From positions 1-55,998 of the forward strand of contig JABACB010000007.1 in NCBI GenBank assembly GCA_014237925.1: a DNA stretch of 55,998 nt. The letters are read 5' to 3'. Of the stretch, positions 1 through 55,998 are shown piece by piece. Source of the DNA: Alphaproteobacteria bacterium (GTDB lineage Bacteria; Pseudomonadota; Alphaproteobacteria; JABAAW01). Under the pieces are notes generated by a model that was given only the letters and a program-made list of their open reading frames with translations, searched no databases and was not told the DNA's origin. Positions within the stretch are counted from its first letter, which is position 1. Each line of letters starts with the position of its first letter. The translations under genes and the position numbers were made by a program.

Positions 1-27
1 ATGTTATAAAAACTCGAAGGTACACTG

Positions 28-42
28 TATAAAATTTTTATA
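28..42 (-). terminator. AT-only palindrome after the phage operon
   Basis: A perfect 7+1+7 inverted repeat (TATAAAA/TTTTATA) lies directly after the stop codon of the last structural gene on the minus strand. It contains only A and T, so it would be a weak stem. It may end the leftward transcript or simply be AT-rich spacer. The phage region may continue beyond the window start. Confidence 0.2.
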
Positions 43-43
43 A

Positions 44-844
44 TCAATACTTAATACAAGACAAGGCAACAAAATAAGGTTGCATGTTAGGATGCGGCGT
101 GTCGCTGCCCATAGCTTCTGTTTTGTTATCGATCGTGACATTTGAATATGAAAAACCTTTGTGAGGTGCTGCTTGTGTTTCGAAATATTTGCTTTGTCGT
201 GATACCAGTACTCCCGTGTATAAAGGAGCTTTTATAGAGAGCTGAACGTTGGGTAAATGATCTTTCTCGAGCACACTTGTCTCTCTGCCGAACATTGACC
301 CAAGATACCTTGTCGAGAGATTCGTTCCTTGTCCTGCGCCTACTTTCGTTCTGCCTCTGAGGTCTGGCAATTTCATGGAAACACCGTTATTCCACGCGCT
401 TGCCGCAGTTCTTCCTGCAGAGGCGCGGCGCTCGGCATCCGAGCCGAAGAGGTTGTTCAAAGGGTTATTACCTTCGGTTGCAAGAGCGAAAAGCAGCAAG
501 AAGAGCTCTCGGTGTGTAGCATTTTGATTGTTGATCGTTTGTCCGTTGGCCTCCAGCCACCCTTCAGGAGGTGTTCTGCGAAAGAAGTCGAGTAGAGTTC
601 CTGTGGGCACCGAAGACGCAGAGGGGTGGAGATCTTGCGGCAGCAGTCCGCCCTGAGTGAGTGTTACGATCTCTCCTTCGTTGCTTCCGACATTCTTGAA
701 CGCAGCACTGCCGAGGCTATCCAGAAGAGCGTTGAATTGTTGAACCAGCTTCAACAATTCCACTCTTGCTTGACGAGGATCGTCGTCTTCGCTGGAAAGG
801 TGGACAGAGGTTGCATGCTGGATAAGGGAAGCGCTGCTCGTCAT
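44..844 (-). CDS. Phage tail collar fibre protein
   Basis: 266 aa, last gene of the leftward structural operon. From about residue 80 it carries a tail collar domain: PTGTLLDFF, then PEGWLEANGQTI, the LPDLRGR motif near residue 160 followed by a Gly-rich GAGQGTN stretch, and the typical C-terminal PHPNMQPYFVALSCIKY end. Such proteins sit at the distal tail and contact the host surface. The N-terminal 80 residues are probably the part that binds the tail tip. The gene is intact and lies 36 bases after the J-like gene, where phages usually place their receptor-binding protein. Host receptor cannot be inferred. Confidence 0.85.
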   Translation of the reverse strand: MTSSASLIQHATSVHLSSEDDDPRQARVELLKLVQQFNALLDSLGSAAFKNVGSNEGEIVTLTQGGLLPQDLHPSASSVPTGTLLDFFRRTPPEGWLEANGQTINNQNATHRELFLLLFALATEGNNPLNNLFGSDAERRASAGRTAASAWNNGVSMKLPDLRGRTKVGAGQGTNLSTRYLGSMFGRETSVLEKDHLPNVQLSIKAPLYTGVLVSRQSKYFETQAAPHKGFSYSNVTIDNKTEAMGSDTPHPNMQPYFVALSCIKY

Positions 845-880
845 AATGTCTCCTACAAGGTGTGAGGGGGGCGTGAGGGG

Positions 881-3364
881 TTAAGATTGTTCGTCGATGA
901 CGAAGTCGGTCAGACGCACAGGGATGGTGGAATCCGCGTTGACAACGATCCGAAATTGCACAAATCGAGTCGAGATACTTTGTTCAGGGATACTTTGAAA
1001 GGTATCTTCGAGCGGTAGACTTTCGGTTTCTCGCCATGCAAGGGAAAACTGTCCTTGGGCAGAGATTTGGAAGACGGGTTGAAAATCTCGAACGGAACCC
1101 AAATCGATGATGTCCGTGGTATAGACCAGCGAATCGCTGACAGGGAGAATGTTCTCCCAAGTGTTGGATAATTGACTCCATGTTGCGGGAAGGTCTTCCC
1201 AGCCGCCTTGCGAGCGTGGGCGGTAGTGATTGAACTCGGATACGAATCCGCTGTTGCTGTCGTCGCCCTTCCATTCACGCGTCGCCTCGTCTCGGGGCAG
1301 GGCGTTTTGTGTTGTGCTAGCGACAACGATGCTCGTTCTCGCAGCGAGGAGCGAGGGTATGTTTTGTCGGTTGTAGGCTCTGAGCGCGAAGAGAAGTCTT
1401 CCTGTTGACGGAGCGGGAAAGACGAAGGAGTATCGTTGTCGTAGAGGTTGATTGTGGACTTTCTGCATCTCTTCCCAAGGAGCGTCGTTCGCTCCTTCCT
1501 TGTATCGCAGCTCCAGATATCCGAATAGGTAGAGCGAGCTGTCAATTTCCCAGGTCGCTTTGAGCGAACCGTTCTGTTCTTGGATTTGAAAATGACGCGG
1601 CGCGGTGGGAGGAAGGAATTGCCTTGTGTAGGAATAATTGCGGAGATATTGCCACGGACTCGCAATTCCGATGGAGTTCACCATACGAATTCTGAAGTCG
1701 TATTTTTTGTCTAACCTTGCTTGCGTTATGTCGTATTGTGTTGATTCGATCGGCAGGTTGATACCCGACCATTCTTGTTCGGAGCTTTCCTTCCACTGCA
1801 AGCTGATGTTTCGAATCAACCTTGACGGCAGCACCCAGCTTGCGACAAGCCTGCTGGGAAGCGCGCCTTCGTTGTTGATATTTTCTGTATCGACAAGGTT
1901 CTGAATTTTCAGTTGAAATCCGATGCGTTCAAAAAAGGGAGAAGGTAGAAGGTTCGTTGTATTGGGGATACGCACATCGTCTAATTGATACTCGTCGTAT
2001 ACTGTCGAGTCGTACTCTTGCAGTTCGAGATCGATTCCAAGATGTTCGTTGATTTTCCATGCCAACACCCTGCAGGGTTTGTTGATGTATCCTATTTGGG
2101 GTAGCGTTACGGTGACGACATCCCAGACTTCAATTCCGAGGGCTGCGAGCGTTGCCGGAAATTGTATTCTTGCGCCGGGTCGCACGATTTCGAGAGCGAG
2201 TCTTGCAAGCCTTTGTGCCTCTTTTGTTGATGTTGTGAAGTTAAGATTGAGATCGTAGAAAAGCTTCTTGCCGCCGTCGTCCTTGATGTATTGGGTGTTG
2301 GTGAGGGGTTGGAGATCTGTTTTCAGCCACTGTTGTTCTTGATCGAAGAAGTTTGCGCGCACGCTGTTGAAAAGCTGATTCCTTTCGAGTTTGGGCAAGC
2401 CCTTCGGATCGTCGCGCAGGTGCGAAGAATCGAGATGAAAAGAAGCTATTTGAGAACCAGCCGGAAATATCCTGTATTGTCCTTGCGTATAGACGAGAAC
2501 CCCGCCGCAGCTGCTGAGCAGTTGTTCTACGACTTCGATCGGAGGTTGGTCGAGCGTGACCACTCCGTTGCAGCTGTATCGCTTTTTTTCCTCGACGAGT
2601 TGCTCGCAGATGTTGGCGGCCTGTGCAAAGCTTTGCCAGTCGATTTCATGCGCGTCGCACTCCAGCCCGTAGGAACTTATCAGGTAGTCGAGAACGCACA
2701 GGGCGGGGTTGTCGCTGAATAGATAGGCTTGAGAATTGTCGAGCGGATGGATAACGCTTTCACCTTCGAGCACTTCGGCGATCCTCGGATCGTAGAGTTT
2801 TTTACCTCGAACGGTCGCACTTATGTCAGGCAGTCCCAAGTTCCACAGGTTTTCATCCCAGCGTAGCTTGACATGCGCATAAGCGATATTTTGTCCTCTG
2901 TGCGTTGCGTTCCACGCAGGCGCTGTTCTTGCAAGCTCGTTGTCGGCTTGTTGTCGTTCTCTGCCGCGATGCGCTGTGAATTGCACATGGTGTTGATACT
3001 TTTTGTGCGTGCTGCGTTCTTCGTCCAGCCACAGCTGTTCGATGGCATCGCATTCGTGGGCTGCAAAGGTTAGGACGAGGTGCAGGTTGCCTTCGCGTCC
3101 TGTGGAGTAAGCGAAGGTCAGGAGTCCTGACTTTCTGACTCTGCCGTAGACGATTTCGTGCGGTGCTTCGGTCGAGCGCAAGATGTGTTTGCGACCGACG
3201 GGATTGCTGCTTGGGGTGTAAGCGGTGGGTTGTCTGCGCGAGGAGGAGAGGGCAAGCGAGAGGACGGCGTTGATACCGCCGTAGGCGATGGCGGTTGCGA
3301 TTCCTGCGCCTCCTGCAACAGAGGTCGCGACGCTGATGGCGGCGGGAATAAGAGCTGCGGGCAT
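881..3364 (-). CDS. Phage tail tip attachment protein (lambda J / host-specificity type)
   Basis: About 827 aa. The first Met with a plausible position is at 3364, ten bases after the upstream peptidase gene. The product then begins MPAALIPAAISVATSVAGG, a hydrophobic start common in J-like proteins. The N-terminal half has the tip-attachment fold (EIVYGRVRKSG; later FNSVRANFFD and the DVVTVTLPQIGY barrel segment near residue 420). The C-terminal half has fibronectin-III-like strands (FLPPTAPRHFQIQEQ, then a YLELRYKEG strand). It is expected to form the central tail hub tip and to commit the particle to a host. It lacks the very large TIM-barrel insert of the gene-transfer-agent 'megatron'. 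Confidence 0.8.
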   Translation of the reverse strand: MPAALIPAAISVATSVAGGAGIATAIAYGGINAVLSLALSSSRRQPTAYTPSSNPVGRKHILRSTEAPHEIVYGRVRKSGLLTFAYSTGREGNLHLVLTFAAHECDAIEQLWLDEERSTHKKYQHHVQFTAHRGRERQQADNELARTAPAWNATHRGQNIAYAHVKLRWDENLWNLGLPDISATVRGKKLYDPRIAEVLEGESVIHPLDNSQAYLFSDNPALCVLDYLISSYGLECDAHEIDWQSFAQAANICEQLVEEKKRYSCNGVVTLDQPPIEVVEQLLSSCGGVLVYTQGQYRIFPAGSQIASFHLDSSHLRDDPKGLPKLERNQLFNSVRANFFDQEQQWLKTDLQPLTNTQYIKDDGGKKLFYDLNLNFTTSTKEAQRLARLALEIVRPGARIQFPATLAALGIEVWDVVTVTLPQIGYINKPCRVLAWKINEHLGIDLELQEYDSTVYDEYQLDDVRIPNTTNLLPSPFFERIGFQLKIQNLVDTENINNEGALPSRLVASWVLPSRLIRNISLQWKESSEQEWSGINLPIESTQYDITQARLDKKYDFRIRMVNSIGIASPWQYLRNYSYTRQFLPPTAPRHFQIQEQNGSLKATWEIDSSLYLFGYLELRYKEGANDAPWEEMQKVHNQPLRQRYSFVFPAPSTGRLLFALRAYNRQNIPSLLAARTSIVVASTTQNALPRDEATREWKGDDSNSGFVSEFNHYRPRSQGGWEDLPATWSQLSNTWENILPVSDSLVYTTDIIDLGSVRDFQPVFQISAQGQFSLAWRETESLPLEDTFQSIPEQSISTRFVQFRIVVNADSTIPVRLTDFVIDEQS

Positions 3365-3374
3365 AAGAGTTAGG

Positions 3375-3851
3375 TTATGCGATGCGCCATGCTTTGACGA
3401 TGGTGAGATGTTTTTTGTCGATCCTTGCAATGCCGTTCGGAATCCGCGGCAGCACGAATCCTGACGCACAGAGATCGAGGGTAGCGAGTGCCACCCAGTC
3501 CGTCTTCTTGTTGTGAGGAGAAAAAAACCTTTGCGTTTGTTTTGTCGCAGAGGATATAGAAACGACAGCGAGGTCTCCGCTCTGTAGGGACGCGTAGTTT
3601 TGTACGGTATCGAAACGGCGGAGCGCTTGTTCTACCTTATCGAGCAAGGGTTGTTTTTCGAGCAACCGTTGTGCGCTTGCATAGGAGTTGTACGGCAGGG
3701 GATAGGGAGAAGATTGCAAGGGTTTTCCTGTGACGGCTTCGACGGTTTCGAGCGCGAGCGTGAGACAATCGTGTTTTCCCCACTGAAAGGGGGTGTCGTG
3801 TTTTTTGCGCCATAAGTTGTGGAGTCTGGCGTAGCAATGAGGATGGCGCAT
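3375..3851 (-). CDS. NlpC/P60-like tail peptidase (DUF6950-like)
   Basis: 158 aa. The segment FQWGKHDCLTLALETVEAVTG supplies the expected catalytic Cys of NlpC/P60-type peptidases (Cys about residue 29). LQSGDLAVV matches the later strand of this fold. Tail-associated versions open the peptidoglycan during DNA delivery. The order hub, this gene, tip protein is the usual one in siphophage tails and in gene transfer agents. The gene is separated by one base from the hub gene and ten from the tip gene, so all three are probably translationally coupled. A usual catalytic His is not obvious to me. Confidence 0.65.
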   Translation of the reverse strand: MRHPHCYARLHNLWRKKHDTPFQWGKHDCLTLALETVEAVTGKPLQSSPYPLPYNSYASAQRLLEKQPLLDKVEQALRRFDTVQNYASLQSGDLAVVSISSATKQTQRFFSPHNKKTDWVALATLDLCASGFVLPRIPNGIARIDKKHLTIVKAWRIA

Positions 3852-3852
3852 G

Positions 3853-4422
3853 TCAGCTTCCCCAAGTGATGGGTCTTTCGGAGATGGTGTTGATGTATTC
3901 GAAGAAGTTGTCTTCGGGGAAGATATGTTGTTGGTCGCTGTGGGTATATCTGCGCAGTTTGTTTCTCTCCCAGTCTGCCAGCGGATTCTTCACGGTGAGG
4001 GTTATCGAGGGATTGTTTCCTACCTGCCAAAGCATGTTGTCGATTCTTCCGGCGAAAAGGAGGATGGGTGTTCCGATAAGGTTGCTGTTGTCGTCGAGAA
4101 GAGCGAGGTGGATATTGGCGCGTCGTCCTTGGACATGTTCTTGTTGTGCGACAGCGATGAGGTCGGAGTTGATCCCGCAAAGCGACACAGCAACAGAGTA
4201 AGCTTGCAGCTCTGCTCCTTCCTCGACGCTTGAAACGGCGCCTAATGCTCCTACGCTGAGGAAGGTTTGGGTTTCGCGCTCGCTTACAACCAAGATATTT
4301 TTCGCCGCGGTGGTGAGGCGCAAGGTTTCTCGGTCGAGTTGTGCTTCGAAGAGATGTGCGACATGCTGCACTTCTTTCTCGCCCGCCGCGTCTTGCGTCT
4401 GGGAATGGAGGGGGCGTGGCAT
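3853..4422 (-). CDS. Phage tail hub protein (DUF2163-like)
   Basis: 189 aa. It has features of baseplate/hub proteins that precede tail peptidases: LFEAQLDRETLRLTTAAKNI at the start, FLSVGALGAVSSVEEGAEL, a middle segment LLFAGRIDNMLWQVG, and a C-terminal RRYTHSDQQHIFPEDNFFEY ending in TWG. It is predicted to form the ring joining the tail tube to the tip. It is shorter than many hub proteins, so only the N-terminal domain may be represented. It sits between the distal tail gene (4 bases) and the peptidase gene (1 base). The assignment rests on motif pattern and gene order. Confidence 0.6.
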   Translation of the reverse strand: MPRPLHSQTQDAAGEKEVQHVAHLFEAQLDRETLRLTTAAKNILVVSERETQTFLSVGALGAVSSVEEGAELQAYSVAVSLCGINSDLIAVAQQEHVQGRRANIHLALLDDNSNLIGTPILLFAGRIDNMLWQVGNNPSITLTVKNPLADWERNKLRRYTHSDQQHIFPEDNFFEYINTISERPITWGS

Positions 4423-4426
4423 CTTT

Positions 4427-5104
4427 CTAGAGAACTTCGACGAGTTGTAGGGTTATGGCGTCGACGATATTTCCCGGCAGCCATTGCAGTCTTGCCTGCT
4501 GGTCGTTGAGCAATCGCATGCAGGCTTGGGGGTTGCGCAGTTCGATCTCGGAGTCGTTTGTCGGCGCAAACCTTAGCGAGGGCGCGATACGGATCGTTGC
4601 GAATTGCGCGCCTTGAGCGGAGAGAGCGGGAGGTGTCGTTACGATATGGAACGAGCATTCTCCCAGAGCGGAGAAAAGCGAGAAGCTGTCGCCTTGTCGG
4701 ATACGGTGGTCGGTGAGGTTGTCGACAAGGTTGAGCGTGAGCTTGGAGCTTGCAACAAGGTTTGCATCGATGCCATGGGTTGCGTCTTGTTGCGGGTCGG
4801 CGACTTGTGGCGTCGAGCCGTTGCCCCAGCTTGCGGCTCGGTTGTGCGCGGGGGAGTAGCGAAAGCGTTTTTGTGCGCCTTGCATCTGTGCGCAAAAGGC
4901 CAAGAGCGTGCGAGCTTCCTCGCCCTTGAGGTAGGGGAAGGTGATGTCGGCTCGCCATCTGGCGGCGTTCAGGGCTAGTCGCTGTTCTTGCCCTGAGAGG
5001 GGGGATTGGAAGATTTGCGTCTTGTGTTCCAGCCACCAGCGTTCGCTCGACGGAGCGGGCAGAGCGGCAGGAAAGAGCGGCACGGAGGGCGTGGATGTTG
5101 TCAT
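4427..5104 (-). CDS. Distal tail protein-like (Dit-like)
   Basis: 225 aa from the ATG at 5104, which directly follows the tape-measure stop; an ATG 27 bases upstream would overlap that gene. The N-terminal part contains WWLEHKTQIFQSPLSGQEQR then ARWRADITFPYLKGEEARTL, a pattern of distal tail proteins whose first domain forms a hexameric ring under the tube. RFRYSPAHN and a long beta-rich second half follow. Gene order (tape measure, this gene, hub, peptidase, tip) supports the call. Family membership was not verified by a search. Confidence 0.55.
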   Translation of the reverse strand: MTTSTPSVPLFPAALPAPSSERWWLEHKTQIFQSPLSGQEQRLALNAARWRADITFPYLKGEEARTLLAFCAQMQGAQKRFRYSPAHNRAASWGNGSTPQVADPQQDATHGIDANLVASSKLTLNLVDNLTDHRIRQGDSFSLFSALGECSFHIVTTPPALSAQGAQFATIRIAPSLRFAPTNDSEIELRNPQACMRLLNDQQARLQWLPGNIVDAITLQLVEVL

Positions 5105-5105
5105 G

Positions 5106-5786
5106 CTATCGTCTTCCGATTCGTTTGGCAAATGTTCCGCCTCTTGCTGCCTGTTGTTCGATGGCAGCGAGCGCGCCTTCTCTGACGGCGCGCGAGAGTG
5201 CGGCGGCTTGTTCTTGGAGCATCGTGCTGTCGTTGTTTCCTTTCGTCTCGATCGAAACTTGGATGGCTACGGCGTTGTTGCGATGCCTTGGATCGTCTTG
5301 AGTGATGATTTCCTCGCCTCTTTTGGCGATGAGGGGTATGTCGTCGGGTCTGAGTCCTGCGATGCCTCCGTTGTGGAAGAAGGGGAGCGATTCTCTACGG
5401 GCGCTTCCTGCGATGCCTCCGCTGTGTGCCACTTGGAACAGATTTTTCAGGGGCGAGGTGATCGAGGCGCGCAGCGTCGTCTTGAGCAGATCGGATAGGA
5501 AGCTTCTGCCGAACTCTGCAACCGATTTCCCTGCGCTACGGCTACCCGTTGCGAGGGAGAAGAGAGAGCGTTCCAACGAGCCTATTCCTGCGTTGACAAT
5601 TTTCTGCGCCTCGCTTTGCTTGAGCAGCGCGCGATGGCTCTTTTGGCTTTCGCGCGTTGCTTCGGAGAGGGGTTGTTGGAGCTGTTTGAGCGCTTGAGCG
5701 GTTTCTTGCGTGCTTTCTTGTAGCTGCTGGGTTGTCGAAGCGAGCTCTGATGCGAGTTTTTGGGGGTTGTAGCGAAAGTTAGGCAT
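5106..5786 (-). CDS. Short phage tail tape-measure protein
   Basis: 226 aa. An Ala/Gln/Glu-rich helical N-terminal half (residues about 8-70) is followed by the C-terminal block typical of lambda-type tape measures: GIGSLERSLFSLATG, SLKNLFQ-like hydrophobics, and the repeated GGIAG plus LRPDDIPLIAKRGEEIIT motif. It lies directly after the G/GT chaperone pair, as tape measures do. The usual siphophage protein is 700-1500 aa; this one is close in size to the tape measure of the Rhodobacter gene transfer agent. A short tail is therefore expected. No deletion scar or frameshift is visible. Confidence 0.75.
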   Translation of the reverse strand: MPNFRYNPQKLASELASTTQQLQESTQETAQALKQLQQPLSEATRESQKSHRALLKQSEAQKIVNAGIGSLERSLFSLATGSRSAGKSVAEFGRSFLSDLLKTTLRASITSPLKNLFQVAHSGGIAGSARRESLPFFHNGGIAGLRPDDIPLIAKRGEEIITQDDPRHRNNAVAIQVSIETKGNNDSTMLQEQAAALSRAVREGALAAIEQQAARGGTFAKRIGRR

Positions 5787-5790
5787 GGCG

Positions 5791-6147
5791 TTATCCTTCG
5801 AGCCTTTTGGGTTGAACTTGTTTTCTTCCGAAGATGTCGAGCGCGACCTGCTCCATGCGTCTTATTTGCTCGAACAAGGCAGGCGAGAGGGCGATGCCTG
5901 CAAGTCGCGCGGTGGGGGTGATGGCGCTGTAGTCGATGCCTGTTGGCTTGTCGGCAAAGATTCGCCACTGCGTTGCGAGCAGCAGGAAGAGGTTGAGCGC
6001 TTGCCAGTTTTGTTTTGCGATGGGCATGGGTTTTGTGTCGGTGGTGGCAAAGAGGTTGTTTTTCCAGGCGTTGATTTGTTTTTTTGAAGCGCCGAGCTGC
6101 TGTAGGGATTGTTCGAGTTCTGAGGTTGAGGAAGGCGGCGAGAGCAT
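5791..6147 (-). CDS. Tail assembly chaperone, T part of G-T (DUF1799-like)
   Basis: The frame is open from well upstream, overlaps the end of the G-like gene in the -1 frame, and ends at 5791. Counting from the first in-frame ATG after the overlap it is 118 aa. The more likely product is a fusion: ribosomes slip on the heptamer at 6168-6174, and the G protein then continues as KLTQAVRRMLSPPSS and onward. The sequence WRIFADKPTGIDYSAI with a following ALFEQIRRMEQVALDIF matches DUF1799-type T domains. In lambda the minority G-T fusion loads tail tube protein around the tape measure. It lies five bases before the tape-measure gene. Confidence 0.7.
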   Translation of the reverse strand: MLSPPSSTSELEQSLQQLGASKKQINAWKNNLFATTDTKPMPIAKQNWQALNLFLLLATQWRIFADKPTGIDYSAITPTARLAGIALSPALFEQIRRMEQVALDIFGRKQVQPKRLEG

Positions 6148-6164
6148 GCGTCTCACCGCCTGGG

Positions 6165-6485
6165 TCAGTTTTTTTCCAGACTTCCCTTGATGCCTTCGAC
6201 ATAGGCTCTTGTGAGCGCTCGTTTGACGAAGGGGAGGTCGAGCAGGCTTTGCAAGTTTTGTTGCGAGTAGGGATAGGGTTTCCCTTGTGCGTTTTGTATG
6301 TCTTGCCATCCTACGATGGCGACTTGCATGAGCGCGCGGTCGGGGTCGTTGTCGTCGGCGAGCTGTTGAGCGAAGCAGTCTTCGTCGAGCAGGCGAAAGG
6401 AGCAGACGAAGTTTTGCTCTTCGCCCGACGGCAGAACGACGGCGATATCGCGTTGGAAAGAGAAGGTTTCGTCGAGTCGGAACAT
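6165..6485 (-). CDS. Tail assembly chaperone G-like
   Basis: 106 aa. It starts MFRLDETFSFQRDIAVVLPSG and runs RLLDEDCFAQQLAD and VGWQDIQNAQG, the layout of G-type tail chaperones, with an N-terminal beta part and then helices. It ends GSLEKN at a TGA within the slippery site. It should act in the cytoplasm during tail assembly and not remain in the virion. Position between the tube protein and tape measure is diagnostic. The last codons GAA AAA AAC form the slip site for the -1 fusion with the next frame. Confidence 0.7.
   Translation of the reverse strand: MFRLDETFSFQRDIAVVLPSGEEQNFVCSFRLLDEDCFAQQLADDNDPDRALMQVAIVGWQDIQNAQGKPYPYSQQNLQSLLDLPFVKRALTRAYVEGIKGSLEKN
6168..6174 (-). promoter_or_regulatory. 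Canonical -1 ribosomal frameshift heptamer A-AAA-AAC
   Basis: On the minus strand the G-like gene ends CTG GAA AAA AAC TGA. The bases A AAA AAC fit X-XXY-YYZ in the zero frame, and a shift of -1 enters the T frame, which is open across the site. The stop codon sits directly after the heptamer. Confidence 0.7.
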
Positions 6486-6524
6486 GATTTTTCTCGTCGT
6501 TGTCAGTGCGTTGTCAGTGCGTTG

Positions 6525-7466
6525 TTAGTTCAGGGTTAGGGAGAACTCGTCGTCGCCTGCATCGGGCAGGCAGACGAGCGGCAGGTTGAGGTATTGCAGT
6601 CCGTCGCTCTCGCGGTATTGGGGGGGCTGGGGTTGCACTTTGGGGCATCGGAAGTGCATGCGTTTTCCCGGCTCTGTTCCGAGCGTGAATTGCAGAGGTA
6701 TTTTTTGTCCTTGCTCGGCGGTGGCGAAGAGGTTGCGTTGTGCCGTGCCTGGATCGCGGATGACGAGGGTGGCGTCGGGTTCTCGAGCGACGATGTCGAT
6801 GCTCTCTTCGTTGAGACGCGGAGAGAAGGGAAAGCTGTTGTTGAGGTTGAACTGGAATCGCTCGACGCCGAGCGAGAGCCGTTCGTTCTGCTCGCCGAGC
6901 GTGAAGGAGGGAAGGGAGGAGGAGGAAGGCAGAGCGGGGAGGGCGAAGCTGTCCGTGTCGCCTTGGGGAAAGGGGTAGTTTTGCGGTGTTGTGTATCGTC
7001 CTCGGAATTGGAAGAGCAGCAGGGGAAATTCTTGCGCTTCGAGTCGGATGGAGAAGGTGCCTCGGCAAGCGGTGAGAACATGTCTGGTCTCGTGCATGTA
7101 GATGTGTAGCGAGAGGGTTTGCGTCGTCGCAGAGGAGGGTTTGTAGACGAGAGTGTTGTTGTCGCTGCTCGCGCTGCAGCCGCAGGCTTTGAGCAGGGGA
7201 TCCCAAGCAGGCGTTTGTTGCGCTGTGGCTGCGGGCGCGCATTCGACGGCGAAGGAGAGTTCTGCGTGCGGCGTTGCGACATGTCGTTCGGGGCTTGCAA
7301 AATAGGCGAGGTTTTGTGTGCGCCGCGCTTGCTCTGCGAGCAGGGGAGCGAGCGAGAGATCGGCTACGAGAATGGCGTTCTCGGCGGCGGTGGGTTGTGC
7401 GTCTGTGCCGAGCGTCGTCTCGATCTTGGCGAGCAGCGCGCGGCGTTGGGCAAGGAGGAGGGTCAT
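6525..7466 (-). CDS. Phage major tail tube protein
   Basis: 313 aa. It opens with MTLLLAQRRALLAKIETTLGTDAQPTAAENAILV, a start pattern common to siphophage tube proteins that begin by describing the reference level (here ILVADLSLAPLL). TPHAELSFAVECAP and DPLLKACG follow. The rest is beta-rich and could hold two tube-like or one tube and one Ig-like domain. Expected to stack in rings around the tape measure. It sits between the gp37-like terminator and the chaperone genes, as in Mu-like siphophages of the B3 type. There is no contractile sheath gene next to it, so the tail should be non-contractile. Confidence 0.65.
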   Translation of the reverse strand: MTLLLAQRRALLAKIETTLGTDAQPTAAENAILVADLSLAPLLAEQARRTQNLAYFASPERHVATPHAELSFAVECAPAATAQQTPAWDPLLKACGCSASSDNNTLVYKPSSATTQTLSLHIYMHETRHVLTACRGTFSIRLEAQEFPLLLFQFRGRYTTPQNYPFPQGDTDSFALPALPSSSSLPSFTLGEQNERLSLGVERFQFNLNNSFPFSPRLNEESIDIVAREPDATLVIRDPGTAQRNLFATAEQGQKIPLQFTLGTEPGKRMHFRCPKVQPQPPQYRESDGLQYLNLPLVCLPDAGDDEFSLTLN

Positions 7467-7476
7467 AAGGGAAGAC

Positions 7477-7941
7477 TCAGGAGGTTGGAGAGTTCGTGGT
7501 GATGTGCTTGCATTCTATGGTCTCCACCCACAGCCTTTTTCCGTCTTGCACAGAAGGCGGTGTTGCAACGGGAGCTCCTGCCAGCAGTCGGCAAGGAAAG
7601 AATTGTTGATTTTTTTGTGCGGGCGGCGTCCATCCTTGTAACATTGCGCGGATGCTGTTTTTGAGGTTGTCGATGTTTTCGATCCCGCTGTTGGAGGGAC
7701 GCGGGGCTTTGGAGACGACGAGGAGAATGTTGATGTTGCTGGTGACGATCTGTTGATCGCCGTTGAGAAGTCGCGGGGGCTCTGCGCGTTCTGCAGCGTT
7801 GAAGAGGAAGACGTTGTTTTCGGCGAGGGTTGCGGGCAAGTCTCGTAAGTCTCGGATAGAGTCGATCCAACGCGGCTTTTGGAAGGTCGCGGGCGACGCG
7901 CTTGCGACTCTGTCGGCGAGGGCTTGGGCGAAGGAGGGCAT
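7477..7941 (-). CDS. Phage gp37-like tail terminator/completion protein (DUF1834-like)
   Basis: 154 aa. MPSFAQALADRVASA is followed by DLRDLPATLAENNVFLFNAAERAEPPRLLNGDQQIVTSNINILLVV, a beta-alpha layout seen in head-tail connector or tail terminator proteins, and by the phrase NLKNSIRAMLQGWTPP. It begins three bases after the gp36-like gene, the position of gp37 in Mu-type structural operons. It probably closes the tail end that joins the head. The family name is inferred from position and pattern. Confidence 0.5.
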   Translation of the reverse strand: MPSFAQALADRVASASPATFQKPRWIDSIRDLRDLPATLAENNVFLFNAAERAEPPRLLNGDQQIVTSNINILLVVSKAPRPSNSGIENIDNLKNSIRAMLQGWTPPAQKNQQFFPCRLLAGAPVATPPSVQDGKRLWVETIECKHITTNSPTS

Positions 7942-7944
7942 GGG

Positions 7945-8322
7945 TCAGGCGAAGCGCGGCGGATTTGGCGAGGCGGCTTTCTCCGCCTGCAAGACGATCC
8001 TGCCGTCGCGCAGGTCGCGCAAGAATCGCAAGGCTTCTCGGTAAGCGCCTTCGACGCGCTCGCGTGTGTCGGCGGCGTGATAGTCGTAGCGCACGACGGC
8101 GGCGGCGATGCGCTTTATCAGCGCGGGGACGGGACTCTGCAGCGGCACGCTGTAGCGCGTCGCGATGTGAGCGTCGATGAGCGCGCTCGCGTTGTCGATG
8201 AGGGATACGACGGCGCTGGCGTCCAAGGCGTTTGTGTTGTCGACGCCGAAGGCTGCGAAAACTTCTTCTTCTCCGAAGAGTTGCAGGAGCTCTGATGTTG
8301 AGAGGTACGGTGTGGGTGCCAT
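7945..8322 (-). CDS. Phage gp36-like head-tail connector (DUF1320)
   Basis: 125 aa, matching the usual length of the Mu gp36 family. Motifs: YLSTSELLQLFGEEEV at the N terminus, then ASAVVSLIDNASALIDAHIATRYSVPL, and RIAAAVVRYDYHAADTRERVEGAYREALRFLRDLRDGRI. These are the helical hallmarks of DUF1320 connector proteins, expected at the portal exit. It follows the capsid gene after a 176-base spacer containing an 11-bp repeat, and is tightly coupled to the gp37-like gene. Confidence 0.8.
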   Translation of the reverse strand: MAPTPYLSTSELLQLFGEEEVFAAFGVDNTNALDASAVVSLIDNASALIDAHIATRYSVPLQSPVPALIKRIAAAVVRYDYHAADTRERVEGAYREALRFLRDLRDGRIVLQAEKAASPNPPRFA

Positions 8323-8348
8323 GCTAGTCGGGGGGTTGTGTGTTTTGT

Positions 8349-8390
8349 CGTATCCTTCTCGTATCCTTCTCGTATCCTTCTTGTATCCTT
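8349..8390. repeat. 11-bp tandem repeat, about 4 copies
   Basis: CGTATCCTTCT is repeated four times, the last copy degenerate, in the spacer between the capsid gene and the gp36-like gene. Confidence 0.85.
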
Positions 8391-8498
8391 GGGGGGAGGC
8401 GCGTTTCGGAGGCGGTAGAGAAGCCCGCGCGCCTCCCCCTGAGGTTCTTTTGTCGAGAAGTTGTGACGAGGAGTTTTGTCGAGGAGTTTTGTTAGAGC

Positions 8499-9449
8499 TC
8501 AGAGGACGACATCTTTAAAGAGCATGCCGAGGTCCTTGGCAGCGACGATCTCGCAGCAGGATTCGACGACCCTGACGACGATGGCACCGCGCGCGCCCTT
8601 GTGTGGATCGGGAATGATTCCTGCGATTCGTTTGCCGTATTCAGCAGAGTATCCCCATGAGATTCCGCTCTGCGCGCCTGCGGCGGGGTTGATGTGGAGC
8701 AGGGCGATGTTCTTTCCCCACGAGAAGGCTTTGCTGATGTCTTGTCCTCTCGTTCCCGAGTTGTAGATGGAGTCTCCGACGAGCACTTGATGGATTTCGA
8801 GCAGGTCGGCGAGTTGCTGTTTGGTGACCGCCCCCTCGCGGTTGTCGGCGCTAGAGATGGAGGAGACGAGCTTCGGGTGCTGTCGGATTTTTGTCCAGGC
8901 CTCTCTGCCAATGACCATGGTGTTGGGACGCAGCAGGGGACTGTCGAGCGCGTTCAGAAGCAGTTCTCTTGGGTTGATATCTTCGTGGTCCCACTTTGCT
9001 TCTGGGCTAATGCCGACGTTCTGGCCTTTTCCTGTTGCGTAGCTGGCGATGTCTTGGACGATCTTGGCAACACGCCGTTCGCGGTCGAGCATGATGAGAT
9101 CGGTGAGAAACTCGACGGCTTTGGCTTGCGGGTCGAAGTCGAGGTTGGAGGCGCGCGCCTGTTCGATGTCGTCGATGGGAATGATGTCGTCGAGCCCGTA
9201 GTCGAGAACTGTGGCGCTCTTGTCGGTTGCGACATACTCTACGACGGTCGGCTCCGACTTCCTTCCGACCTTGGTGTCCGGTAGAGAGAAGTGTTGCTCG
9301 GAATCGAATTCGAGATACTTGAAGCTCTTCGTTGCAACAGGTATTCGCGGCATGATCTTGTCTGCGACGAAGCTCTGCATCGGATTTCGGTATGCAAGCG
9401 CGATGCCCTGCAGACGCGAGTCGACGGGAAAGGGTGCGGTTTCGGTCAT
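8499..9449 (-). CDS. Phage major capsid protein
   Basis: 316 aa. Starts MTETAPFPVDSRLQGIALAYRNP and continues SFVADKIMPRIPVATKSFKY, a pattern shared by capsid proteins of several transposable and temperate phages in which an N-arm is followed by 'adkv.P.v.v...'. Later come LDRERRVAKIVQDIASY, NTMVIGREAWTKIRQHPKLV, and a C-terminal ILGKNIALL-like strand ending GMLFKDVVL. It lies downstream of the protease/scaffold and decoration genes, as expected. It should form the icosahedral shell with an HK97-like fold. There is no sign of a cleaved long N-terminal delta domain. Confidence 0.75.
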   Translation of the reverse strand: MTETAPFPVDSRLQGIALAYRNPMQSFVADKIMPRIPVATKSFKYLEFDSEQHFSLPDTKVGRKSEPTVVEYVATDKSATVLDYGLDDIIPIDDIEQARASNLDFDPQAKAVEFLTDLIMLDRERRVAKIVQDIASYATGKGQNVGISPEAKWDHEDINPRELLLNALDSPLLRPNTMVIGREAWTKIRQHPKLVSSISSADNREGAVTKQQLADLLEIHQVLVGDSIYNSGTRGQDISKAFSWGKNIALLHINPAAGAQSGISWGYSAEYGKRIAGIIPDPHKGARGAIVVRVVESCCEIVAAKDLGMLFKDVVL

Positions 9450-9475
9450 GGTGTCTCCGTGGCTTGGGGGTTGTC

Positions 9476-9817
9476 TTAGCGTTGGATGAAAACTCGCACG
9501 AGGCTTCCGTTCGAGCTGCTTGACGAGAGGGCGATTCCAGCCTTCTCTCCGGAAGAGTGAAGCTTGGCTTTCCCGTTCGACGATGAGGCGACGGTCGACC
9601 CTATTTGGATGCTGGATGAGGCTTCGACTTCAAAGATGCCGAGGATACCGACATCGATTCGACCGCCGCTAGGAGCGGCAGTACCGCAGTTGACACCGAG
9701 GATTTTTCCATTGTTGGAGCTTTCCGCAACGTTGCCGTTGTTGCCGAGGGCGACGAATCGATGCTTTGATACTGCGGAGGAAGATTCGAAGGTTTTGACG
9801 AGGACTTGTTCAGACAT
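9476..9817 (-). CDS. Capsid decoration protein, copy 2 (DUF2190-like)
   Basis: 113 aa, beta-rich, with Gly and Ser repeats. Motifs: KHRFVALGNNGNVAESSNNGKILGVN, RIDVGILGIFEVEASSSIQIG, and GEKAGIALSSSSSNGSLV. It is a close paralogue of the gene just upstream (9925-10257); the C-terminal third is nearly identical in both protein and DNA. DUF2190-type proteins cement the outer surface of the capsid. The start at 9817 has an AAGGA ribosome-binding site. Two tandem copies suggest either a recent duplication or a two-component surface layer. Confidence 0.65.
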   Translation of the reverse strand: MSEQVLVKTFESSSAVSKHRFVALGNNGNVAESSNNGKILGVNCGTAAPSGGRIDVGILGIFEVEASSSIQIGSTVASSSNGKAKLHSSGEKAGIALSSSSSNGSLVRVFIQR

Positions 9818-9837
9818 AACGTTCCTTGGGGGTTGGA

Positions 9838-9874
9838 GGGAAGGGAAGGGAAGGGAAGGGAAGGGAAGGGAAGG
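9838..9874. repeat. GGGAA pentanucleotide microsatellite, about 7 copies
   Basis: A pure run of GGGAA units lies between the two decoration-protein genes, just upstream (minus-strand sense) of copy 2. Such a run can slip and change spacing. Confidence 0.9.
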
Positions 9875-9924
9875 TGAGGGTGAGGGAAAGGGGTGGATTT
9901 GTCTTGAGGGGCGGTGTTCGTCTC

Positions 9925-10257
9925 TCAGTGGCGCATGAGAACTTTCACGAGGCTTCCGTTCGAGCTGCTTGACGAGAGGGCGATTCCCGCCTTCTCTCCG
10001 TCAGAATGGGTTTTGACCCTTCCGCCGTTAGAGGATGCGACCGTCTCGCCTGCGCGGATGATTCCTGCTGCCTCGATCTCGAAGATGCCGAGGATGCCGA
10101 CATCGATTTGCCCGCCGGCACGAACGACAGAACCGCAGTTGGCACCGAGGACTCGTCCTGCGTTGGCGGTTTCTGCGACCTTGCCGTCGTTGTTGAGGGT
10201 GACGAATCGATGCTTTGCTACATCGAAGGAAGCTAGGAAGGTGGCTTTCTCGAACAC
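9925..10257 (-). CDS. Capsid decoration protein, copy 1 (DUF2190-like), GTG start
   Basis: About 110 aa from a GTG at 10257. Alignment with its tandem paralogue (shared KHRFV, RVLGANCG, QIDVGILGIFEIEAAG, GEKAGIALSSSSSNGSLVKV) places the start within a few codons of this GTG, and there is no ATG in that stretch. The longer open frame upstream overlaps the protease gene and has no phage-like content. Expected to sit on the outside of the capsid. No strong Shine-Dalgarno sequence is visible, so it may depend on translational coupling. Confidence 0.6.
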   Translation of the reverse strand: MFEKATFLASFDVAKHRFVTLNNDGKVAETANAGRVLGANCGSVVRAGGQIDVGILGIFEIEAAGIIRAGETVASSNGGRVKTHSDGEKAGIALSSSSSNGSLVKVLMRH

Positions 10258-10295
10258 AGTATTGCTGGGGGGAGGGAGGTTGAGGAAGGGGTGAG

Positions 10296-11165
10296 TTAGG
10301 TTGTCACATGTCGCACGGCTTCGGATGCCGAGACGATCAGTCCTTTCGCCGCTTGGCGTTGCATGTAGCGCGAGGCTTTTTGCGCGATGGCGACGCCGCT
10401 GTCTTGCGGCGGAGAGGGGGTTTCTGCGGAGCAAGTTTCCAGCGGGATGCGCGGGGGTTGTTGCTCGATGAAGTTGCACAGCCACGCGCGCGGGCTCTCG
10501 TCTTGGAAGTGCGCCGAGGATTCGTCAGCAAGCGAGGCGATGAGAGCTGTCAAGCTTGCCTTTTCGCAGGGCAAGATTTTTCCGTGCTCTATTTGTCTGT
10601 CGGCAAAGGAAATAATCTCTCTCCACTGCTTTTCGCTTTGGATTTCCTGCGGCGAGCGTTCGTCGCTTTGTTCGTCGCGGCTGTCGAAGAAGTTGAGCAG
10701 CGAGGGCTTTTTGAAATTGAAGGCGGCGGTGTTCTTTGGGCAGGCTCGGTCTGTCTCGGCGAACTTGAGCGGCGCGAGCCCCTTGATGGCGGGCGTTTGT
10801 GCGCCGAGCAATCCGATATGCCTCAGGTACCAGCTTTGGGATACGGGATTGTGCGGCGTATCGGGTCTGTAGAAGGAAGCGCTGACTTTTTTGTAGTGCC
10901 CTTTTCGTACGGCGTCAGAGACTTCGGGGGCGACATGCTTGAGGGTAGCCAGCAGCGATTTGCCGCGCCGTCTCAGCGTCTGCACCCACCCCCAAGCGGG
11001 CGCGTCGTCTCGCGGGTGTCCGAGGACGAGGGGGGCTTCGTGCAGAGCGGGGTCGTAGCAGGCGGCGATTCTGTCGAGCGTCGTGCTGTCGATGAGGATT
11101 GCACACCCGCTGGCGTCGGTGTGCTGTCCTGTGCGAAAAACTTCGATTTCGGTGTTTTGTGTCAT
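10296..11165 (-). CDS. Mu I-type head maturation protease/scaffold
   Basis: 289 aa. The N-terminal half has the Mu I-family signature: RTGQHTDASGCAILIDSTTLDRI, APLVLGHPRDDAPAWGWV, LLATLKHVAPEVSDAVRKGHYKKVSASFY. The segment LRHIGLLGAQTPAIKGL completes the protease domain. The C-terminal half is helical and charged, fitting a scaffold. In Mu the same gene yields a protease and, from an internal start, a scaffold protein; internal starts here cannot be judged by eye. It lies after the portal gene; the gpF-type morphogenesis gene expected between them is absent. Confidence 0.8.
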   Translation of the reverse strand: MTQNTEIEVFRTGQHTDASGCAILIDSTTLDRIAACYDPALHEAPLVLGHPRDDAPAWGWVQTLRRRGKSLLATLKHVAPEVSDAVRKGHYKKVSASFYRPDTPHNPVSQSWYLRHIGLLGAQTPAIKGLAPLKFAETDRACPKNTAAFNFKKPSLLNFFDSRDEQSDERSPQEIQSEKQWREIISFADRQIEHGKILPCEKASLTALIASLADESSAHFQDESPRAWLCNFIEQQPPRIPLETCSAETPSPPQDSGVAIAQKASRYMQRQAAKGLIVSASEAVRHVTT

Positions 11166-11215
11166 GATGCCTTATGGTGAGGGAGATTGGCGGATGTGGT
11201 AAGGGGAAGCGTCGT

Positions 11216-12595
11216 TCAGGCAGAGCCCTTGCTCTCGCTCGATGGACGGCTGTTGCGTTGCGTTTGTGCTGCGTTTTCGTCGTTGCGCGGGCTGCTGGCG
11301 TTGCGAGGCTGTTTTTTGCGGGGAAAGGTTTTTGCTCGTCCTCTCTCCGCCTGTTTTCTCTCGCCGTTGTTGTCGACAGGGTTGTTTTGCGCAAAGGGCG
11401 CAAGGGGGGTAATGGGGCTTGGTGTTTTTGAGTCGTTTTTGCTCCAAGTCCCGTTGAAATGGCTGTTGATCCAAGCGAGGTCGGGCTCGAAGCCCATGGC
11501 GGCGATGAGGGTTGCGGTCTGAGCGCTTTCGTAGAGGTCGGGAGCGGGATTGGTGTTGCGCCAGACTTTGGGAGGGTTGATGTCGCCGTAGTTCCAGCGT
11601 GTCCACCACAGGACGGGTCCGCTGTTGAAGGATGCGTCGATCTTTTCCGCGTCGGCCTTGACGAGAGTGTTTTTGGCGGTGTCGTGGACTTTGGCGTGCG
11701 CGTAGCTTCCGCCCTGCTCGGAGGTGAGGGTTGCGCCGAGGACGATTTTGCTGATGGCAAAGTTCATGCGATCGTACATGGTGGAAAAATCTGCGGAGCC
11801 GTTGCGCGTCGCCTCCATGAGTTCGAGCGCCATGCCTTCGGGCAACACGATTCCTGTGTCTCTGCGCACGGCTTGGCATGCCTCCAGCAGTTTTTCTTGG
11901 TCTTCTTCGCGTGTGCCCGGGGGGTATGTTGCGCGCACTGTGGGCAACGCGTACTTTTCCAAGAACAGGCACCACTCTTTTTGCGTCGCGCGGCGGAAGG
12001 AGACGGGCCAGTAGAGGAAGTGAGCCAAGCCTCTGCCGTAGGGATCGTCGTCGTGCCAGCTTCCTGCGGAGAAGGTCCAAAACTTTTCTTCGGGCATGGG
12101 CTTGCCGTCGGGCTCAGAGGTGGTTTTCAGCAGGAGTTGCGCGTTTGCATCGAATCGGAATCGTCTTGGGTTTCGCGTCACTATGCTTTGGAAGTCGACG
12201 AACCCTTTGGGTGCCTCCCACATGATTTCAGCCACCGCGTATCCGAAGAAGATTCCGTAGAGCATTTTTTCAACGACTCTGTTCCAGTTGATACGGATCA
12301 GGTTGCTTTTGAGTTTCTGCGCCGCTTCTTTTTCTTTGTGCGTTTCTCCGCCAGGGAGAACATCCCACTCGGCGGCGACGACGGCGCCGATGCGCTGCGC
12401 GAGGGTGGCTTTGACTTGATCGTCGGAGAGGACGAACTCGTAGAAGCCCGGGTCGCCCGCGGCTTTGTCGCGCAGCAGAGGATCCTGGACAGGGGCTGCG
12501 CGATTGCGCGCGAGGAAGGGAGAGGTGAAGTCGTCTCTGTCGCGGCTGCTGGCGATTTCCTGCAGGGGGGATGTGCTTGGGGGGGATGTGGCCAT
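11216..12595 (-). CDS. Phage portal protein (Mu gp29, DUF935)
   Basis: 459 aa. Family features: FYEFVLSDDQVKATLAQRIGAVVAAEWDVLPGG, NWNRVVEKMLYGIFFGYAVAEIMWE, FDANAQLLLKT, RRATQKEWCLFLEKYALPTVRATYP, and SEQGGSYAHAKVHDTAKNTLVKADAEKI. The portal forms the dodecameric ring through which DNA is packaged. It starts twelve bases after the terminase gene. The C-terminal 60 residues are Asn/Lys/Ser-rich and probably disordered. Length is near the usual 500 aa. Confidence 0.85.
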   Translation of the reverse strand: MATSPPSTSPLQEIASSRDRDDFTSPFLARNRAAPVQDPLLRDKAAGDPGFYEFVLSDDQVKATLAQRIGAVVAAEWDVLPGGETHKEKEAAQKLKSNLIRINWNRVVEKMLYGIFFGYAVAEIMWEAPKGFVDFQSIVTRNPRRFRFDANAQLLLKTTSEPDGKPMPEEKFWTFSAGSWHDDDPYGRGLAHFLYWPVSFRRATQKEWCLFLEKYALPTVRATYPPGTREEDQEKLLEACQAVRRDTGIVLPEGMALELMEATRNGSADFSTMYDRMNFAISKIVLGATLTSEQGGSYAHAKVHDTAKNTLVKADAEKIDASFNSGPVLWWTRWNYGDINPPKVWRNTNPAPDLYESAQTATLIAAMGFEPDLAWINSHFNGTWSKNDSKTPSPITPLAPFAQNNPVDNNGERKQAERGRAKTFPRKKQPRNASSPRNDENAAQTQRNSRPSSESKGSA

Positions 12596-12606
12596 GGTGG
12601 TCTCCG

Positions 12607-13911
12607 TTAGAGGAAGGGGTGGTGCCTTGCATCGCTACGCACGGAGCGCACTCTTGCGAAAGGTATTTCTCGTTGCGCTGCGAGGAGGGCGAGGGCGATT
12701 GCCCAAAACCTGTCAGCGTTGTGCTGGCTGCTTTCAGCCTTGAGGTGGGTTGTGTTGTTTTTGTGCTGAGCGCGTACGGCGTGCAGGTCGTCGAAGAGGA
12801 TCGGGCAGGGAGGAATGAGAAGGGTTTCTTCTTGCAGGCAACGCTTGAGCCTTGTTGCAAGATCGAGCTTTCGTGCGGCGGTAAAGTTGACGGCGATCGT
12901 TTTGCTCTTTCCGTAGCGCTGCGCGGCGTCTTCGACGGGTTTCTCTCCGATTCCCGTCGCGTCCATGGCGATGCGTTGCGCTCTGTAGCGTTGCACCATG
13001 CGGTCGAGGCGGAGGTCTTGCTCTTTGAAGGAGATGGCTTTGTGCGCTTGGATTTCGCGCAGCCAGTATTTTCCGTCGTATTTTTCGATTGCAACGGCGA
13101 CCCAGTAGTCGTTTCTTCTGGCGATGTCGTTTCCCAGGAAGGCAGGACCTCCTTGGAAGAGGTCGGGTCTTCCCGCCTTGTCGTTTTGCGCGCTTGCGAT
13201 GAGGTCGCGCGTCAGCCATCGTGCGCTTCCGTCCTGCCAGTCGAGTTCGAATTCCTGCTTCCACAAGCTTTCGTCTAGCGTATTCTTTCTGAGCGTCTCG
13301 ATGTCTCTCGGCAGTCCTTGGTTGACGGCTTGGAAGATGTCGATGCGATGCTTGGACCATCCTTCGGCTGCGTCTTGCATGAGGCGGAAGAACATGTTGT
13401 CGCTTCCGTTGGGTGTGGAGACGATTCGGAGTTTGAGTCCGTTTTTGGAGACGACAGGAAAGAGCGCGCGCCATATGGCATTGCTGTCGTTGTGGAAGGC
13501 GAACTCGTCGAGGAAGAGGTTTGCCGAGAAGCCTCGTGCGGTGTCGGGGTTGGCGGGCAGTACGGAGACCTTGGAGCCACTGGGAAAGACCATGGCGTTT
13601 TGGCTTTTCTGCACTCTGGGAAAGGGGTTCCCATGCGTAGCGCCTCTGTAGAGTTCTTCGAAGGCTTTGGCGAGCGGGATGAGATGTTCTGTCATGACCT
13701 CTTGCGCCTGTCGTTCTCCGCGCGAGAGGATGATCCATCGTGTTTTGGTTTTGTTCTGCTCTGCTTGAATGCAGTCCTTGAGGATTTCGGCGCAGTTCAT
13801 GAAAGTTTTTCCTGTTTGTCGAGCGAACATGCCGATTTTGAATCGCGCGTCGTCGTCGAGCCATCGTCGTTGGTACGGCAGGAGGTTGAGCAGGGGTTTG
13901 GCGTTGTTCAC
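12607..13911 (-). CDS. Phage terminase large subunit (Mu gp28-like)
   Basis: 434 aa. The ATPase domain shows Walker A ARQTGKT at residues about 30-36 and the Walker B strand ANLFLDEFAF near residue 130, with VSTPNG as the coupling motif. The nuclease part has GNDIARRNDYWVAVAIE (first acidic residue), RIAMDATGIGEKPVEDA and a C-terminal NADRFWAIALAL. These are the marks of the gp28 type. It drives DNA into the head with the portal. It lies between the gp27-like gene (7 bases) and the portal gene. Confidence 0.9.
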   Translation of the reverse strand: MNNAKPLLNLLPYQRRWLDDDARFKIGMFARQTGKTFMNCAEILKDCIQAEQNKTKTRWIILSRGERQAQEVMTEHLIPLAKAFEELYRGATHGNPFPRVQKSQNAMVFPSGSKVSVLPANPDTARGFSANLFLDEFAFHNDSNAIWRALFPVVSKNGLKLRIVSTPNGSDNMFFRLMQDAAEGWSKHRIDIFQAVNQGLPRDIETLRKNTLDESLWKQEFELDWQDGSARWLTRDLIASAQNDKAGRPDLFQGGPAFLGNDIARRNDYWVAVAIEKYDGKYWLREIQAHKAISFKEQDLRLDRMVQRYRAQRIAMDATGIGEKPVEDAAQRYGKSKTIAVNFTAARKLDLATRLKRCLQEETLLIPPCPILFDDLHAVRAQHKNNTTHLKAESSQHNADRFWAIALALLAAQREIPFARVRSVRSDARHHPFL

Positions 13912-13918
13912 GAGGGAG

Positions 13919-14449
13919 CTAGATACTGAGTCCGAGGATTTGCATGGCTTTGTTCATGGCTTGTTGGTCGATGGCTCCTTGTTTTTGCGCGTGACGGAGT
14001 TTTTGCGCTTGTTGTTGTTTGATGTTGTTTTCGACGGCGTTGTGCATGGCGAGGTCGTTTTTTGCGGCTTCGGAGAGGGCGCGGATGGCACGCGAGAACT
14101 TGGCGGTATCTTCGAGGGAGAAGTTTTTGCCTTGTGTTTGCAGCTTGAGAAGTTGGTCGTTGAGCAGTTCGATGTTGAGCTTGGTTTTCTTGAGAATGTT
14201 GTTCTTGCCGCCGTTTTCGGTGAGCACTCTTGCGATCGATCGGTTTTTCCTGAGTGTTTTTCCTGTCCCTAGGAGGTTTTGTTTTTCGTTATGGCAGTTG
14301 TTGGGGTGCTGTGTGTTGTTGAGGCAGTCTTGCAGGATTTGAAAGATGGCTTGGGAGTTTTCGCCGCTATCGAGCATGACTTCGATAGATTTGCGGAAGT
14401 TTTGGATGACTTCTTGCGAGACTTTTCGAGGGGTATTTTTTTTGCTCAT
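13919..14449 (-). CDS. Mu gp27-like protein (DUF3486-like), probable small packaging protein
   Basis: 176 aa from the ATG at 14449, two bases after the DUF2730 gene. The N-terminal part (SQEVIQNFRKSIEVMLDSG) looks like a DNA-binding helix pair. The C-terminal part, LEDTAKFSRAIRALSEAAKNDLAMHNAVENNIKQQ, matches the helical tail of the DUF3486 family. Members are thought to act as the small terminase subunit in Mu-like phages. Position immediately before the large terminase supports this. The middle section (HPNNCHNEKQNLLGTGKTLRK) is unusual and I do not recognise it. Confidence 0.6.
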   Translation of the reverse strand: MSKKNTPRKVSQEVIQNFRKSIEVMLDSGENSQAIFQILQDCLNNTQHPNNCHNEKQNLLGTGKTLRKNRSIARVLTENGGKNNILKKTKLNIELLNDQLLKLQTQGKNFSLEDTAKFSRAIRALSEAAKNDLAMHNAVENNIKQQQAQKLRHAQKQGAIDQQAMNKAMQILGLSI

Positions 14450-14451
14450 GC

Positions 14452-14730
14452 TTATTGTTGTGTTCTGAGGAATTCGCCGATTCGATCGACGGCTTTGTCG
14501 ATTCGGTCGACTTTCTCTTGGAAGCGGGCGAGGCTTTCTTTGAGTGCGTGGAGTTCGTCCTTGACGGGCAGGCTTTCGAGTTTGATTTCGAGTTCGCGCA
14601 CTTTCGCTTCCATGGCGTAGAAGTGTCTTTTGGGAATCGTTGCGCGTTTGACCGACCATAAGAACCATCCGACGAGGAGGTTCAGCAGGAAGAGGACGAT
14701 GCCGATATTTTTGAAAAGAAGAATGGACAC
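14452..14730 (-). CDS. DUF2730 family membrane-anchored coiled coil (Mu gp25-like)
   Basis: 92 aa. One hydrophobic segment (IGIVLFLLNLLVGWFLWSV, residues about 9-27) is followed by a heptad-rich coiled coil: ELEIKLESLPVKDELHALKESLARFQEKVDRIDKAVDRIGEFL. This is the standard DUF2730 layout, always found just before gp26/gp27 in Mu-like phages. The function is unknown; a role with lysis or inner-membrane spanning has been guessed for the family. It is packed between the Mor-like and gp27-like genes with spacings of 3 and 2 bases. Confidence 0.7.
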   Translation of the reverse strand: MSILLFKNIGIVLFLLNLLVGWFLWSVKRATIPKRHFYAMEAKVRELEIKLESLPVKDELHALKESLARFQEKVDRIDKAVDRIGEFLRTQQ

Positions 14731-14733
14731 GGT

Positions 14734-15156
14734 TCAGCCGTTGAGAGAGAGGGCGGATGGGCGGTCGGTCGCGACGGGTAAGGACGGAGAGGCTTGTTTT
14801 CGGTTTTGTGCGAGAATTTGCAGGACTCGTCGTCGTGAGATTCCGCATATTTGAGCAATGTCGTTGAGCCTGCATCCTTTCTCTTTGAGCGCGACGCATC
14901 GTGGTGCGGTGTTTTTGGCGGGGGTAGGCTCCGGCCTTGCGGGAAAGTCGACGGCTTCGCCGGAGAATTGTTCGCAGATTTTTTCTGCCGTTCGGCTTCC
15001 GAGGAATCGTCGCAGCGTGTGGTCTTTGGCGAGGCGTGTTTTTTGTGGGATGTAGATCCTTTGTCCTGCGAGGGCGGCGAGTGTTTTTGCGCCGACCTCA
15101 GAGCCGAGCGAGAGGAGGATTCGGTGATAGATCGACTGGTTTAAGGACGGGTTCAT
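14734..15156 (-). CDS. Mor-like transcription activator of the late phage operon
   Basis: 140 aa. The segment SEVGAKTLAALAGQRIYIPQ resembles the Mor/C dimerisation domain of Mu, whose family hallmark is 'G..iYIP'. A C-terminal helix-turn-helix, LKEKGCRLNDIAQICGISRRRVLQIL (residues about 90-115), matches the Mor DNA-binding part. Mor activates middle or late transcription. In Mu, early genes lie upstream of it; here only one small gene does. It overlaps the preceding small gene by four bases. The call depends on two motifs and gene order. Confidence 0.55.
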   Translation of the reverse strand: MNPSLNQSIYHRILLSLGSEVGAKTLAALAGQRIYIPQKTRLAKDHTLRRFLGSRTAEKICEQFSGEAVDFPARPEPTPAKNTAPRCVALKEKGCRLNDIAQICGISRRRVLQILAQNRKQASPSLPVATDRPSALSLNG

Positions 15157-15407
15157 GGATTTTTTTCGGGAATTTGTATCGTTCTAAGAAATTCGCGTCT
15201 GGAGAGGTTTTCGAGCGGCCACGGCAGGTCGTGCGGCCACTGCTGTTCCATCCACAGAGCGACGCGTGCGCATTGGGAGAGGGTGACCCTTCCGTAGCGG
15301 AGTCGCAGGAAGAATCGACTGTCGCCTGCGGCGTAGGTGCCTAATGTTGCAATCGACCAGTTCTTGTGGGCGGTGAACTGCTCGGCGAGTTGCGCAATGT
15401 TTTTCAT
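15153..15407 (-). CDS. Small Cro-like/HTH regulator, first gene of the phage operon
   Basis: 84 aa from the ATG at 15407. LAEQFTAHKNWSIATLGTYAAGDSRFFLRLRYG reads as a compact helix-turn-helix, and the ending ARVALWMEQQWPHDLPWP is the tail seen in many small alphaproteobacterial phage and plasmid regulators. It is preceded by a promoter and two 15-bp direct repeats, the second of which includes its own start codon, so autoregulation is likely. Longer starts (ATG at 15416 or the open frame up to 15458) would run into the promoter. Confidence 0.5.
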   Translation of the reverse strand: MKNIAQLAEQFTAHKNWSIATLGTYAAGDSRFFLRLRYGRVTLSQCARVALWMEQQWPHDLPWPLENLSRREFLRTIQIPEKNP

Positions 15408-15458
15408 AATAAACATAGAACTATTTTCATAATAAACACTGAATATGTCAAGCGTCAA
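15401..15458 (-). promoter_or_regulatory. Promoter/operator of the phage structural operon
   Basis: Minus-strand -35 TTGACG (15453-15458), 18-base spacer, -10 TATTAT (15429-15434). A 15-bp direct repeat TGTTTATTATGAAAA occurs at 15424-15438, covering the -10, and again at 15401-15415, covering the start codon. Copies are 23 bp apart, about two helical turns, as expected for an operator bound by a small dimeric regulator. Confidence 0.6.
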
Positions 15459-15540
15459 TTTGGTTGTTTAAGTGTTTTTGTGATTCTATTCGGAAAGCGT
15501 CTGTGTTGTTGTCCGATGAACTGCCGAGGGAAAATGATGG

Positions 15541-15577
15541 TGTACGCGTGCATACATTCGATGTATGCATGCGTACA
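15541..15577. promoter_or_regulatory. 17-bp inverted repeat (palindrome) between the phage operon and def
   Basis: Left arm TGTACGCGTGCATACAT (15541-15557), loop TCG, right arm complementary with one mismatch (15561-15577). Further GCGTAC/GCGTAT motifs follow to about 15631. There is no T-run on the 3' side in either direction, so an operator or cruciform is likelier than a terminator. Confidence 0.5.
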
Positions 15578-15655
15578 AAAAACGTACAGCGTACGGGTGA
15601 AAGCGTATGCAGATTTGTTGAAAAGCGTATGTTTCTTGTGTTTTTTTTGTGTCAA

Positions 15656-15750
15656 TGGTAAACCTGAATGGGTAAACTTGGACGGGTAGACCTGGATGGG
15701 TAGACCTGGATGGGTAGACTTAGACGGGTAAATTTTGGCGGGCAAATCCG
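15656..15750. repeat. 14-bp tandem repeat, about 6-7 degenerate copies
   Basis: Consensus GGGTAGACCTGGAT, in the spacer just upstream of def; the outer copies are more diverged than the central two. Confidence 0.85.
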
Positions 15751-15789
15751 AGCTGGATTGCGCGTTTTTTCCATGCCAGAGAGGGCGTT

Positions 15790-16443
15790 ATGATCAAGGC
15801 TTCGCTCAAGGACGATATTGCGAGACGTCGTTTTTTGCATCTTGCGCCGTCGGCGGCTCTTTTTTCTGCGGCGCATCCTGTGACAAGGTTCGACGAGGGG
15901 TTGCGCGAACTGGTCTCCGAGATGTATCGAATCATGTACGAAGAGCGAGGCGTGGGGCTGGCGGCGCCGCAGGTGGGGGAGTCGATGCGCGTTGCGGTGA
16001 TCGATCTACAAGGGCGTTCTTTGCGCAAAGAAAAAGAAGAGGAGAGCGAACAAGGGGAGAGGAAAGAGCCTTCAGAAGCAGAAGCAACAAAAGAAGCAGC
16101 AGCAGAAGAGGCGGAGGACGATTGTCTTGAGGCACGCGAGCCTTTCGCGATGGTGAATCCTGAGATCGTTCGATTCGGCGAAGAGCGTCGGGTTTATGAG
16201 GAGGGTTGTCTTTCGTTTCCTGATTTGTTGGTGGAGGTCGAGCGTCCGCGCGAGGTGGAGGTTCGTTACTGGAATGTCGAAGGTGTCGAGCGTCGTGTGA
16301 GGGCGAGGGGGTTGCTTTCGGTATGTTTGCAGCATGAAATCGATCATTTGGAGGGACGAACGATCGTGGATTCTCTTTCGCGCCTGAAGCGGTCGATGGT
16401 ACTACGGAGGTTTGCGAAGCAGACGCGCCAGGCGCAACTCTAG
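15790..16443 (+). CDS. def: Peptide deformylase with charged insert
   Basis: 217 aa. All three signature motifs are present: GVGLAAPQVG (residues 54-63), EGCLS (138-142) and HEIDH (182-186), giving the metal ligands Cys and two His and the catalytic Glu. The enzyme removes the formyl group from nascent proteins. Between motifs 1 and 2 there is a Glu/Lys/Ala-rich low-complexity insert (about residues 77-115) that ordinary deformylases lack; it falls in a surface loop. The start ATG follows GAGAGGG. The gene is followed by fmt, as usual, so the formylation and deformylation functions are linked. Confidence 0.93.
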   Translation: MIKASLKDDIARRRFLHLAPSAALFSAAHPVTRFDEGLRELVSEMYRIMYEERGVGLAAPQVGESMRVAVIDLQGRSLRKEKEEESEQGERKEPSEAEATKEAAAEEAEDDCLEAREPFAMVNPEIVRFGEERRVYEEGCLSFPDLLVEVERPREVEVRYWNVEGVERRVRARGLLSVCLQHEIDHLEGRTIVDSLSRLKRSMVLRRFAKQTRQAQL

Positions 16444-16500
16444 GCGCAACTCCAAGGTAGCTCCAGGCGCAACTCCAAGCGTAGCTCCAGGCGTAGCTGT
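16441..16500. repeat. Degenerate 12-15-bp repeats after def
   Basis: Alternating GGCGCAACTCCAA and GCGTAGCTCCAG units begin at the def stop codon and fill the spacer toward fmt. Confidence 0.75.
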
Positions 16501-16523
16501 AGCGCGTTTCTGCCAAACGCGCT
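16501..16523 (+). terminator. 9-bp hairpin between def and fmt
   Basis: AGCGCGTTT, loop CTGCC, AAACGCGCT: a perfect stem, but followed by only two T before TGGG, so termination may be weak or factor-assisted. Confidence 0.35.
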
Positions 16524-16597
16524 TTGGGTGAATTTGGGTGAAGAAGCTGCGCCTTTTTGTTAAGGAAAATTCCATCTCTTATTGGCAGGATAGAACG

Positions 16598-17659
16598 ATG
16601 CCTAAAAAATCCACAGAATCGGCAAAACCCCTCTCCTCGATCGCGTTTTTCGGCAGCGGACCCTTCGCCGTTCCCATCGTCGCCCTGTTGCACGCGCAAA
16701 AAAAACTGCGCCTGCTGGTAACCCAAGACGACACAAAATTTTGGAAGAAGCGCGTAGGAAGCGAAGTCGAGATTTGGCACGGCGACCAAAGTTACGGCGC
16801 TCAAAGTTATGGCGACCAAGGCTGCGACGACCGACTGCATCGAATCTTGCTAGGCGAGGAAGGTAAGGGGAGGGTCGATGCGATCGTCACCGCAAGCTAC
16901 GGCTCTCGTCTGTCAGACGAAACTTTGCGTTGCGCTCGCTTAGGCAGCTACAATGTGCATGCCTCGCTGCTGCCGCGTTGGCGCGGTGCTTCGCCGATCC
17001 AACGCGCGATTCTGCACGGCGATACACAGAGCGGCGTTTCGATCATCAAGATGAGCGATCGGATCGATTGCGGCGGCGTCGTATTACGCAAGCGCGTCCT
17101 GCTGCGCGCATCTGAGACCTACGACAGCCTCGAAGAAAATCTCTCGGCATTGGGAGCAGCCGCGACCTCGGAGCTGTTGGAGAGCTTGTCGCACGGCGAG
17201 GTTTGCGCAGAACCGCAAGAAGAGTCCTCTGCCTGCTGGGCAGGCAAGCTGAGGCGCGAAGAAGGGTTGCTGGACTGGCATGCGCCGGCGGAGCATTTGG
17301 AGCGTCAAGTACGGGCGTTCTTGCGCTGGCCCGGCAGCTTTTTTTTCGTGCGTGGCGAACGCATCGTCGTGCATGCCGCGCGCCTTGAGGCATCTGCGAA
17401 GCGAGTAGCGGGCGAGAATGCCGCAGGCGAGAATGCCGCAGGCGAGAATGCCGCAGGCGAGAATGCTGGAAGAGTTTTGCGCACGCATCCCTATCCCATC
17501 GTCGCCTGCGGAGCGAAAGGCAACGAGGGCGCGTTGGGATTGTTGCGTCTTCAGCGCGCGGGGCGCAAGGCGCTGGAGGCAGCGGCGTTTCTGCGCGGCT
17601 TTCGTCTTGAGACGGGCGCGAATTTGTCAGAGTTTTCTTGCGTGAAGCATAGCGACTGA
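16598..17659 (+). CDS. fmt: Methionyl-tRNA formyltransferase
   Basis: 353 aa from the ATG at 16598, which has AGGAT upstream; a GTG 60 bases earlier is possible. Motifs: FFGSGPFAVP (in place of the common FMGTPDFAVP), NVHASLLPRWRGASPIQRAILHGD with the catalytic Asn and His, and SDRIDCGGVVL. The C-terminal anticodon-side domain is shorter and contains a repeat AGEN with five-residue period four times (about 17409-17466, 15-bp units). It formylates initiator Met-tRNA. The active-site Asp lies in the SDRID segment, slightly changed from the usual GLDTG. Confidence 0.9.
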   Translation: MPKKSTESAKPLSSIAFFGSGPFAVPIVALLHAQKKLRLLVTQDDTKFWKKRVGSEVEIWHGDQSYGAQSYGDQGCDDRLHRILLGEEGKGRVDAIVTASYGSRLSDETLRCARLGSYNVHASLLPRWRGASPIQRAILHGDTQSGVSIIKMSDRIDCGGVVLRKRVLLRASETYDSLEENLSALGAAATSELLESLSHGEVCAEPQEESSACWAGKLRREEGLLDWHAPAEHLERQVRAFLRWPGSFFFVRGERIVVHAARLEASAKRVAGENAAGENAAGENAAGENAGRVLRTHPYPIVACGAKGNEGALGLLRLQRAGRKALEAAAFLRGFRLETGANLSEFSCVKHSD

Positions 17660-17716
17660 CTAGGATGCGAAGAGCATGCTGAGGGCATGTTTTGTAAGTT
17701 TTTTGTGAGGTTTGCG

Positions 17717-18931
17717 ATGGCGAAGATTAGGGTGAAAAGTCCTGTCGTGGAGATGGACGGCGACGAGATGACAAGGATTATTTGGGGTCAGTTGAAGGAA
17801 CGCCTGATTCTGCCTTTTGTGGAGATGGACCTGAAATACTTCGACTTGGGAATCGAGCACCGCGACGCGACTGAGGACGCGGTGACGCGCGAAGCTGCTG
17901 CGGCGATCAAACGCTACGGGGTCGGGATCAAATGCGCGACGATCACCCCCGACGACAAGCGCGTCGAGGAGTTCGGCTTGAAACGGATGTGGCGATCTCC
18001 GAACGGAACGATTCGCAACATTTTGGACGGCACCGTTTTCCGCGAGCCGATCGTTTGCAAAAACATTCCTCGCCTTGTCAGCAGCTGGTCGAAGCCGATC
18101 ACGATCGCTCGCCATGCCTACGGCGATCAGTATCGCGCTCAGGAGTTTCGTGTGGCGGCGAAAGGTCGTCTTTCGCTGGTTTTCTCGCCTTCCTGCGGAG
18201 GCGCGGAAGAACGGCGCGAGATCTTTTCGTTCGACGAAGGGGGAGGAGTGGGGCTAGGCATGTTCAACACGGATGCTTCGATTCGAGGCTTTGCGCACGC
18301 TTGTTTTCGCTACGGCTTGTCGAAGGGATGGAATGTGTATCTTTCGACGAAGGACACGATCCTGAAGGTCTACGACGGAACGTTCAAGGCGCTGTTCCAA
18401 GAGATTTTCGACAGCGACTACCGCGCTTCGTACGAGGAGGCGGGCTTGGGTTACGAGCATCGTCTGATCGACGACATGGTGGCATTCGCGCTGAAATCGA
18501 AGGGAGGATTCTTGTGGGCCTGCAAAAACTACGACGGCGATGTTCAGTCGGATTCGCTGGCACAGGGGTTCGGCTCGCTGGGAATGATGACCTCGATTCT
18601 CTTGACGGCGGACGGGAAGTGCGTAGAGACGGAAGCGGCGCACGGCACGGTGACGCGCCACTTTCGCCTGCACCAACGCGGCGAGAAGACATCGACGAAT
18701 CCGACGGCGAGCTTGGCGGCTTGGGCTCGCGGCTTGCTTTGGCGCGCGCGCTTCGACGAGGACGAGAAGCTGGCGCATTTCGCGCGATGCTTGGAGGCGA
18801 GCGCGATCGCCACGATCGAAAGCGGACAGATGACAAAGGACTTGGCATTGTTGGCAGAATGCGATTTTCTGACGACGGAGGAGTTTTTGTCTGCAGTAGA
18901 AAAAAAATTGAGGAAAACTCTGTCCGAATAG
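17717..18931 (+). CDS. icd: NADP-dependent isocitrate dehydrogenase (eukaryote-like subfamily)
   Basis: 404 aa from the ATG at 17717, with GAGG eight bases upstream. It begins [22 protein letters not shown] and has [84 protein letters not shown] and [11 protein letters not shown] with [12 protein letters not shown]. These are the substrate- and NADP-binding motifs of the subfamily typical of alphaproteobacteria and mitochondria. It makes 2-oxoglutarate and NADPH in the TCA cycle. One residue block [20 protein letters not shown] is slightly expanded compared with relatives. Confidence 0.95.
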
Positions 18932-19012
18932 AGAGATTGTTGCTTAATCGGGCTTGCGTTGTGCTTCGCTATTTTGTAGGGTGGGGGCAACTTGGTGGCT
19001 TTCGGCACTTTT

Positions 19013-19100
19013 GGGCTAATGGCATGAACGCTAATGGCATGAACAAGGACATGAAAAGGACATGAACAAGACACGAAAACTAAGGACATGAAATTGGACA
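19013..19100. repeat. Short direct repeats (GGCATGAAC and GGACATGAA units)
   Basis: The 156-base spacer after icd holds two copies of a 15-bp CTAATGGCATGAACG unit followed by several GGACATGAA units reaching the start of the next gene. Confidence 0.7.
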
Positions 19101-19630
19101 TGAGGTTTTTCTGTCGTTGTCGCAAGATTTTGTCTAGCAGAATTTTGCTTGGCAGAGCTTCGTTTGCCCTTGTGACTTTTTGCCTTCCGTTTCTTTTGCT
19201 GTCGTGTTACACGACGAGGTTGGAGAGCGGTCGCGACGAGAAGGGTTCGTTGAGGGTTTCGCAGTCGGGTTTGGATATCGTCAACGATGTTCCGATTCCG
19301 CGCGGGGCTGTTTTGGACACCGAGCGTTCTCTGATCTTGGGACGCGGTTCGAATTGGACGGGTCGTCTTGTTTTTCGCGTGAATCGCCCGACGACAGTGC
19401 TTTTTTCGCTGTATCAGGCGGAGATGCCGCAGTTTGGCTGGCGGAGTCTGTCTGTGATTCAAGACGAGGTGAGCATTTTGCAATACACGATGGGCGCTCG
19501 TTTGGCGACGGTGCGCGTTTCGGGATTGGGCTTTCGCGGCTCTCGCGTCTCGATTTTGATGGCGCCGCGTGCGGAGGGAGGGGGCTTGTTGCCTTCGCAG
19601 CCCGGCTCGCCGAGCGGCGCGGGGCAGTAG
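19088..19630 (+). CDS. Conserved lipoprotein of unknown function
   Basis: 180 aa. A basic start and hydrophobic stretch (FALVTFCLPFLLLSC) end in a lipobox LLSC near residue 40, so export and lipid anchoring are likely. The mature part, VPIPRGAVLDTERSLILGRG, WTGRLVFRV, YQAEMPQFGWRSLSVIQDEVSILQYTMGARLATVRV, looks like a conserved beta-rich alphaproteobacterial lipoprotein whose function is not known to me. An alternative start is the second ATG at 19100. It ends 162 bases before rne. It is not clearly part of an operon. Confidence 0.6.
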   Translation: MKLDMRFFCRCRKILSSRILLGRASFALVTFCLPFLLLSCYTTRLESGRDEKGSLRVSQSGLDIVNDVPIPRGAVLDTERSLILGRGSNWTGRLVFRVNRPTTVLFSLYQAEMPQFGWRSLSVIQDEVSILQYTMGARLATVRVSGLGFRGSRVSILMAPRAEGGGLLPSQPGSPSGAGQ

Positions 19631-19791
19631 GGGTTGTATGACAAGGATTTCGGAGATCGACAGGGGGAAGGGGGGCGAACGGGGGGCATTTTCAACGGCT
19701 GCGTTTCTGCAGCAGATGACCATTGTCGCACGGGAGACGGAGCTGTTTGCAGCTACTGTTCTTGTTGCGCTTGAAAGAGGTAAGAACCCAC

Positions 19792-21999
19792 ATGACGAAA
19801 CGTATATTGATCGATGCTGCGCATCAAGAGGAGACCCGTGTTGCTTTGGTGGTGGATTCGCATATTGAAGAATATGTGAGCGAATCGTCGTCGCGCGCGG
19901 CGTTGAAGGGAAACATTTATTTGGGTCGTATCACGCGCATCGAGCCCTCTTTGCAGGCTGCGTTCGTGGATTACGGCGGCAGTAGGCATGGGTTCATCAG
20001 CTTTCACGACATCCACCCTGACTATTGCCGTATTCCCGTGTCTGACCGCGAGGAGGAGGCAGGGGAGGAAGATGCTTTGGCGGATGGGGAGGAAGCTGAA
20101 GGTGTATCAGAGGTCGGGGGCGACGGTGTAGAAGAGGGGTTTGCTGCGCACAAACGCCGTCGCAAGTCTTGGAATTTGCACCGCGAGTACAAGATTCAAG
20201 AGGTTTTGGGTCGAGAGAAGCCCTTGCTGGTGCAGGTGATCAAGGAGGAGCGTGGCACGAAGGGTGCGGCGCTTTCGACTTATCTTTCGTTGGCGGGACG
20301 TTGTTGTGTGTTGATACCGAACTCGACGCGCAGCGGCGGCATCAGCCGCAGGATCGAGGATCCGCGCGAGCGCAAGCGTCTGCGTGAGGTCGTTCGTTCT
20401 TTGGAGGTGCCCGAATCGATGTCGGTGATCGTGCGCACGGCGGTCAAGGGCTTGTCGAAGCAGGACATTGTTCGTGATTACGAGTATTTGCGAGGATTGT
20501 GGGAATCCGTTCGTCAGCGCACTTTAGTTGCGAAGGCGCCCGCGTTGATTCACGAGGAGGGCGATCTGATTTTGCGCACGCTGCGCGACATGTATACGGG
20601 CGATGTGGAGGATATCGTGGTGAGCGGCAAGACGGCGTTCGAATCGGCACGCGAGGCGATGGGTCGTCTTTCTTCTACGCATCGCAGGCGGATCAAGCAG
20701 CACAAATCTTCGGAGAGCAGCTTGTTTCAGGAGTTCGGAATTGAAGATCAGATATCGGCGATTTACCGTCCTCGAGTAGGTTTGCCTTCGGGGGGACATA
20801 TTGTTTTGCAGCAGACGGAGGCGCTGGTGTCGATCGATGTGAACTCCGGCAAGGCGACGCGCGAGCGGCATATCGAGGAGACGGCGTTGACGACGAACTT
20901 GGAAGCCGCCGAGTCGATCTCTCGTCAGTTGCGCTTGCGCGACTTGGCGGGGCTGATCGTGGTCGACTTCATCGACATGGAGAGCAGTCGTTCGAAGCAC
21001 GAGGTCGAGCGTTTGTTCAGCGACCATTTGAGCGTGGATCGCGCTCGAATTCAGATGGGGCGGATCAGTCATTTCAATTTGTTGGAACTGTCTCGCCAGC
21101 GTCTGCATCCTACTTTGACGGAGCGAGCGGGCTTGCCTTGCGGTTCTTGTGGCGGCACGGGTTATGTTCCTGCTCGCGGCATGGTGTTGCTGGGCTTTTT
21201 GCGGCTGTTGGAAGAATGCGCGAGCAAGTCGGTCAGAGGCGACATCATCGAGCTGCGTGTCGTCTCAGAGTTGGGCTTGACGCTGCTGAACGAGAAGCGC
21301 GAGGCGTTGCTTTCTTTGGAGGAGGGCTACGGGGTTAGAATCGTTGTCGTCGTCGATGCGGGGTTGCGTTTTGGCGAGTCGAAGTTGACGCGCATGCCTG
21401 GGGAATCTAGCGACGCTCGACCTTCGTCTTCGTCGCGCGTGCGCGAGGCTCGACCTTCGTCTTCGCCGCGCGTGCGCGAGGCTCGACCTTCGTCTTCGTC
21501 GCGCGTGCGTGAGGCTCGACCTTCGTCTTCGTCGCGTGAGCGCGAGGATGCACCTTCGTCGCGTGAGCGCGAGGATGCGCCTTCGCCGCGTGAGCGCGAG
21601 GCTTCACCTTCGCCGCGTGAGCGCGAGGATGCGCCTTCGCCGCGTGAGCATGAGGATGCTTCGGGCGACGAGGATACTTTCTTGCCGCCGCGCAAGGGAG
21701 AGGGTCGTCGTGGAGGTGTTCACCCGTCGGGTGTTCACCCGTCGGGTGTTCACCCGTCGGGTGTTCACCCGTCGGGTGCTCGCTCGTCGGGTGCTCGCTC
21801 GTCGGGTGCTCGCCCGTCGCGTCCGCGTCGTTCCTCGTCTCGCGGGGATGTCGCGGCTAGGGGCAGTGTTTCTGATGGGGAGGGCGTTGCTCGCTCTGCT
21901 TCGGCTCAACAGGACAGGAGGGTTGGCGAGAAGAGGGTTGAGCCGCAGCCCGACACGAGCGATCCGCGTGATTTTTGGGAGGCACCCTTGACGCACTAG
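19792..21999 (+). CDS. rne: Ribonuclease E/G with repetitive C-terminal tail
   Basis: 735 aa from the ATG at 19792 (AGAGG upstream). The S1 domain (GNIYLGRITRIEPSLQAAFVDYG) carries an acidic insert at about residues 86-118. The catalytic Asp pair falls at D349 (IDVNSG) and D392 (VDFIDM), the same 43-residue spacing as D303/D346 of E. coli RNase E. The zinc-link Cys pair is CGSC at 450-453. The last ~190 residues are not the usual degradosome scaffold but tandem repeats: SSSSRVREARP-like, then REREDAPS-like, then SGVHP and SGARS units. It processes rRNA and mRNA. How the repeats serve partner binding is unknown. Confidence 0.92.
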   Translation: MTKRILIDAAHQEETRVALVVDSHIEEYVSESSSRAALKGNIYLGRITRIEPSLQAAFVDYGGSRHGFISFHDIHPDYCRIPVSDREEEAGEEDALADGEEAEGVSEVGGDGVEEGFAAHKRRRKSWNLHREYKIQEVLGREKPLLVQVIKEERGTKGAALSTYLSLAGRCCVLIPNSTRSGGISRRIEDPRERKRLREVVRSLEVPESMSVIVRTAVKGLSKQDIVRDYEYLRGLWESVRQRTLVAKAPALIHEEGDLILRTLRDMYTGDVEDIVVSGKTAFESAREAMGRLSSTHRRRIKQHKSSESSLFQEFGIEDQISAIYRPRVGLPSGGHIVLQQTEALVSIDVNSGKATRERHIEETALTTNLEAAESISRQLRLRDLAGLIVVDFIDMESSRSKHEVERLFSDHLSVDRARIQMGRISHFNLLELSRQRLHPTLTERAGLPCGSCGGTGYVPARGMVLLGFLRLLEECASKSVRGDIIELRVVSELGLTLLNEKREALLSLEEGYGVRIVVVVDAGLRFGESKLTRMPGESSDARPSSSSRVREARPSSSPRVREARPSSSSRVREARPSSSSREREDAPSSREREDAPSPREREASPSPREREDAPSPREHEDASGDEDTFLPPRKGEGRRGGVHPSGVHPSGVHPSGVHPSGARSSGARSSGARPSRPRRSSSRGDVAARGSVSDGEGVARSASAQQDRRVGEKRVEPQPDTSDPRDFWEAPLTH
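21417..21816. repeat. In-frame tandem repeats in the rne tail
   Basis: Three families lie side by side: a 33-bp unit (21417-21540), a 27-bp unit (about 21541-21660), and a 15-bp GGTGTTCACCCGTCG-type unit (21714-21815). All lengths are multiples of three, so the frame is kept. Confidence 0.85.
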
Positions 22000-22047
22000 G
22001 CAAGGATCATGATCAGAATCATGATCAAGCTTAGGCTCAGGGTCAAG

Positions 22048-22515
22048 TCAAGGTGGGGAGTTCGTTTGTTGGAGCTTGACGGATTGGACGCTGTTGCTGC
22101 CTAGGAAGGCGTTGATGTTGTTGAGCAATTGCGTCGTGCGGTGCAGGGCGATGGGGGCGAAGGCTTGTTCGACGCTGATGGTGAGGGTTGTGTTGGCGGG
22201 AGATTGCGAGAGATGGGTGGGGGTTGCGTGCTTGAAAAAATCTTCGGGAGCTATTCTTGTCCAGTTGTTTTGAATCGTTGTGAGAAGTTTTTTTGCGGGT
22301 TGTCTGCGGCTGAGTTTCGCGGTGATCCTTGCCGTGAGAGTGCCGATGGCGTGCGTTGGACGGTATCCATGTCCAGACGGACGAAGGGGCGGACGAGAGG
22401 ACGGGTGAGAGGACGGGCGAGAGGACGGGCGAGAGGACGGGTGATGCAAGGGGTTGCGGGAAGGCGGCAGCGAGGAGGGCGGCAGCGAGGAGGGCGGCGG
22501 CGGCGGTGACGACAT
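22048..22515 (-). CDS. DUF721/DciA-like protein
   Basis: 155 aa from the ATG at 22515. The C-terminal ~100 residues match the DUF721/DciA pattern: KLLTTIQNNWTRIAPEDFFKHATPTHLS, then TLTISVEQAFAPIALHRTTQLLNNINAFLG. The N-terminal 50 residues are Pro/Ser repeats (SSRPSSRP, encoded by an 11-12-bp DNA repeat) and probably disordered. DciA-type proteins help load the replicative helicase. The gene is divergent from mutY, an arrangement known in alphaproteobacteria. A longer start at 22563 would overlap mutY. Confidence 0.6.
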   Translation of the reverse strand: MSSPPPPPSSLPPSSLPPSRNPLHHPSSRPSSRPSSHPSSRPPLRPSGHGYRPTHAIGTLTARITAKLSRRQPAKKLLTTIQNNWTRIAPEDFFKHATPTHLSQSPANTTLTISVEQAFAPIALHRTTQLLNNINAFLGSNSVQSVKLQQTNSPP

Positions 22516-22542
22516 GGGGTTGAGTGTAGAGGGTGAGGCATC

Positions 22543-23736
22543 GTGAAGGTTGCACAAAATCATCCCTCCTTCTCGCGTTGCGTTTTGGGGTGGTATCGTC
22601 GGAACGGCCGCAGTCTGCCTTGGCGCGACGACTTGGCGCGAGAAAGGGATCCTTCCTTGCGCGCTTACCGCGCTTGGGTTGCGGAGACGATGCTACAACA
22701 GACGACGGTTTCGACGGTGCTTTCGCGGTATCGTCCTTTCTTGGCAAGATTCCCCAGTGTCGATGCGCTGGCTGCGGCTACGCTTGAGAGTCTGTTGCAT
22801 GCGTGGCAGGGCTTGGGTTACTACGCTCGTGCGCGGCGTTTGCACGAGGCTGCGAAGAGGGTTTCTGTCGAAGGGTTTCCTTCTTGTCACGCCGAGTGGC
22901 GTGCGCTTGCGGGGGTTGGCGACTACACGGCTTCTGCCTTGAGCGCGCTCGTGGGGGGGCGGCGTGTTGTTGTGATGGATACGAACATCCGTCGTCTTTA
23001 CGCTCGGCTTTTTGCCGAAAACGATGGCGGCAGGCTGGCGGAGCTTGCCGAGCGTGTCTTGCCTGCAAGAGCTTGCGGCGACTACACGCAGGCTCTGATG
23101 GATTTGGGGGCGGGAGTTTGCAAGGCGCGCGAGCCGCGTTGTGGGAATTGTCCAGTGCGAGGTTTTTGCGAGGCGTACGAGCGTGATGCGACGGGCGACT
23201 TTCCTGTTGTTCGCGCGAAGCCAGAGCGTCCTTTGCGTCGAGCGACAGTGCTGTTCGTTGTGAGGCGCGAGGGTGAGCGGCGTTTTCTGTTGTTCTGCAA
23301 GAGCGAGAGGGAGGGATTGTTGGGGGGGTTGTCGGAGTTGCCTTCGAGCGACTTCAGGGACAAGAACTTGCGCGAGGACTGGAATTCGGAGAAGGTGTTG
23401 CGGAAGATTTTCTCGCGCCTACCGATGAAAACGGTGAGAAGGAGATGTTTGGGGGGAGCGCGTGTGTTGCCAAGTGTGTTGCCAAGTGTGTTGCCAAGTG
23501 TGTTGCCGAATGTGTTACATGGGTTCACGCATTTTCGGCTGTTGTTGCGACTTGTAGAGGCGGAGGTTGTAGAAGGTGCGAGCAATGGAGGAGATGTTGT
23601 TGCGCCGTATTTTTGGCAGGAGATGGATAGGGAAGGAAAATTTTCCGACTTGGCATTGTCTACGTTGATGCGCAAGGCGTTGGCGGCGTATGCGGAAGTT
23701 CGAGGTGGCGTTGAGAACGGCTTGTATCAGTGCTGA
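22543..23736 (+). CDS. mutY: A/G-specific adenine glycosylase MutY
   Basis: 397 aa. The helix-hairpin-helix segment LAGVGDYTASAL (residues 122-133) and the catalytic residues Glu48 (AETMLQQTTV) and Asp146 (VMDTNIRRL) are present. The 4Fe-4S ligands are C193-X6-C200-X2-C203-X5-C209. The C-terminal NUDIX-like domain that reads 8-oxoG shows HGFTHFRL. Inside it, LPSV is repeated four times in a 12-bp DNA repeat (23465-23512), a surface-loop insertion. The protein removes A paired with 8-oxoG. Divergent partner: the DUF721 gene. Confidence 0.93.
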   Translation: MKVAQNHPSFSRCVLGWYRRNGRSLPWRDDLARERDPSLRAYRAWVAETMLQQTTVSTVLSRYRPFLARFPSVDALAAATLESLLHAWQGLGYYARARRLHEAAKRVSVEGFPSCHAEWRALAGVGDYTASALSALVGGRRVVVMDTNIRRLYARLFAENDGGRLAELAERVLPARACGDYTQALMDLGAGVCKAREPRCGNCPVRGFCEAYERDATGDFPVVRAKPERPLRRATVLFVVRREGERRFLLFCKSEREGLLGGLSELPSSDFRDKNLREDWNSEKVLRKIFSRLPMKTVRRRCLGGARVLPSVLPSVLPSVLPNVLHGFTHFRLLLRLVEAEVVEGASNGGDVVAPYFWQEMDREGKFSDLALSTLMRKALAAYAEVRGGVENGLYQC

Positions 23737-23989
23737 GCTTTTTGGCGATAAAAATTGGAAATTCCATGCTCGTTCCCAAATCTGCCAAAAGAGGCAAGAA
23801 TGGGGAGTTTTCAGGCAACTTTGGGCGACAAGATCGGAAACCTCGCCATCGGAAATTTTGCCATCGGAAATTTTGCCAAGAAAGACACGATCTCTGCCGC
23901 TCAAGGATGGCAAGGATGGATTTTTCTAAACATTCTGTCGCGTACACGCAGGATGGACCAGGATGGACCAGGATGGACTAGGGGAGGGG
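23737..23989. repeat. Convergent mutY-rlmE spacer made of short repeats
   Basis: No gene is supported here. It contains a CCATCGGAAATTTTG unit repeated twice (about 23846-23880), a GACCAGGATG unit repeated three times (23952-23982), and a segment related to the spacer upstream of thrS. Confidence 0.7.
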
Positions 23990-24703
23990 TTACGTTGTTC
24001 CTCGAAAGCCGCTTGCCACCCAGTAGATTTCGTTCGCACCAGGTCTGCTTGCAACCGAGCGCACCGCTTGCACTTTTTCGAATCTCTCTCTCACGCGCGT
24101 CCACAACTCTGCCTCTTCGGTGGAATGACGCATTTTGACGATCCAGTCTCCCCCTTCCTCCAAGACCGTCTCGACGATCGGCAGGATCTCTGCCACCACG
24201 ACGCCAAACCTCGTGTTGTCCAAGCGCGCCAGCCCCACCGTGTTCGGCGCGACGTCGCACAAGACAAGTTCTGCCTTGCCCCCCAACGCTTCGGTCACAC
24301 GCGCGGGCAAAGCAGCTGCTTCGTCGGCTATCTCCAAGTCGCAACGCAAGAGTCGTATGCGCGGCTCAGCGAACGGCTCGATCGGCTTTTTGTCGACGGC
24401 AAGAACAACAGCCTCAGGCGCCGTCTCGGCTGCCACCTGAGACCAGCTTCCTGGGGCTGCGCCCAAATCGAGGATGCGTCGCCTTCCTTGGCACAAGGCA
24501 AAACGTTGCTCCAAATCGATGAGCTTGAAGGCGGCGCGCGAGCGATAGACCTTCTGTTGCAAAAACCTTGCGCGCGCAAAACGATCGGGCTTGGCGTAGG
24601 AGGCACCCCCTTCGCGCATGTTGAGCGCACGCGTCAAGAGCGTCTTGAGCGGTGCGCTGTTTTTTTTTGCGGGCGCGAATTGCACGATTCGAGCTTTGCT
24701 CAT
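23990..24703 (-). CDS. rlmE: 23S rRNA (uridine-2552) 2'-O-methyltransferase
   Basis: 237 aa from the ATG at 24703. Family marks: KVYRSRAAFKLIDLEQRF, SAM site ILDLGAAPGSWSQVA, catalytic tetrad K (KVYRSR), D (VLCDVAPNTVG), K (DWIVKMRHS) and E (SRPGANEIYWVASGF). It methylates the ribosomal A loop during late 50S assembly. Its gene follows ppx, a pairing common in alphaproteobacteria, separated by 23 bases. The N-terminal 30 residues are basic and may help hold rRNA. Confidence 0.93.
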   Translation of the reverse strand: MSKARIVQFAPAKKNSAPLKTLLTRALNMREGGASYAKPDRFARARFLQQKVYRSRAAFKLIDLEQRFALCQGRRRILDLGAAPGSWSQVAAETAPEAVVLAVDKKPIEPFAEPRIRLLRCDLEIADEAAALPARVTEALGGKAELVLCDVAPNTVGLARLDNTRFGVVVAEILPIVETVLEEGGDWIVKMRHSTEEAELWTRVRERFEKVQAVRSVASRPGANEIYWVASGFRGTT

Positions 24704-24726
24704 GGGAGAGGGAGGAAGTTTTTTTG

Positions 24727-25713
24727 CTAGTCGTCTTGTTGGCTGATCATATCGATGACGATTCCCTCTCGCAGTCCTCTGTCGGCGATGGCGAGGGTTG
24801 TCAGGGGAATTTGTCGGAAGATGCATAAGACGATTGCGCATCCGACGGCGAGCATGTCGGCTCTTTCCTGTCCGACGCAACCGTATGCGGCGCGTTTTTC
24901 TCGTTCGAGTTTTCGAAGTCTTTCGGCGACATGGAGCGCGCTTTCGATGTTGAGATGTTCTCCGTCGATCTGCTTTCGGTTGTATCGCTCGTATCCGTAT
25001 TGGAGGCATGTGAGCGATGTCAGCACGCCTGATGCGCCTACGGACGAGACTTTCTCTTCCTGGATGTTTTGGGAAATGTCGTTTTCGCGGTCGAACTTTC
25101 GGATGTGTTCTACGATGGTGTTGTTGATGTCTTCTTGCGTTTCGTCGTCGATGGCTTTCGTTCCGTATTGCTCCTTGAGAATGGCGAGCCCTGCGGGAAG
25201 GGAGAGGATGTTGATGCTTTGCGGTCTTTTGGGGTCGTCGAGCGACAGCCAAGCGATTTGCAGGCTTCCGCCGCCGATATCGAAGAGCAGTCCGTAGGGT
25301 TTTTCGTCGTCGAAGAGCTCTCGGCAAGAGAGGAGCGCGTATTGCATTTCTTCTTTGGGTTTGATGATTCGGAGGTCGATGTCCAATTTTTCTTTGATGG
25401 ATTTTACGAAGTCTGCGCCGTTTTCGGCTCTGCGGAAGGATTCGGTGGCGACGGCGGTGATCTTTTGGGGTTTCCACTTGTTGAATCGTTTGACGAAGGT
25501 TTCCAGCGCGTTGTAGCTGCGTTGCATGGATTCTTCGGAGAGCTTTCCGCTTGTCGCGAGCTTTTCGCCGAGATAGACAGGCACCGACGCTGCGTCGAGT
25601 GTTTTGAAGGGCTCGGTGTGTTGCGGCGTGGCTTGAGCGACGATCATGCGGCAAGAGTTCGTGCCGAGGTCGATGGCGGCGTATCGCGGGGCTTTGTTGT
25701 GGGGGTGTGTCAT
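24727..25713 (-). CDS. ppx: Ppx/GppA family exopolyphosphatase
   Basis: 328 aa, a short two-domain form (ASKHA fold) without the C-terminal HD extension. Motifs: RYAAIDLGTNSCRMIVAQ (phosphate loop 1), VATESFRRAENG, YGLLFDIGGGSLQIAW (phosphate loop 2), SLPAGLAIL, VSSVGASGVLTSLT. It hydrolyses polyphosphate or pppGpp. The start ATG overlaps the stop codon of the hydrolase gene by four bases (ATGA), so the two are coupled. It is followed by rlmE. Confidence 0.9.
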   Translation of the reverse strand: MTHPHNKAPRYAAIDLGTNSCRMIVAQATPQHTEPFKTLDAASVPVYLGEKLATSGKLSEESMQRSYNALETFVKRFNKWKPQKITAVATESFRRAENGADFVKSIKEKLDIDLRIIKPKEEMQYALLSCRELFDDEKPYGLLFDIGGGSLQIAWLSLDDPKRPQSINILSLPAGLAILKEQYGTKAIDDETQEDINNTIVEHIRKFDRENDISQNIQEEKVSSVGASGVLTSLTCLQYGYERYNRKQIDGEHLNIESALHVAERLRKLEREKRAAYGCVGQERADMLAVGCAIVLCIFRQIPLTTLAIADRGLREGIVIDMISQQDD

Positions 25714-26525
25714 GCGTTCTGTGTGCGGAGGCTGACGAGCTCCTGCAGGATGTCTTCGATTCTGGCGAGGTTCGTTTCGTCCGAGAGCATGTGGTCGCCT
25801 TGTGGATCGACGAGAGCGAGCGCGTCGGGACTATCCAGCAGCTGGAGGGTTTCCAACATGTGGGCGAGGGGGACGACCTCGTCCTTCATTCCTGCCAGCA
25901 TGCGCACGGGCGCGGGGCAGGGGATAGTTTCTTTGGGGTCATCGAGCAGGTGGTGTTTTCGGGATTCGGCGAGGAAGGTTTCGGAGAGGGTGTACCCTTG
26001 TTCAGGAGTTTTTTCAGGATCGTACCATCGTCCGATGTCTCCTTGCTGTATTTTCTGTCGTTCTGGCAGAGGAAAATCGGGCAGCAGGAGCTTTTGCGGG
26101 AAGTCGGGGGCAGGAGCGATCAGCAGCATGCCTGCGACGTGTTGGGAGTATCGTTTGAGGATATGGAGCGCCATCCATCCTCCCATGGAGGAGCCTGCGA
26201 CGATCCAGCGTTGGCGGGGGGCGAGGGTTTTTTGTGCATACTTGAAGACGGTCATGGTGTCGGAAATCCAGTCCCCGATGGTTGCCGTTTCCATGGAGCC
26301 TTGCGATTGTCCGTGCGCTCTGTAGTCGAAGAGGACTGTTGTTGTGTTCGTTTTTTGGGCAAAGTTGAGAATGCGCGTTGCTTTCGTTCCTGTTGTATCG
26401 GAGGTGTAGCCCGAGCAGAAGAGGATGGCGGGTTTGGAGGCCTCGGTGCTTTGGCAGCTGGTGACGGCGAGACGGAGGTTGTCTTCGGTTGTGAGGCTGT
26501 GGTGTTGGGGATGGGGATGGGGCAT
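25710..26525 (-). CDS. Alpha/beta hydrolase
   Basis: 271 aa. The nucleophile elbow is GSSMGG (VAGSSMGGWMALHIL, Ser near residue 120). The acid is likely Asp in LAGMKDEVVPLAHM and the base His in DPQGDHMLSDE. An oxyanion region FCSGYTSDTTGTKA and DYRAHGQSQGS precede them. No signal peptide. The substrate cannot be told; relatives include serine aminopeptidase-like and lipase-like proteins. First gene of a hydrolase-ppx-rlmE operon, divergent from metY across a 210-base spacer. Confidence 0.8.
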   Translation of the reverse strand: MPHPHPQHHSLTTEDNLRLAVTSCQSTEASKPAILFCSGYTSDTTGTKATRILNFAQKTNTTTVLFDYRAHGQSQGSMETATIGDWISDTMTVFKYAQKTLAPRQRWIVAGSSMGGWMALHILKRYSQHVAGMLLIAPAPDFPQKLLLPDFPLPERQKIQQGDIGRWYDPEKTPEQGYTLSETFLAESRKHHLLDDPKETIPCPAPVRMLAGMKDEVVPLAHMLETLQLLDSPDALALVDPQGDHMLSDETNLARIEDILQELVSLRTQNA

Positions 26526-26667
26526 GGGATGTGTGGGGGGGGCTATTCTCTACTGGCGATTGTAGCAGGAGGAGGGGAGGGTTGTGTAGAAAAAGTGTTG
26601 TACGAGGTGTGCGTGCGGTGTGCGATCGAAGCGCCCTCGCTCCGTCAAAAAACTTCCAAAAAAACAC

Positions 26668-26696
26668 TTCCTATTCCCTCCCCACTGCCCTAGAAT
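26668..26696 (+). promoter_or_regulatory. Candidate promoter of metY
   Basis: -10 TAGAAT at 26691-26696 with a weak -35 TTCCTA at 26668-26673 and a 17-base, C-rich spacer ending GCCC. The same GCCC-TA(G/C)AAT arrangement precedes thrS. No SAM riboswitch fold is apparent in the 210-base spacer. Confidence 0.4.
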
Positions 26697-26735
26697 GCCC
26701 TCTCCACACGGAACTCGGACGCTATCGCAACTACC

Positions 26736-28145
26736 ATGTCTCTCCCTCGACATCACAATCCCGCTTGGAAGCCCGCCACGCGCGCGCTGCACTCCGCCTA
26801 CCGCAGCGATCCGACGACACGCGCCTCCTCGCCCCCCCTCTACCAGACGGTCGCCTACCAGTTCGACGATACTGCGCAAGCCGCTCGCCTTTTCGCCCTC
26901 GAAGAACGAGGCGACATCTACACGCGCTTCCACAACCCGACCACCGCCATCCTCGAAGAACGCCTTGCAAGCCTTGAAGGAGGAACGGGCGCGCTCGCCG
27001 TGGGCTCGGGACAAGCTGCTGTCGCTTATGCCCTTCAAAACATCGCGCGAAACGGAGACAACATCGTAAGCTCGCAAGTGCTCTACGGAGGGGTTCGAAA
27101 CCTTTTTGCAAACGGTTTCAGAGACATGGGGATCGAAGTTCGCTTCGTCGATCCAAACGACCCCGAAGCTTTTCGCAACGCCAGCGACGAACGCACCCGC
27201 GCCTTCTACGGCGAAACATTGGCGAACCCGAATCTCACTCCCTTTCCCATCCAAGAAGTCGGCAAGATAAGCGAGCAGATGGGCATCCCCCTCGTCATCG
27301 ACAACACCACCGCTCCCATCCTCTGTCGCCCGCTCTTGCTGGGGGCGCATATCGTTGTCTATTCGATGACGAAGTACATCGGCGGACACGCCAACGCCAT
27401 CGGAGGTGCTATCGTAGACGGAGGAAACTTCGACTGGCGACAACACGCCGAACGTTTTCCCACCCTCAATGCCCCCGATCCCAACTACAAGGGCGTCGTC
27501 TTCACCGAGCTCGTCCAAAACCCGTCGCTCGATCTTGAAGGATGCGCCTATATCTTCCGTGCGCGCGTCGTTCTGCTGAGCAGCTTGGGAGGCGCGCTCT
27601 CCCCCTTCAACAGCTTTTTGTTTTTGCAAGGGTTGCACACGCTGCCCTTGCGCATGGAGGCGCATTCTCGAAACGCCCAAGCCGTCGCCGAGTTTCTTTC
27701 TGCGAGCAAGGAGGTTGCGCGCGTCGTCTATCCGGGCTTGCTTGAAGGGGAGGCGCGCGAGAAGGCGAAGTCCGTCCTGCGAGGAGGATGCGACGACCAG
27801 GACGGCGACCAGGACGGCGACCAGGGTGGCGACCAGGATGGCGACCAGGGTGACGACCGGGACGGCGGATCCTTCGGCGGATTGTTAGGCTTCGAGCTGA
27901 AAGGAGGCTTGTCGGCAGGCAGAAAGTTCATCGACGCGCTCGAAATGGTCTGCCATGTTGCAAACTTGGGCGATGTGCGCACGCTTGCCGTGCATCCCGC
28001 CTCGACGACGCACAGCCTGCTCTCGCGCGAAGAGCGTGAAGAAAGCGGTGTGTCGGAGGGTTATGTGCGTCTTTCGGTCGGCATCGAGCATATCGACGAC
28101 ATCAAAGCAGACTTAGCTCAAGCGCTTGCTCGCAGCAGCTCTTGA
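26736..28145 (+). CDS. metY: O-acetylhomoserine sulfhydrylase (Cys/Met PLP family)
   Basis: 469 aa. Family motifs: ATRALHSAYRSDPTTRASSPPLYQT, ARLFALEERGDIYTRFHNPTTAILEERLASLEGG, VIDNTTAPILCRPLLLGAHIVVYSMTKYIGG with the PLP lysine at K213, and GCAYIFRARVVLLSSLGG. It makes homocysteine from O-acetylhomoserine and sulfide. In the C-terminal domain a DGDQ-type insert of about 22 residues (12-bp DNA repeat, about 27790-27865) separates two conserved strands. The stop codon lies 53 bases before metA, forming a two-gene methionine operon. Confidence 0.9.
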   Translation: MSLPRHHNPAWKPATRALHSAYRSDPTTRASSPPLYQTVAYQFDDTAQAARLFALEERGDIYTRFHNPTTAILEERLASLEGGTGALAVGSGQAAVAYALQNIARNGDNIVSSQVLYGGVRNLFANGFRDMGIEVRFVDPNDPEAFRNASDERTRAFYGETLANPNLTPFPIQEVGKISEQMGIPLVIDNTTAPILCRPLLLGAHIVVYSMTKYIGGHANAIGGAIVDGGNFDWRQHAERFPTLNAPDPNYKGVVFTELVQNPSLDLEGCAYIFRARVVLLSSLGGALSPFNSFLFLQGLHTLPLRMEAHSRNAQAVAEFLSASKEVARVVYPGLLEGEAREKAKSVLRGGCDDQDGDQDGDQGGDQDGDQGDDRDGGSFGGLLGFELKGGLSAGRKFIDALEMVCHVANLGDVRTLAVHPASTTHSLLSREEREESGVSEGYVRLSVGIEHIDDIKADLAQALARSSS

Positions 28146-28198
28146 GTTCGTCGAAGCGTCGAGAGAACAAGTCGATCCCACAGGACGGCGAAGATTGT

Positions 28199-29137
28199 AT
28201 GCCGATCAAGGTTCCAGACAACTTGCCTGCGCGTTCGATCCTGTCGCACGAGGGCGTCCGCCTGATCGAGGAGACGGATGCCTTGCGTCAAGATATTCGT
28301 GCCTTGCGTTTCTTGTTTGTGAACCTGATGCCGGACAAGATTGCAACCGAGACGCAGTTCGCGCGCCTTCTAGGCAACACGCCGTTGCAGGTCGAGGTTG
28401 TGTTGTTGCGCACCAGCAGCTACTTGTCGAAGAATACCTCCGAGAAGCACCTGCTGGATTTCTATCGAGGGTGGGAGGATGTGCGCGAAGAGCAGTTCGA
28501 CGCGATGATCGTAACGGGAGCTCCTGTCGAGCTGATGGAATTCGAAGAGGTCGCCTATTGGGAGGAGTTGTCTCGTTTGATCAAGTGGAGCGAGCGTCAT
28601 GTGCTGGGAGGCAGTTTGTTCGTCTGTTGGTCGGCACAAGCTGCCTTGTACGCTCGTTACGGGGTTGGAAAACGTGCTCTGCGCCAAAAAATGTTCGGCT
28701 TGTTTCCGCATCGGCGATTGCGCTCCAGCTCAAAATTGCTTGCGGGATTTGGCGATGCGCCGTTTCCCGTTCCCGTTTCTCGCCACACGGAGACGCGGCG
28801 CGAGGACTTGCCGCGCGCGTTGGAGATTTTGATCGATTCGGACGAGGCGGGAATTTGCCTTTTGGAGGACGAGGAGTATCGTTCTCTGTACTTGTTCAAT
28901 CATTTCGAGTACGACGCAGACACGTTGGCGCACGAGTATCGACGCGATCTTGAACGGGGCGTGGAGACAGGGTTGCCGCACGGTTATTTTCCGGCGAACA
29001 ATGTCGAGGCTTCGGTTGCAAACTCGTGGCGTCCTTACGCGCAGTTGTTGGTGTCGAATTGGATTTGCGAGGTGTATCGAAGAATGTCGTTGGCAGGCGC
29101 GCTGGATGTTGCCGAGCGAGCGCGTAAGGTTTCTTGA
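28199..29137 (+). CDS. metA: Homoserine O-acyltransferase, MetA type with Glu111 (probably acetyl-CoA)
   Basis: 312 aa from the ATG at 28199, with AGGA upstream; a TTG overlapping the metY stop is less likely because MPIKVPDNLP is the standard MetA start. Catalytic Cys143 (FVCWSAQAAL), Lys47 (NLMPDKIATE) and the NHFEYDADTLAHEY segment with His and Glu are all present. Residue 111 is Glu (VTGAPVELMEF); in characterised MetA enzymes Glu here goes with acetyl-CoA and Gly with succinyl-CoA. The neighbouring metY uses O-acetylhomoserine, so an acetyl-transfer pathway is consistent. Confidence 0.9.
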   Translation: MPIKVPDNLPARSILSHEGVRLIEETDALRQDIRALRFLFVNLMPDKIATETQFARLLGNTPLQVEVVLLRTSSYLSKNTSEKHLLDFYRGWEDVREEQFDAMIVTGAPVELMEFEEVAYWEELSRLIKWSERHVLGGSLFVCWSAQAALYARYGVGKRALRQKMFGLFPHRRLRSSSKLLAGFGDAPFPVPVSRHTETRREDLPRALEILIDSDEAGICLLEDEEYRSLYLFNHFEYDADTLAHEYRRDLERGVETGLPHGYFPANNVEASVANSWRPYAQLLVSNWICEVYRRMSLAGALDVAERARKVS

Positions 29138-29169
29138 CGAGTCGGTTTGACGCGTCGGTGGAACTTTCT

Positions 29170-29220
29170 ACGAAGGGAAGACCAAGAATGAAAGACCAAG
29201 AATGAAAGACCAAGAATGGG
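29170..29220. repeat. 16-bp tandem repeat after metA
   Basis: A GAAAGACCAAGAAT-type unit is repeated about three times. It is followed by a stretch resembling the mutY-rlmE spacer. Confidence 0.8.
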
Positions 29221-29330
29221 GATTTTTTAGGCATTTTGAGGCAACTCGAAAGGCACGATATCTGCCTCATGGGTGTCAAGTGCGTTTCGACGGTTAAAAA
29301 AGCCTTGTTTTTTTTTGCGTTGTTTTTTTC

Positions 29331-29359
29331 TTGCCATCCTCCCCCCCATGCCCTACAAT
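29331..29359 (+). promoter_or_regulatory. Promoter of thrS
   Basis: -35 TTGCCA (29331-29336), 17-base C-rich spacer, -10 TACAAT (29354-29359). It is the only strong element in the 307-base spacer from metA to thrS; the rest is repeat and T-rich tract. Confidence 0.65.
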
Positions 29360-29444
29360 TCCCCCACAACAACGACCGCGAGCTTGACGATATGGTAGTT
29401 TTCTCCTTCTCCCCGCGCGAGCACTCCTCCGCCACCGCCGCCTT

Positions 29445-31421
29445 GTGCGCCTAGAAAGCCAGAGCAAAAGCCAAAGCGCCAGAGCAATTGTGTCCGCCTT
29501 GACGACAGAACGAGCCACCGACAGCGCCTCCCCCTCTACGGCTGTACCCCCCGCCCCCCCCGCTCCGACCGATGCTCCGCTAGACGCTCGGACGGGTTGT
29601 TTGTCCGATCCTGTTGCGCCAGAAAAAGACGCAGAGAAGGATGCAGCGAAAGACGTAGCGAAGCTCGCTGTTCTGCGCCACGATTGTGCGCACGTCATGG
29701 CGGAAGCTGTCCAGCGCCTCTACCCCGATGCAAAACTCGCCTTCGGCCCTGCGACCGAAGAAGGCTTCTACTACGACTTCCAGCACCCCACGCCCTTCAC
29801 CCCCGCCTGCTTTGCCGCCATCGAAGCCGCGATGAAAGAGATCGTCGCCGCGAACGCCCCCTTCCGCCGCGAAGAGTGGAGCAGAGAACAAGCGCACGAA
29901 CACTTCCTCGCCCAAGGAGAGCCGCTGAAAGCCGAACATGTCCTCTCGATTCCCGAAGAGGAAACGCTCACCGTCTATCGTCAAGGAGAATGGCTGGACC
30001 TGTGTCGCGGTCCGCACGGCGCATCCACGAAAGAAGTAGGCACAGCCTTCAAGCTGTTGAGCGTCTCGGAGGCGCTGTGGAAAGGAGGCGAGCCGAAGCT
30101 GCAACGCCTCCGCGGCACCTGCTGGCGCACACCTGCAGAGCTCAACGCTTACTTGGAACGGATGGAACGGGCGAAACGATCCGATCATCGCCGCTTGGGA
30201 CGCGGGCTTTACCATTTTCAAGAAGAAGCGGCGGGCTCCGTCTTCTGGCACGAGAAAGGATTCGCGCTCTATCGAACCTGCGAACGCTACATCCGCGCAC
30301 GCCTGTCGCAAGAGGGCTACCGCGAAGTGCGCACGCCGCAGCTGATCGACCGCAGCCTGTGGGAGCAATCGGGACACTGGCAGAAGTTCCGCGACCACAT
30401 GTATACGATCGCCGAACAAGACGAGACGGCAGAAGGGGGAACGCGCGTCTTTGCGCTCAAGCCGATGAACTGCCCTGGGCATGTCCAAATTTTCAAGCAG
30501 GATGTCGTGAGCTACCGCGAGCTGCCGATGCGTCTCGCCGAGTTCGGACAGGTTCACCGCAACGAACCCTCAGGCGCGCTGCACGGGCTGATGCGCGCAC
30601 GCGCGTTCACGCAAGACGACGGTCACATCTTCTGCCGCGAGGATCAGATCGTAGAGGAGACGCGTCGCTTTTGCGTTCTTCTGCAAAGCATCTACAAGGA
30701 CTTCGGCTTTACAGAGATCAGCGTCAAGTTTTCGGACAGACCGCGCGAGCGAGCAGGCGAGGAAGCTCTTTGGGACAAGGCGGAAGCCGCGCTGAGAAAC
30801 GCTTCGAAGGCGGCGGGCTTGGAAACCGAGCTGAACGCGGGCGAAGGCGCTTTCTACGGACCGAAGCTGGAGTTCGTCCTGCGCGACGGCTTGGGACGCG
30901 ACTGGCAGTGCGGCACATGGCAGGTGGATTTCGTCTTGCCGCGTCGATTGCAAGCGCACTACATCGACGAACGCGGCGAACGTCAGCATCCCGTCTTGCT
31001 GCATCGAGCGATCTTGGGCTCTTTGGAGCGTTTCTTGGGCATTCTGATGGAGCATACGGGCGGAGCATTGCCGTTGTGGCTCGCCCCTGTGCAAGTCGTC
31101 GTCGCGACGATCACGAACAAGAGCGACCCTTACGCCGAGCAATGCGCACGAGAGTTCGAGGCTGCGGGCTTGCGCGTTGCGCTCGATTGTCGCGCCGAGA
31201 AGATTGGCTACAAGGTGCGCGAGCATAGCGCGCACAAGGTGCCTGTGATCGCGGTCGTGGGGGAGAAAGAGCGCGAAGACGAGAATGTCGCGTTGCGCCG
31301 CTTGGGAAAAACGGACGATCTGAGCGGCGTGATGCCCTTGTCGCAGGCGGTTTCCGTCTTGCGCGCAGAGGGCGGGTTGCCTTCTTCTTGTCTTCGTCCT
31401 TCTTCTGGGAGCGCGTTGTAG
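29445..31421 (+). CDS. thrS: Threonyl-tRNA synthetase, N-terminal TGS domain unclear
   Basis: 658 aa from a GTG. The editing domain has HDCAH (H79, H83) and LDLCRGPH; the catalytic core has zinc ligands in KPMNCPGHVQIF, ALHGLMRARAFTQDDGH and VLLHRAILGSLERFLG; the anticodon domain follows (APVQVVVATIT). These give a complete, active-looking enzyme. The first ~70 residues are Ser/Ala/Pro-rich and do not form a clear TGS domain; an ATG at 29392 opens a 20-codon frame (VVFSFSPREHSSATAALCA) that ends where this frame begins and could be the lost TGS start. It overlaps infC by one base. Confidence 0.92.
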   Translation: MRLESQSKSQSARAIVSALTTERATDSASPSTAVPPAPPAPTDAPLDARTGCLSDPVAPEKDAEKDAAKDVAKLAVLRHDCAHVMAEAVQRLYPDAKLAFGPATEEGFYYDFQHPTPFTPACFAAIEAAMKEIVAANAPFRREEWSREQAHEHFLAQGEPLKAEHVLSIPEEETLTVYRQGEWLDLCRGPHGASTKEVGTAFKLLSVSEALWKGGEPKLQRLRGTCWRTPAELNAYLERMERAKRSDHRRLGRGLYHFQEEAAGSVFWHEKGFALYRTCERYIRARLSQEGYREVRTPQLIDRSLWEQSGHWQKFRDHMYTIAEQDETAEGGTRVFALKPMNCPGHVQIFKQDVVSYRELPMRLAEFGQVHRNEPSGALHGLMRARAFTQDDGHIFCREDQIVEETRRFCVLLQSIYKDFGFTEISVKFSDRPRERAGEEALWDKAEAALRNASKAAGLETELNAGEGAFYGPKLEFVLRDGLGRDWQCGTWQVDFVLPRRLQAHYIDERGERQHPVLLHRAILGSLERFLGILMEHTGGALPLWLAPVQVVVATITNKSDPYAEQCAREFEAAGLRVALDCRAEKIGYKVREHSAHKVPVIAVVGEKEREDENVALRRLGKTDDLSGVMPLSQAVSVLRAEGGLPSSCLRPSSGSAL

Positions 31422-31981
31422 TGGCTCGTCCTCCTGCGGATTTGCAACCCCCTCGGCGTGACCTGCCGCGCTCGAACGACGAGATCACGAGCGCGCAGGT
31501 GCGTCTGATCGACGGACGCGGTCAGAACATAGGGGTCGTGTCGTTGGAACGCGCTTTGGAAGAGGCGTCGCGCGCTTCGTTGGACTTGGTCGAGATTGCA
31601 CAAAGCGAGCAACCGCCGGTCGTGCGGGTCATGGATTTCGGCAAGTACAAGTACGAGTTGCAGAAGAAACGTCATCAAGCGCGCAAGAAGCAGAAGCAGA
31701 TCGATGTGAAGGAAATCAAGCTGCGTCTTAACATCGAGTCGCACGATTTCGAGGTGAAAATGCGCTCGGCGCGACGCTTCTTGGAAGAAGGGGACAAGGT
31801 GAAGGTTTCGTTGCGCTTTCGCGGGCGGGAGGTGACGCATCGAGACTTGGGCGACAAGAAGTTGCAGCAGGTTGTGGAGGAGCTGTCCGATCTCTCCAAG
31901 ATCGAATCGCCGCCGGAAATCGAGGGACGCCAGCTGATCATGGTCTTGACGCCTAAGGCGGCGCAAAGCTCCCCAACCTAA
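31421..31981 (+). CDS. infC: Translation initiation factor IF-3
   Basis: 186 aa from the GTG at 31421, which shares its G with the thrS stop codon. Motifs: RSNDEITSAQVRLIDGRGQNIGVVSLERAL, SLDLVEIAQSEQPPVVRVMDFGKYKYELQKK, the linker KRHQARKKQKQIDVKEIKLR, and the C-terminal domain HDFEVKMRSARRFLEEGDKVKVSLRFRGREVTH. It prevents early subunit joining and checks the start codon. The usual rpmI-rplT genes do not follow; argC does. A near-cognate start, as in other infC genes, remains possible. Confidence 0.93.
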   Translation: MARPPADLQPPRRDLPRSNDEITSAQVRLIDGRGQNIGVVSLERALEEASRASLDLVEIAQSEQPPVVRVMDFGKYKYELQKKRHQARKKQKQIDVKEIKLRLNIESHDFEVKMRSARRFLEEGDKVKVSLRFRGREVTHRDLGDKKLQQVVEELSDLSKIESPPEIEGRQLIMVLTPKAAQSSPT

Positions 31982-32067
31982 TACTCTCAAGCCTAATGCT
32001 CACAAGATTAAGACTCTTGACTCAAGTGTTGGCGAAGAGTTGACGAAGTGTTGACGAAGGACTGACG

Positions 32068-33123
32068 ATGTCTTGTCGCGTCGCCATCCTGGGAGCGAGC
32101 GGTTATACGGGATCCGAGTTGTTGCGCTGTCTCTTGTTGCGGCGCGCGATTGCAGGGGATGTCGAGCTCAAGGCTTTGACGAGCTCGAGCAGGGCGGGTC
32201 GCCATTTAGGCTCGCTGTTGCCGCAGTTTGCGGGCGCGGATTTGCCCGTGCTGTCCTTGTGGGAGGAGGTGGATTGGAAAGAGGTGGATGTTGCTTTTTG
32301 CGCGCTACCGCACGGCACGACGCAGGAGGTGATTGCGAAGCTTTGGCGGCACGAGCGTTTGCGGATCATCGATCTTTCGGCGGACTTTCGTTTGCGCGAT
32401 TTGGCGTTGTACGAGCGGTGGTATGGCAAGGCGCATGCGGCGCCTGAGTTGCAGGGGGAGGCTTGTTACGGGTTGAGCGAGTGGCATGGGAAGGGTATTG
32501 CCAAGTCGCGCTTGATTGCGAATCCGGGATGTTATGCGACGGCTTGTCAGTTGGCGTTGTTGCCTGTTGCGGAGAGGGTTGATTTGGAGACGGTGTTTTT
32601 GAGTGCTGCCTCAGGGGCTAGCGGTGCGGGGCGGAGTCTGCGTGAGGATTTGTTGTATTGCGAGTTGAACGAGAACTTTCGTCCTTACGCGACCTCTGGG
32701 CATCGTCATGTTGCGGAGATCGAGCAGGGATTGTGTTGGCGATTGGGTGTGGCGAAGGTTTCTCCTGTGAGTTTTGTTCCGCATCTTTTGCCATTGGATC
32801 GGGGGATTATGGTTTCGATGTCGGCGCGGATGCGTCGGGGGGAGGGGGTTTCGGATTTGCGCGAAGCGATGGCGGAGGCTTATGCGGAGAGTATTTTTGT
32901 CGATGTATTGGATGAGGGGGATGTTCCTTCGTTGAAGCGTGTTCGAGGGACGAATCGCTGCTTGCTTTCGGTGTGCGCCGATCGAAGAGAGGGGTGGGTA
33001 GTTGTTTTTTCTGCGATCGACAATCTTGTGAAGGGAGCGAGCGGTCAGGCATTGCAGAACATGAATCTTTTGTTGGGCTTGGAGGAGGGGACAGGCTTGG
33101 GAGGCGGCGCCTTCTTGCCTTGA
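32068..33123 (+). CDS. argC: N-acetyl-gamma-glutamyl-phosphate reductase
   Basis: 351 aa. NADP-binding GASGYTGSELLRCL at residues 9-22, catalytic Cys in IANPGCYATACQLAL, ASGASGAGRSLREDLLYCELNENFRPYATSGHRH, and VSFVPHLLPLDRGIM. C-terminal DNLVKGASGQALQNMNLLLG is typical. It catalyses the third step of arginine synthesis. Preceded by an 86-base spacer containing TTGACGAAG-like repeats. Followed by a 733-base spacer without genes. In many alphaproteobacteria argC sits next to rplM-rpsI; here it does not. Confidence 0.95.
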   Translation: MSCRVAILGASGYTGSELLRCLLLRRAIAGDVELKALTSSSRAGRHLGSLLPQFAGADLPVLSLWEEVDWKEVDVAFCALPHGTTQEVIAKLWRHERLRIIDLSADFRLRDLALYERWYGKAHAAPELQGEACYGLSEWHGKGIAKSRLIANPGCYATACQLALLPVAERVDLETVFLSAASGASGAGRSLREDLLYCELNENFRPYATSGHRHVAEIEQGLCWRLGVAKVSPVSFVPHLLPLDRGIMVSMSARMRRGEGVSDLREAMAEAYAESIFVDVLDEGDVPSLKRVRGTNRCLLSVCADRREGWVVVFSAIDNLVKGASGQALQNMNLLLGLEEGTGLGGGAFLP

Positions 33124-33270
33124 ATGTTGGGGGGGTACGGATATGGATTCGTAGCTTGTCTGTTGCGCTTGCACGCAGAACGCGCACAACCCTTGTTTTT
33201 TTGTTAATAAAAAATCTATTTTATGTTTTGTGTTTCCATCAACCAACACATAACTATCTATTAACTTATT

Positions 33271-33441
33271 GCTTGTTGCTATTGCAGTTCGTTGGTATTT
33301 AATTTTTTATTGATTGTTATAATTTTATTAAAATTGATGTATGCGGATGCGTAGATTGTTTGTTGTTATTACAATTCGTTACTATTCCATTTGTTATTGA
33401 TGATTACGATTTCGTTAGAATTGATGTGTATGGATGCGTAA
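33271..33441. repeat. AT-rich 87-bp direct duplication
   Basis: Two copies of about 84 bp (33271-33354 and 33358-33441) share roughly 77% identity by eye, and most differences are transitions. The tail TATGGATNCGTA plus the following CTGTTGCGCT also appears once at about 33142-33176, just after argC. No gene is supported between 33124 and 33856. Confidence 0.7.
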
Positions 33442-33501
33442 CCTATCTGTTGCGCTCGCGCGTGCCAATGAAAAGGCACAAGCGCGAGCGCGACAGATAG
33501 G
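33442..33501. repeat. Long imperfect hairpin with AATGAAAA loop
   Basis: Left arm begins CCTATCTGTTGCGCTCGCGC and the right arm GCGCGAGCGCGACAGATAGG is its complement apart from one mismatch and a two-base bulge, with GTGCC/GGCAC closing the stem. There is no U-run after it. It abuts the AT-rich duplication. Confidence 0.75.
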
Positions 33502-33559
33502 CTGTACTGCGTTGCTTGCAACGCGCGTCCATAAAGATGCGCTCCCCGCTCGCATTCGT

Positions 33560-33655
33560 AATCCTTCGGATTTTTAATCCTTCGGGTTTTTAATCCTTCG
33601 GATTTTCAATCCTTCGGATTTTTAATCCTTCGGATTTTTAATCCTTCGGGTTTTG
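33560..33655. repeat. Six-copy 16-bp hairpin array
   Basis: AATCCTTCGGATTTTT repeats six times at exactly 16-bp intervals (starts 33560, 33576, 33592, 33608, 33624, 33640), with small variants such as TTCGGGTT. Each unit holds an AATCC/GGATT stem with a TTC loop followed by T residues, resembling a row of small terminators between convergent argC and the peptidase gene. Confidence 0.85.
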
Positions 33656-33727
33656 TTCGCGTCTTCCTCAACACAAAAGCTTTGTCTTATCGCTGTGCGC
33701 GTATCAGATCGTCGCACATTTCACCGC

Positions 33728-33835
33728 CCAACATCACACCCAAGCATCACACCCAAAATCATACCCAAAATCATACCCAAAATCATACCCAAGCTCGCTA
33801 CCAAAGCACCGCTACGAAAGCACCGCTACGAAAGC
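33728..33835. repeat. 13-bp ATCATACCCAAAA repeats and related units
   Basis: About four copies of a CCCAAAATCATA unit, then two copies of a GCACCGCTACGAAA unit, end just before the stop codon of the peptidase gene. Confidence 0.8.
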
Positions 33836-33856
33836 ATGGCTACCCAAGCCCGTTCG

Positions 33857-35269
33857 CTACCTCTGCGCATGCCTTTTGTCGTCGCACATCCTCCCCCCCC
33901 AAACCCCACAACCCAACTCCCGCAAATCCGCGAACGCGCTTGCCTCCTCCCCACTCCCCCCGCGCACAAGCCACATCTCGTCCTCTCGAATCTTTTCAGA
34001 AAACAGACCGCGCTTGCTCTTCTCCAACAGCTTCGGCTTCGGCAAGTCCACACGCCTCGGGTTCACAGCCCTCCCGTCGCGAAGAATCTCGTAGTGCAAA
34101 TGCGCCCCCGTCGACATGCCACTGCTACCCACATAGCCGATCACTTGCCCCTGTTTGACCCTGCCCCCCTTACGCAATCCGCGCGCAAACGAACGCATAT
34201 GCGCGTACAAGGTCGAGAGGCGGTCGTTGTGTTGCAACAAGACATAACGTCCATAGCCCTTTCCGTAGACCCTCTTGCGCACAATCCCGTCGCCCGCCGC
34301 CAAAATGGGCGTTCCACGCGGTGCTGCGAAATCAACCCCCTTGTGCATTCTCGTGTAGCCCAAGATGGGATGGCGCCGCAAGCCGAAGCGAGAAGTCAGA
34401 CGCAACCCGCTCATCGGCGTACGGCGCAGAAGCCTTTTGGCGGGCTTGCCGTCTTCGTCGTAAAAGGCTTCGTTCCAACCGCTGCGATGGTAACGATACT
34501 CTTTCCTTCCGGTATAGAGCTCCGCCATCTCCAGCACGGTTTCTCCCAAGGGCAGCCAGGCGCCGCCTTCTCCAAGACGAAGCTTTCGGCTCAACAGCAT
34601 GCGAAACCTCGCCCCTGCCCAAATCTCGCGTTGGAAATCGACATCGTAGCTCATCACATCGACGAAGCGTCGGAGCAGAGGCAGGGCGATTCCATGCTCT
34701 AGCGCCGTTTCGTACAGGCTGCTGCGGATGGCATAGTCGAGGACGCGATACTCGGTGCGCGTGGGTAAGGAGGTTTGTTGCTGCTGTAGAGGGTTTTCTA
34801 CAGGCAAGGCTCGAGGCAGCAGGGAGAGCGGGGGTTCTTGGGCGAGGGCGACAGCGACACTCTCTGCGTCTTTCGTGGCGAGCGGGGGGTCGCTGAGGCT
34901 GAGGGAGAGGGAGGATGAGAGCGAGAGCGAGAGGAGAACGAGCGCGCCTCCGACGAGAGGGCGAGGGTGGCTCAAGCAGAGTCGGCGGAAGAAGCTGACG
35001 CTCGTGCGAGCTGCCTTGACGAGGGCGGGCAAAAAGAAGCGCAAAAAGAAGCATCGGAGCATATATTTTGCTGCTCGCAACACTTGCAACAGGACTTGCC
35101 ATGCGCTTTGTCCCATGCGTTGTACAAGGCGTTGTACAAGGCGTCGTACGAGCGATGCCACCGTTTTTGTGAAGACCAGAACAACGGGCAGGGCTTGGGT
35201 GGCGTGGATGGCGAGCAGGACGCGCAGGGCGAAGAGTCGCAGGCGCAGTTCTTTGACGAGGGTTTCCAT
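33857..35269 (-). CDS. M23 family peptidoglycan metallopeptidase
   Basis: 470 aa; the start at 35269 has AGGAA upstream. The catalytic LytM domain (about residues 285-400) has the HxxxD motif MHKGVDFAAPRGTPI, GYGRYVLLQHNDRLSTLYAHM, and HLHYEI, so all three zinc ligands are present. Earlier, RTEYRVLDYAIRSSLYETALEHGIAL resembles the OapA/LysM-like region that precedes M23 domains. A hydrophobic stretch (VGGALVLLSLSLSSSLSLSLS, near residue 115) should be a single membrane anchor; before it lies an unusual basic and helical 100-residue tail. It probably trims peptidoglycan in the periplasm. Its upstream region is the DnaA-box array. Confidence 0.87.
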   Translation of the reverse strand: METLVKELRLRLFALRVLLAIHATQALPVVLVFTKTVASLVRRLVQRLVQRMGQSAWQVLLQVLRAAKYMLRCFFLRFFLPALVKAARTSVSFFRRLCLSHPRPLVGGALVLLSLSLSSSLSLSLSDPPLATKDAESVAVALAQEPPLSLLPRALPVENPLQQQQTSLPTRTEYRVLDYAIRSSLYETALEHGIALPLLRRFVDVMSYDVDFQREIWAGARFRMLLSRKLRLGEGGAWLPLGETVLEMAELYTGRKEYRYHRSGWNEAFYDEDGKPAKRLLRRTPMSGLRLTSRFGLRRHPILGYTRMHKGVDFAAPRGTPILAAGDGIVRKRVYGKGYGRYVLLQHNDRLSTLYAHMRSFARGLRKGGRVKQGQVIGYVGSSGMSTGAHLHYEILRDGRAVNPRRVDLPKPKLLEKSKRGLFSEKIREDEMWLVRGGSGEEASAFADLRELGCGVWGGRMCDDKRHAQR

Positions 35270-35270
35270 A

Positions 35271-35537
35271 CTTTTCCTATGTTGTTCTCAAGTTATCCAC
35301 AGGTTGTTCACAATTTGTTCGGAAGTTTTTCGCTGTTTCAGGGGAGTTGTCCACAGGGTACGCACAGGTTTTGCAAGGATTGTTCGCGGGGTTATCCCCA
35401 AGTTATCCACAGGTTTGTCGAGGATTACTCAAGGATTACTCAAGGGTTACTCAGGGGTTACTCAGGGGTTATTCAAGGGCTATTCAAGGGCTATTCAAGA
35501 GTTATCCACAGGGTTATCCACAGAGTTTTCCACAGGG
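35271..35537. other. Phased array of DnaA-box-like 11/12-bp units; putative replication origin
   Basis: About 24 consecutive units of form TTATCCACAGG, spaced 11 bp (occasionally 10 or 12) from 35271 to 35537. Perfect TTATCCACA occurs at 35293, 35403, 35502 and 35514; TTTTCCACA at 35526, TTGTCCACA at 35347 and TTATCCCCA at 35392 are single-change forms. Units between are decayed (for example TTACTCAAG at 35425, 35436). All boxes share one orientation. Chance expectation is below one perfect box per 56 kb. This is a DnaA-binding cluster; whether it fires as oriC is inferred. The rest of the spacer to 35822 holds short GAATCATGAA and CCCAAGAAA repeats and a purine-rich tract and no supported gene. 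Confidence 0.6.
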
Positions 35538-35822
35538 TATCTTGCAGTCTACAAGCCCCAAGAACCATGAAGCCCCAAAAATCATGAACGAAGAATCATG
35601 AATGAAGAACCATGAACGAATCCCCAAGAAGCTTCCTTGAAGTCCCAAAAGAAACGCCCAAGAAATGCCCCAAGAAATACCCAAGAAACACCATGTTCGC
35701 TTGCATTATGGCAATTTTTATGCCGAAGAAGAAAAGAAAAGAGAAAAGAAAAGATGCGCTCGCTCTGCAGAATTTGCTAGAACACAGACAGCCCTCGCCT
35801 TGTAGTCGTCCAATAGCCTCCC

Positions 35823-36803
35823 TTGTCCTCCGCCGCTCGCCACGCCCAAACCGCTCTGTCGCCCGTGCTGCCCTTCTGCACCGCCGACACGGATTCCTCG
35901 CCGAAGGATTCGTCGTCAAGTAACGCGCTTGAAACGCCGCTGGTAGGAGAGCATTTCGGCGTTCTGAACCGCGGCTTCGTGCGGCTGGTCGACAGCATGG
36001 GGTCGGATGCGGCGATCGTGCAAGCAGCGCGCGTCTCCTACGGCAAAGGGACGAAGAAAACACGCGAAGACCGCGCTTTGATTCGCTACCTGATGCGCCA
36101 TCGCCACAACTCTCCCTTCGAGATGTGCGAGCTGAAGCTGCATGTGAAACTGCCCGTGTTCGTGGCGCGTCAATGGGTGCGGCATAGAACGGCAAGTTTG
36201 AACGAATACTCGGCGCGCTACTCGGAGATGCGCGAAGAATTTTATGTGCCAAACGAACCAAACGGCGGCGATGCCCTTTTCTCCGAGGCGCATCTGGGCA
36301 AGCAGTCGCAGGAGAACCGACAGGGGCGGAGCGAAGACTTGACGCTCGCTCAGAAAGACAAACGCTCGCGCCTGAGCGCGCGTCTGGAAGACCGTGCGCA
36401 CAAGGCTTTCGCCTTCTACCGCGAGCTTTTGGAGAAAGGAGTCAGCCGCGAGCTTGCGCGCATCACGCTGCCGCTTTCGACCTACACGGAGTTTTACTGG
36501 AAGGCGAACCTGCACAACCTGTTTCATTTCCTGGAGCTGCGCTTGGACACTCACGCGCAGGAAGAGATTCGTCTCTACGCAGAGACGATCTTCGAGAAGA
36601 TCGTGCGTCCGTTGTTCCCGCAAGCGAGCGAAGCTTTCCAGGACTATCGTCTCGATAGCTTGGACTTGTCGCGCGGCGAGGTGGCGCTGTTGCGCGGGCT
36701 GGTGAAGGGGGGGGAGGTCGTTCGTCCGCAGGGAGATTTCTCACAGCGCGAATGGCAGACCTTTCTGACACGCTTTTCGCTGAGGGAGAAGGATGAAGGT
36801 TGA
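35823..36803 (+). CDS. thyX: Flavin-dependent thymidylate synthase
   Basis: 326 aa from a TTG; the exact start is uncertain because no ATG precedes the conserved region (a GTG at 35865 is the other choice) and no clear ribosome-binding site is seen. Signature RHRTASLNEYSARYS is the ThyX motif; others are AARVSYGKGTKKTREDRALIRYLMRHRHNSPFEM and GVSRELARITLPLSTYTEFYWKANLHNLFHFLELR. It makes dTMP with FAD and methylenetetrahydrofolate. A loop insert (NGGDALFSEAHLGKQSQENR) is charged. It overlaps efp by eleven bases. Confidence 0.92.
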   Translation: MSSAARHAQTALSPVLPFCTADTDSSPKDSSSSNALETPLVGEHFGVLNRGFVRLVDSMGSDAAIVQAARVSYGKGTKKTREDRALIRYLMRHRHNSPFEMCELKLHVKLPVFVARQWVRHRTASLNEYSARYSEMREEFYVPNEPNGGDALFSEAHLGKQSQENRQGRSEDLTLAQKDKRSRLSARLEDRAHKAFAFYRELLEKGVSRELARITLPLSTYTEFYWKANLHNLFHFLELRLDTHAQEEIRLYAETIFEKIVRPLFPQASEAFQDYRLDSLDLSRGEVALLRGLVKGGEVVRPQGDFSQREWQTFLTRFSLREKDEG

Positions 36804-37362
36804 CGGCAACAGCTTGCGCACGGGCAATGTGATTCAGCACAAGGGCAGAGTATGGCGGGTTGTCAAAACGCAGCATGTGAAGCCTGGGAAGGGGGGCGCG
36901 TTTTTGCAGTGCGAGTTGAGCGATGTGAAGGGAGGGACTCGGGTGCAGGTTCGTTTTCGCGCCTCGGAGGCGGTGGAGCGGGTTCGGCTGGAAGATCGAA
37001 CTTTCCAGTTTTTGTACAAGGGGGGAGACGAATACACGTTCATGGACAGGGAAAACTACGAGCAGCTGAGTTTGGATGCCTTGCGGATCGGGGAGACGGA
37101 GGCTCGTTTTCTGACGGAGGGCATGGAGGTTGTGTTGGGGTTGAGCGAAGGGGAGGTTATGACGGTGTCGCTGCCTGATATTGTGGCGTGCCTTGTTGTG
37201 GAAGCGGATGCGGTTGTCAAGGGACAGACGCAGTCGGGTTCGCACAAGCCTGCGGTGTTGGAGAACGGGCTACGGGTGATGGTGCCGCCGTATATCGAGC
37301 GCGGCGCGAAGGTCGCCGTGCGTCTTTCCGATCTGAGTTTTGTCGAGCGCGTCTCGTCCTAG
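36793..37362 (+). CDS. efp: Elongation factor P
   Basis: 189 aa, standard length, three beta-barrel domains. The tip loop is HVKPGKGGAF, with the lysine that is modified in many bacteria; the second domain has TFQFLYKGGDEYTFMDRENYEQ and the third SGSHKPAVLENGLRVMVPPYIERG. EF-P relieves ribosome stalling at polyproline. The start ATG lies inside the end of thyX. Downstream comes suhB after nine bases. The modification enzyme (EpmA or other) is not in the window. Confidence 0.95.
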   Translation: MKVDGNSLRTGNVIQHKGRVWRVVKTQHVKPGKGGAFLQCELSDVKGGTRVQVRFRASEAVERVRLEDRTFQFLYKGGDEYTFMDRENYEQLSLDALRIGETEARFLTEGMEVVLGLSEGEVMTVSLPDIVACLVVEADAVVKGQTQSGSHKPAVLENGLRVMVPPYIERGAKVAVRLSDLSFVERVSS

Positions 37363-37371
37363 CGAGGATTT

Positions 37372-38247
37372 TTGGCGCCGATTCGCTCTGCCTTGATTGG
37401 CGTGATGCTGCGTGCTGCGGAGCGCGCGAGCGTCTTGTTGCGTCGTGACTTTGGCGAGCTGGAGAAGTTACAGACGAGCAAGAAGGGCGTTTCGGACTTT
37501 GTTTCCAGCGCGGATTTACGCAGCGAGGCATTGCTTGTTCGAGAGTTGACCCGTGCGCGTCCGGATTACGGCGTGTTGTCGGAGGAGAGCGGTGAGCGTT
37601 CTAGCAAGGGAGATGGCAAAAAAAATCGCAAGGAAGATTATTCGCGTCGTTTTGTGATCGATCCTCTAGACGGAACATTGAACTTCATGCACGGGATTGG
37701 GCATGTGTCGATTTCGATTGCCGTCGAGGATAAGGCTGAAGGCCTTGTTGCGGGGGTTGTGTATGACCCGTTGCGCTTCGAGGGCTTTTGGGCGGAGCGC
37801 GGCGTGGGTTCGTTTTTGCACGAAGGCGGCAAGGACACGCGTCTTTGCACGAGCGGTCGAGATTCGCTGAGCGACAGCCTTTACGCGACGGCGTTGTCGT
37901 TCAACAAGGGTGTTCGGGATGAGGCGGCGCGCGGTCGTTTTTTGTCTTCGTTTTCGCGCGCGCTGGATTGCTGTTGCGGCGTTCGGATCGGCGGTAGCGC
38001 TGCGTTGGACTTGGCTTATGTTGCCGCCGGTCAGCTGGAGGGCTTTTGGGGGGAGGGGCTGCGGCGTTGGGATTGTGCAGCGGGCTTGCTGCTGGCAGAA
38101 CTGGCGGGGGGGAGCGTGGGGCTGTTGACGGGCAAGGGGGGAAGGGAGGGGAGGGATGATGTTTGGCGGCGTTGTCGTGAAGGGATTTTGGTCGTTGCAA
38201 ACGAGACGCAAGCGGCGAACTTCAGAGAGAAGGTGTGGTGTGGCTAA
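37372..38247 (+). CDS. suhB: Inositol monophosphatase family protein (SuhB-like), TTG start
   Basis: 291 aa from a TTG at 37372, preceded at the right distance by GAGGA (37364-37368); no ATG is available. Metal and substrate motifs: SEESGE (the acidic residue), FVIDPLDGTLNFMHGIG and RIGGSAALDLAYVAAGQLEGFWGEGLRRWDCAAGLLLAELAGG. Likely dephosphorylates inositol phosphate and, as in E. coli SuhB, may also assist rRNA transcription. A charged insert (ERSSKGDGKKNRKEDYS) lies between the first two motifs. Forms an operon with thyX and efp. Confidence 0.92.
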   Translation: MAPIRSALIGVMLRAAERASVLLRRDFGELEKLQTSKKGVSDFVSSADLRSEALLVRELTRARPDYGVLSEESGERSSKGDGKKNRKEDYSRRFVIDPLDGTLNFMHGIGHVSISIAVEDKAEGLVAGVVYDPLRFEGFWAERGVGSFLHEGGKDTRLCTSGRDSLSDSLYATALSFNKGVRDEAARGRFLSSFSRALDCCCGVRIGGSAALDLAYVAAGQLEGFWGEGLRRWDCAAGLLLAELAGGSVGLLTGKGGREGRDDVWRRCREGILVVANETQAANFREKVWCG

Positions 38248-38328
38248 TGTAGGAATGCTTTTGGCAGGGATAACTTTGGTAGGGATGCTTTGGGCGTTGT
38301 TTTGCGGTGTTTTTTCGAGGGTGAGTTT

Positions 38329-38883
38329 TTAGTTTTGCTCGATGATATCTGCCCATGCGTCGGACTTGCTGTTTCTCGCGCGGCGTACGACGAGTTGCAT
38401 CGTGTTTGTCATGCTTAGGACCAGCACGAGGTTTTTGTCCAAGCGATAGATTCCCTTTGAGCAGGTTCGGATCGTCTTAGAGAGACTAGGCAGGTTTGTT
38501 TGCAGGGATGCCTCGTTCAAGCCGATGATGTCCTTGACTTGGTCGACGGCGAGCGCGTAGTCTTCGCCGCGGTATTCGAAGGTGATGGCGGCTTCGTTTT
38601 TTCGGAAAGGAAGGATTTTCTGTCCGAAGCATGCGCGCAAATCGATGAGGGTGAGGATTCTTCCTCGGACATTGATGAGTCCGCGAATTGTTTTGTCCGA
38701 TCGCGGCACGGGCGTGAGTTCTTCGACGTCGACGATATCGCCGACCTCTTCCATGGATGCGGCGAAGAGCTGTCGGTCGATCTGAAAGGTTACATGCTGC
38801 TTTCCGTCGAAGGCTGTTGCGGATGCAAAGGGGTTCTGCGCGACACTGCGCTGCAACAGCGGGTTTTGAGCGACATCGGTCAC
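38329..38883 (-). CDS. cheW: CheW-like chemotaxis coupling protein
   Basis: 184 aa. The CheW fold shows HVTFQIDRQLFAASMEEVGDIVDVEELTPVPRSDKTIRGLINVRGRILTLIDLRACFG and YALAVDQVKDIIGL. The N-terminal 25 residues are a short extra tail. CheW joins chemoreceptors to CheA. No cheA, receptor or flagellar gene is in the window, so it may be part of another signalling unit. It follows the membrane protein gene by 18 bases. Convergent with suhB. Confidence 0.85.
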   Translation of the reverse strand: MTDVAQNPLLQRSVAQNPFASATAFDGKQHVTFQIDRQLFAASMEEVGDIVDVEELTPVPRSDKTIRGLINVRGRILTLIDLRACFGQKILPFRKNEAAITFEYRGEDYALAVDQVKDIIGLNEASLQTNLPSLSKTIRTCSKGIYRLDKNLVLVLSMTNTMQLVVRRARNSKSDAWADIIEQN

Positions 38884-38901
38884 GACACTGAGTGGCTCGC
38901 G

Positions 38902-39516
38902 CTACGAGACGGCGTACAGCGTCTGGGCGGCGACCATGGCGTAGAGCATGGGAATGGAGAGGAGGGTGTTGATGCGCGAAAAGAGCATGGCACGCCTTGC
39001 GCAGCAAGTTTTGAATGCGGGAGATTTTGCAGGAACGATTCCCAGCGCGACTTTTTGGCACGGCCAGATGATGAACCAGACATTGAAGGCCATGACGATT
39101 CCCAGCCACATGCCGACACCGATGGCGGTGTGTCCTACGTCGGTTTGGGCTCCGAGGTAGACGAGCGCTTCGAGGAGGTATCCGTTGAGGGAAGCGAGGA
39201 TGATTCCTGTTGCCAGCGTTGCAAGCGCCGCCCATCGGAACCAGAAGAGCGCTGCGGGGGCGATGACCTTTGCGATGGCGGGTTTTTGTTCGTCGGGGAT
39301 GTTGGGCATGGAGGGAATTTGTACGAAGTTGAAGTACCACAGCAGTCCGATCCACATGACGCCGCTTGCGACATGGGACCAGCGGAAGAGGAAGGTGATG
39401 TATTCGCGGCTTTCTCCGCCGATGTCTCCGAGTTGCGCGAGCAGGAGCGCGAGCAGGACGAGGAGCACGGTTCCGGCGAGGAGGGTTCGGTTGAGGCTGG
39501 TGAGAATGGCGGACAT
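38902..39516 (-). CDS. Membrane protein with urate-oxidase N-terminal (Urate_ox_N) similarity
   Basis: 204 aa from the ATG at 39516. Five or six hydrophobic helices: TLLAGTVLLVLLALLLAQLG, HVASGVMWIGLLWYFNFVQIP, ALFWFRWAALATLATGIILA, TAIGVGMWLGIVMAFNVWFIIWP, and a last helix. The block RWSHVASGVMWIGLLWYFNFVQIP with ALFWFRWAA is the Urate_ox_N pattern, found in membrane-bound urate oxidases and in copper or haem membrane proteins. The cytochrome-c-like domain of true PuuD enzymes is missing, so the enzyme function is doubtful. Upstream spacer to fabD is about 230 bases. Confidence 0.7.
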   Translation of the reverse strand: MSAILTSLNRTLLAGTVLLVLLALLLAQLGDIGGESREYITFLFRWSHVASGVMWIGLLWYFNFVQIPSMPNIPDEQKPAIAKVIAPAALFWFRWAALATLATGIILASLNGYLLEALVYLGAQTDVGHTAIGVGMWLGIVMAFNVWFIIWPCQKVALGIVPAKSPAFKTCCARRAMLFSRINTLLSIPMLYAMVAAQTLYAVS

Positions 39517-39744
39517 GGCGGCTCTCTTTTTCTTTTGGTTGGCTGTTTTTGTGGGCTGGCTGACGGGTTGGCTTTTTCGATGTTGACGCTCGAAGAGACT
39601 CTGCTCCAAGCGTAACCCAAGCGTAACATTGTTTAACAGAAGAAGCAAGGGTTTTTATTATTGGTTACTCGTTGGGTTAGTCAACGCTCAATGCGAGAAG
39701 GGAATCATGCGAGAAGGGAATCATGCGAGAACCGTTTCCTGCGT

Positions 39745-40695
39745 CTAGCTCATCGCTTTTGCTGCTGCCTCCAGTTCTTGGGTTGTCAGCACCGGATTGC
39801 TCTGTCCTCCTTCGACCGTGCGTTTGACCATGCCCGAGAGCGCTCTGCCTGCGCCGATCTCCCAGAAGCGATCGACTTCCCACGAGGCAAGGTTCAGAAG
39901 GCTCTCCCTCCACTTTACGCTTGAGCAGACCTGTTCTACCAGCAAATCACGCAAAATTTCTCCGTTCTGTTCAACTTCTGCGGTCACATTGCAGACGATA
40001 GGAAATCTCGCCTTCCGAAAGTCGACTTGCGCAAGGGCTTGGCGCATGACCTCTTCTGCGGGTTTCATGAGCGGGGAGTGGAAGGGGGCGGAGACCTCCA
40101 GCAAGAGGGAGCGTTTTGCGCCAGCCTGTTTGGCGAGCAGGACGGCTTTGTCGACGGCATCCCTTGTTCCGCTGACGACGACCTGTCCTACGGCGTTGTC
40201 GTTTGCAACGACGCAGCATTGTTGTGTTTCGGCGGCGGCGTCGTGGGCGACCTTGGCTGCCTGCTCGACGGAGAGTCCGAGCAAGGCTGCCATGGCACCC
40301 TTGCCTTCGGCGACGGCGCTCTGCATGGCGTCGCCGCGCAGACGGAGGAGGCGGATGCACCGCTCGAAGGGCAGGACTTCGGCGGCGGCGAGCGCGCTGT
40401 ATTCGCCGAGCGAATGTCCCGCGAGCATAGGCGAGACCTTGTTCCAATCGAGGGAGAATTCGCGTTCCAGCACGCGCCAGATGGCGATGCTGAGCGTCAT
40501 GAGCGCGGGTTGCGCGTTTCGGGTTTGTCGCAGTTCGGCGTCGCTTCCTTCGAAGACGAGCGCGGTGAGGCTTTCGGAGAGGCTTTCGTCGGCTTCTTGG
40601 AAGGTTTCGCGCGCCGCGGCGAAGGAGGCGGCGAGTGCTTTCCCCATGCCCACGAATTGTGCGCCTTGTCCGGGAAAGAGCAGGGCGTGCTTCAT
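39745..40695 (-). CDS. fabD: Malonyl-CoA:ACP transacylase
   Basis: 316 aa from the ATG at 40695 (GAGAA upstream). Motifs: LLFPGQGAQFVGMGKAL, LAGHSLGEYSALAAAE (catalytic Ser), RGDAMQSAV with the substrate-binding Arg, and VSAPFHSPLMKPA (catalytic His). Transfers the malonyl group to acyl carrier protein for fatty-acid elongation. The usual fab cluster neighbours (fabG, acpP, plsX) are absent here, so it stands alone. The spacer upstream is shared with the divergent RTX gene. Confidence 0.95.
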   Translation of the reverse strand: MKHALLFPGQGAQFVGMGKALAASFAAARETFQEADESLSESLTALVFEGSDAELRQTRNAQPALMTLSIAIWRVLEREFSLDWNKVSPMLAGHSLGEYSALAAAEVLPFERCIRLLRLRGDAMQSAVAEGKGAMAALLGLSVEQAAKVAHDAAAETQQCCVVANDNAVGQVVVSGTRDAVDKAVLLAKQAGAKRSLLLEVSAPFHSPLMKPAEEVMRQALAQVDFRKARFPIVCNVTAEVEQNGEILRDLLVEQVCSSVKWRESLLNLASWEVDRFWEIGAGRALSGMVKRTVEGGQSNPVLTTQELEAAAKAMS

Positions 40696-40830
40696 TGTTT
40701 TCTCGTCGTTGTTGTGTCGCTGTACGGGGAGAGCATGGCGCAATCGCTGCTGTCGGGCAAGCGGGACTTGTTGCAAGCGGAACTTGTTGAGAAATCGAAG
40801 GTAAAAACTTTGTGATGTTGCAAACTAAGG

Positions 40831-40859
40831 TTGACTTTTCTGTCCTTGTAGCCTACCTT
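40831..40859 (+). promoter_or_regulatory. Weak promoter candidate upstream of the RTX gene
   Basis: TTGACT (40831-40836), 17-base spacer, TACCTT (40854-40859). The -10 match is poor. The rest of the 418-base spacer from 40696 holds only the polypurine tract; no gene is seen. Confidence 0.25.
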
Positions 40860-40916
40860 CCGTCATGGTTGATTCGTGTGATTCCTGCGTGAGGATTGGC
40901 AAGGGGGAAAGCAGGT

Positions 40917-41036
40917 GAGAGCGGACGGAGAGGGGAGCGGGGAGGGGACGGAGAGGAGAGAGGGGAGAGGAAAAAGAGGGGAGAGGAAAAAGAGGGGAGA
41001 ACGAGGGGAGAGGAAAACGAGGGGAGAAGGGGGAAG
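40917..41036. repeat. Polypurine mirror-like tract
   Basis: About 120 bases of almost pure G and A on the plus strand, including an unbroken 52-base purine run (40950-41001) with GAGAGGAAAAAGAGGGGA repeated. Such tracts can form triplex DNA; it lies about 80 bases before the RTX start codon. Confidence 0.8.
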
Positions 41037-41113
41037 TTCTGTCAAGCCGATGAGGCGTAGAAAGCCTTCGGTTGTGGTGGGATTCAGCGAAAGGAGATCA
41101 AGGAGCAAGATCG

Positions 41114-44100
41114 ATGACATCATACTCTGACAGTACGCAGGGCAATGCGTTGCCCGCCCATCGTCGCAACAAGAGGACGCGCGCGTTGAGCGCCTTGCTT
41201 TCTGCGACGGCACTAGGCGTGTTTTTGGAAGGTTGCGGCGGCGGCGCGGGCGGCGGCGCGGGCGGCGGCGGCGGTGGTAACAGCAGCGGTGCTGGTAACA
41301 CCAGCGATGTCGGTGTCAATCTTGTCGGTAACGCGGGCAACGACATTCTTACGGGCAATGGGGGCAACGACATTCTTACGGGCGGTGCGGGCAACGACAG
41401 TCTTACGGGCAATGGGGGCGACGACAGCCTTGACGGCGGCGCGGGCAACGACATTCTTACGGGCAATGGGGGCGACGACAGCCTTGACGGCGGCGCGGGC
41501 AACGATGAACTTCGCGGCGGCGGGGGAGACGACAGGCTTGACGGCGGAGAAGGATGGGACGATCTCTACGGTGGCGAGGGGGATGACAGGATCGAGGGTG
41601 GTGCGGGCAGCGACGAACTCTACGGTGGTGCGGGCGACGACATCCTCGACGGCGGAGAAGGAGACGACAAGCTCGAAGGCGGCGAGGGCGATGACATCAT
41701 CAATTCTGGCGCGGGCGACGATTACCATGTCCACGGCGGTGCGGGGAACGACGAGATCGACAGCGGCGAGGGAAGCGATTACTATGTCTACGGTGGTGAG
41801 GGCGACGATATCATCAATACTGGCGTGGGCAACGATTACCATGTCTACGGTGGTGAGGGCGACGACATCATCAATACTGGCGCGGGCGACGATTACCGTG
41901 TCCACGGCGGCGCGGGCGATGACATCATCAATACTGGCGCGGGCGACGATTTCCTTGTCCGCGGCGGTGCGGGTGATGACAAGATCTATGGCGGCGATGG
42001 CAACGACGGCCTTGACGGCGGAGAAGGAGACGACATCCTCGACGGCGGTGCGGGGGCGGACAAGATTGACGGTGGCGAGGGCGATGACGGGATCAATGCT
42101 GGCGCGGGCGACGATTACCTTGTCCGCGGCGGTGCGGGCAACGACGAGATCTATGGCGGCGAGGGCAACGACGATCTCTACGGTGGGGAGGGTGATGACA
42201 TTCTTGATGGAGGCGCGGACATCGACTATCTCGAGGGCGGTGAGGGCGATGACATCTTACACGGCGGCACAGGCGACGATATCCTCGACGGCGGCGCGGG
42301 CGAGGACAGGCTTGACGGCGGCGAGGGCGAAGACAGACTTGAAGGCGGAGAGGGAGACGACATCTTAGACGGCGGAGAGGGAGACGACGGACTTAACGGC
42401 GGCGCGGGCGCAGACACCCTCGATGGTGGTGCGGGAAATGATCTCCTTGTGGGCGAAGAGGGCGACGACCACCTCGATGGCGGCACGGGAAATGATGCCC
42501 TTGTGGGCGACGCGGGCAACGACATTCTTGACGGCGGCACGGGAAATGATCGCCTTGCGGGCGGCGCGGGCGAAGATATCCTAGACGGCGGCGAGGGTGA
42601 TGAAGACCTTGTCTTCTATACTACCTCTGACGAAGGAGTCAGAATCAGCCTTTTGTTGCAAGGAGAAAAACAAAAAGATTTTGATGGGGAAAACGATCTA
42701 CAAGCCAACGATAACGAAGGGGTGGGCGACATCCTCACCAATGTAGAAGGCGTCGTCGGATCAAGGCACGACGACTGGATCACCGGCGACGGGGGGAACA
42801 ACGACCTTCGTGGCTACACAGGGCACGACATCCTTGAGGGCGGCGCGGGCGACGACATGATCGATGGCGGCGTAGGAGCAGACAATCTCTACGGCGGCGA
42901 GGGAGCAGACACCCTTGACGGAGGGGACGATTGGGACCTCCTCGATGGTGGTGCGGGCGACGACAATCTTGACGGGGGGGAAGGCAACGACCTTCTTGAA
43001 GGCGGCGCGGGCGCGGACAACCTAGAAGGCGGCGAAGGAACGGACAGAGCCTTCTATCACAATGCCAAGGAGGGGGTTAGGATTGATCTCAATCTGGAAG
43101 GGGGACAAGAAGATTTTGAAGGGGCGGATGCCAACGGCAACGAAGCCGTGGGCGATACCCTCAGCGGCATCGAAAACATCGTCGGCTCGAACCACAAAGA
43201 TTGGCTGACGGGCGACGACGAGGACAACCTCCTTGACAGCGGCGAGGGCGACGACATTCTTGTGGGCGGCTGGGGCGACGATACCCTTTACGGCGGCGAG
43301 GGTGCGGACAGGCTTGAGGGAGGGGACGACAGTGATTGGCTTGAGGGCGGCGAGGGTGCGGACATCATCGACGGGGGGGCGCACCCAGATGGCGATGTGG
43401 CGCACCCAGATGACGAATTTCGCGGTAAAGACACTGCCTCCTATGCTTCCTCGGGCAAGGGGGTTAGGGTAAGCCTTTTGTTGCAAGGAGAAGTGCAGGA
43501 GGACTTTGATGGGGAAAACAGCTTGCAAGCCAATGAAAACGAGGCGGTGGGCGACATCCTCAGAAATATAGAAAATGTCAAGGGGTCCGATCACGACGAC
43601 TGGCTTGTGGGCGACGACGGGGAAAACACCCTCGATGGCGACAACGGAGCCGACGTGCTTGACGGCGGCGGCGGCGACGACATCCTCAAAGGAGGCGGGG
43701 GCGACGACAACCTCAAAGGAGGCGAGGGCGACGACAGAATCAGAGGTGATACAGGTGTCGATACGCTGGACGGCGGTGCGGGCAACGACATCCTCAAAGG
43801 AGGCGGGAGCGGAGACACGCTGGATGGCGGCGAAGGCGAAGACATCCTCGACGGCGGCGAGGGCGTAGACACCCTCGACGGCGGCGAAGGTGCGGACGAC
43901 CTCAGAGGCGGCGAGGGCGACGACCATCTCAAAGGCGGCAAAGGCGCAGACAGCATCGACGGCGGCGAAGGCACCGATTACGCCGACTATCGAGACGCCG
44001 AAGAAGGGGTCAGGGTGAACCTCGACGAACAAGAGGGACAGGAGGACTTCGACGGAACGCACGGCTTTGCGCCCAACGGCAACGAAGCCATCGGAGACAC

Positions 44101-44614
44101 CTTCTCCAGCATCGAAGTTGTGGAGGGCTCGGCGCACGACGACTGGCTCACGGGCGATGACAATAACAACTGGCTGGTCGGAAACGGCGGCAACGATCGA
44201 CTGGAGGGCGGCGGTGGCAGCGACACGCTCTACGGCTTGGACGGCGACGACACGCTGGACGGCGGCGCGGGAACGGACACCTATCTCTTCAGAATTGGCG
44301 ATGGTAGCGATACCATCACCGATGTCGCCCGCGAGGAAGACGATGTCATGTTCTTAAGGTTCCGAGGTCGTCTTTACAACACGGAAGATTTCGACAGCTC
44401 CGTCTTTGAAAGAGTCGGCGACGACCTTGTCATTTCCTTGGACAAGCAACCCGACGACGACATCACGGACAAAGTCACGATCTTAGGTGCTTACGACAGC
44501 AACCCCGACACGGGAACGGGCAACGCAGCCTTTACGATCAGTATCTCGCACGGTCACAGCGGCGACGATTTCATCGCCATCACCGATATTTGGTCTGACC
44601 TCCTTTCTGCCTAA
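41114..44614 (+). CDS. Large RTX calcium-binding-repeat lipoprotein, type I secretion candidate
   Basis: 1166 aa from the ATG at 41114 (AAGGAG upstream). A basic N-terminus and hydrophobic stretch end in the lipobox-like GVFLEGC, followed by a Gly linker. Then come dozens of GGxGxDxL nonapeptides that bind calcium in a beta-roll. Four repeated inserts of about 65 residues interrupt the rolls: each has a GVR-strand, QEDF(D/E)G, EAVGD(I/T)L and a WL(T/V)GD ending (near 42605, 43042, 43432, 43976). The C-terminal ~100 residues (SDTITDVAREEDDVMFLRF onward, ending WSDLLSA) fit a type I secretion signal domain. It is probably a cell-surface or matrix protein. No HlyB/D-type exporter is nearby. Confidence 0.85.
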   Translation: MTSYSDSTQGNALPAHRRNKRTRALSALLSATALGVFLEGCGGGAGGGAGGGGGGNSSGAGNTSDVGVNLVGNAGNDILTGNGGNDILTGGAGNDSLTGNGGDDSLDGGAGNDILTGNGGDDSLDGGAGNDELRGGGGDDRLDGGEGWDDLYGGEGDDRIEGGAGSDELYGGAGDDILDGGEGDDKLEGGEGDDIINSGAGDDYHVHGGAGNDEIDSGEGSDYYVYGGEGDDIINTGVGNDYHVYGGEGDDIINTGAGDDYRVHGGAGDDIINTGAGDDFLVRGGAGDDKIYGGDGNDGLDGGEGDDILDGGAGADKIDGGEGDDGINAGAGDDYLVRGGAGNDEIYGGEGNDDLYGGEGDDILDGGADIDYLEGGEGDDILHGGTGDDILDGGAGEDRLDGGEGEDRLEGGEGDDILDGGEGDDGLNGGAGADTLDGGAGNDLLVGEEGDDHLDGGTGNDALVGDAGNDILDGGTGNDRLAGGAGEDILDGGEGDEDLVFYTTSDEGVRISLLLQGEKQKDFDGENDLQANDNEGVGDILTNVEGVVGSRHDDWITGDGGNNDLRGYTGHDILEGGAGDDMIDGGVGADNLYGGEGADTLDGGDDWDLLDGGAGDDNLDGGEGNDLLEGGAGADNLEGGEGTDRAFYHNAKEGVRIDLNLEGGQEDFEGADANGNEAVGDTLSGIENIVGSNHKDWLTGDDEDNLLDSGEGDDILVGGWGDDTLYGGEGADRLEGGDDSDWLEGGEGADIIDGGAHPDGDVAHPDDEFRGKDTASYASSGKGVRVSLLLQGEVQEDFDGENSLQANENEAVGDILRNIENVKGSDHDDWLVGDDGENTLDGDNGADVLDGGGGDDILKGGGGDDNLKGGEGDDRIRGDTGVDTLDGGAGNDILKGGGSGDTLDGGEGEDILDGGEGVDTLDGGEGADDLRGGEGDDHLKGGKGADSIDGGEGTDYADYRDAEEGVRVNLDEQEGQEDFDGTHGFAPNGNEAIGDTFSSIEVVEGSAHDDWLTGDDNNNWLVGNGGNDRLEGGGGSDTLYGLDGDDTLDGGAGTDTYLFRIGDGSDTITDVAREEDDVMFLRFRGRLYNTEDFDSSVFERVGDDLVISLDKQPDDDITDKVTILGAYDSNPDTGTGNAAFTISISHGHSGDDFIAITDIWSDLLSA

Positions 44615-44692
44615 CTGCCTAACCTTTTGGCGGAGCGTCTGCTGAGGCTTGCCGCTGAATTCCGCTCTGAAAATTTAACAAAACAAAAAATC

Positions 44693-44760
44693 TCCAAGGA
44701 AAGACTCTCCAAGGAAAGACTCTCCAAGGAAAGACTCTTCAAGGAAAGACTCTTCAAGAA
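44693..44760. repeat. 15-bp tandem repeat after the RTX gene
   Basis: AAAGACTCTCCAAGG is repeated about five times in the spacer between the RTX gene and the dehydrogenase gene. Confidence 0.85.
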
Positions 44761-44783
44761 AGGGTCTCCAAAAGAGTTTTTTT
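44749..44783 (+). terminator. Candidate terminator after the RTX repeats
   Basis: A six-bp stem ACTCTT/AAGAGT with a 17-base loop, followed by seven T. Weak stem, but the only U-run structure downstream of the RTX gene. Confidence 0.35.
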
Positions 44784-44871
44784 GGGGTTTGCAGCTGTTG
44801 CAAAGAATTTACATTGCATGCTAGGTTGACGGCATCTATCGGCTGCTCGCAACTACGGAGAAGGTTAACTT

Positions 44872-47337
44872 ATGAAAACTCACGCGCGTATCGTCGTTAT
44901 CGGCGGCGGAGTTGTCGGCTGTTCTGTCGCCTATCATCTCACGAAGCAAGGAGAGAAGGATGTCACCCTGCTGGAGCGCACCGAGCTGACGGCAGGCTCG
45001 ACTTGGCACGCCGCAGGGTTGTTGCCGCTCTTCAACATGTCCTACAGCGTCGGACAGCTCCACAAATACTCGGTCGATCTGTACAAACAACTGGAGGCGG
45101 AGACGGGACAAGCGGTCTCGTTTCACGAAACGGGCAACCTGCGCCTCGCCTGCACGAAGGAGCGCCTGGAGGAGTATCACAACTATTGCGGTACGGCGAA
45201 CACGATCGGCGTGCCGTTCCGAGTGGTCTCGCCGAAAGAGATCAAAGAGCTCTGGCCCTTGTGCAACACGGAAGGATTGTTAGGCGCGCTCTTCCATCCC
45301 GAAGACGGGCATGCCGCGCCGGTCGATGTCACGATGGCGCTTGCGAAGGGGGCGAAGATGGGCGGAGCGGAGATCTGTCTGCAAACAGAGGTGAAGGCGA
45401 TCGAAGCGAAATCGAACGGCGAATGGCTGGTGACAACGACACAAGGCGAGATCGTTTGCGAGATCGTCGTCGCGGCAACGGGCAACTACGCGCGTCAAAC
45501 GGCGGCGATGGTCGGGTTGGATATTCCGGTGATTCCTGTCGAACATCAGTACATCGTCACCGACGATGTGCCCGAGTTGATCGAGCGCAAGAAGCAAGGG
45601 CTGCCCGAAATGGCGGTGTTGCGCGAACCCGATTCCTCCTACTATCTGCGCGAGGAGCGTCAGGGCTACATCCTGGGTCCCTACGAGCGGGGAGCGCAGC
45701 TGTGCTTTGCCGACGGCGTTCCCGAAAACTTCGGCAGAGAGCTGCTGCCCGGTGACATCGACCGCCTCGCGCCGCATATCGAGGCGGCGGTGCATCGCGT
45801 TCCCTCCTTCGGCGTTGCAGGGATCAAGGATGTGGTGAATGGGCCTATCTCCTATACGCCCGACGGCAACCCTTACCTCGGGCGTGCGTGGGGTTTGCGT
45901 AACTTCTACTTCGCCGAAGGCTTCAGCTTCGGCATCACGGCGGCGGGGGGAGCGGGCAAGGTTCTTGCCGAGACGATCCTCCACGGCGAGGCTTCCGTCG
46001 ATACGCTGCCGCTGGACCCGCGCCGCTTCGGAAGCTACGCGGACAAGGACTACGCTGCAAAGAAGAATGTCGAATCCTACGAGCATATTTATGTCGTCCA
46101 CTATCCGATGGAAGAACGCCCTGCAGCACGCGACAAGAAGAAGAGCCCGTGCCACGACAAGTTGGATGCTCGCGGCGCGGTCTGGGGACAGCGCTACGGC
46201 TGGGAGCGTCCGAACTGGTTTGCTTGCGAAGGGGTGGAGCGCAAGGATCACTACAGCTTCCGTCGTTCGAACTGGTTCGAGCCCGTCGGAGCGGAGTGTA
46301 AAGCCGTCCGCGACCGAGTGGGTCTTATCGATCTGACGGGTTTCGCCAAGTTCGATCTGACGGGACAGGGTGCGGGGCTTTGGCTGCGGACGATGATCGC
46401 CAACACTGTTCCGAAGAAGGATGGCAGGATCCAGCTGGGACACAACCTTTATTCGTCGGGCGGCGTGCGTAGCGAGTTCACCATCACGAGAGTGGACGAG
46501 CAGCACTATTACATTGTGAGTTCAGGGGCTGCCGAGCGTTTCGACCACGATCTGCTGAAAAAATGTCTTCCTCCTGACAATTCGTTGAGGCTTGTCAACA
46601 ACACTTTGCAGCGCGGCACGTTCGTCTTGTGCGGACCGCGTGCGCGCGACCTGCTTTCGTCCTTGACCGATGCCGACCTTTCCAACGAAGCTTTCCCGTG
46701 GTTGAGCGCACAAAACATCACGGTGGCAGGGGAAAAGGACATCCACGCTTTGCGCGTGAACTTTGTCGGCGAGTTGGGGTGGGAGTTGCATCATCCGATC
46801 GAATCGCAAAACGCGCTGTTCGACGCGCTGGCAGCAGAGGGAGAGCAGCACGGACTGGCGATGGTGGGCATGCGCGCGATGGACTCGATGCGCATCGAAA
46901 AATCCTATCGCATGTGGGGGCAGGAGCTGACGATGGATTACACGCCTTTGGAGGCGGGTTTGGATCGCTTTGTCAAGCTGCAGGACAATGTCGCCTATGT
47001 CGGAACCGAGAAGCTGTTGGAGCAGCAACGGCAGGGCTGTCGAACAAAGTTTGCAACATTGGCGATCGAGGCTACGGATGCCGATCCCTTCGGCAACGAA
47101 CCCGTCTATGCCAAAGGGGGGGCGAAGGGAGGGGCGAAAGAGGGGGAGATGGTCGGACGCCTGAGCTCGGGCGGCTACGGACACCGTATCGACCAAAGCC
47201 TGGGACTGGGCTACTTGGACGCGGACTACGCCGAGGTGGGAACAGAGCTGGAGGTGTTGATCTTGGATAAGAAGCTGCCGGCAAAGGTCATCGGCGAGAG
47301 CCCCTACGACCCACAAAACGAGAAGTTGCGCGCCTGA
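44872..47337 (+). CDS. FAD-dependent dimethylglycine/sarcosine dehydrogenase-like, fused to GcvT
   Basis: 821 aa. N-terminal FAD Rossmann motif ARIVVIGGGVVGCSVAYHL, then GSTWHAAGLLPLF and HPEDGHAAPVDVT, typical of dimethylglycine and sarcosine dehydrogenases; the flavin segment NFYFAEGFSFGITAAGGAGKVLAE follows. From about residue 455 a GcvT-type domain binds folate (WFEPVGAECKAVRDRVGLIDLTGFAKFDL, ELGWELHHPIESQNALF, RMWGQELTMDYTPLEAGL). It oxidatively demethylates N-methylglycine compounds, sending electrons to ETF. etfBA lies 2.2 kb downstream. It is probably mitochondrial-type DMGDH-like, but the exact substrate is not certain. Confidence 0.85.
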   Translation: MKTHARIVVIGGGVVGCSVAYHLTKQGEKDVTLLERTELTAGSTWHAAGLLPLFNMSYSVGQLHKYSVDLYKQLEAETGQAVSFHETGNLRLACTKERLEEYHNYCGTANTIGVPFRVVSPKEIKELWPLCNTEGLLGALFHPEDGHAAPVDVTMALAKGAKMGGAEICLQTEVKAIEAKSNGEWLVTTTQGEIVCEIVVAATGNYARQTAAMVGLDIPVIPVEHQYIVTDDVPELIERKKQGLPEMAVLREPDSSYYLREERQGYILGPYERGAQLCFADGVPENFGRELLPGDIDRLAPHIEAAVHRVPSFGVAGIKDVVNGPISYTPDGNPYLGRAWGLRNFYFAEGFSFGITAAGGAGKVLAETILHGEASVDTLPLDPRRFGSYADKDYAAKKNVESYEHIYVVHYPMEERPAARDKKKSPCHDKLDARGAVWGQRYGWERPNWFACEGVERKDHYSFRRSNWFEPVGAECKAVRDRVGLIDLTGFAKFDLTGQGAGLWLRTMIANTVPKKDGRIQLGHNLYSSGGVRSEFTITRVDEQHYYIVSSGAAERFDHDLLKKCLPPDNSLRLVNNTLQRGTFVLCGPRARDLLSSLTDADLSNEAFPWLSAQNITVAGEKDIHALRVNFVGELGWELHHPIESQNALFDALAAEGEQHGLAMVGMRAMDSMRIEKSYRMWGQELTMDYTPLEAGLDRFVKLQDNVAYVGTEKLLEQQRQGCRTKFATLAIEATDADPFGNEPVYAKGGAKGGAKEGEMVGRLSSGGYGHRIDQSLGLGYLDADYAEVGTELEVLILDKKLPAKVIGESPYDPQNEKLRA

Positions 47338-47393
47338 TCTTGTCCTTAAAGTTGCTTTAAGCCCTTAAGTTTAGAGGACTTGTTCGTTTTGTC

Positions 47394-48503
47394 ATGTCTT
47401 GGATGCCGAAAGTGTCGGTGGTGATGCCGCTCTACAACAATGCCGAACATTTTCCCCAAGCCATAGAGTCTGTTCTCAACCAGAGCTTCGAAGATTTCGA
47501 GTGTATCGTCGTCGACGACGGTTCCGAAGACGCATCGCCCGAGCTGCTACGCTCTTACGCGAGGCAAGACAGACGCATCCGCCCTGTTTTTTTGAAGAAA
47601 AATAATGGCTTGATGAAAGTATCGCAGATAGGGCTTGAGCATACGCGCACATCGCTTGTCGCCCGTATGGATGCCGATGATCTTTCTTTACCTGAGCGCT
47701 TGCAAAAACAACACGATTACATGCAAAAGCATGAGGAGGTTGGGTTGTTGGGGTGTGGCTTCTTTCGCTTCAGTGAAGATACAAAAGGACGCAAACGTTT
47801 GCTCGGCAGTACGAGTTTTTTGCCGAGCAAACGAGAGCAGCAGCATCGTTACCGAACGGGTAGAACTACGATTTTGTGTACGCCTTCACTCATGTGCCGC
47901 AGAGAGATTGCTTTGCAAGCGGGAGGCTACAGAGACTTTTTTGCAAACGGGGCGGAGGATCGTGATTTCGTGCTGCGCATGCACGAACGGACGGAGGTCG
48001 CCAACCTTGCGGACAAGCTTTACGCCTATCGTAGCAACCCTTCCAGTATTTTTCGCAAGAACATACCGGGCAGGAAGGCTGGCAGCATCATGGCAACCTA
48101 CTGCGCGTTGCGAAGACGTTGCGGCAAGGGGGATCCGCTCGAACAAGCCAAGCCTCTTTCGCGTTTGCCGCAAGCGTTGGGCTTGCCTGCTTCCGTAGGC
48201 TTGGAAGATTTACAACAAGACCCGCGTTGGATGACAGAGCTGTTGTTCCAGTGGCTGGAGGAGAAACCCTTCGACAACGACACTTGCGCACGACTGTACT
48301 TGGGGTTGGCAGGGAATCGTATCGGGGGCAAGGGAGGGTGGCATCGAGCCTTAAATTGTCTTCTGCGTGCGATCAAGCTTGACGGCATCCTGGCTTTGAG
48401 ATTGGCGTTGGGATTGGCTTTGGGTGTCTGTCTCGACGGTTTTCTACACCTCGCTGTATGGCACAGAGATTTTTGGCAACAACCCAGCTGGGAAAAGACA
48501 TAG
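47394..48503 (+). CDS. Family 2 glycosyltransferase, copy 1
   Basis: 369 aa. GT-A fold: VSVVMPLYNNAEHFPQAIESVLNQSFEDFECIVVDDGSEDASPELL, the nucleotide-binding IVVDDGS and the metal motif ARMDADDLSLPERL, and GAEDRDFVLRMHERTEVANL as the acceptor-side motif. A C-terminal hydrophobic stretch (LALRLALGLALGVCL) may hold it to the membrane. It has a tandem paralogue beginning two bases after its stop codon. The acceptor is unknown; cell-surface polysaccharide is likely. Confidence 0.85.
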   Translation: MSWMPKVSVVMPLYNNAEHFPQAIESVLNQSFEDFECIVVDDGSEDASPELLRSYARQDRRIRPVFLKKNNGLMKVSQIGLEHTRTSLVARMDADDLSLPERLQKQHDYMQKHEEVGLLGCGFFRFSEDTKGRKRLLGSTSFLPSKREQQHRYRTGRTTILCTPSLMCRREIALQAGGYRDFFANGAEDRDFVLRMHERTEVANLADKLYAYRSNPSSIFRKNIPGRKAGSIMATYCALRRRCGKGDPLEQAKPLSRLPQALGLPASVGLEDLQQDPRWMTELLFQWLEEKPFDNDTCARLYLGLAGNRIGGKGGWHRALNCLLRAIKLDGILALRLALGLALGVCLDGFLHLAVWHRDFWQQPSWEKT

Positions 48504-48504
48504 G

Positions 48505-49506
48505 ATGCCTTCTTCTCCTCTCCTCTCGGTGGTGATGCCGCTCTACAACAACGCAGAGTATTTTTCGACCGCCTTGGAGTCGATGCTTGGGCAAAGTTTC
48601 GGCGATTTTGAGTGTATCGTCATCGACGACGCGTCGCAGGATGGCTCGCCCGCTCTGCTTCGTGCGTACGCGCGCAAGGACAGGCGCATTCGTGCGATTT
48701 TTCTCAACAAAAACATAGGTTTAATGCGCGTATCTCAAATGGGACTGGAGCAAGCGCGCGCGCCCTTGATCGCGCGTATGGATTCGGACGACCTCTCGCT
48801 GCCTGAAAGGTTCAAGCGGCAAACCGACTTCATGAAGCGGCATCCTGAGGTTGGCATGGTCGGCTGCTCGTACTTTCGTTTCAAGGGTGAGCCCGACCAC
48901 AAAAGGCTGAATGTTCGTCTGCCCTCTTTGGCAAGGGTGTCTTCACAAAGTTTTTCTTACCGAGTGGTGCGTCTGAAATTGTGCACCGCCTCTGCTGTTT
49001 ATCGTCGCGAGGTTGCGCTTGCCGTCGGCGGATATCGTTCTTTCTTCAAGCACGGCGCGGAAGACAGAGATTTCATCTTCCGCATGCAAGAGCGGGCAAA
49101 GGTTGCCAATCTTCCCGACATTCTCTACGGCTACAGGAAGAATCCTGCCAGCATTTTTGTGCAGAACAGATATGCCTTGTACGCAGCTCATTTTATGGGA
49201 GAGATATGCGCTCTCTACAGACGCAACGGTTTTCCCGACCCGATCGAGCAAGCGAAGCCTTTGGCACGCTTGCCGAAAGTCTTCGGCTTGCCCTCCCGCG
49301 TCATGCTGGAAGACTTGCAACAGAACCCGTTATGGATCGTGGTGTTGACATGGATGTGGATTAAGCGAAGGCATGTTTCTCTGTTGCCTCGTCTGTTTCT
49401 CTACACGCGCTTGCTATGGGGTTGCTTGCGTTGGAAAATCGGTTTAGCATCGCTGGGCGCGGCGATTGCCGAGGTTAGGGATGCGGGGGTGAAGCGTCCT
49501 TGTTGA
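48505..49506 (+). CDS. Family 2 glycosyltransferase, copy 2
   Basis: 333 aa from the ATG at 48505, with AGG upstream, directly after the first copy. The same motifs recur: SVVMPLYNNAEYFSTALESMLGQSFGDFECIVIDDASQDGS, ARMDSDDLSLPERF, GAEDRDFIFRMQERAKVANL, and DPIEQAKPLARLPKVFGLPS. Similarity to copy 1 runs along nearly the whole length, including the unusual C-terminal 'EQAKPL.RLP...GLP' motif, so the pair arose by tandem duplication. Different acceptor residues suggest separate substrates. It lies 39 bases before etfB. Confidence 0.85.
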   Translation: MPSSPLLSVVMPLYNNAEYFSTALESMLGQSFGDFECIVIDDASQDGSPALLRAYARKDRRIRAIFLNKNIGLMRVSQMGLEQARAPLIARMDSDDLSLPERFKRQTDFMKRHPEVGMVGCSYFRFKGEPDHKRLNVRLPSLARVSSQSFSYRVVRLKLCTASAVYRREVALAVGGYRSFFKHGAEDRDFIFRMQERAKVANLPDILYGYRKNPASIFVQNRYALYAAHFMGEICALYRRNGFPDPIEQAKPLARLPKVFGLPSRVMLEDLQQNPLWIVVLTWMWIKRRHVSLLPRLFLYTRLLWGCLRWKIGLASLGAAIAEVRDAGVKRPC

Positions 49507-49544
49507 AACGATCAAAGAACGGATGGAGAGGTTGAGAGGGTATC

Positions 49545-50291
49545 GTGAAGATTCTTGTTCCGGTGAAGCGTGTTGTGGATGCCTATGTTACGCCGCGTGT
49601 GAAGTCTGACGGCAGCGGTGTTGAGACGGAGAATGTGAAGATGTCGCTCAACCCTTTTTGCGAGATCGCCTTGGAGGAGGCTCTTCGTCTGCGCGAGAAG
49701 GGGGTGGCGAGCGAAGTGGTGGCAGCGAGCGTGGGAGGGGTGAAAGTCGAGGATGTGTTGCGCACGGCGCTTGCCGTCGGAGCGGATCGAGCGATACGCG
49801 TCGCAGCGCCTGATCAAACCGAGCCTTTGACGCTGGCGAAGTTGTTGAGGGGGCTGGCGGAAAAGGAGGGGGTAGGCTTGATCTTGACGGGCAAGCAGGC
49901 GATCGACGGCGACAACAACCAGACGGGACAAATGCTGGCGGCGTTGTTGGGCTGGGGGCAGGCGACCTCTGTTTCCAAGCTGGAGATCAAGGACGGCGAG
50001 GCGGTGGCGACGCGCGAGATCGACAGTGGCTTGCAGGTGCGTGCGATGGTCTTGCCTGCGGTTCTCACCGTTGATCTGCGCTTGAATGAGCCTCGTTATG
50101 CGAGTCTTCCGAACATCATGAAGGCGCGCAAGATTCCGATCGAGCTTTTGCAGCCCGAAGGTTTGGGGGTTGAGGTTGAGGAGCGTGTCAAGACGCTTGG
50201 TGTGGTCGAGCCTGCGAAGCGAGAAAGCGGCACTTTTGTGGAGAGCGCGACGGATCTTGTCGCCAAGCTCAAGCAAGCCAAGGCACTCTGA
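49545..50291 (+). CDS. etfB: Electron transfer flavoprotein beta subunit
   Basis: 248 aa from a GTG. MKILVPVKRVVDAYVTPRVKSDGSGVETENVKMSLNPFCEIALEEALRLRE is the family start; ADRAIRV, LILTGKQAIDGDNNQTGQMLAALLGWGQATSV (AMP and ETF family motif) and VDLRLNEPRYASLPNIMKARK complete it. ETF carries electrons from flavin dehydrogenases to the membrane. With etfA 92 bases downstream it forms an operon. It is probably the partner of the nearby dimethylglycine dehydrogenase-like protein. Confidence 0.94.
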   Translation: MKILVPVKRVVDAYVTPRVKSDGSGVETENVKMSLNPFCEIALEEALRLREKGVASEVVAASVGGVKVEDVLRTALAVGADRAIRVAAPDQTEPLTLAKLLRGLAEKEGVGLILTGKQAIDGDNNQTGQMLAALLGWGQATSVSKLEIKDGEAVATREIDSGLQVRAMVLPAVLTVDLRLNEPRYASLPNIMKARKIPIELLQPEGLGVEVEERVKTLGVVEPAKRESGTFVESATDLVAKLKQAKAL

Positions 50292-50382
50292 GCGCGAGAT
50301 AGGGCGCAAGACAAGTAGACAACAAGCAGACAACAAGTAGACCAACAAAACCAAACAAGTAGCCACAAGGAGCAAGACGAGC

Positions 50383-51327
50383 ATGTCCGTCCTTTTAATT
50401 GTCGAGCACGACGGAGAGTCGGTTTTGCGCACGAGTTTGAGCGCCTTGCAGGCGTGCCTGAGGGTGGGGGATGAGGTTGTGGGCGTTGTCGCAGCCCCCC
50501 CTGAGCAGGCGGACAGGGTTGCGCGCGACCTTTCTAGCTTTGAGGGTATCGGCAAGGTTCTCGTTTGTCGCGACGAGCGTTTTGCGTACGAGGACGCGGA
50601 GGCTTTCGCGGCGTCTCTCGTTTCTGTTGCGCCTTCTTTCAGCCACCTTGTTGCGGCGGCGACTTTCTACGGCAAGAATTTGATGCCGCGCCTTGCAGCA
50701 CTGCTCGACAAGCAACAGATTTCGGATATCATCGAGGTTGTTTCTGCCAAGCGTTTTCGCCGTCCCGTCTATGCGGGCAACGCGATTGCGACGGTGGAGA
50801 GCAGCGAGAGCGTCATTCCTCTGACGGTGCGCACGAGCGCCTTCGAGCCTGCGGAGGCGCGCGGGGAGGGGGCTGCTATCGAGGAGCTGCCTATACCTGC
50901 GGCGGCAAGGCACAATCTTGCGCGGGTTCTCGAAGAGACCTTGAGTGCCTCCGAGCGTCCTGATCTGACTTCGGCGCGGATCGTCGTTTCGGGAGGGCGC
51001 GGCATGCAGGCTGCCGAGAACTTTCAGATGCTGGAAAAGATCGCCGACAAGCTCAAGGCTGCCGTCGGCGCGTCGCGCGCCGCCGTCGATGCGGGTTATG
51101 TCACCAACGACTATCAAGTCGGACAGACGGGCAAGATCGTCGCTCCCGATCTCTACATCGCCGTAGGCATTTCGGGCGCCATTCAGCACCTTGCCGGCAT
51201 GAAGGATTCTAAGATCATCGTCGCCGTCAACAAAGACCCCGACGCTCCCATCTTTCGGGTCGCCGATTACGGGCTGGTCGCCGACCTTTTCGAGGCCTTG
51301 CCTGAGTTCGACAAGGCGCTCGGATAG
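50383..51327 (+). CDS. etfA: Electron transfer flavoprotein alpha subunit
   Basis: 314 aa. The C-terminal FAD domain has IVVSGGRGMQAAENFQMLEKIADKL, GASRAAVDAGYVTNDYQVGQTGKIVAPDLYIAVGISGAIQHLAGM, and IVAVNKDPDAPIFRVADYGLVADLFEALPE, all standard. The N-terminal domain is more variable. It forms the ETF heterodimer with EtfB. The spacer between the subunits contains a repeated ACAAGTAGAC unit. The gene ends 22 bases before anmK. Confidence 0.95.
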   Translation: MSVLLIVEHDGESVLRTSLSALQACLRVGDEVVGVVAAPPEQADRVARDLSSFEGIGKVLVCRDERFAYEDAEAFAASLVSVAPSFSHLVAAATFYGKNLMPRLAALLDKQQISDIIEVVSAKRFRRPVYAGNAIATVESSESVIPLTVRTSAFEPAEARGEGAAIEELPIPAAARHNLARVLEETLSASERPDLTSARIVVSGGRGMQAAENFQMLEKIADKLKAAVGASRAAVDAGYVTNDYQVGQTGKIVAPDLYIAVGISGAIQHLAGMKDSKIIVAVNKDPDAPIFRVADYGLVADLFEALPEFDKALG

Positions 51328-51349
51328 CACTTGAATCCCCGCTCGTGCT

Positions 51350-52573
51350 TTGCTTGCGATAGGCTTGATGTCGGGCACATCGCGCGACGGCATGGACGCA
51401 GCCCTCATCGAGACCGACGGCGAAGACCGCATCGTTTGTCAACAAAGCCTCACCCTGCCCTACGACAAGAGCTTTCGCCAAGAGCTCGCGCGCTTGTGCG
51501 TGTGCAAAAACAAAGAGCGAAACAACGACAGCAAAGACCACAAAGACAAGGACGATAACGACAAAGACAAAGACAAGGCGTCGTTGCTTGCTGCTCGACT
51601 GGGCTCGGAGCTGGCGGATATCGCCTTGTGTGCCATCAAGGAGCTGATGGGGGGGAGGCAGGAGGAGATATCTCGTTTGGGCGTTGTGGGCTTCCACGGT
51701 CACACCGTTTTTCACGCCCCCGAAAGAGGGCAAACCCTGCAGATCGGCGACGGCGCGCGGCTTGCGCGACGTTGCCAAACGCGTGTCGTGTGCAACTTTC
51801 GCCAAAAGGACATGGAGTATGGCGGACAGGGTGCGCCGCTTGCGCCGCTCTACCACCGCGCTATTGCGCGTCAGCTGCGTGCGCGCGAAGATTTTTCGGG
51901 CGAGCATTCCAGCGGTCGTTCGCTGGTTTTCGTCAACATCGGAGGCGTTGCCAATGTCACTTGGATTGCGCCGCAAAAAAAGAAGGAGGAGGGAGGCGAT
52001 GAATCGATGCTCGCTTTCGATGTGGGCGCGGGCAACGCTCTGCTCGACGACTGGGTCTCGCGCTGCGCAGGACAGGCTTTCGACAAGAACGGAGCGTTTG
52101 CGAGCAAGGGCAGGGTGTGCGCGCGAACGTTGCGGAGATTGCTTTCCGATCCTTTTTTTGCCTTGCTTCCTCCGAAGTCGCTCGATCGAGACCACTTTTC
52201 CTTGGCGCCTCTGGAAGAGGCTGGCTTGTCTTTGGAGGAGGGTGCGGCGACACTGACGGCTTTTCTTGTGGAAAGCTTGTGGCTTGCGCGGCGTTTTTTT
52301 CCCACCAAGCCGATGCGGTGGCTTTTGTGCGGCGGCGGACGCAAGAATCATGCGATTGTGGAGGGGTTGAGACGAACGTTGGCGGAGGAAGGGCAAGGGA
52401 CAACACATTCGAGCGAAGCGCTTCCGATCGATGCTTTGGGGTTTGACGGCGACGCTTTGGAGGCGCAAGCCTTTGCCTATCTTGCGGTGCGCCGTCTGCG
52501 CGGTCTGCCGAGCGCCTATCCTGCGTTGACGGGCGCGAGCAGGCCCACTTGTGGCGGCGACCTCTACCCTTGA
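51350..52573 (+). CDS. anmK: Anhydro-N-acetylmuramic acid kinase
   Basis: 407 aa from a TTG; LAIGLMSGTSRDGMDAALIETDG is the standard start, so upstream codons are unlikely. Further motifs: VVGFHGHTVFHAP, TLQIGDGARLAR, VCNFRQKDMEYGGQGAPLAPLYHRA, FVNIGGVANVTWI, and AFDVGAGNALLDDWV with LLCGGGRKNHAI. A Lys/Asp-rich insert (NDSKDHKDKDDNDKDKDK, about residues 60-77) enlarges the first domain. It phosphorylates anhydro-MurNAc in cell-wall recycling. Confidence 0.93.
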   Translation: MLAIGLMSGTSRDGMDAALIETDGEDRIVCQQSLTLPYDKSFRQELARLCVCKNKERNNDSKDHKDKDDNDKDKDKASLLAARLGSELADIALCAIKELMGGRQEEISRLGVVGFHGHTVFHAPERGQTLQIGDGARLARRCQTRVVCNFRQKDMEYGGQGAPLAPLYHRAIARQLRAREDFSGEHSSGRSLVFVNIGGVANVTWIAPQKKKEEGGDESMLAFDVGAGNALLDDWVSRCAGQAFDKNGAFASKGRVCARTLRRLLSDPFFALLPPKSLDRDHFSLAPLEEAGLSLEEGAATLTAFLVESLWLARRFFPTKPMRWLLCGGGRKNHAIVEGLRRTLAEEGQGTTHSSEALPIDALGFDGDALEAQAFAYLAVRRLRGLPSAYPALTGASRPTCGGDLYP

Positions 52574-52690
52574 GAGCAGACCTTTGAGCGTAGACACTTG
52601 AGCGTAGACCTTTGAGCGTAGACCTTTGAGCGTAGACCCTTGAGAGCAAACCTTTGAGCGTAGACCTTTGAACGTAGCCCCTTGAGATTC
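52573..52690. repeat. 14-bp tandem repeat, about 8 copies
   Basis: GAGCGTAGACCTTT units, with GAGAGCAGACCTTT and other variants, fill the spacer between anmK and cobB. No cobalamin riboswitch is visible. Confidence 0.9.
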
Positions 52691-52710
52691 TCTTGCGACT
52701 AGAAAACACG

Positions 52711-54165
52711 ATGATGCGTTCGCCTCCCGCGGTGTTGATTGCAGCAGGGCGTTCAGGGCTTGGCAAGACTCTGCTCGCTTGCGCGCTGCTTGCATCGGAG
52801 CGTAGCAAGGGCAAACGAGTGCAAGCCTGCAAGTTGGGTCCTGATTATTTGGATCCGCAATTTCTTTCTCGTGCCAGCGGCAGAGATTGCATGAACTTGG
52901 ATGCTTGGGCGATGCGGGAGGTCTCGCAGCAAGGCGTTTGGAGCTTGCTGTGCGAGCGCGACGCAGACCTGTTAGTTGTGGAAAGCGCGATGGGGTTGTT
53001 CGACGGTGCTGCCGACGGTCGTAACAGCGGCTCTGCTTATGCTTTTGCAGCGCGGCACGGGCTTCCTGTGCTGTTGCTTTTGTCTGCGAAGAACTGCGGC
53101 GGAGCTTCGGTGGCTGCGAGCGCGCAGGGCTTTTTGCATCCTCTTCTTGCGGTGACGGGGTCGAGCGAGGATTTGCCACCTCCGCCTTTCGCGCTACTTG
53201 TCAACGACCTTGCAAGCGCCCGCCATGCGCGAGGGGTGGAGCAGGCTTTGCGGCGAGCTTTTCCTGACACGCCCTTGTTGGGATTGTTGCCGCGCGAGGA
53301 AGGTCTTGTTCTTCCGTCGCGTCATTTGGGGCTTGTGCAGGCGGAAGAGCTTTCGGAGCTGGAGGATTTGTTTTCGCGGGCTGTTGCGTGGCTTTCGAAC
53401 AATGCCGACATCGAGCGTTTGTTGAACTTCGCGCGTTCTGTTTCTGTGCCTTCTTGTTGCGATGATTTTTTGCTGCCGCCGCCTGCGCAGCGTATCGGGG
53501 TGGCGCGCGATCGGGCGTTTCGTTTTTTTTATCCTGCTCAAGCGGAGCGATGGCTACGCTCAGGCGCGGAGGTGTCTTTTTTCTCTCCGCTTGCAGACGA
53601 AGCGCCGCCGTCGGATGTCGAATGGATTCACTTGCCAGGCGGCTATCCTGAGCTGAGCGCAGCCGAGCTCGGCTCGAAGCATCGTTTTTTGCAAGGCTTG
53701 CGTGAGGCTGCGCACGGCTCGAACAGCAGGGGAGCAGCGCGCATCTACGGCGAGTGCGGCGGCTACATCTGTCTCGGCAAGGGACTGACCGATGCCGAGG
53801 GGGTGCGTCATGCCATGGCAGACCTTCTGCCGCTTTCGGTTTCTTACAAGAGCGGGGGCGAGACCGGGGGCGAGACCGGGGGTGAAACCGGGGGTGAAAC
53901 CGGGGGCGAGAAGAGGGGTCGCTCGCGCCTTTTTTACGCAACCGCCGAGTCGCGCGTCGCGCTTTTTGCAAGCCGTCGTTTTTCGGGGCATGTCTTCCAC
54001 AAAGCCGTTGTCGAAAGCGAAGGGGCGGGAGAGGGGCTTTTCTCTCTTCGCAACGCTGCAGGCGAGCCTTGCGGCAAGACGGGTTCGAGCGTCGGGGGAG
54101 TGTGCGGTTCTTTTTTCCATGCCATCGATGGCGACAATTCTGTATCATCTGAGTTGTCTGTATGA
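52711..54165 (+). CDS. cobB: Cobyrinic/hydrogenobyrinic acid a,c-diamide synthase
   Basis: 484 aa from the ATG at 52711; a TTG 18 bases earlier is possible. P-loop AAGRSGLGKT, KLGPDYLDPQFLSRASGRDCMNLDAW, VVESAMGLFDGAADG, and LVNDLASARH mark the synthetase half. The C-terminal glutamine amidotransferase half has HLPGGYPEL, catalytic Cys in IYGECGGYICLG and the His in GSFFHAI. It makes the corrin diamide. In between, GGET is repeated five times in a 12-bp DNA repeat (53852-53912). No other cobalamin gene is in the window. It runs into the next gene. Confidence 0.9.
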   Translation: MMRSPPAVLIAAGRSGLGKTLLACALLASERSKGKRVQACKLGPDYLDPQFLSRASGRDCMNLDAWAMREVSQQGVWSLLCERDADLLVVESAMGLFDGAADGRNSGSAYAFAARHGLPVLLLLSAKNCGGASVAASAQGFLHPLLAVTGSSEDLPPPPFALLVNDLASARHARGVEQALRRAFPDTPLLGLLPREEGLVLPSRHLGLVQAEELSELEDLFSRAVAWLSNNADIERLLNFARSVSVPSCCDDFLLPPPAQRIGVARDRAFRFFYPAQAERWLRSGAEVSFFSPLADEAPPSDVEWIHLPGGYPELSAAELGSKHRFLQGLREAAHGSNSRGAARIYGECGGYICLGKGLTDAEGVRHAMADLLPLSVSYKSGGETGGETGGETGGETGGEKRGRSRLFYATAESRVALFASRRFSGHVFHKAVVESEGAGEGLFSLRNAAGEPCGKTGSSVGGVCGSFFHAIDGDNSVSSELSV

Positions 54166-54176
54166 GGAGGTTTCGT

Positions 54177-54791
54177 ATGAAAGTAGCGACGTGTTTTTTT
54201 TCTGCGGCTTTTCTTTTGTTGACAAGCGCCTGTATCGTCATCGTTCCGCGTGACGAGACGCTTTCGACTCGCCTTCGAGACTGGAAGATTCTTGCCGAGC
54301 GCGGCAACGCCGAGGCGCGCTACAACCTCGGCTGGTATCTGTTGCAAAGTGCGACGAGCGTAGATGACGAGCGGGAGGCGTTTTCGTGGTTTGAAAAGGC
54401 GGCGCAGCAGGGGGTGGCGGAGGCGCAGTTTGCTCTTGCGACGATGCTGGAGCAGGGCAAAGGAGTGGCAAGCCCGCAGCTTGTCCAAGCTCGCTACTGG
54501 TACGGGCAGGCTGCCGATGCGGGGCTTGCCGCGGCGCAACACAACTTGGGGACGGTTTATGCGCGCGGGGAAGAGGTGGCACAAGACGACGAACGGGCTT
54601 TCCAGTGGTTTTTCTTGGCTGCCGTCCAGGACTATCTGCCGGCGAGGAGGGCTTTGCGTGCCGTCACGAAACGCATGTCGGCTACGGAGCGTGTGCGCGG
54701 TCGCGCGTTGGTGAAGGACTTCCTCAAGCGTTTTCCTGACGCGCAGAAGGCACGAGAGGGCAAGGTGTATCAGCCTCCTCCTTCCTTGTGA
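54177..54791 (+). CDS. Sel1/TPR repeat lipoprotein
   Basis: 204 aa from the ATG at 54177, chosen because GAGGAGG ends seven bases upstream (54164-54170); an ATG at 54162 overlaps cobB. Signal peptide with lipobox LLTSAC near residue 19. It then carries three or four Sel1 repeats: AERGNAEARYNLGWYLLQ, AAQQGVAEAQFALATMLEQGKGV, AADAGLAAAQHNLGTVYARGEEV, and AAVQDYLPARRAL. Sel1 proteins act as assembly scaffolds in the envelope. The C-terminus (KDFLKRFPDAQK) is basic. Confidence 0.8.
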   Translation: MKVATCFFSAAFLLLTSACIVIVPRDETLSTRLRDWKILAERGNAEARYNLGWYLLQSATSVDDEREAFSWFEKAAQQGVAEAQFALATMLEQGKGVASPQLVQARYWYGQAADAGLAAAQHNLGTVYARGEEVAQDDERAFQWFFLAAVQDYLPARRALRAVTKRMSATERVRGRALVKDFLKRFPDAQKAREGKVYQPPPSL

Positions 54792-54860
54792 GCGTTCGAG
54801 GGCGAAGAACTTTTCGAAAAACGCTTGACAGCGCTTCGCAGAAGGTTTAACAAGGTTTCT

Positions 54861-55463
54861 ATGGTTAAAGAACCGCCATCTTCTCGACAGTCTTCTGTTT
54901 CTTCCTCTGCATCGAAGGGGGAGGGGGAGGAGTCGCAGCGAGAACCGCGAGAGAAAAAGTCTGTGGCAACGCGAGCCAAACGGCAGGAGCAAAGGCAGGA
55001 GCAACGGCAGGAGGAAAAGCAGGCACGAGAGCAGGCTCAAGATTGGGTGTTGTTCGATGCGCGCGACCTTGTCGTAGGCAGGTTGGCGAGCGAGATCGTG
55101 CGCTGTCTTCGCGGCAAGGACAATCCTTCCTTTCGCCCGCATCAGGATAGCGGGCGGCATGTTGTTGTTGTCAACACGGATCATTTGCACTTCACGGGCA
55201 ACAAGCGCCAGCAGAAGCTGTACTATCGTCATACGGGGTATCCTGGGGGTATCAAGTCTCGCAGCGTGAAGGAGCTGTTCGAGAAGAATCGCTCGGCGGA
55301 TATTTTGCGAAATGCGGTGAAGGGCATGTTGCCACGCGGTGTTTTGGGCAGAGCGCAGCTGAGGAAGTTGCGCCTGTACGGGGGGGAGACGCACAGGCAG
55401 GGAGCGCAGCAGCCCAAAGTGGTCGACTTTGCAGCGCAAAGCGCGAAGAACAGCAAGCGATAA
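54861..55463 (+). CDS. rplM: 50S ribosomal protein L13 with N-terminal extension
   Basis: 200 aa from the ATG at 54861. The conserved body begins [27 protein letters not shown] at about residue 62 and runs on through [21 protein letters not shown] and [21 protein letters not shown]. The usual protein is about 150 aa; here some 60 residues are added in front, rich in Ser then in Gln/Glu/Arg/Lys ([14 protein letters not shown]). A start further upstream (54825) is less well supported. It is in an operon with rpsI. Confidence 0.93.
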
Positions 55464-55477
55464 GGCAGGGCAAGAAC

Positions 55478-55998
55478 ATGGCAGACGAAAAAGAGCAAAA
55501 GCACGAGCAAGTGCAAGCGCAAGAGCAAGAGAAAGCGCAAGAGAAAGCGCAAGAGCGAAAAAAAGAGCAAGAAGAAGAGCAAGGAAAACAGGAATCGGCG
55601 GAGCTCTCGGAGCAAGACAAGGGTGGCACTTCGAGCGACTTGAAGGAAGCCATGGCGACCTTGCAGCAGAGAGCAGCTCGGACGACAGACGAAGAAGCCG
55701 CAGCTGAGGAGGATGCGTCAGACAAGGACGAGGAGAAGGGCAAAGACAAAGACGAGGCATCGCTCGAAGCAGTCGCAAAGACTGGGGCAGTCACAGAGAC
55801 TGGGGCAGTCGCAAAGACTGGGGCAAATACGGAGGTTGTGGAGGTTGTCGCTCCTGTGTATGAGGCGAAGCATGACAAGCTCGGTCGTTCTTACTCGACG
55901 GGCAAGCGCAAGACTTCTGTGGTGCGGGTTTGGATCAAGCCGGGAGGTGGTGAGGTGAAGGTCAACGGCAAGGCTTTGGAGAAGTACTTTTTGCGCGA
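55478..55998 (+). CDS. rpsI: 30S ribosomal protein S9, 5' part, long N-terminal extension
   Basis: The frame runs off the window end, so it is partial (173 codons seen). The conserved S9 start, [36 protein letters not shown], begins near residue 136. Before it are about 130 residues of low complexity: Gln/Glu/Lys repeats, then acidic stretches, then three 18-bp TGAV(A/T)(K/E) repeats (55770-55830). Alphaproteobacterial S9 proteins often have a short N-terminal extension, but one this long is unusual. The spacer from rplM is 14 bases. Confidence 0.9.

Follow-up and report, generated by a model that had tools for sequence, protein, structure and literature searches.

A genus-wide, helically phased array of putative DnaA boxes upstream of a MepM-like endopeptidase gene in Alphaproteobacteria

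E. coli datA, a strong DnaA-box cluster away from oriC, and the six DnaA-box clusters (DBCs) of B. subtilis, intergenic clusters outside oriC that hold DnaA, both lower initiation (PMC5295017). The former comprises five boxes in ~1 kb, and its promotion of DnaA-ATP hydrolysis depends on IHF. In Caulobacter, ftsZ, gcrA, and podJ are under DnaA control, and promoters of this kind, together with that of E. coli mioC, have boxes 5' of a cell-cycle or envelope-related gene (PMC8203912). Within origins, the DnaA-oligomerizing regions of T. maritima and of the E. coli half-origins contain boxes in one direction, with a phasing that suits head-to-tail oligomers (PMC10316083). The array described here (35271..35537, + strand; ~24 units of 10-12 bp in a single direction) shares features with each of these and is best read, by analogy, as a datA/DBC-like cluster, but a denser and phased one tied to a cell-wall gene. 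It differs from datA in its ~24 units within 270 bp, its strict 11-bp phase, its single direction, and its position next to a cell-wall gene; helical phase and a single direction are features undescribed for the DBCs in the relevant part of PMC5295017, and where B. subtilis has six clusters the genome studied here has one large and one small. The array resembles DnaA-controlled promoters but greatly exceeds an ordinary operator in its number of units, and, unlike an oriC oligomerizing region, it has neither an adjacent unwinding element nor a switch in strand composition and is accompanied by a separate canonical origin candidate.

The window, that is, the whole stretch of 55,998 nucleotides that was analyzed, is contig C387 of a 409-contig, 1.97-Mb draft assembly (G000) from an uncultured alphaproteobacterium. 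Short tandem repeats with periods of 10-16 bp are exceptionally abundant in it, and most of them are species-specific. It also contains a block of minus-strand genes that code for phage portal (Mu type), terminase, and tail domains, a prophage or gene-transfer-agent-like cluster (881-15458), and a gene (41072-44614) for a 1180-aa protein made up of glycine-aspartate-rich, 9-residue-type repeats (RTX-like by eye), which are encoded by 27-bp repeats in the DNA. Within the array, the perfect DnaA boxes TTATCCACA reported in a preliminary description of this DNA are all present (35293..35301, 35403..35411, 35502..35510, and 35514..35522); they are the only perfect copies in the window and account for 4 of the 11 in the assembly. 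The box at 35502 opens a 12-bp-spaced triplet, also noticed earlier, which is completed by TTTTCCACA (35526..35534), a sequence that fits TTWTNCACA, and which is present in the sister species G002 as well. Further near boxes are TTGTTCACA (35304..35312; two mismatches against TTATCCACA), TTGTCCACA (35347..35355), and TTATCCCCA (35392..35400). In all, four perfect copies and four near-matches lie on the + strand, and none is reversed in any of the five species compared, in agreement with the single direction originally proposed. The proposal of about 24 box-like units at 11 bp held for the period: autocorrelation of the array region is maximal at 11 bp, and TRF returns period 11 with 8.6 to 9.6 copies at 35421-35538. 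The likeness to the box is more limited: of the ~24 units, no more than 8 match TTATCCACA with two mismatches or fewer, and the middle third of the array is distant from the box consensus. This middle block (35421..35500, + strand), composed of in-phase but degenerate 11-bp units (GGRTTACTCAA / GGGYTATTCAA) that make poor boxes, probably binds DnaA weakly if at all. Seven sites with at most one mismatch occur in 242 bp of the array; at the average for the whole assembly, which has 168 of them, a stretch of that length would contain 0.02. Nevertheless, chance statistics alone are insufficient as proof of function because units can copy in tandem, and comparison with relatives does more to support one.

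Pooling the units of the five species gives TTATNCACAGG, in which the fifth position is free (C 32, T 20, G 8, A 7); bases 1-4 and 8-9 are mostly fixed, while bases 6-7 are fixed by the way in which the units were selected. The resulting consensus, TTATNCACA with its free fifth base, agrees with the published DnaA consensus, TTWTNCACA (PMC5043019). G000 also encodes one full DnaA; its domain IV contains the GGRDHTTV signature and matches that of E. coli (1j1v). The array units are likely DnaA boxes, an identification from sequence that is supported by the consensus, the free fifth base, the single orientation, the helical phasing, and the conservation in five species. One alternative is that the TTATNCACA-like units are operators through which a DNA-binding protein other than DnaA acts on the adjoining endopeptidase gene, mepM, as the tie of the array to that gene and its confinement to the genus might suggest. 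This is unlikely, given that the unit equals the DnaA consensus down to the free fifth base and that 47 of the 385 alphaproteobacterial genomes sampled contain adjacent phased pairs of the same boxes (11-12 bp), while the reversed control matched nowhere. Long arrays like that at mepM are rare in the same sample. Elsewhere, a 270-bp stretch of the near-complete genome G259 (L238, 9575-9843) holds 14 exact TTWTNCACA boxes in mixed orientation, and in two small-genome alphaproteobacteria (G136/G237) 11-12-bp-phased arrays of TTATGCACA/TTATCCACA lie 5' of a fabI-like gene (L236, 9934-10165; L237, 10013-10195), the one in G136 running into the contig end. The fabI arrays, like that at mepM, consist of 11-12-bp-phased boxes outside a known origin context, but they belong to another locus and another family, and the TTATGCACA units are partly in mixed orientation.

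In all four congeneric genomes examined (G001-G004), the M23 peptidase gene likewise has a same-direction box array directly 5' of it. Autocorrelation has its maximum at 11 bp or at a multiple thereof in each of the five species, and of the 48 distances between boxes, 45 differ by no more than 1 bp from a multiple of 11. Box bases are conserved better than the rest of the array, both between G000 and G002 (80% vs 62%; Fisher P 0.007) and between G003 and G004 (80% vs 55%; Fisher P 0.0002). These comparisons bear on the reading of the array as a neutral tandem repeat, generated by a genome that produces repeats of 10-16 bp and similar to DnaA boxes only incidentally, a reading for which the 76 tandem-repeat rows returned by TRF in 56 kb and the partial origin of the array in plain unit duplication can be adduced. 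The array matches all four congeners, whereas ten other tandem arrays taken from the same syntenic block as controls match none (E <= 0.01); this control largely refutes neutrality, and with the better conservation of boxes than of spacers and the preservation of orientation and phase in all five species it renders that explanation the least probable of those considered. Because the ten other arrays of the block are without counterpart in the congeners, the box array is probably under selection, as judged from these alignments, rather than a by-product of a repeat-prone genome. Outside the genus, the array is absent from G005, the nearest relative examined, and none was found at 80 M23 loci of other taxa from public genomes, the congeners excepted. 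A smaller, 12-bp-phased array of TTATCCCCA/TTATCCATA/TTGTCCACA units, also TTATCCACA-like, occurs 3' of rsmB on contig C55 (L015, 8955-9020). It has a counterpart in G002 and none in G001 or G004; its presence in both G000 and G002 hints that arrays of this sort may arise readily in this lineage.

The gene that the array accompanies (33857..35269, - strand) has a start codon that abuts the array and encodes an M23 peptidoglycan DD-endopeptidase of 470 aa, which is MepM/ShyC-like yet scores under the curated cut-offs. In G000, the surrounding block reads thrS-infC-argC-[mepM+array]-thyX-efp, with argC (32068..33123, + strand) at the flank of the conserved block and thyX (35823..36803, + strand) across the array from mepM, an arrangement confined to G000 and G002. 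G001, G003, and G004 have argC-array-mepM-thyX instead; relative to these three, the segment consisting of mepM and the array (33857-35537) has been flipped in place between its neighbors argC and thyX in G000 and G002, and the array is on the 5' side of mepM in both orientations. Since mepM and the array were inverted as a unit, it is mepM, and not the other neighbor, to which the array has stayed linked. Likewise, because its other flank in G001, G003, and G004 is the 3' end of argC, mepM is the sole gene start that adjoins the array in all five species. The boxes in the mepM 5' region have accordingly been conserved with the gene in five species and through an inversion. A scan for sigma-70-like promoters, which covers alphaproteobacterial promoters poorly, gave none above chance in the array region, and an RNA element is unsupported by Rfam, which has no match in the window.

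The array had initially been put forward as a candidate replication origin, and this claim fared poorly. A bidirectional origin requires a sign change in strand composition. Third-position skew of minus-strand genes, which include Pfam- or NCBIfam-identified ones on both sides, is alike to the left (GC +0.41, AT -0.38) and to the right of the array (GC +0.36, AT -0.45), as is that of plus-strand genes (left, GC 0.09, AT -0.25; right, GC 0.12, AT -0.26), and the contigs of G002, G003, and G004 keep one skew sign across their arrays. Among sampled contigs of G000 and G001, some are strongly skewed (GC skew ~0.15-0.24) and others, within one assembly, are nearly unskewed over up to 184 kb. Moreover, no strongly AT-rich unwinding element lies beside the G000 array, where the richest 60 bp reach 68% AT; the corresponding maxima near the congener arrays are 72-78%, in comparison with 87-90% in the intergenic region between hemE and ppsR.

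That intergenic region, on contig C222, is a canonical alphaproteobacterial origin candidate by its sequence and setting. The contig holds hemH-hemE and ppsR-maf-aroE on the two sides of the region, with parB, parA, and mnmG nearby, and surroundings of hemE and parB-parA-mnmG are the usual neighborhood of alphaproteobacterial origins. The region includes a 60-bp stretch at 90% AT and a motif composed of a DnaA-like box, two bases, and then TTATTATTATTAG, which is kept in G000 and G002 and is shorter in G004. The motif resembles the DnaA-trio arrangement (PMC5295017), although only its first triplet strictly fits the trio consensus. On the 125-kb contig, the cumulative GC-skew minimum falls at 12.9 kb and the keto minimum at ~11.0 kb, with hemE-ppsR at 11.1 kb; the skew signal is weak, and the remainder of the contig is nearly unskewed. 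An origin next to dnaA was also considered and rejected, the dnaA contig (C233) having no perfect box and only two with one mismatch. The landmarks by which the origin claim was to be checked therefore lie elsewhere: dnaA is on C233, hemE and parB-parA are on C222, and the array, with several DnaA boxes away from the origin candidate, is on C387, while the skew minimum is far from the array as far as draft contigs allow. What can be said for the array as the chromosomal oriC, possibly moved from an ancestral hemE site, with DnaA filling the boxes and melting nearby DNA, is that it is the only perfect-box cluster found in each of the five draft congeneric genomes, that it is phased and one-directional, and that the hemE-ppsR site of G000 has degenerate boxes only. 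Strand composition, the missing AT-rich element, and the better candidate at hemE-ppsR, which combines box, TTATTATTATTAG, and AT-rich stretch next to parB-parA-mnmG and close to the contig's skew minimum, led to the rejection of an origin at the array, which is considered quite improbable.

The array is instead proposed, with a probability of roughly two in three, to be a DnaA-binding cluster outside oriC that has been selected 5' of mepM and that would serve as a sink for DnaA, as a switch by which DnaA levels act on mepM, or as both. Through domain IV, monomers of DnaA would occupy the strong boxes (35293, 35403, and 35502-35534) and from there might extend across the weaker units in a head-to-tail filament; such spreading would follow one face of the helix because of the 11-bp repeat of the units on a single strand. 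The filled array could, as a sink for DnaA, delay or buffer initiation at oriC and/or act as a DnaA-level switch on mepM, the promoter of which probably lies in or beside the array. Binding, filament formation, and a sink or switch effect are all suggested by motif, phase, orientation, conservation, and linkage to mepM; the linkage favors a role at mepM, and the number of units favors a sink. A bolder and rather doubtful version holds that a long helical DnaA filament on the mepM control region would work as a counting switch: accumulating DnaA would fill the phased array, buffering initiation at oriC while setting the expression of the endopeptidase. If true, it would couple chromosome replication and cell-wall cutting through one DNA element.

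Only in a few model bacteria are DnaA sinks beyond the origin well known, and how cells link the initiation of replication with growth of their wall is an open question. Programs that find origins by counting boxes would probably miscall this array as oriC. Dense, phased, and fixed to a cell-wall hydrolase gene across the genus, it offers a natural test case for DnaA titration and for DnaA as a filament-forming regulator.
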